From a virus, in the IMG/VR virus record IMGVR_UViG_3300027759_000473, positions 1 to 21,965 of that record: DNA of 21,965 bases; one strand, given 5' to 3'. The position numbers and the translations under genes are program-made. Positions 1 through 21,965 of this stretch are shown here, one piece after another. The notes under the pieces are model-generated. The model was not told the DNA's origin. It did not search any database and was given only the letters and a program-made list of their open reading frames with translations. Positions within the stretch are counted from its first letter, which is position 1. Each line of letters opens with the position of its first letter.

Positions 1-15
1 GTTAAATGTTGTCAT
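1..15 (-). CDS. 19: Start of next structural gene, presumed tail tube gp19 (partial)
   Basis: Only the first five codons are inside the window (M-T-T-F-N, ATG at 15 reading down to base 1). An AAAGGAGAG Shine-Dalgarno sequence lies a few bases upstream, in the 15-base gap after the sheath gene stop, so this is a real start. Identity as the tail tube protein rests on position only: in T4-like phages gene 19 follows gene 18 directly. The five residues themselves are not diagnostic. Confidence 0.6.
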
Positions 16-30
16 TTATTCTCTCCTTTA

Positions 31-1719
31 TTAAGCGCCGACTTCTTCGAAAGAAATTCCGGTGCGAGTTGCAATAAAGTTGAGCTGTATGAAGTTAATC
101 GCACGAGCTGGCTTGATAAAGATATCAGCAACAAAATTGTTGGTATCTATAACTTGGGCTGTGTTATTTGACTCATCGCAAACTACTTTAAAGTCCGTAA
201 TACCTCGGCGACCTTGAACGTCACGTAGGAACGGTTCGACTAGATTGCGGAACTGTGCACGTGTGAACGGGTCGTTGAACTCAAACAACTGGAACTTGGC
301 GGCTGTAGCGATTGCTTTCTCAAGCACAATAAACAATCTACGAACGTTAATACGGTCGAAGGCTGAAGGCTTGGCTAACAATGTTTTGTCACCGAATAAT
401 ACTGTACCGTTACCAGGGAATGTAACAACGGGGTTAACACCCTTTTTGTACAATGTGTCACGATCAGTTTTGCTCGGTGAGTAAGCTAACTTAACAACGT
501 TTTTAACTTGACCGCGGTTGAAACCAGCTGGTGAGAACCAAGGATCAGCAACGAAGTCTGTACGAACTGCAAGACCGGCTGTATCACCATTTAATGGGAT
601 ATAGCGATATACATCGTTGTAGCGGTCGTATTGGTATTTGTAGCCAGAGTCTAGAACAGCGTAAGAGCTAGATGTTAGAGATTCACGGAATGCAACAACA
701 TCGGTAGCTTCATTACCTGCATTGTTAACTACATCGGCCAGTTCAGGAGAAGCAAAAACGATTACGTCTTTTCTTACTTCAGCCACGCTAGAGATAGCAA
801 AGTTAACAACTGTAGAAGAGGCAGCACCTAATGGAAGTAACGAAATGTCATACAGTTCGTCGTTAGCAAACAAAGCCAAAGCACTTGTAATGTTACCATC
901 TGTTGGACTATCTGCAGATACACCACCTGATAAAGATATTGTAACGTTAGATGTCAAGTTAGCAAATAGAGATGCGTTAGCTGCATTACCCCAGGCTGTA
1001 CCTGTTGCAGAAACGTTAGCTGTGTGATCCATCCAGTAAACGTATTCTGATTGGTCATTTACTACATCTTTATAGTATGCTGAAGTCCCATCTGATCTCT
1101 TAGCGTTAGAGGCTTTAGATGCAAAAGCAAATTTCTCAACCACCGTGCCTGCTGTACCTGAGAACAATCCGTCTTCATCAATAACAGCAATGTGTAGTTC
1201 ATCATGTGAACCACCCAATGCACTTACATAACCAGATGTGCTTGGAGCAGCATCAAAGTTAGCAGCATAAGACCATGTTGAAAAGGCATTACCGTCAGCC
1301 ATTGACACTTTTAATGAATTACCCAATGTACCTGGATACTTAGCAGCCCACTCACCCACGGTACCTTCTCCAGCGGAGTAAGATGCTGTGTAATGATCTT
1401 CGTTTCTAATAATAACTGCCGTAGCAGCCGCGTTTGATTTTGCGTTTCTTGCGGTTGCTTGATTTACAACGCGGATTACTTGTAGGTTATTACCGTAAGA
1501 CAAGAAGTTTGCTGCAGTAAAGAACGATTGGAAAGTATTGCTGTCAGGCTTTCCAAAAGTATTTACAAGAGCGTTTTCTGAATCTATAGTGGTAACAACA
1601 CCAACTGGTCCCCATGCAAATGCGCCAGCAAAGCCGCCGGCTGTGGTAGCAACGGCTGGGACGACCGAGGTAAGGTCCTGCTCCGTTACCAGAACGCCTG
1701 GTGATAGCTGAAATGCCAT
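31..1719 (-). CDS. 18: Contractile tail sheath protein gp18
   Basis: Forms the contractile sheath around the tail tube; contraction drives the tube through the host envelope. The protein has 562 residues, shorter than T4 gp18 (about 659). The C-terminal ~110 residues are the most recognisable part of the phage sheath family: RRLFIVLEKAI, then FEFNDPFTRAQFRNLVEPFL, RRGITDFKVVCD, a TNNFVADIFIKPARAINFIQ stretch and a final FIATRTGISFEEVG. The N-terminus MAFQLSPGVLVTEQDL is also typical of sheath proteins. The middle third (about residues 100-300) is rich in Ala, Ser, Thr and Asn and is probably the exposed, variable part. An AAGGAG ribosome site precedes the ATG, and a late promoter lies about 50 bases upstream. 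It follows the large terminase gene and precedes the presumed tube gene, as in T4. Confidence 0.97.
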   Translation of the reverse strand: MAFQLSPGVLVTEQDLTSVVPAVATTAGGFAGAFAWGPVGVVTTIDSENALVNTFGKPDSNTFQSFFTAANFLSYGNNLQVIRVVNQATARNAKSNAAATAVIIRNEDHYTASYSAGEGTVGEWAAKYPGTLGNSLKVSMADGNAFSTWSYAANFDAAPSTSGYVSALGGSHDELHIAVIDEDGLFSGTAGTVVEKFAFASKASNAKRSDGTSAYYKDVVNDQSEYVYWMDHTANVSATGTAWGNAANASLFANLTSNVTISLSGGVSADSPTDGNITSALALFANDELYDISLLPLGAASSTVVNFAISSVAEVRKDVIVFASPELADVVNNAGNEATDVVAFRESLTSSSYAVLDSGYKYQYDRYNDVYRYIPLNGDTAGLAVRTDFVADPWFSPAGFNRGQVKNVVKLAYSPSKTDRDTLYKKGVNPVVTFPGNGTVLFGDKTLLAKPSAFDRINVRRLFIVLEKAIATAAKFQLFEFNDPFTRAQFRNLVEPFLRDVQGRRGITDFKVVCDESNNTAQVIDTNNFVADIFIKPARAINFIQLNFIATRTGISFEEVGA

Positions 1720-1768
1720 ATGTTTCTCCTTATAATGTTATTCCGTCATAACCAATTTTATACCAGTA

Positions 1769-1776
1769 TATTTATA
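1769..1776 (-). promoter_or_regulatory. T4-type late promoter for gp18
   Basis: The coding strand carries an exact TATAAATA box between the gp17 stop and the gp18 start, about 50 bases before the ATG. This is the box recognised by the T4 late sigma-like factor gp55 with its co-activators. It sits inside an imperfect inverted repeat (CAGTAT at 1764-1769, ATACTG at 1778-1783), so a TATAAATA also reads on the opposite strand; no gene lies there to use it. Transcription would start about six bases past the box. Confidence 0.8.
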
Positions 1777-1794
1777 AATACTGAACTTTGACTA

Positions 1795-3447
1795 TTACCA
1801 GTTACGTTCTTTTATAAAATCCGAGTAGTCTTTTTGATACTTGTCACTTATCCAAATATCTCCACCTATTACCTCTACATCTGGTTCAGTAGATAACCCG
1901 TTATCTATAAATCCAAATGGAGTTAATTCGTCTTCTATATTCTTCATCTGCGAACTATAGAGTGCTTGTCTATTGTTTGCATTCATTAGATCTTTAAACA
2001 TAGGATCGTTTGTTGCCCATGCGAAAAGAACTAACGTCATCGTTAAGTCGTCGTTATAGCCTTCATCAGCTTGAAATACCCCATTGTGTTCAATGAATGT
2101 TGAAAATTCCGATATAATGTCTCTATCAAATACAAGTAGTTTATTTTCTTCTACCAAAGATTTTAAAGTCGCACACCCTATGCGCTTGACTTGTTTTGTT
2201 GTTCTTACACCTAGAATAGAACTTCTTCCAGAACTAGATAGAACTTGACCGTATCTGGCATCTGATCCGACCCAGATCATGTTTTCATACTCAAGATCAT
2301 TATGAATAATATCGGCAACTTGTTGACCAATATCATTAATCTCAACCAATACATATGCACTGTTATAATCCTTAGATACCTTATGAATTACAGTAGGGTA
2401 TAAAAGAGGACTAATCTTGTTGTTTCTATATTTAGCTACAACTTTATAGGGGTATTCTGTAGTATCGATAACTGTAAAGGCAGAGTAATCACCGCCAATA
2501 CCTCTCGATGTATCTACAGTAGTAAAGTACACATGCCCAGTTACAGGGTATTCTAAAATATCTAACCCATCCTTTTCATGCATGAAAGGTATAGGTGACA
2601 TCCTAGCAATTGTATCAGGAGCAATTAATGTATTAGATGAACCAAGGAATGCACATAACACTTCTTGATTAAATTTAAGTTCACCTAATACAGACTTTTG
2701 CTCATCAGCCCACTTCTGGTCTCTACCTGGAATTTTCCAATAAGGAATTTGTAATGCAACAAATCCATTACGACCTTCTTGAGCATCATTCCAATACTTC
2801 CAAAAATGATTATAACCTAGAGGTGTGGAAGTTAGCAACACCTTTGTGGTTTCTCCAGCCATAATAGTTGGATATGTAGATGTAAAGAACTCTTCAGCTA
2901 CGTTGTTAGGAATAATAGCTGCCTCGTCAATGTACAACCAGTTAACTGATTTACCTCGAATACCAGAAGTAGAAGTTGCAGATGTAAATACCTTTGAACC
3001 ATTCTCTAGTTCAACGTCACCTTTGTTCCAGGTCTTAATACCTTGCTGCATCCACAGAGGTAAGTTCTCGTACATAATTTGGTAACGAGATAATACTTCT
3101 CTAGCCGCAGTTGACTTGTTAGCTAGAATAGCAACAGTCTTATTAGAATTAAAAATAGTGTAATGGAGAATACAGGCAGCCGATGTAATAGTCTTACCCT
3201 GTTGACGGCCTTCCATTAGAATAACTTTTCTGTTATTCATAATGACATCTACTTTTTCTCTCTGGCAGTCATATAAACTGAATAGAATCAAACCTCTATC
3301 TAATGAGACTATGTAGCAATAGTTTTCAATAAAGTATATTGGGTCTTCTTTGCACTTCATTAACTCCTTTACCTGCTCGGAGGTAAACTGCATCTCAAAG
3401 CCGGCAGGCTTGAGTAAGTCATTACCATTATAACTATTATTTTCCAT
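1795..3447 (-). CDS. 17: Terminase large subunit gp17 (packaging ATPase and nuclease)
   Basis: The motor that pumps DNA into the prohead and cuts it at the end of packaging. The N-terminal ATPase has a Walker A motif EGRQQGKT at residues 79-86, a Walker B motif LYIDEAA at 171-177 with catalytic Glu175, and a TSTP coupling motif near 206-209. The C-terminal RNase-H-fold nuclease has its acidic residues at Asp312 (VDTSRG), Glu369 (VEIND) and the Asp pair in YNDDLTM (466-467), matching the T4 gp17 layout. The length of 550 is slightly below T4 gp17 (about 610). The start overlaps the 3' end of the small terminase gene by 11 bases, which suggests translational coupling. All expected catalytic residues are present, so the gene looks intact. 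Confidence 0.97.
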   Translation of the reverse strand: MENNSYNGNDLLKPAGFEMQFTSEQVKELMKCKEDPIYFIENYCYIVSLDRGLILFSLYDCQREKVDVIMNNRKVILMEGRQQGKTITSAACILHYTIFNSNKTVAILANKSTAAREVLSRYQIMYENLPLWMQQGIKTWNKGDVELENGSKVFTSATSTSGIRGKSVNWLYIDEAAIIPNNVAEEFFTSTYPTIMAGETTKVLLTSTPLGYNHFWKYWNDAQEGRNGFVALQIPYWKIPGRDQKWADEQKSVLGELKFNQEVLCAFLGSSNTLIAPDTIARMSPIPFMHEKDGLDILEYPVTGHVYFTTVDTSRGIGGDYSAFTVIDTTEYPYKVVAKYRNNKISPLLYPTVIHKVSKDYNSAYVLVEINDIGQQVADIIHNDLEYENMIWVGSDARYGQVLSSSGRSSILGVRTTKQVKRIGCATLKSLVEENKLLVFDRDIISEFSTFIEHNGVFQADEGYNDDLTMTLVLFAWATNDPMFKDLMNANNRQALYSSQMKNIEDELTPFGFIDNGLSTEPDVEVIGGDIWISDKYQKDYSDFIKERNW

Positions 3448-3838
3448 TAATCATCTTCATAAGATCAGATGTAGAACCGGCAAATACAATATTATTCTGC
3501 TGTTTAATATTTTCGTTTTTACCGCTTGCTTTATCAATGTCTTTTTTAGTTTTATGAAGCCCAATAAGTTCTTTTGTTATAGCAGTTTGAGCAGATATTA
3601 ACTGCCCTGCAACTTCAAATGCTCTTGGGTTCTCTGAGTTCTTAGCAATATGAACTAGCTCAGTCATTACGTCTTCGTTCTTGTTAATTAATCCACGAAG
3701 AGTATTGCGGGCTAATTGAAAATCATCTTCCTGATCTAACTCAGAAGGATTATACTCAACCGGCATACTGGTTGGAATAGTTAAATCAACCGATGTATCT
3801 ACATTAAATACATCGTTAATTTTATTAAGAGATTTCAT
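3437..3838 (-). CDS. 16: Terminase small subunit gp16
   Basis: Regulates the large terminase and helps initiate packaging. It is a 133-residue, mostly helical protein with an acidic N-terminal region (QEDDF near residues 36-40) followed by a predicted long helical hairpin (about residues 43-105), as in T4-like small terminases. It is shorter than T4 gp16 (164). I place the start at the ATG at 3838, which overlaps the TGA of gene 15 by one base and has GAGGA seven bases upstream. An in-frame TTG at 3841 would add one residue but sits too close to the ribosome site. The call rests on position between gp15 and gp17 as well as sequence. Confidence 0.93.
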   Translation of the reverse strand: MKSLNKINDVFNVDTSVDLTIPTSMPVEYNPSELDQEDDFQLARNTLRGLINKNEDVMTELVHIAKNSENPRAFEVAGQLISAQTAITKELIGLHKTKKDIDKASGKNENIKQQNNIVFAGSTSDLMKMINGK

Positions 3839-4593
3839 CAAAAGTCCTCAAACGTATCTATAATACTAATTGTATCACCGGGAACGGCGGTACCTGGGTC
3901 GACTGTTGCGGAGTATGAGGATTGTTTATTTGTAAGAGCAGGATCTGAGAATGTATTAACGTTTGTAGTTCTAATAATGCCCTGTCTGTTAATTGGGCCG
4001 TAGAAGTTAAGTTTCATTGTGAAGTTAAGAGTCCAGATAATAGCTCTTCTTTGAGTAAAGTCACCCTCATACTCATCTTCATAGCTAATATTATCTAAAA
4101 TAACAGGTAAGTCGTTCTTAATACCCATTGCAGGAATTGCATTAAGAGTTAAGTTATAATCTGGATTAAAGTAAGGTAAGATCTGTTCAATGATCTGTAG
4201 CCCATCATCTTGGTTCTTTGTATATACATACAAAGTCATAGCAATATTATAGGGTGTAGGGGCGTATTGAGAATTCAAAGAAGTTGTTGATGAACCATTT
4301 AGTGCTCTATTCTGCTGTACCAGACTTACTCTTCTTGCTGGATCATAAGTCAAACTAATCATCTCAAAGCCAAGCCTTGGTAAGAAGGTCTGAAAGCTCT
4401 GTTCGAACGATTGAGGTTGAGCGGCAATTCTAGCTAAAAACTTTGACTTAGGTGAGTATGATAAAGGTACTCGGAGGGTCTGGGTAATATTCCCACTAGA
4501 ATCTAATCTATCTATATGGATGTTATTAAACATATTACCAAAAGCCACAATTGACTTTCGTACTGTACCGTGATAGAATTTATTATTAAACAT
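3838..4593 (-). CDS. 15: Tail sheath stabiliser / tail completion protein gp15
   Basis: Caps the finished tail by binding the last sheath and tube rings, forming the surface that joins the neck. It has 251 residues (T4 gp15: 272). The N-terminus MFNNKFYHGTVRKSIVAFGN is highly characteristic of the family, as is the central GDFTQRRAIIWTLNFTMKLN segment around residues 177-196. The C-terminal 50 residues are rich in Thr, Ser and Asp and probably flexible. The start overlaps the gp14 reading frame by 8 bases, and its GGAGAA ribosome site lies inside gp14. The gp15 stop overlaps the gp16 start by one base. The tight packing of genes 14 to 17 indicates a single translationally coupled operon. Confidence 0.95.
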   Translation of the reverse strand: MFNNKFYHGTVRKSIVAFGNMFNNIHIDRLDSSGNITQTLRVPLSYSPKSKFLARIAAQPQSFEQSFQTFLPRLGFEMISLTYDPARRVSLVQQNRALNGSSTTSLNSQYAPTPYNIAMTLYVYTKNQDDGLQIIEQILPYFNPDYNLTLNAIPAMGIKNDLPVILDNISYEDEYEGDFTQRRAIIWTLNFTMKLNFYGPINRQGIIRTTNVNTFSDPALTNKQSSYSATVDPGTAVPGDTISIIDTFEDF

Positions 4594-5329
4594 TTATTTC
4601 TCCGAATGGATTTCTTTCGGAGAAATCTAATACTGATATCTCACCTTTAAAGTCTTCATTATCAACGTTAGGTAATATGGTACCTAGGTTATAAGATTGA
4701 AGGATAATACCAGCCGGGCTATACTCTTCTAGTAACGCTCTATCGCCAGTCTGAAGCATTAAATTAAATTCGTTAATGTCTAATGAATCACCGTCTGCAA
4801 TACTATCGATTTCAGATATACCGGTATCAAATCTCTCAGAAGAGTACTGCATTAACTCACATTGGAGTTTATAGACGTAAAGTTTTCCAACCTGGAAGAA
4901 GGGGTCAGTTGATTCAACAAACTTAATTTCAAAGAAAGCTTTTGTCAATGGAAAGTAAATTATATCACCTTCAGCCGGCCGGGTCGTTAGCACTGCATCA
5001 CCAGACCTTGCAATCACCTCATCCCATCTTCTTCTAGATACAATAAAGGTTGCTGTATCTCTAATCTCCACACCAAACTTAGACATTAAGTCTCCGTCAC
5101 CTTCAAACCCGGTAACGTTCTGCATATACATTTCTAAAGGGTATGCCGATGAGTACTTATTAAGTACATCTTCACCCAAAATATCATCTTCATTAACAGA
5201 AGCTCTAGGGATATAATACGTATCCAAGCCGTAGATCTTCAGGCACTCTATTATAATGTCTTCCATGAGCAATTGCTCTGAAGATCTGCCACCAGGTATA
5301 CCAGATTGGAAATAAAAATTGGTTGCCAT
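4586..5329 (-). CDS. 14: Neck protein gp14
   Basis: Joins gp13 to form the neck that closes the filled head and receives the tail. It has 247 residues, close to T4 gp14 (256). The N-terminus NFYFQSGIPGGRSSEQLLME and the FGVEIRDTATFIVSRRRW segment near residues 85-102 are typical of the family; the C-terminal VLDFSERNPFGEINV is a conserved ending. The Shine-Dalgarno sequence is poor: only GTGGA about 14 bases upstream of the ATG, next to a 12-bp palindrome. Translation may therefore depend on coupling with gp13. The 3' end overlaps the gp15 start by 8 bases. Confidence 0.95.
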   Translation of the reverse strand: MATNFYFQSGIPGGRSSEQLLMEDIIIECLKIYGLDTYYIPRASVNEDDILGEDVLNKYSSAYPLEMYMQNVTGFEGDGDLMSKFGVEIRDTATFIVSRRRWDEVIARSGDAVLTTRPAEGDIIYFPLTKAFFEIKFVESTDPFFQVGKLYVYKLQCELMQYSSERFDTGISEIDSIADGDSLDINEFNLMLQTGDRALLEEYSPAGIILQSYNLGTILPNVDNEDFKGEISVLDFSERNPFGEINV

Positions 5330-5339
5330 TATTCGGTAT

Positions 5340-5351
5340 ATCCACGTGGAT
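5340..5351. repeat. 12-bp perfect palindrome ahead of gp14
   Basis: ATCCACGTGGAT reads the same on both strands and lies 11-22 bases upstream of the gp14 start, in the 81-base gap after gp13. It has no loop, so it is unlikely to fold as an RNA hairpin. It could be a protein-binding site, but nothing in the sequence assigns one. The rest of the gap shows no promoter box or terminator. Confidence 0.5.
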
Positions 5352-5410
5352 TAGTTATTGCCTTAATGGTATAATCCATATGTGGGCTGATGAGATAAGC
5401 TATAAACATT

Positions 5411-6370
5411 TCAACCTGTAAAAAAGTCCACAGGGAGTTCATAAGTTGATTTAACTTCTGCTCTTAACTCTGTAATTTCATCCATCGCTTCATCAAAGAT
5501 CTTTTGACCATTCATCGTTACCCCACCTGGTAATTGAACGCCTTCAAACTTCTTAAGATTAACACCCCATTGACGTTTAATTAAAGCAGTAGTATACCTC
5601 TTTAAGAATCCGTCATTGTATACATCGGTATAGGTATCAGGGTCAAGAGAACGATATGCTTCAATGATAATATAATCGCCTATAGCAAGATCACCCCCAT
5701 CACCCCATGTCAGATCAATATACAACCTGTTCATATGACGATTGAACCTAACAGGTTTTTGTCCTGTCATTAGGTCGTTAATCAAGTTAATATGCATCTT
5801 TAACATCGTAAAATACTGAATGTCAGTATTTGTTAAAGATTGAATGTTGTTAAGCAACAGCTGGTACTTAGCATCAAAGAAGCTAATACTGTTTGATCTA
5901 CTCGATAGAGGTAACGTTCTTACAACACTTAGTACCGAGTCGTTAAGAGTAACGTATTTGTTATCAAAGTTACCGAGTGTCATAGACGATACTACTGCAG
6001 ATGTACCAGAGCTAGCACCTGTTATCGTTTCGCCAACTGTAAATGTTTCAGCGGTATTCTTTACATATACTTTGTTAGCAGCAAACGCGGCATGAACAAA
6101 GGTTGTAGCTCCAGAAGATGACCCGGTAATCTTTTCGCCAATAGAAAAATTAGCGGCATTAACGCCAACAATTTGTAAAGTGGATGCGGTGATTTGTTCT
6201 TTAAGATAAACAGCCTCAACAGCATCATAATGGAAGTCTCTGTAGAACTGAATAGCCTCATCAACACGGTCTTCAAGTTGATCGTCGTCAACGTTGATTT
6301 CAATAACTGGGTGGCCTAGTGATCGGAGGCAATAATCTATGAGGTTTTGTCTAGATGAAGGTGAAGACAT
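5411..6370 (-). CDS. 13: Neck protein gp13 with inserted tandem beta-type module
   Basis: Forms the head-completion ring with gp14. It has 319 residues. The N-terminus (NLIDYCLRSLGHPVIEINVD, then QLEDRVDEAIQFYRDFHYDA) and C-terminal half (QYFTMLKMHINLINDLMTGQ, then RLYIDLTWGD and ITELRAEV) are clear gp13 sequence. Between YLKEQITAS (to residue 63) and NKYVTLNDSVLSV (from about 137) lies a ~70-residue block with two similar halves, FSIGEKITGSSSGATT near 75-90 and FTVGETITGASSGTSA near 110-125. This GET-I-TG-SSG pattern resembles short surface modules seen in other marine phage structural proteins and looks inserted into a neck fold. AGGAAAG precedes the ATG, and a late promoter lies 26 bases upstream. 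Confidence 0.94.
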   Translation of the reverse strand: MSSPSSRQNLIDYCLRSLGHPVIEINVDDDQLEDRVDEAIQFYRDFHYDAVEAVYLKEQITASTLQIVGVNAANFSIGEKITGSSSGATTFVHAAFAANKVYVKNTAETFTVGETITGASSGTSAVVSSMTLGNFDNKYVTLNDSVLSVVRTLPLSSRSNSISFFDAKYQLLLNNIQSLTNTDIQYFTMLKMHINLINDLMTGQKPVRFNRHMNRLYIDLTWGDGGDLAIGDYIIIEAYRSLDPDTYTDVYNDGFLKRYTTALIKRQWGVNLKKFEGVQLPGGVTMNGQKIFDEAMDEITELRAEVKSTYELPVDFFTG

Positions 6371-6395
6371 TGTATCTTTCCTAATTTATATGGTA

Positions 6396-6403
6396 TATTT
6401 ATA
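6396..6403 (-). promoter_or_regulatory. T4-type late promoter for gp13 and the head-neck operon
   Basis: An exact TATAAATA box on the coding strand 26 bases before the gp13 ATG, immediately after a GC-rich hairpin. It probably drives gp13, gp14, gp15, gp16 and gp17. A second, imperfect TATAAATT lies just downstream (6383-6390). Confidence 0.8.
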
Positions 6404-6407
6404 AGGA

Positions 6408-6425
6408 AAGGGCCCTAAGGCCCTT
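6408..6425 (-). terminator. Hairpin, probable terminator between the 79-residue gene and gp13
   Basis: The coding strand forms a 7-bp GC-rich stem AAGGGCC/GGCCCTT with a 4-base loop, 23 bases after the stop of the 79-residue gene. The T tract after it is weak (TTCCTTA), so termination may be partial. It sits directly before a late promoter, a common terminator-promoter order. The stem is symmetrical and could act on either strand. Confidence 0.6.
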
Positions 6426-6447
6426 GTAGATTATTCTTTAATATAAC

Positions 6448-6687
6448 TTAAGCTACATTAGAGGATATGATCGCTGTAGATGTTTCTCGGTCTGCTTTTA
6501 AATATCCTGTGCATGTAATATTGTAATCATTACCATTCTTATCTTTTTCACTCTTTACTGGTACTGTAATATCTAGGTTTTTAAAAAGATATTCCTTTTC
6601 ACCTTCAAATACACGCCAGACATGATCCATAGTACCTCGTCCGGTCTGACCTCTGGATTTATTAAACCTTATATGATAGGTGTTCAT
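6448..6687 (-). CDS. Small conserved phage-type protein of unknown function (79 aa)
   Basis: Function not recognised. A 79-residue soluble protein without signal peptide or membrane segment. It reads as a small beta-rich fold: HVWRVFEGEKEYLFKNLDI near residues 22-40, then a polar turn (SEKDKNGND) and YNITCTGYLKADRETSTAII. It overlaps the oxygenase stop by four bases (ATGA), so the two are probably translated together and may act together. I recall similar short proteins in marine T4-like phages near gene 13 but cannot confirm this here. Alternatives are a small virion protein or a partner of the oxygenase. Confidence 0.75.
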   Translation of the reverse strand: MNTYHIRFNKSRGQTGRGTMDHVWRVFEGEKEYLFKNLDITVPVKSEKDKNGNDYNITCTGYLKADRETSTAIISSNVA

Positions 6688-7403
6688 ATTACTTCAGCAG
6701 CAGGAGCAGTTGTATTAATATTTGGATCAGGTATAACAGTTAGATTAAAATGAACAAACTTAATAGGTATATCCGCCGCATGACGGGTAAACGAATGCAT
6801 TAACCAGGAGTTTGCAAAAATCATCATACCAGGTTTAGGAGTAAAATTAATCATCTTACTAGCAGAGGTTACCATGGTAACGTTTTGCTCAGGTAAGTCA
6901 ATTTGAACCTTAGCTGCCCGGGGATCATGAAATACTACATTTGAACCGTTTTCTGGAGTCTCAAGAAAATAGAATCCTATAATTTGAGATCCATACCCAT
7001 GCACATGGGCATCCATAGCAGAATGTTTATGGTGTTCTTGAGTCCACATTTCTGTAAACTGAACTGCTTTATCTCGCATGTCATATCCCTGTTCATTAAG
7101 GATATTCCAAGCAGTAGCTCCAACAAATTGTGTAAACTCTGCCATACGAGGATCTCCAAAATAGTTATCAGTCATATAGACAGGATAAATTTCGTTAAGA
7201 TCAACATCTTTACGCCGAACTTCTAAATTTTCTTCTGATACTACATTAACTGTTTCAAGAAAATCTGGTCGCTCAATTAAGTAAATAGGACACGGAAAGT
7301 GATGACCAACTTGTAATTGGGTATTCAAAGCAACATCCGTGATCGATTTTTTAGTTTTATTGACAGGGTTCTTAGATGTTTTTTTAGGTAAAGTTTTTGT
7401 CAT
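6684..7403 (-). CDS. 2OG-Fe(II) oxygenase-like protein
   Basis: Probable 2-oxoglutarate and Fe(II)-dependent dioxygenase of the type common in marine T4-like phages (239 aa). After a Lys-rich N-terminus (residues 1-20) the core shows MDAHVHGYGSQIIGFYFLET at 130-149, VVFHDPRAA at 156-164, then PKPGMMIFANSWLMHSFTRH at 189-208 and IKFVHFNLTV. This fits the double-stranded beta-helix: a first His (H133 or H135) and a distal His (H203) as iron ligands, with a conserved DPR strand between. A basic residue for 2-oxoglutarate may be K215 or R207. The substrate is unknown; proposed roles for relatives include protein or nucleotide modification. The gene overlaps the 79-residue gene by four bases and is flanked by hairpins, unlike the virion genes around it. 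Confidence 0.82.
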   Translation of the reverse strand: MTKTLPKKTSKNPVNKTKKSITDVALNTQLQVGHHFPCPIYLIERPDFLETVNVVSEENLEVRRKDVDLNEIYPVYMTDNYFGDPRMAEFTQFVGATAWNILNEQGYDMRDKAVQFTEMWTQEHHKHSAMDAHVHGYGSQIIGFYFLETPENGSNVVFHDPRAAKVQIDLPEQNVTMVTSASKMINFTPKPGMMIFANSWLMHSFTRHAADIPIKFVHFNLTVIPDPNINTTAPAAEVI

Positions 7404-7421
7404 AATATATCTCGTTATTAA

Positions 7422-7440
7422 GTGTATATTATATATACAC
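7422..7440 (-). promoter_or_regulatory. AT-rich hairpin with a sigma70-like -10 box ahead of the oxygenase
   Basis: The coding strand has GTGTATAT and ATATACAC arms (8 bp) around a 3-base loop. A perfect TATAAT reads across the loop at 7433-7428, about 25 bases before the oxygenase ATG. No convincing -35 hexamer is seen at the right distance (TGGTTT at best). No T run follows, so it is a poor terminator. It could be a host-type promoter for the oxygenase unit, or simply AT-rich spacer. Confidence 0.35.
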
Positions 7441-7488
7441 TTTAACGTTTAAACCACAGCTAAAGAGTTAATCTTGATTAAGTATCGA

Positions 7489-7986
7489 TTAAATAATTTC
7501 AACCCATTGCCATGTAATAAAATTAAATCTATATTGTTTATTATCAAATGGTTTTGCTGGGGTATCTTTCCAGTTATTATCTGCACCACTCCATACTGTT
7601 AAGATACCAAGACCTAATTTATTAGGATTTTGTTCTGGGCGCACAATAGGAGGAACCATAGTACATGTAGCTTCATCTAATGTCCATGCTGACCAATTTT
7701 CACCGTATTCTTGAGCAGCAAATGCATTGCGAGTTGTTTGTTGCTTAGCTGTTTTTTCTTCAGCAGTCATTTCACGTAATGACCAAGTATCTTTCCAAAC
7801 CCCGTCTACTTTAGCATAAACAGGTGTTTCAGATTCTAAAATTTGGTATACACCAGGTACAGGACGTTCTACCCTGGTAAATGGTTCCCAATGCGCTGGG
7901 ATAGAACCAAATGCCTGTAGAAGATTGCTTTCAAGGGCAGGGTGATTTTTTACCTGACCGTTTTCTGTTTCGATATAAAGATTCAT
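7489..7986 (-). CDS. Phage accessory protein, possibly tail fibre assembly related (165 aa)
   Basis: Not firmly recognised. A 165-residue soluble protein beginning MNLYIETENGQVKNHPALES. The middle (PVYAKVDGVWKDTWSLREMT, then AEEKTAKQQTTRN at about 84-96) resembles the Leu/Met-T-x-E-E-K helix found in phage tail fibre assembly chaperones. It ends in a Trp/Tyr-rich YRFNFITWQWVEII. It carries its own AGGAG ribosome site and comes directly after three long adhesin-like genes. A role in folding or attaching those fibres is plausible from context but not shown. It could also be a minor virion protein. Confidence 0.6.
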   Translation of the reverse strand: MNLYIETENGQVKNHPALESNLLQAFGSIPAHWEPFTRVERPVPGVYQILESETPVYAKVDGVWKDTWSLREMTAEEKTAKQQTTRNAFAAQEYGENWSAWTLDEATCTMVPPIVRPEQNPNKLGLGILTVWSGADNNWKDTPAKPFDNKQYRFNFITWQWVEII

Positions 7987-8001
7987 ATTTTCTCCTAAAA
8001 A

Positions 8002-10296
8002 TTAAGATCCGCTAACACATGTTGATGGGAATGAACGAGAAGCTCCAGGCCATACAATTCGAACTGCTCCAGATCCACCCGAGCCTCCTGTATAGGTGTT
8101 GTAGTTTGATCCACCGCCGCCGCCGCCAAAATTTCCACCAGGAGCGTTGATAGCCTGTTCAACTGAGTATCCTCCGTTTTGGCCATCGCTTCCACCTCTA
8201 CCATATGTACGAACAAGCTGTTGACCGGAACAGTTATAAAAACTAGCTAATGCTTGTCCGCCACTACAGCCTTGACCGAATAAGCCTACACCACCGCCTC
8301 CAGCGCCTCGTGAACCACTAGTGGCACCACCGCCACCGGCACCGCCTGTACCTGCAGCTCCTGTATTGCGTGAACTTCGACCACCATCACCTCCAGTACC
8401 GGCATAACCACCAGCACCACCGCCTCCACCACCACAGTTACCAGGGTTTGAAACACCTGTAGCACCACCAGAACCACCGTTGCCGCCTCCAGTACCTGCG
8501 TAAGTACCTGCAGCTCCTTTAGCGGATTGTGCTGTACCAGGTTGAGTAGGAACACTACCATTACCACCTCCACCACCTTTTACAACAGATCTAGAACAAA
8601 AATAACTATCACCATTAGTATCTCCAGCGTTAGCAGCACCGACCCTGACAGTATAAAATGCACCACCAGTTATAGCTTGGTTATTTTTATAACCTAAGCC
8701 GCCACCGCCACCGCCACCGCCACCGTAACCATTACAGCAGTTAGCTAATGTGGTACCACCGCCTCGGCCACCACCACCAACGGCCACAATTGATACGGAT
8801 GTTTGACCGGTAGGAGCAACCCAGGTATAACAACCTGTAGTAGAATATGTTACCTCACCCCATGTAGTATTATTTGCTGCTACACAGGTTGAGGGGAATT
8901 GACGTGAAGTACCCGGCCAGACGATACGTAAAACACCTTTACCACCGTTTCCACCTTGACCGCCTACATTATTACATCCTGTATTTGAAAAGTAGCCACC
9001 TCCACCCCCGTGATCTCCTCCCGTACTTTGATTTGCAGAGCCCGAAAGACCTCCACCACCACTAATACCACCTGAACCACCTCCACCCCCGTTATAACCA
9101 GACGCGCCAGCCCCGTTGCAACCTAAACCGTAAATACCAACACCGCCTCCTCCAGGCGCATTACCGCCAGCACCGCCGCCGGCACCTCCTGTACCTGAAG
9201 TACCCGTACCACATGATGAGACACCACCTGCTCCTGAATAACCACCTGCTCCTGAACCACCGTTAGTGCCTCCACCGCCTCCGGCACCACCGTTACCGCC
9301 GCCATCACCTGTAAATGCTCCACCGGCTCCGCCTGATGAAACGCCAGTTTTACCACCAAAACCAATAACTGTAGAAGTATTAAACGATGTATTTCCTCCG
9401 TTGATACCGTCTTGAAGACCACCCGCGCCTACTACAACTGCATAAGAGGTACCAGGAACAACAGTGAAATTGTTCTTGTAGCCTAGACCACCACCTGATC
9501 CAGGGCGACCGGCTCCTCCTCCTGCGCCTCCTCCACCAACAGCTACCACAGATACTGAGGTAACCCCTGTAGGTGCAACCCAGTTATATGAACCAGGGAC
9601 TCTGTATACTGCAGCGCCAATATTCTGAGCTTCAATACTATTAGATGCCGCGCTGGCCGCGCTTGTACCAATTGCGTTGGTAGCTGTAACAGTAAATGTG
9701 TATGAAGTACCAGCTGTCAACCCGCTCACTGTGATTGTTCCTGAACCAGCCTGGCTCAATGTACCAGTAACACTACCTGGTGATGAAGTCGCTGTATAAG
9801 ATGTAATCGTTGAGCCGCCGTTGCTTGCAGGAGCAGTGAATGGTACAGATGCTGTAGTACCCGATACAGTTGCAGTACCTATTGTAGGTGCACCTGGTAC
9901 ATTAGCCGTTGATACACTGTTTGATGCTGCACTTGAACCACCTGATCCTGCACCATTGGTTGCAGTCACTGTAAATGTATACGTAGTATTTGCTGATAAA
10001 CCTGTCACACTGACTGGAGACGTTGTATTTGAAGCTGTAATTCCTCCTGGTGAAGAGGTTGCTTGGAAACTTGTAATTGCCGCGCTACCTATATTTGTAG
10101 GTGCAGTAAAAGTAACACTTGCTGTTAATACAGAAATATTAGCAGTACCAATTGTAGGTGCACCTGGGCTTGTAGGCCAGATGCCTTGTTTGGTAAGGTT
10201 AGCTGCATCTTCAAGTGTCCAGACACCCTTAGCTGATGTAGCTGTAGGTGCTGAAGGATTACTGGTGATTACTCCACCGGGATATTTTTTACTCAT
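8002..10296 (-). CDS. FN3 and glycine-rich adhesin-like tail protein (764 aa)
   Basis: Probable receptor-binding or decorative tail fibre protein. Order: an N-terminal tether (residues 1-43) with a GVWT...WP motif; two fibronectin-III-like domains (about 44-128 and 134-221), each opening with PGAPTIGTA and closing with a TYTFTV-type strand and SAASNS; then two glycine-rich domains (about 228-470 and 484-761). Each glycine-rich domain starts with a W-V-A-P-T-G strand and VSVVAVGGGG-type core, passes LGYKNN, and ends with RIVWPG followed by FPSTC. Long G-G-G runs recall polyglycine-II adhesin tips such as gp38 of T2-like phages; that comparison is inference. Twelve Cys all lie after residue 360. 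The start follows the preceding chaperone stop by 3 bases with only a weak AAGG site. Confidence 0.85.
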   Translation of the reverse strand: MSKKYPGGVITSNPSAPTATSAKGVWTLEDAANLTKQGIWPTSPGAPTIGTANISVLTASVTFTAPTNIGSAAITSFQATSSPGGITASNTTSPVSVTGLSANTTYTFTVTATNGAGSGGSSAASNSVSTANVPGAPTIGTATVSGTTASVPFTAPASNGGSTITSYTATSSPGSVTGTLSQAGSGTITVSGLTAGTSYTFTVTATNAIGTSAASAASNSIEAQNIGAAVYRVPGSYNWVAPTGVTSVSVVAVGGGGAGGGAGRPGSGGGLGYKNNFTVVPGTSYAVVVGAGGLQDGINGGNTSFNTSTVIGFGGKTGVSSGGAGGAFTGDGGGNGGAGGGGGTNGGSGAGGYSGAGGVSSCGTGTSGTGGAGGGAGGNAPGGGGVGIYGLGCNGAGASGYNGGGGGSGGISGGGGLSGSANQSTGGDHGGGGGYFSNTGCNNVGGQGGNGGKGVLRIVWPGTSRQFPSTCVAANNTTWGEVTYSTTGCYTWVAPTGQTSVSIVAVGGGGRGGGTTLANCCNGYGGGGGGGGGLGYKNNQAITGGAFYTVRVGAANAGDTNGDSYFCSRSVVKGGGGGNGSVPTQPGTAQSAKGAAGTYAGTGGGNGGSGGATGVSNPGNCGGGGGGAGGYAGTGGDGGRSSRNTGAAGTGGAGGGGATSGSRGAGGGGVGLFGQGCSGGQALASFYNCSGQQLVRTYGRGGSDGQNGGYSVEQAINAPGGNFGGGGGGSNYNTYTGGSGGSGAVRIVWPGASRSFPSTCVSGS
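9869..9897. repeat. 29-bp exact repeat, copy 1 (FN3 start)
   Basis: This stretch, encoding the APTIGTA opening of the second FN3-like domain of the 764-residue protein, is identical to 12927-12955 in the 745-residue gene. Near matches occur around 10141-10168 and 14020-14043. The identity at DNA level, where protein-level constraint would allow synonymous change, points to recent exchange or duplication. Confidence 0.85.
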
Positions 10297-10299
10297 AAC

Positions 10300-10782
10300 T
10301 TACGCCTTAACTGGCCATTCAATAACCCATGGGAATAACGGTTGTGAAGGTACATCACGTAGGGCTTGACGGTATGTTGTCCAAGATGCAGATACACTGT
10401 CAGCAATATCTTTGGCTTGAGTCCAATCAGTCTTGGCTAATAATTCATCTCGAGTTTGACGAACTCTGACTGCTTGCTCAGCATCTTTTCTAGCTTTATA
10501 AGCAACCATTTGTTGGGCAGCTGTACCTTCATCATTGTCTGTAAAAACCGGGCCAATTGAGTATTTTGTATACCACTTACCATGAACTTCTTCTACACCG
10601 GTATAATAACTATATTCGTATGGAGGAGTCGGTGTACCCTGGGGACCTTAAAATACAACATCAGCACCATTAGCATTTAGCCACACTTCAGTCAACATAT
10701 CTGGTAGTTGTAAATTAGAATATGTTCGACGAAATTCATCGACATACATTGCCTGTCCAGTTTCTCTAATTCTTATTTGCAT
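10300..10782 (-). pseudogene. Tail assembly chaperone gene interrupted by an in-frame TAA
   Basis: An ATG at 10782 with a good AAGGA site opens MQIRIRETGQAMYVDEFRRT, but the frame meets TAA at 10650-10648 after 41 codons (ending NGADVVF). The same frame continues open (GPQGTPTPPYEYSYYTG, then VHGKWYTKYSIGPVFTD) to a stop at 10300-10302. The C-terminal part, TRDELLAKTDWTQ then WTTYRQALRDVPSQPLFPW and EWPVKA, is the hallmark of phage tail assembly chaperones of the Phage_tail_APC type. Without the stop the protein would have 160 residues. A single base change at 10650 would restore Glu (GAA) or Gln (CAA). It could be a true nonsense mutation, a sequencing error, or re-initiation at ATG 10509 giving a 69-residue C-terminal product, though no ribosome site lies close to that ATG. 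It sits among the fibre genes it would serve. Confidence 0.85.
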
Positions 10783-10792
10783 TTTTTATTCC

Positions 10793-13030
10793 TTAAGCTA
10801 TCGCTAAAAATATGTATGTTCCGCCAGATGCATTGATAGCAGCTGGGGCAGTTGAACTTAACTCAAAGCCTGTTGCGGCTGCGTCAATGTAATCGGTATT
10901 GGTTACTTCAGCGGCTGTGCTGTTGAGCAGCAGGTAGGGGTCATTACCAGCAATAATTCCTCTGGTGGTATCCCAGACGTACCAGTCACCCGTTGAGTCT
11001 GCGCGCTTAATGAGAACAAACCTCGCCCCTGCTGTAAAGCCACAGTTGATGGTCTGGGTTGTGCCGTTGCCTGTGTAGCTACCTACTTTGGATACGCCAG
11101 CGCAGGTTGCAAATAGGTACATTACATATCTAGCACCGCTTTGATTAATAGACGCAACATTTCCATCAACGTTAACAATTGTGCTAGTAAATGCACTACC
11201 AAAAAAAGAAGCATTACTTGCAACTGCGGCACTGTCATTTAATACAAGATATTTGCCTGTACCTAAAATACCTGTAGCTCCAACAATCCAGCTTTGACTT
11301 GCCCCTGTTCTATTTTTAATAATTACTAATTCAGGGACGACACCAAGATTATGCGACAGGTCTTGATAAGAGTTTGCCCCTGCATAGGCGACTACGTCCA
11401 TAAACGATGGCGCGCGAGCAAAACTATAGCTTACTAAATTACCTGAGCCACCCCAAGAACTGGCAATTGAAAACCCTGTTTGCTTATCCCAAGACCAACC
11501 TGACCCAATACTTCCCCCACTTGATTCGCTAGAGTCAGAATACGCAAGCATTCCCCTTTGAGTAAGAGCGCTAGCAAGTAATCCAATATTGGTAGTTTTT
11601 CTTTGAGCAAGAAGTGCTTCACCTTTAAAATCGGAGGTTATCGTTAAGGGGAACGAAGCACTTGAATCGGCAACAGCAAACACCTTAGTCGCATCTGTAG
11701 GCACTTTCATCGGACCACGGCGTATGGCTACGTACAGGAATGTGCTACCTGAATCATTAGGATATCCCACTCCTGACACAGCAAAACCAGTTGCTGTTGG
11801 CGATGGACCGTAGTTATTAGTTGCTTCATAGTCAGTAGTATGTGGGTTAAGTTCATTATATAAACTTGAACCATCGCTTTCTCGCCATGCTCCTCGATAC
11901 ATATCTGCAATAGCCCATTTACCAACTTGATTTATTGTCTTAATCATCACCCATTGCGGCTCAAAGCCAAGCGTTACCTGATTTGGCGTGGTTGTCCCGC
12001 CAGTACCTGAATAAGTCCCACAGCTAACCACACTATCTGTACCAGACAGGCCAAAGCCTCCTGCGTTGTGGGCGAATAAGTAGGCTACATAGGTACGACC
12101 AGCCACGTTAGCGTTATCGCCAACTGTAAAAACTGTGCTTGTTGGGGCGACACCGCCAGAATTACCCCAGTTTTGACCACTAGTAGCTGCAGCTGTACTG
12201 TTTAAAACAATATACGAATTTGTAGCTGCCAAAGAGCGATGGTAAACAAACCAATCTTGTACATTGCTAGTGCATTTAACTATTAAACAGCCGGGTATTG
12301 ACCCAAGGCTATGAGAGATTTGTCGGCTTAACGCATCATTTCCCGTATAAGTCACAATATCAAAGAACTTGGCTTGCTTGCGGAATGTCCACGATACGTG
12401 CTGTTTTGTTGATGCGTTTAATTCTCCATCAGTACCAATTGAAAAACCTGATGTAGTGAAAGCACTAACTCGCCCTGCATCATTTACTTCGGCGTCAGTA
12501 CCACTAGTTCTTAATGCTTTGGTTGCTCCTCTTGCACTATCAACCAATACATGAGGTTCAGCAGTGCTGCTTCTCTTTTTAATCCAAACCAACCCACCAT
12601 TAGTAGATAAATCAATATTATTTGTAATAGTCTGTGCTGAACCTGTACCAGTATAAAGATACGTGCTGAATACATCTTCTATATAATCAGCAGGGGTTAC
12701 ACTGTTAGAGGCAGCACTCGAAGGACCTGTACCCGATGCATTAATGGCTCTTACTGTGAATGTATAAGCTGTACCAACAGTTAAACCAGAAACAGTAACT
12801 GGAGATGAAGCACCTGTACCAGTTAACCCTCCAGGACTTGAGGTAACGATATACCCTGTTATAGTTGCAGGAAAGCCCGATGAGCTAGGAGCTGTGAAGG
12901 TAACAGATGCTGTAGTTCCAGATACTGTTGCAGTACCTATTGTAGGTGCACCTGGAAATGTAGGCCATGTGCTTGCGCCTTTTGCTTGATATTGCTGGCT
13001 AGCTGTCCAAAGTCCTGAAAAATTAGGCAT
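10793..13030 (-). CDS. FN3 plus six-module tail fibre-like protein (745 aa)
   Basis: Probable tail fibre or adhesin. Order: a short tether with GLWT...WP (residues 7-23), one FN3-like domain (about 26-112, APTIGTATVSGTTASVTFTA to SAASNS), then six modules of roughly 100 residues at about 122-218, 224-320, 337-438, 444-538, 545-640 and 649-745. Modules share a Y-T-G-N/T-G opening, a P-x-hydrophobic-V-x-I-K strand, a W with V/A and D/Y-x-x-R-G, a Y-L-x-L-N-S/D-x-A-A strand, a T-G-F stretch and a closing Y-x-x-Y-L/A-F/I-A strand. I recall such repeats from phage fibre proteins of unassigned (DUF) type. The start overlaps the preceding stop as TAATG. By eye the module region is less AT-rich than the terminase-neck genes, suggesting separate origin of the C-terminal part. 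Confidence 0.82.
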   Translation of the reverse strand: MPNFSGLWTASQQYQAKGASTWPTFPGAPTIGTATVSGTTASVTFTAPSSSGFPATITGYIVTSSPGGLTGTGASSPVTVSGLTVGTAYTFTVRAINASGTGPSSAASNSVTPADYIEDVFSTYLYTGTGSAQTITNNIDLSTNGGLVWIKKRSSTAEPHVLVDSARGATKALRTSGTDAEVNDAGRVSAFTTSGFSIGTDGELNASTKQHVSWTFRKQAKFFDIVTYTGNDALSRQISHSLGSIPGCLIVKCTSNVQDWFVYHRSLAATNSYIVLNSTAAATSGQNWGNSGGVAPTSTVFTVGDNANVAGRTYVAYLFAHNAGGFGLSGTDSVVSCGTYSGTGGTTTPNQVTLGFEPQWVMIKTINQVGKWAIADMYRGAWRESDGSSLYNELNPHTTDYEATNNYGPSPTATGFAVSGVGYPNDSGSTFLYVAIRRGPMKVPTDATKVFAVADSSASFPLTITSDFKGEALLAQRKTTNIGLLASALTQRGMLAYSDSSESSGGSIGSGWSWDKQTGFSIASSWGGSGNLVSYSFARAPSFMDVVAYAGANSYQDLSHNLGVVPELVIIKNRTGASQSWIVGATGILGTGKYLVLNDSAAVASNASFFGSAFTSTIVNVDGNVASINQSGARYVMYLFATCAGVSKVGSYTGNGTTQTINCGFTAGARFVLIKRADSTGDWYVWDTTRGIIAGNDPYLLLNSTAAEVTNTDYIDAAATGFELSSTAPAAINASGGTYIFLAIA
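12927..12955. repeat. 29-bp exact repeat, copy 2 (FN3 start)
   Basis: Identical to 9869-9897; encodes the opening strand of the FN3-like domain in the 745-residue protein. A further 14-base exact match lies just beside both copies (ACAGATGCTGTAGT on the plus strand). Confidence 0.85.
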
Positions 13031-14103
13031 TATAAATCCCCTGTATTAGTTGATGGGAATGAGCGTGTGTTACCTGGCCAAATAATTCGGACTGCACCTC
13101 CTGCACCTGGAGAATCTGCAGCACCTGTTCCGCCGCCGTATGCGCCACCTGCTGATGTAGAGGTACCACCAACACCACCAGAACCACCACCTCCTCGGGT
13201 TCTTACCCCACCGGCTGCTCCATTGGATCCTGCTCCGAGAATACCTACACCACCGCCACCCCCGGCATTACCTGCACAGCCGTTATTACCGCCTCCGCCT
13301 CCTGCACCTCCTGAACCTGCTGTAGCAGCGCTGCCCCCAGCACAAGGAAATGCCCCATTACCACCATTACCAGAATAACCTCCGGCGCCACCACCACCAG
13401 CGTACCCTCCATTGCTATAACCACCGGTACCGCCATTACCACCACCATCCCCAGTACCACCGCTACCACCTGATGTAGGGGTACCACTAGCAGAACCACC
13501 AGAAGAACCACCACCATAAGCAACAACTGTTGTGGTGTTAAATGTAGACACACCACCGTTAACTGTAGGGCTTGCTGTACCACCAGCGCCAACCACTACC
13601 GCGTATGTATTACCAGGTACCACTGTAATATTGTTTTTATAACGTAACTCTCCACCAGCACCACCTCTACCGTAACCAGCACCACCTGCGCCTACAGCAA
13701 CAACTGATACTGAAGTAACTCCGGTAGGAGCAACCCAAGAATAAGAACCAGAAGTTGTGTATGCTTGTTGCCCGCTAATTGAAGCAGTAGCGCTATTAGA
13801 AGCTAAACTTGAAGGACCTGGGCCATATGCGTTGGAAGCTTCAGCCTTAAATGTATAAGAAGACCCTGTAGTAAGACCACTTACCACCAGAGTATTAGAG
13901 GCACCTATTTTTGTAAACGCACCACAGCTGGAATAAACTTTATAAGAAGATATAGCCCCACCACCCACACAAGCAGGCGCGGTGAATGTTACAGATACAC
14001 AACTATTTCCGCCTGCTGTAGCAGTACCAATTGTAGGTGCATTTGGTACTTTCAGGGCGTTATAACCCGGTAGTTTAATACCAGCTTGATAGCGGTTTGA
14101 CAT
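13030..14103 (-). CDS. FN3 and glycine-rich adhesin-like tail protein (357 aa)
   Basis: A half-size relative of the 764-residue protein. N-terminal tether MSNRYQAGIKLPGYNALKVP, one FN3-like domain (about 20-107, APTIGTA to SLASNS) and one glycine-rich domain (about 114-357) that opens with SYSWVAPTGVTSVSVVAVGA, passes LRYKNNITVVPG and ends with VRIIWPGNTRSFPSTN. Five Cys are present, three of them in the FN3 domain (residues 34, 45, 60), unlike the other copies. An AGGA site precedes the ATG. Its stop is overlapped by the start of the 745-residue gene (TAATG), so the two are probably coupled. The repeat architecture suggests a surface adhesin on the tail; no receptor can be inferred. Confidence 0.83.
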   Translation of the reverse strand: MSNRYQAGIKLPGYNALKVPNAPTIGTATAGGNSCVSVTFTAPACVGGGAISSYKVYSSCGAFTKIGASNTLVVSGLTTGSSYTFKAEASNAYGPGPSSLASNSATASISGQQAYTTSGSYSWVAPTGVTSVSVVAVGAGGAGYGRGGAGGELRYKNNITVVPGNTYAVVVGAGGTASPTVNGGVSTFNTTTVVAYGGGSSGGSASGTPTSGGSGGTGDGGGNGGTGGYSNGGYAGGGGAGGYSGNGGNGAFPCAGGSAATAGSGGAGGGGGNNGCAGNAGGGGGVGILGAGSNGAAGGVRTRGGGGSGGVGGTSTSAGGAYGGGTGAADSPGAGGAVRIIWPGNTRSFPSTNTGDL

Positions 14104-14115
14104 TACTATCCTAAA

Positions 14116-14484
14116 TTAACTAATTACTTCATATGATAAGAAGATCTGTACTGCAGATGCTGTAGTAGAAACCGCCTTAATACTGGTATCTTCTTCCATG
14201 TAAAAGCCTGTAGACTTATCGGTTACGATAAGTGAGGCACCAGAAGGGATAGAGACTTGAGATACTAAGAAGGTTGCTGTACCGGTACCGGCTGCCGCTC
14301 TATTGTATTCTACGTTAGCAGTAGCGGCAGAGTTGCTGTAATTTGCAAGAACAATATTATTGATCTTGATACAGTTCCCGGAACTTGCAGCATTAACAAG
14401 CACAAGAGCGTTAGAGGTTGTTAAGGTATTACCAAAGCTTTTTGCCTGGATACTACTAACGTTGACAATATTAGGTATGGCCAT
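14116..14484 (-). CDS. Small beta-rich virion-type protein (122 aa)
   Basis: Function not established. A 122-residue protein composed of short predicted beta strands: KSFGNTLTTSNALVLVNAAS, then CIKINNIVLANYSNSAATAN, FLVSQVSIPSGASLIVTDKS and a closing VQIFLSYEVIS. Small all-beta proteins with this I-P-x-G-x-S-L-x-V pattern are common near tail fibre genes of marine phages and are likely virion surface or decoration proteins. It has its own AAGGAA ribosome site, no signal peptide or membrane segment, and lies between short fibre genes and the FN3 adhesins. Confidence 0.72.
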   Translation of the reverse strand: MAIPNIVNVSSIQAKSFGNTLTTSNALVLVNAASSGNCIKINNIVLANYSNSAATANVEYNRAAAGTGTATFLVSQVSIPSGASLIVTDKSTGFYMEEDTSIKAVSTTASAVQIFLSYEVIS

Positions 14485-14510
14485 TTAAATTTCCTTAATT
14501 AATTTATTAT

Positions 14511-14804
14511 TTATCCACCGAATACTAGTGACATAGCAATCGATTTACCGGTTGATGCACCGCCTAGGGCGTTGAGGGCAGCAGTAGCGGATGTTTGACC
14601 GGTCCCGCCATTTGCAATTGGTAAGGCTCCTGTGACGCCTGTCGTCAGAGGTAGCCCAGTAGCGTTAGTAAGCACACCAGAAGCAGGGGTACCTAATGCT
14701 GGAGTAACTAATGCTGGAGCAACTAATGTTTTATTGGATAATGTAGTAGTACTTGTCGCTGTAACAATATTTGTTGGTGTAATAATCGATGATAGTGTTG
14801 TCAT
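14511..14804 (-). CDS. Short tail fibre-like protein with GKSIA C-terminal tag (97 aa)
   Basis: A 97-residue fibre-like protein. Residues 22-60 contain [33 protein letters not shown] and TGVTG, the same unit that forms the 65-residue arrays of the large fibre. Then comes [20 protein letters not shown], a linker widespread in phage tail fibres, and the C-terminus [12 protein letters not shown], shared with two neighbouring proteins. An AGGAGG ribosome site sits at the end of the upstream gene, 7 bases of spacer away. It is too short to be a stand-alone long fibre; it may trimerise as a small appendage or be a leftover of a longer one. Confidence 0.75.
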
Positions 14805-14811
14805 TTATTTT

Positions 14812-15021
14812 TTATCCTCCTAGGACCAGAGAGACTGCTATAGCTTTACCTAAAGTAGCAACACCAGTTAAGTTAGAACCAGATCCAGAAAACGATGCTG
14901 CTGAAATTACTCCAGAAGCCGTAACATTACCGGTAATAGTACCAGAAGCAGCAATATTGGCTACGTTGGTAATATTACGCGTATCATCAATTACTGTTGT
15001 GTTATTTATTTTTATTGGCAT
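14812..15021 (-). CDS. Very short fibre-like protein with GKAIA C-terminal tag (69 aa)
   Basis: A 69-residue protein: MPIKINNTTVIDDTRNITNV, then a run of short strands (ASGTITGNVTASGVISAASF) and SGSGSNLTGV, ending GKAIAVSLVLGG. The N-terminal half matches the stalk-like repeats at the base of many phage fibres. No strong Shine-Dalgarno site is visible before the ATG; instead a late promoter box ends only five bases upstream, so a transcript from that promoter would be nearly leaderless. Read-through transcription from the 241-residue gene could provide a normal leader. It may be a minor appendage or a donor cassette for longer fibres. Confidence 0.68.
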   Translation of the reverse strand: MPIKINNTTVIDDTRNITNVANIAASGTITGNVTASGVISAASFSGSGSNLTGVATLGKAIAVSLVLGG

Positions 15022-15026
15022 ATACT

Positions 15027-15034
15027 TATTTATA
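15027..15034 (-). promoter_or_regulatory. T4-type late promoter box abutting the 69-residue gene
   Basis: An exact TATAAATA on the coding strand in the 18-base gap between the 241-residue gene stop and the 69-residue gene start. The box ends five bases before the ATG, so the expected start site lies at about the initiation codon. Either the message is leaderless, the promoter serves the genes further down (97- and 122-residue proteins), or the match is accidental. Confidence 0.55.
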
Positions 15035-15039
15035 CTTTC

Positions 15040-15765
15040 TTAACCACCGAAAACAATGGCCATAGCAATAGATTTACCTGTTGTAACACCTGGTGTGACA
15101 GCTACGTTAGAGGCAGAAGTTATTCTACCTTGTGCATCTACAGTGAGTGACGGAATAAAGGAAGCATTACCATATGTAGCTGCAGTTACACCAGTAGGTT
15201 GTATCTGGGAAGCAATAATATTACCGGTAATTTGTATATTAGAAACACTTGCAATTTGACCACTAGTAATAAGACCGGTGATTTGCGTATTGGCAACACT
15301 AGCAATTTGTCCGCTTGTAATAAGACCAGTAATCTGCGTATTGGCGACACTAGCAATTTGTCCGCTCGTAAATAGTCCTGTAATTTGTGTATTTGATACA
15401 CTAGCAATCTGTGCACTGGTAATGAGACCAGTTATATTTGAGTTTGCTACTTGAGCGGTAACATTAGAGGCGCTAGTTATTCTACCATATGCATCTACTG
15501 TAAATACACCCTCAACTGTAGCACCACCATATGTACCAGCAGCAACACCTGAAGTAGCTAATCTTGAAACACTTAATGTACCGGATAAAATATTAGTTGC
15601 GTTAGAGGCATATGTTACTGAAGCTAATTCAGATCCCCCGGCTGTCGACCCATCGTGTACTCTGATAGTACTGTTACTGGTATTGACCGATAGCTCACCA
15701 GCAGCTCCTGTAAAGCTATTGTTTTGAGCTGTTGTCCCGCGTCTAAATTGTACTTGTGTAGGCAT
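15040..15765 (-). CDS. Tail fibre-like protein with Mtd-type N-terminus and 17-residue repeats (241 aa)
   Basis: A trimer-type fibre protein. The N-terminus (about residues 1-48, VQFRRGTTAQNNSFTGAAGE, then VNTSNSTIRVHDGST) matches the N-terminal domain shared by phage tropism determinants (Mtd) and many fibre bases. Residues 78-104 carry a TYG...FTVDAYGRITSASNV motif; 111-189 hold about 4.6 tandem copies of a 17-residue unit (ITGLITSGQIASVANTQ type); a second TYG...LTVDAQGRITSASNV motif follows, and the protein ends GKSIAMAIVFGG. The repeats probably form a beta-structured shaft. No C-type lectin domain is present, so the Mtd likeness is limited to the base. Its ribosome site is a modest CGGA. 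Confidence 0.8.
   Translation of the reverse strand: MPTQVQFRRGTTAQNNSFTGAAGELSVNTSNSTIRVHDGSTAGGSELASVTYASNATNILSGTLSVSRLATSGVAAGTYGGATVEGVFTVDAYGRITSASNVTAQVANSNITGLITSAQIASVSNTQITGLFTSGQIASVANTQITGLITSGQIASVANTQITGLITSGQIASVSNIQITGNIIASQIQPTGVTAATYGNASFIPSLTVDAQGRITSASNVAVTPGVTTGKSIAMAIVFGG
15199..15435 (-). repeat. Tandem 51-bp repeats in the 241-residue fibre gene
   Basis: About 4.6 copies of a 51-base unit encoding ITGL(I/F)TS(A/G)QIASV(A/S)N(T/I)Q. Copies two to four are close at DNA level, so the array could expand or contract by slippage or recombination and change shaft length. Confidence 0.85.
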
Positions 15766-15780
15766 TTATTTTTCCGTATA

Positions 15781-16254
15781 TTATAACACTGCCAAATCTG
15801 CTGTAGTAATACTACCCCTGGGTTCCATACAGTCATAGGCTGTAGACAGGGCAACATTAAATGCATCAGTAGAGCTGGTGAGCAAATCCCCATAATCGGT
15901 ATTCACAGAACTACCAGGAAAAGCAGATACCGTACTGTTTGTAAAACCTATAGCGCTGGCACCAGCAGCAGTTGTCTGTGTAGAACCATCGGAGAATTGT
16001 ACCCCTCCGCTGGTTGAAATTATAACGTTACCAGTAACCACATTACCAGTAACAGTAACATTACTTAATGTAGAATTTATGACTGCTGCAGTTGCCCGCG
16101 CATTAGAAAAATATAAATTGCTTCCTTCTGGAACAACACTGGTACTTAATGTAGCAGATGTTACATTCCACGCGTTTCCATTATAAGTCCAGGTCTTACC
16201 ACTGAACGTATAGGTTGCATTAGCACTCGGCGCTGAAGGGAAATTTAAAGCCAT
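15781..16254 (-). CDS. Short fibre-like protein with the adapter of the large fibre (157 aa)
   Basis: The first ~55 residues (LNFPSAPSANATYTFSGKTW, TYNGNAWNV, then EGSNLYFSNARATAA) parallel the N-terminus of the 1417-residue fibre (LNFPSSPALNDTYSFGGKTW, VYNGSAWAL, EGTNLYFTNARSRAA). The middle is Thr/Val-rich with GNVVTGNVIIS and GVQFSDGSTQTTAAG, and the C-terminus is unrelated (SVNTDYGDLLTSSTDAFN onward). The shared adapter suggests both proteins dock at the same type of site. It has no clear Shine-Dalgarno site: the ATG follows a terminator T run and GAAAGAAT. Confidence 0.75.
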   Translation of the reverse strand: MALNFPSAPSANATYTFSGKTWTYNGNAWNVTSATLSTSVVPEGSNLYFSNARATAAVINSTLSNVTVTGNVVTGNVIISTSGGVQFSDGSTQTTAAGASAIGFTNSTVSAFPGSSVNTDYGDLLTSSTDAFNVALSTAYDCMEPRGSITTADLAVL

Positions 16255-16262
16255 ATTCTTTC

Positions 16263-16296
16263 AAAAAAATCAGGGAGGATTTTATTCACTCCCTGA
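16263..16296 (-). terminator. Intrinsic terminator after the large fibre gene
   Basis: The coding strand has an 8-bp stem TCAGGGAG/CTCCCTGA (16296-16289 and 16277-16270) with an 11-base loop, followed at once by seven T (16269-16263). It is a textbook rho-independent terminator 15 bases after the 1417-residue gene stop. A late promoter lies between the stop and the stem. Confidence 0.88.
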
Positions 16297-16298
16297 TA

Positions 16299-16306
16299 TA
16301 TTTATA
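16299..16306 (-). promoter_or_regulatory. T4-type late promoter overlapping the terminator
   Basis: An exact TATAAATA on the coding strand between the large fibre stop and the terminator stem. With the usual start about six bases past the box, transcription would begin near 16293, inside the 5' arm of the stem. New transcripts would lack the first three stem bases and keep only a 5-bp stem, while read-through transcripts would form the full hairpin. It is placed to drive the 157-residue gene and those following. Confidence 0.75.
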
Positions 16307-16311
16307 ACGTA

Positions 16312-19300
16312 TTAAGGATGTGTCTTTTTGTATGCTTCGAATTCAGCTTTCAATTCTTTAATGGCTTCAACCAGAACACCTACCACGTTATTGTATCTGA
16401 TACCTAAGTATCCATTATCATCAGCAGAAACAATCTCAGGCAATACTGCTTGAACTTCTTGAGCAATTAAACCAATTGCTTTACCATTTCCTTCTTTCCA
16501 GTCAAAGGTAACACCGCGAAGTGCATTAACAGTATCTAGTGCAGATGTTACAGTCTTAATGTTTTTCTTCAATCTCTTATCAGAAGACGAATTCAAGTCA
16601 GTTGCAGTCAATTGACCTGTAGAAGGGTTAAATGTTAACTTAGAAGATGATACTTGTTCTGTAACTGCTCCAGATGTACCATTTGCAAACATAATATATC
16701 TGGTTGCATTAGTTGATGTATCATCTGTAACAGTAATAAAGTTAGCAATGTTAGCTGTTAAGTTGTTAGCTGTTCCAGAAGCATTAGTCAGAACAATTGC
16801 GCTCGGTGTACCGAGATCTTGACCGGATACAGCAGAGGCAATCATTGCATTAGATATTGCTCCAGATGAACCTGCAACAGTGGTTACTTTAGCAGCAGTA
16901 TAGGTCGTAGCAATTGACGAACCTTGCCATGTACCAGAACTAATCGTTCCAACAGAGGTTAAGTTTGATGCAAGTACGTTAGGACCTAATCCTGTAGCGC
17001 TAATAACTGGGGTATTATTAATCTCATAAACCTTACCGGAAGCAAGATCAAAGTCAGTACTAGATGTCCAAGATGTATTAGCATGTACATAGTTAAATGT
17101 AGCACCTGCGCCATCGACAGTGATACCGGCACCATCGGCAGCTGCGCTATTAGCAGCACCTTTGGCAATTAAAATATTCTTATCGGTAATTTCTGTATTA
17201 GTTGTTTGAATAGCTGTTAGGGTACCAGTAACAGTCAGGTTGGCCAAACTTACAGTCTGACCAGTCAATGAAGAAGCAATCATGGCATTAGAAATTGCAC
17301 CAGTTGAACCACCAACTGACTCTACCAATGAACTAACAATGGTACCAGTTGCCTGTTCAACCCACTGTGAACTTGTACCATCGTTGAAGTACAAATATGT
17401 TTTACCATCATCTGCATCAATCCATTGATCACCAATGTTAGGAGAGCCAGGAGCACTTGCAGATACAGTAACGTTAGCAATATTGGCAAAATCAAATACA
17501 CCAGTACTGCTATTATATTGACCTTTACTGCCATTAATAGATAGAGCAGCTCTTGCATTAGTATCAGTATACTGAGTGATCGTAGAAGAAATTACTCCTG
17601 TACCGCTATCATAACCGATACCAGTACCAGCACTTACAGAACCACGGGCTCTTGCCTGGGTAAAGTACTGATTAGTACCCTCAGCAACGTTAGAAGTAGT
17701 CAGTACACCGGAAGATGTAATTGCAGAAGCTAACTGTGCATTAGATACAGCACCGGTTGCCCCGCCAACGGAAGATACACCAGAAGTAATAGCAACGTTA
17801 GAAGCAGAAGTAATTCTACCATATACGTCAACTGTAATAACTGGAATGTTTAATGTACTACCATATGTGGTAGCAGTAACACCAGATTGTGCATTAGCAG
17901 CAAGCAAGGTAGTTTGATTTGCACCTAAACCACTAACCCCTGTGCTTATTGGCAATCCAGTTGCATTGGTAAGAGTAGCTGATGAAGGCGTTCCGAGTGC
18001 TGGGGTTACCAAGGTTGGGCTAGTTGCAAATACTAACGCACCTGAGCCTGTTTCATCTGTAACAGCAGCTGCAAGATTAGAACTCGATGGAGTTGCCAAG
18101 AACGTTGCAACGTTTGCACCAAGACCGCTGACACCAGTACTGATTGGTAAACCAGTTGCATTAGTCAATACACCGGCTGAAGGTGTACCAATGTTAGGTG
18201 TTACCAATACTGGGTTATTACTTAGTACAACATTACCAGAACCGGTCTCATCAGTTACCACAAATGCAAAGTTAGCGCTTGTTGGAGTAGCCAAGAACGT
18301 TGCAACGTTTGCACCAAGACCGCTGACACCAGAACTAATAGGTAACCCAGTTGCGTTGGTTAGTGTAGCATAACTTGGTGTACCAATATTTGGTGTTGTA
18401 AGGACGGGGCTAGTAGCAAATACTAGCGAACCTGAACCGGTTTCATCAGAGATTAGAGTAGCAAGTTCGGCAGATGTTGTTGAAGCAAATTGTGATAGAC
18501 CGTTAGCAGTTTCAGCAAGCCCTGTAACAGCGCCAGTTCTACCATTAACCGCTGTAACCTTAGCGGCCGTATAAGCAGTACCGATTTCTGTACCATTCCA
18601 TACACCAGTAGTAATAGTTCCAACTGATGTAAGGTTAGAATTAACAACGGTTGGGCCAAGGCCAGTTCTGCTTAAAACTTGTCCGTTATTTGCTTTAATT
18701 ACTTTATTAATAGCTAGATCTATATCCTGGCTAGAAGTAAATGATGTTGTGGCATGTACGTAGTTAAAGGTTGCATTAGCGCCTTCAATTGTGATACCGG
18801 CACCATCGGCGGCCAGGCTATTAGCAGCTCCTTTGGCAATTGTAATATTCTTATCTGCAACTTCAAGCGTTGTAGAAGACACAGTTGTTGTAGTACCTTG
18901 AACAAACAAATTACCAGCAATAACCATATTATTTAATATGTTAGTATTACCAGTAGCAGCACCAATGTTAACTGTAGTACCTGCTCCAGCAAAATTAACT
19001 GTAGTAGCATTGGTATTGATTATGTCAAAAGAACCGCTAGGTGTAGTTATTGATGTGTTAAATGTAGGGCTTTGATTAAATACTAAAAACCCGGTACCAG
19101 TTTCATCAGTAATTAATGCGCGTAAATTAGCACTTGTTGGTGTTTGACCTAAGAATGTAGCAACGTTAGCTCCTAAACCGCTGATACCAGTACTAACTGG
19201 TAATCCAGTTGCATTAGTTAATGTGACAGCAGATGGTGTTCCAAGGTTAGGAGTAACCATAACCGGTGAATTAGAGAACAGAATATTACCTGTTCCTGTT

Positions 19301-20565
19301 TCATCAGTTACTGCAGATGCAAGGTTAGCAGATGAGGGTGTTGCCAAGAATGTGGCAATGCCAGATCCTAAACCGCTAACACCTGTACTAATTGGCAAAC
19401 CAGTTGCTGATGTCAATACAGCATATGAAGGTGTACCAATATTAGGCGTTAACAGAACCGGGCTTGATGAGAATACTAAAGAACCTGAACCTGTTTCATC
19501 GGTAATAGCAGATGCAAGATTTGCACTTGATGGGGTAGCTAAGAACGTTGCCACTCCAGTTCCTAAACCGCTGACGCCAGTACTAATTGGTAAACCAGTT
19601 ACATTGGTCATTACCCCGGAAGCCGGTGTTCCAAGTGCTGGAGTTACCAATGTTGGTGAAGTAGCAAATACTAATGCACCAGATCCGGTTTCATCAGAAA
19701 TAACACCAGCTAATTCAGCTGAAGTGGTAGCAGCAAATTGTGATAAGTTACCAGTAGTAGTGGCAATTGATGTAATTGCACCTGTTGAACCATTTACAGA
19801 TGTAACACCAGCATTGGTAATAGTAGGTGTTGCACCTTCATTACCCAGACCGGAAATTGTAATACCAGTACCAGCAACCAAGTTACCGACATATGCACCA
19901 GTAGTATCTCTACCAAGTTCTACAGAATTAGGTTGAATACTTGCAGAGAAAGAACCACCATCGGCAGTACCAATTGTAAATGTATTACCAGAAGCACTGA
20001 ACGTTGATACTCCGGCTACGTTAACGTTAGCGGCAGATGTAATTCGACCATAAGTATCAACTGTAAATACTGGTACCTTAGATGCACCACCGTATGTGTT
20101 AGCAGTAACACCAGAAACGCTTAATGCAACATTACCAGTTGCAGAACTGTATGTAATTGGACCACCGAAAGCGGCATCAATCGATGCTCTTGCTCTTGCA
20201 GTGGTGAAGTAAAGATTTGCGCCTTCTGCAACATTACCTGTTGTCAGAACGCCGGAGCTTGTAATACCAGATGCCAATTGTGCATTGGATACAGCACCTG
20301 TTGCACCACCAACCGATGTAACACCACCGGTAATTGTAATAACTCCGGTAGAATTATCATAAGAACCAGCACCTGCAACTGAAATCGCAGCTCTAGATCT
20401 TGCATTAGTAAAATAAAGGTTGGTACCTTCAGTTACTGTAGTTGTGGATAATGTTGTGGATTGTAGAGCCCAAGCAGAACCATTATACACCCATGTTTTT
20501 CCACCAAAGGAATAGGTATCATTAAGTGCTGGGCTTGATGGAAAATTTAAAGTTGGTCCTGACAT
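16312..20565 (-). CDS. Large tail fibre/spike with C-terminal S74 self-cleaving chaperone (1417 aa)
   Basis: Probable receptor-binding fibre. Order: adapter LNFPSSPALNDTYSFGGKTW (6-25) and NLYFTNARSR (49-58); NLYFTTARAR (117-126); TVDTYGRITSAANV (168-181); four-copy array of a 65-residue DETGSG unit (281-503); module LEVADKNITIAKGAA...NLTSVGTI (566-684); three-copy array (697-888); TVDVYGRITSASNV (911-924); IGDQWID module (1044-1050); second ITDKNILIAKGAA module (1124-1240); chaperone (1328-1417). The last domain (SSDKRLKKNIKTV, then IGLIAQEVQAVLP and a final coiled coil IKELKAEFEAYKK) is the S74 intramolecular chaperone. Ser1328 and Lys1333 have the five-residue spacing of the endosialidase catalytic dyad, so release of ~90 residues after trimer folding is expected. 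AAGGA precedes the ATG; a late promoter lies 38 bases upstream. No enzymatic tailspike domain is seen. Confidence 0.93.
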   Translation of the reverse strand: MSGPTLNFPSSPALNDTYSFGGKTWVYNGSAWALQSTTLSTTTVTEGTNLYFTNARSRAAISVAGAGSYDNSTGVITITGGVTSVGGATGAVSNAQLASGITSSGVLTTGNVAEGANLYFTTARARASIDAAFGGPITYSSATGNVALSVSGVTANTYGGASKVPVFTVDTYGRITSAANVNVAGVSTFSASGNTFTIGTADGGSFSASIQPNSVELGRDTTGAYVGNLVAGTGITISGLGNEGATPTITNAGVTSVNGSTGAITSIATTTGNLSQFAATTSAELAGVISDETGSGALVFATSPTLVTPALGTPASGVMTNVTGLPISTGVSGLGTGVATFLATPSSANLASAITDETGSGSLVFSSSPVLLTPNIGTPSYAVLTSATGLPISTGVSGLGSGIATFLATPSSANLASAVTDETGTGNILFSNSPVMVTPNLGTPSAVTLTNATGLPVSTGISGLGANVATFLGQTPTSANLRALITDETGTGFLVFNQSPTFNTSITTPSGSFDIINTNATTVNFAGAGTTVNIGAATGNTNILNNMVIAGNLFVQGTTTTVSSTTLEVADKNITIAKGAANSLAADGAGITIEGANATFNYVHATTSFTSSQDIDLAINKVIKANNGQVLSRTGLGPTVVNSNLTSVGTITTGVWNGTEIGTAYTAAKVTAVNGRTGAVTGLAETANGLSQFASTTSAELATLISDETGSGSLVFATSPVLTTPNIGTPSYATLTNATGLPISSGVSGLGANVATFLATPTSANFAFVVTDETGSGNVVLSNNPVLVTPNIGTPSAGVLTNATGLPISTGVSGLGANVATFLATPSSSNLAAAVTDETGSGALVFATSPTLVTPALGTPSSATLTNATGLPISTGVSGLGANQTTLLAANAQSGVTATTYGSTLNIPVITVDVYGRITSASNVAITSGVSSVGGATGAVSNAQLASAITSSGVLTTSNVAEGTNQYFTQARARGSVSAGTGIGYDSGTGVISSTITQYTDTNARAALSINGSKGQYNSSTGVFDFANIANVTVSASAPGSPNIGDQWIDADDGKTYLYFNDGTSSQWVEQATGTIVSSLVESVGGSTGAISNAMIASSLTGQTVSLANLTVTGTLTAIQTTNTEITDKNILIAKGAANSAAADGAGITVDGAGATFNYVHANTSWTSSTDFDLASGKVYEINNTPVISATGLGPNVLASNLTSVGTISSGTWQGSSIATTYTAAKVTTVAGSSGAISNAMIASAVSGQDLGTPSAIVLTNASGTANNLTANIANFITVTDDTSTNATRYIMFANGTSGAVTEQVSSSKLTFNPSTGQLTATDLNSSSDKRLKKNIKTVTSALDTVNALRGVTFDWKEGNGKAIGLIAQEVQAVLPEIVSADDNGYLGIRYNNVVGVLVEAIKELKAEFEAYKKTHP
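16846..17196 (-). repeat. Duplicated fibre module, distal copy
   Basis: Encodes residues 1124-1240 of the large fibre: ITDKNILIAKGAANSAAADG, then GAGATFNYVHANTSWTSS, TGLGPN, SNLTSVGTI and YTAAKVT. It parallels residues 566-684, encoded at 18514-18870, over its whole length with the same order of motifs. Confidence 0.85.
17902..18477 (-). repeat. 195-bp repeat array, three DETGSG units of the large fibre
   Basis: Encodes three units with DETGSG at residues 707, 772 and 837. The unit is about 65 residues: [55 protein letters not shown]. The array runs out at residue 888, where ANQTTLLAANAQ replaces the expected ATFLATP. The protein region is otherwise uncut. Confidence 0.9.
18514..18870 (-). 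repeat. Duplicated fibre module, proximal copy
   Basis: Encodes residues 566-684 of the large fibre: LEVADKNITIAKGAANSLAA, then GANATFNYVHATTSFTSS, TGLGPT, SNLTSVGTI and YTAAKVT. It sits between the two 65-residue arrays and parallels the copy encoded at 16846-17196. Confidence 0.85.
19057..19725 (-). repeat. 195-bp repeat array, four DETGSG units of the large fibre
   Basis: Encodes DETG motifs at residues 291, 356, 421 and 487, spaced 65, 65 and 66 residues. The final unit has GQTPTSANL in place of ATPSSANL (one extra residue) and breaks off after the NQSPTFNT segment. Units differ at many synonymous and some amino-acid positions, so this array is not very recent. Confidence 0.9.
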
Positions 20566-20602
20566 TTTATTCCTTATTGGTTGGAAATTATCGTTATTCG
20601 TT

Positions 20603-20610
20603 TATTTATA
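20603..20610 (-). promoter_or_regulatory. T4-type late promoter for the large fibre gene
   Basis: An exact TATAAATA on the coding strand in the 58-base gap between the 192-residue gene and the 1417-residue gene, ending 37 bases before the ATG. No strong terminator is seen in the gap; only a weak 5-bp AGAGA/TCTCT stem lies upstream of it. Confidence 0.8.
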
Positions 20611-20623
20611 GTAACAGAGACCG

Positions 20624-21202
20624 TTAAATCTCTATCCATTGATGACTTGTACCATCGTTTACAAAAAGATATGCTATTGCATTGCCAGCCTCAATCCACT
20701 TATCTCCAATATAAGGGTCAGCGGGAGCAGACAAAGATACGGTTACATTGGCAGCGTTTATCGATATTATACCGGTTGCGCTGTCATATGAACCTTTGCC
20801 GTTTACATTACCAGTTGCAATAGAGATTGAAGCTCGTGATCTCGCATTGGTAAAGTATAAATTGGTTAATTCAATTATATTAGCTGTTGTGAGTAGCCCT
20901 GAGGAGGTAATACCTGCAGCCAACTGTATGTTAGATACATTACCTGTAACTCCGGCTACTGTATAGTTTAAATCAACGTTTGCTGCTGCATACGCAAGGG
21001 TTGCAATTGTGGTTGCTGTATTAGCTTGATTATACGCAGATAAAGTATACGAAGCTAGTGAAAGAGGATAACCTCCAACAGTAGCGCCGTCATGAACTAC
21101 GGCTACCTTTTTATCTAAATCGACAGTAATCTCACCGGATGCTCCTGTGAACAAACTGTGTGAGTAAGTATTACCGCGTCTAAATTGTGTTTGAATAGCC
21201 AT
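20624..21202 (-). CDS. Short tail fibre-like protein with Mtd-type N-terminus (192 aa)
   Basis: N-terminal domain (about 1-48: MAIQTQFRRGNTYSHSLFTG, then ASGEITVDLDKKVAVVHDGA) is the same Mtd-type fibre base as in the 241-residue protein. Residues 50-80 are Ala-rich. Then follow GNVSNIQLAAGITSSGLLTT and ELTNLYFTNARSRASIS, as in the large fibre, and the protein ends with NVTVSLSAPADPYIGDKWIE and VNDGTSHQWIEI, a module found inside the large fibre (about 1031-1070). The start overlaps the stop of the 125-residue gene (TAATG), and no clear Shine-Dalgarno site is present, so translation is probably coupled. Confidence 0.8.
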   Translation of the reverse strand: MAIQTQFRRGNTYSHSLFTGASGEITVDLDKKVAVVHDGATVGGYPLSLASYTLSAYNQANTATTIATLAYAAANVDLNYTVAGVTGNVSNIQLAAGITSSGLLTTANIIELTNLYFTNARSRASISIATGNVNGKGSYDSATGIISINAANVTVSLSAPADPYIGDKWIEAGNAIAYLFVNDGTSHQWIEI

Positions 21203-21579
21203 TAAATAGAGCCGTAGTCTATTGGGGAAATAGCAGTTGAAATTGTAGCGTCATAAATGAAGCCGTAATCAAATTCAAAATTGTTATTATTACCCGATGC
21301 AGTAGAAGAAATAACTCCGTCTGCAATTGTTATATTTGTGCCGGCGGTAAAGGCCGCTCTTGCCCTAGCATTATTAAAATATAAGTTTGAACCTTCAATA
21401 ACATTACTTGTAGTTCCTGCTCCAATAACTACAACATTACCATTACCGTCTTTAGAATAGATGATCTTATCGGTAAGGTTAACTACCGGTTCACCAACCA
21501 AAACATTAGCCGCAACTGGTACCGAACCAGCAGTAAATGACCGTTTAAGTTGAATATCTGTAGTTGGTCCGGCTGCCAT
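21202..21579 (-). CDS. Short fibre-like protein (125 aa)
   Basis: The first ~50 residues (TTDIQLKRSFTAGSVPVAAN, then GEPVVNLTDKIIYSKDGNGN) form the small fibre-base domain seen in many phage tail proteins, a cousin of the Mtd-type N-terminus. EGSNLYFNNARARAAFT (about 63-79) is the shared linker. The C-terminus, NNFEFDYGFIYDATISTAIS then PIDYGSI, is Asp/Tyr/Phe-rich and may bind a partner or receptor. It has a weak ribosome site (AAAGAA) and is translationally coupled to the next gene. Probable minor tail appendage protein; exact place unknown. Confidence 0.75.
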   Translation of the reverse strand: MAAGPTTDIQLKRSFTAGSVPVAANVLVGEPVVNLTDKIIYSKDGNGNVVVIGAGTTSNVIEGSNLYFNNARARAAFTAGTNITIADGVISSTASGNNNNFEFDYGFIYDATISTAISPIDYGSI

Positions 21580-21588
21580 TTTTATTCT

Positions 21589-21963
21589 TTATGACAACTC
21601 ATCTACAAGACGTTGGAGTCTTCTAACTTCTTGTAACAAAGTTTCGTTTTGATCTTTAATAAATTTTGTGCTGTTGTTAATACTAGCTTCCACATTTGCA
21701 ACTTGATTTTTAAGAGTCGTATTTTCTTGTAAAGCAGCGTTAAGTTTATTTTCCATATCTAGGTAATTATTTTTAATAATTTCTAAATCAGATGTACTTA
21801 AAGTTTGAGCAGGTAACTCTTCAACTTGCTTTTTATATCTATCTCTCTCATCATTAGCCATCTGCAATTGAGACTCAAGTACAATGATCTGAGCCTGAAA
21901 GGAATTTAATTTTTGATTTGTCTTATCAATAATTACATTAAAAAATTTACTCTGGTCTTCCAT
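21589..21963 (-). CDS. Coiled-coil protein of unknown function (124 aa)
   Basis: Not recognised. A 124-residue, highly charged protein with Leu/Ile heptad spacing over nearly its whole length (IIVLESQLQMANDERDRYKK, then LEIIKNNYLDMENKLNAALQ and LLQEVRRLQRLVDEL), so it is a predicted long coiled coil, probably a dimer or trimer. It contains no Cys and no membrane segment. The ATG at 21963 lies two bases from the window edge, so the ribosome site cannot be seen; a longer N-terminus upstream cannot be excluded. Position upstream of the short fibre genes fits a tail scaffold, connector or fibre chaperone. Confidence 0.7.
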   Translation of the reverse strand: MEDQSKFFNVIIDKTNQKLNSFQAQIIVLESQLQMANDERDRYKKQVEELPAQTLSTSDLEIIKNNYLDMENKLNAALQENTTLKNQVANVEASINNSTKFIKDQNETLLQEVRRLQRLVDELS

Positions 21964-21965
21964 AT

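What the first reader, a model, noticed from the sequence alone, without database searches (positions are those of the whole stretch)
8002..21579. Combinatorial fibre locus built from a shared set of modules
About ten adjacent genes reuse the same parts: Mtd-type base (241 and 192 aa), LNFPS adapter (157 and 1417 aa), NLYF-x-NAR linker (125, 157, 192, 1417 aa), GRITSASNV motif (241, 1417 aa), IGDxWI/NDGTS module (internal in 1417, terminal in 192 aa), [11 protein letters not shown] unit (97, 1417 aa), FN3 and glycine-rich domains (764, 745, 357 aa). The short proteins could be stand-alone appendages or a donor bank for remodelling the large fibre.
Basis: partly seen in the sequence, partly recalled or inferred. 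Interest (0 to 1): 0.65.

Follow-up and report, generated by a model that had tools for sequence, protein, structure and literature searches.

The report
Swappable fibre slots in aquatic phage

Summary
Composition-corrected BLAST recovers the shared modules (Mtd_N base, LNFPS adapter, NLYFxNAR, GRITSAS, IGDxWI, GTPAS unit, FN3); residue-shuffled controls give no hits. One detail is wrong: the 745-aa protein is FN3 plus tandem DUF7483, not glycine-rich. The locus is the gp13-proximal part of the known hypervariable 'host recognition cluster' of pelagimyophages/cyanomyophages (PMC7029224). About 25 close relatives (gp13 mostly 87-99% aa) show ordered fibre slots. Each slot keeps a conserved N-terminal header; distal parts are replaced. 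Change points fall at residue 53 of the 157-aa slot, directly after NLYFSNAR, in 5 relatives, at residue 48-49 of the 241-aa slot (Mtd_N end) in 6, and at FN3 ends. On the gp13 side the border lies at a hairpin/TATAAATA block: one pair is 98.3% identical on one side and unrelated on the other. Sharing between non-equivalent slots (S74, second FN3) and fusions of neighbouring slots occur between phages. A donor bank inside this genome is not supported: only 7 of 187 pieces match best within it. Two missed genes were found, one a tail-assembly-chaperone gene with a premature stop. The 165-aa gene is probably a chaperone for the glycine-rich adhesins.

The parts
21202..21579 (-). 125-aa protein, slot 1: fibre-type N-terminus plus NLYFNNAR linker; 121-877 aa in relatives, sometimes carrying the 192-aa protein's distal part
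20624..21202 (-). 192-aa protein, slot 2: Mtd_N base (first 35-41 aa identical in two relatives), NLYFTNAR, terminal IGDxWI/NDGTS module
20603..20610 (-). TATAAATA late-promoter core 45 nt before the 1417-aa gene
16312..20565 (-). 1417-aa large fibre, slot 3: LNFPS adapter, two arrays of 65-aa GTPAS units, duplicated segment, C-terminal S74 intramolecular chaperone (residues 1328-1379); 688-2009 aa in relatives
16299..16306 (-). TATAAATA late-promoter core 52 nt before the 157-aa gene
15781..16254 (-). 157-aa protein, slot 4: LNFPS adapter and NLYFSNAR; identity change point at residue 53 in 5 relatives; 157-1342 aa in relatives
15040..15765 (-). 241-aa protein, slot 5: Mtd_N base (change point at residue 48-49 in 6 relatives), 17-aa repeats, GRITSAS, C-terminal GKSIAMAIVFGG
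15027..15034 (-). TATAAATA late-promoter core before the 69-aa gene
14812..15021 (-).
14511..14804 (-). 97-aa protein, slot 6: GTPAS unit inside, C-terminal [12 protein letters not shown]; usually 72 aa in relatives
14116..14484 (-). 122-aa conserved all-beta protein (86-98% in most close relatives, about 57% in G002); model pLDDT 91.6, weak jelly-roll-like matches
13030..14103 (-). 357-aa FN3 + glycine-rich adhesin with C-terminal cap VRIIWPGNTRSFPST, slot 8
10793..13030 (-). 745-aa FN3 + tandem DUF7483 protein, slot 9
10300..10782 (-). Interrupted tail-assembly-chaperone gene (PF16778 in relatives) with in-frame TAA at 10648-10650; intact in four relatives that carry the tandem-DUF7483 gene
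8002..10296 (-). 764-aa adhesin, slot 10: two FN3, two glycine-rich domains each ending in the WPG..R.FPST cap
7489..7986 (-). 165-aa predicted tail-assembly chaperone linked to the glycine-rich cap
6684..7403 (-). 239-aa 2OG-Fe(II) oxygenase, present only in some relatives
6396..6426 (-). Border block upstream of gp13: GC hairpin (AAGGGCCTTAGGGCCCTT) and TATAAATA; right edge of variability
5411..6370 (-). gp13 (first backbone gene; backbone continues gp14-gp18)

Best explanation
This is the gp13-proximal end of the host recognition cluster of an uncultured T4-like myovirus, built as an ordered row of fibre slots. Each slot opens with a conserved header: RBS, often a T4-type late promoter, and about 50-110 residues of slot-specific anchor (Mtd_N, LNFPS-NLYFxNAR, or FN3). 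The header is followed by an exchangeable distal part. Distal parts carry their own folding aid: a C-terminal S74 domain, or a neighbouring chaperone gene (PF16778 type after tandem DUF7483; the 165-aa type after glycine-rich caps). Recombination between related co-infecting phages replaces whole distal parts or downstream gene blocks. Borders lie in the headers, in shared linkers and in the hairpin/late-promoter block before gp13; neighbouring slots are occasionally fused. Shown: the mosaic pattern, its borders, the linkage. Inferred: that anchors dock to baseplate sites, that distal parts bind receptors, that co-infection is the route, and that the 165-aa protein is a chaperone.
For: Backbone gp13-gp18 is mostly 87-99% identical while slot lengths vary from 157 to 1342 aa (slot 4), 122 to 721 (slot 5) and 688 to 2009 (slot 3). 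Headers are 81-100% identical on average in the first 25-50 aa of slots 2-5, then drop. Change points: residue 53 after NLYFSNAR in G001, L040, L123, L167, L168 (55 in G003); 48-49 at the Mtd_N end in G002, G006, L040, L124, L277, L309; FN3 ends in slots 8-10. L167 and G003 are 98.3% identical over 2042 bp up to about 58 bp before gp13 and at background level beyond it; to the left they align again at 91% up to codon 54 of slot 4. Incongruence: L123 has a closer gp13 (97%) than L124 (92%) or G002 (94%) but a different slot-4 allele, which L124 and G002 share with the window. TATAAATA: 101 on the coding strand, 85 intergenic although 3.2% of sequence is intergenic; 8 on the other strand. Fused slots 1+2 and 4+5. 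Chaperone pairing.
Against: Part of a header/distal identity step could reflect stronger constraint on anchors rather than recombination; the very unequal lengths, discrete alleles and the L167/G003 junction argue against this as the whole story. All sequences are metagenome contigs, so some junctions could be mis-assemblies; several loci recur in separate samples (G006/L162/L238; L126/G009; L120/L039 identical over 4512 bp; L124/L125). No virion data show that the proteins are in particles. Host and receptors are unknown.
Confidence: 0.82

Rival explanations
1. Donor bank: the short genes are a reservoir from which the large fibre of the same genome is remodelled by intragenomic recombination.
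For: Modules of the short genes recur inside the large fibre. In G006 a slot-4 piece is 81% identical in DNA to its own large fibre over 180 bp.
Against: In the window only 7 of 187 pieces match best inside the genome, and one 69-bp patch exceeds 80% DNA identity. The G006 slot-4 piece is closer (88%) to the large fibre of another phage, G003. S74 of the large fibre and of short slots are separate lineages.
Confidence: 0.06
2. Fast divergence without recombination: anchors are constrained, distal parts evolve quickly under host pressure.
For: Anchor domains are conserved in every slot. Zaragoza-Solas et al. 2020 judged divergence of the cluster gradual in their closest pair, at 72% ANI (PMC7029224).
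Against: Distal parts are often either nearly identical or unalignable at similar backbone distance, lengths jump by over 1000 aa, and L167/G003 switches from 98% to background at one point.
Confidence: 0.08
3. A diversity-generating retroelement or inversion switch varies the Mtd-like proteins.
For: Mtd_N domain in two proteins, as in Bordetella phage BPP-1.
Against: No reverse transcriptase in 11 related records, no long inverted repeats, and the Mtd match is confined to the N-terminal anchor.
Confidence: 0.02

Closest known systems
Host recognition cluster (HRC) of pelagimyophages and cyanomyophages (Zaragoza-Solas et al. 2020, PMC7029224)
   Same: Hypervariable island with tail fibres and Mtd-type domains, upstream of the neck genes and downstream of a large VrlC-position baseplate gene in T4-like aquatic phages
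   Different: The paper saw divergence as gradual, from a pair at 72% ANI. Here pairs with 97-98% identical backbone show replacement at module borders, slot headers and chaperone pairing
T-even distal tail fibre adhesin swaps at conserved motifs (Tetart et al. 1998; from memory, and as cited in PMC7468147)
   Same: Short conserved motifs act as recombination points that exchange receptor-binding parts
   Different: There the distal adhesin locus; here about ten parallel slots with three anchor types
Flexible gene modules of cryoconite phages (Bellas et al. 2020, PMC7468147)
   Same: Near-identical cores with homologous variants shuffled per module
   Different: There metagenomic-island gene variants; here borders resolved to residues inside fibre genes
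Tail fibre plus cognate chaperone modules: Pam3 gp24-gp25 (PMC9608196), Alteromonas A5/V22 (PMC10579305)
   Same: Fibre with glycine-rich tip and a dedicated chaperone (Pam3); fibre and chaperone shared together between phages (A5/V22)
   Different: Here two chaperone types pair with two tip types in one locus; the 165-aa type has no Pfam or PDB sequence match

Membership tests
Host recognition cluster of pelagi-/cyanomyophages | T4-like backbone gene order gp13-gp14-gp15-gp16-gp17-gp18 next to the island | tested here: met
   Pfam/PHROG hits for gp13-gp16 and gp18 in order; gp17 48% to cyanophages
Host recognition cluster of pelagi-/cyanomyophages | Island hypervariable between related genomes and holding tail fibre genes | tested here: met
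Host recognition cluster of pelagi-/cyanomyophages | VrlC gene at the far border | tested here: inconclusive
   The window ends before it; relatives carry about 1470-2180-aa and 611-615-aa genes there (phrog_358, unnamed), consistent in position and size but not named VrlC by the library
Diversity-generating retroelement target (Mtd) | Reverse transcriptase and template repeat | tested here: not met
   No RVT_1 in 11 related records; most records are fragments
S74 intramolecular chaperone fibre | C-terminal Peptidase_S74 domain | tested here: met
   PF13884 E 1.4e-17 in the 1417-aa protein; matches solved S16 fibre 6f45
S74 intramolecular chaperone fibre | Autocleavage and trimer release | not testable with these tools
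   needs protein
Phage_tail_APC tail assembly chaperone (broken gene 10300-10782) | PF16778 domain | tested here: met
   E 2e-17 and 8e-19 in the L120 and L119 orthologues; window copy has an in-frame stop
Tail assembly chaperone (165-aa protein) | Sequence match to PF16778 or DUF4376 | tested here: not met
   no Pfam or PHROG hit; partial fold matches to annotated chaperones, E 3e-7 with TM about 0.35-0.39
T4 late promoter | TATAAATA upstream of late genes | tested here: met
   85 of 101 coding-strand sites intergenic; activity not tested

The most novel reading that the evidence does not exclude
The cluster is a plug-in array. Slot headers (late promoter plus anchor) are landing pads for recombination, and cassettes of tip plus matching chaperone can be plugged into different slots among phages of one population, so virions display several independently exchangeable adhesins at once.
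Probability: 0.35. Interest if true: 0.68.

Novelty: new variant of a known kind. Interest (0 to 1): 0.5.

Why it matters
It changes a descriptive 'hypervariable island' into a rule-bound array with residue-level borders, and it bears on whether such islands drift gradually or are replaced in blocks. It also predicts which tip goes with which chaperone. That would help annotate host-binding genes in uncultured aquatic phages and makes swap frequency measurable from long reads.

Tried and rejected
Retroelement or inversion switching. Intragenomic donor bank. Co-variation of the 165-aa protein with the glycine-rich cap sequence: none (Mantel r = -0.01; it co-varies with its neighbour the 239-aa gene, r = 0.45), so pairing is by presence, not by matched sequence. 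PDB fold search of the 165-aa model: nothing. The 122-aa model only resembles generic jelly-roll-like proteins. Stop-codon recoding as an explanation of the broken chaperone: TAA ends 16 of the 19 genes checked. DNA matches above 93% to the window: backbone only. No phage record in INPHARED has a match to the 165-aa protein.
Full report
OBSERVATION. Pfam finds Mtd_N (241, 192 aa), S74 (1417 aa), FN3 (357, 745, 764 aa) and DUF7483 (745 aa). The 745-aa protein is not glycine-rich. The large fibre is internally repeated: 195-nt units in two arrays and a 153-nt segment present twice.

CONTEXT. The window is a 21,965-bp virus record with gp13-gp18 in T4 order. No related DNA was found in INPHARED beyond a 131-bp sheath match, and the terminase is at most about 49% identical to cyanophages among the rows listed. 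In longer relatives the fibre genes lie between large baseplate-side genes (phrog_358) and gp13. This is the position of the host recognition cluster described for pelagimyophages and cyanomyophages (PMC7029224).

RELATIVES. Scans of IMG/VR gave about 25 contigs with gp13 mostly 87-99% identical, and a 159,688-bp record (G001) with an 83% terminase. The backbone is colinear and the fibre region is not. Assigning proteins to slots by N-terminus gives strongly varying lengths: slot 4 (157 aa here) reaches 1342 aa, slot 5 (241) 122-721, slot 1 (125) 121-877. Mean identity falls from 100/88% to 37-57% (192 aa), 89/73% to about 50% (157 aa) and 96/88% to 28% and back to 71% at the C-terminus (241 aa). 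The large fibre keeps both ends (81% and 94%). So the short proteins here are short alleles of fibre slots.

BORDERS. Maximum-likelihood change points cluster. In slot 4 they fall at residue 53, the last residue of NLYFSNAR, in five relatives. In slot 5 they fall at residue 48-49, the end of Mtd_N, in six. In slots 8-10 several fall at FN3 ends (residues 106-112 and 221). In slot 1 they fall just behind NLYFNNARARA in two. On the gp13 side, most relatives share a block of hairpin plus TATAAATA, which begins about 55 bp before gp13. L167 and G003 are 23-25/25 identical per 25-bp window right of that point (with few exceptions) and 3-8/25 in most windows left of it; the left flank aligns again (91%) up to codon 54 of slot 4. 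In L042, L168 and L309 the block itself is missing and the last fibre gene abuts gp13.

RECOMBINATION VERSUS CONSTRAINT. L123 is nearer to the window in gp13 (97%) than L124 (92%) or G002 (94%), but only the latter two share the window's slot-4 allele. Distal parts are often either nearly identical or unalignable. This is replacement, not drift. The 2020 study inferred gradual change from a pair at 72% ANI, probably too distant to see single events.

BETWEEN SLOTS. (i) In G006 and G007 the slot-1 anchor carries the slot-2 distal part at 75-76% identity, i.e. fused neighbours. (ii) S74 domains of slots 4 and 5 form one clade (98/96) apart from the large-fibre S74, except L042, which is unresolved. 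(iii) The first FN3 clusters largely by slot (slot 8 95/88, slot 10 95/87), while second FN3 domains from slots 8, 9 and 10 of different phages are intermixed. Within this genome, copies are old. Of 38 pieces scored as best matching another slot, several hit proteins whose own slot is unknown because the contig is cut, so 38 is an upper bound.

PROMOTERS. TATAAATA occurs 101 times on the coding strand of 26 contigs, 85 times between genes (3.2% of the sequence), and 8 times on the other strand. It lies 44-56 nt before the 1417-aa slot, 52-55 nt before the 157-aa slot and usually 33 nt before gp13.

CHAPERONES. Four relatives with the tandem-DUF7483 protein (L120, L119, L034, L016) have directly downstream a 161-168-aa gene, and all four carry PF16778. 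In the window this gene has an in-frame TAA at 10648-10650. The 165-aa gene follows a glycine-rich protein in 31 of 34 loci by glycine content, most ending in a VRI.W...FPST cap (strict pattern 22 of 34). In the close clade, cap and gene co-occur (8 both, 2 cap only, 0 gene only, 11 neither; Fisher p 0.0002; counts), with the caveat that several contigs are cut and that G006 was added by eye. Its model (pLDDT 94.7) partly matches annotated tail assembly chaperones in BFVD, and it has no PDB match. Pam3 gp24-gp25 (PMC9608196) is the nearest studied analogue. Sequence co-variation with the cap is absent.

VERDICT. A well-supported new variant of the known hypervariable fibre island: slot headers fixed, tips exchanged between phages at module borders. 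Adhesin binding, docking and chaperone action are inferred.

Noticed in passing
window 10300-10782, minus strand: Tail-assembly-chaperone gene (PF16778 in relatives) interrupted by an in-frame TAA at 10648-10650; a 69-aa downstream ORF with the domain remains. Real inactivation or assembly error is open.
   Followed up: yes
window 14812-15021, minus strand: Unlisted 69-aa gene; with the 241- and 97-aa proteins it shares the C-terminal signature GK[SA]IA[MV]..V[FL]GG. The GKSIAM core was never found away from a protein's C-terminus in the fetched loci. Function unknown.
   Followed up: partly
window 14116-14484, minus strand: Conserved 122-aa all-beta protein follows the genes with that signature and has distant relatives in Synechococcus phages S-SKS1 and Bellamy and in phage DSL-LC04 (annotated putative lectin).
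   Followed up: partly
window 7489-7986, minus strand: 165-aa family: a tail assembly chaperone candidate tied to glycine-rich caps, without Pfam, PHROG or PDB sequence match.
   Followed up: partly
L124 1-1354 and G007 27807-29160: 100% identical overlap between contigs of two samples with adjacent sample numbers; in this phage the glycine-rich adhesin with its 165-aa gene lies upstream of the 124-aa gene instead of next to gp13.
   Followed up: partly
window 6684-7403, minus strand: 2OG-Fe(II) oxygenase gene between the fibre array and gp13, present only in some relatives; it co-varies with the 165-aa gene.
   Followed up: no
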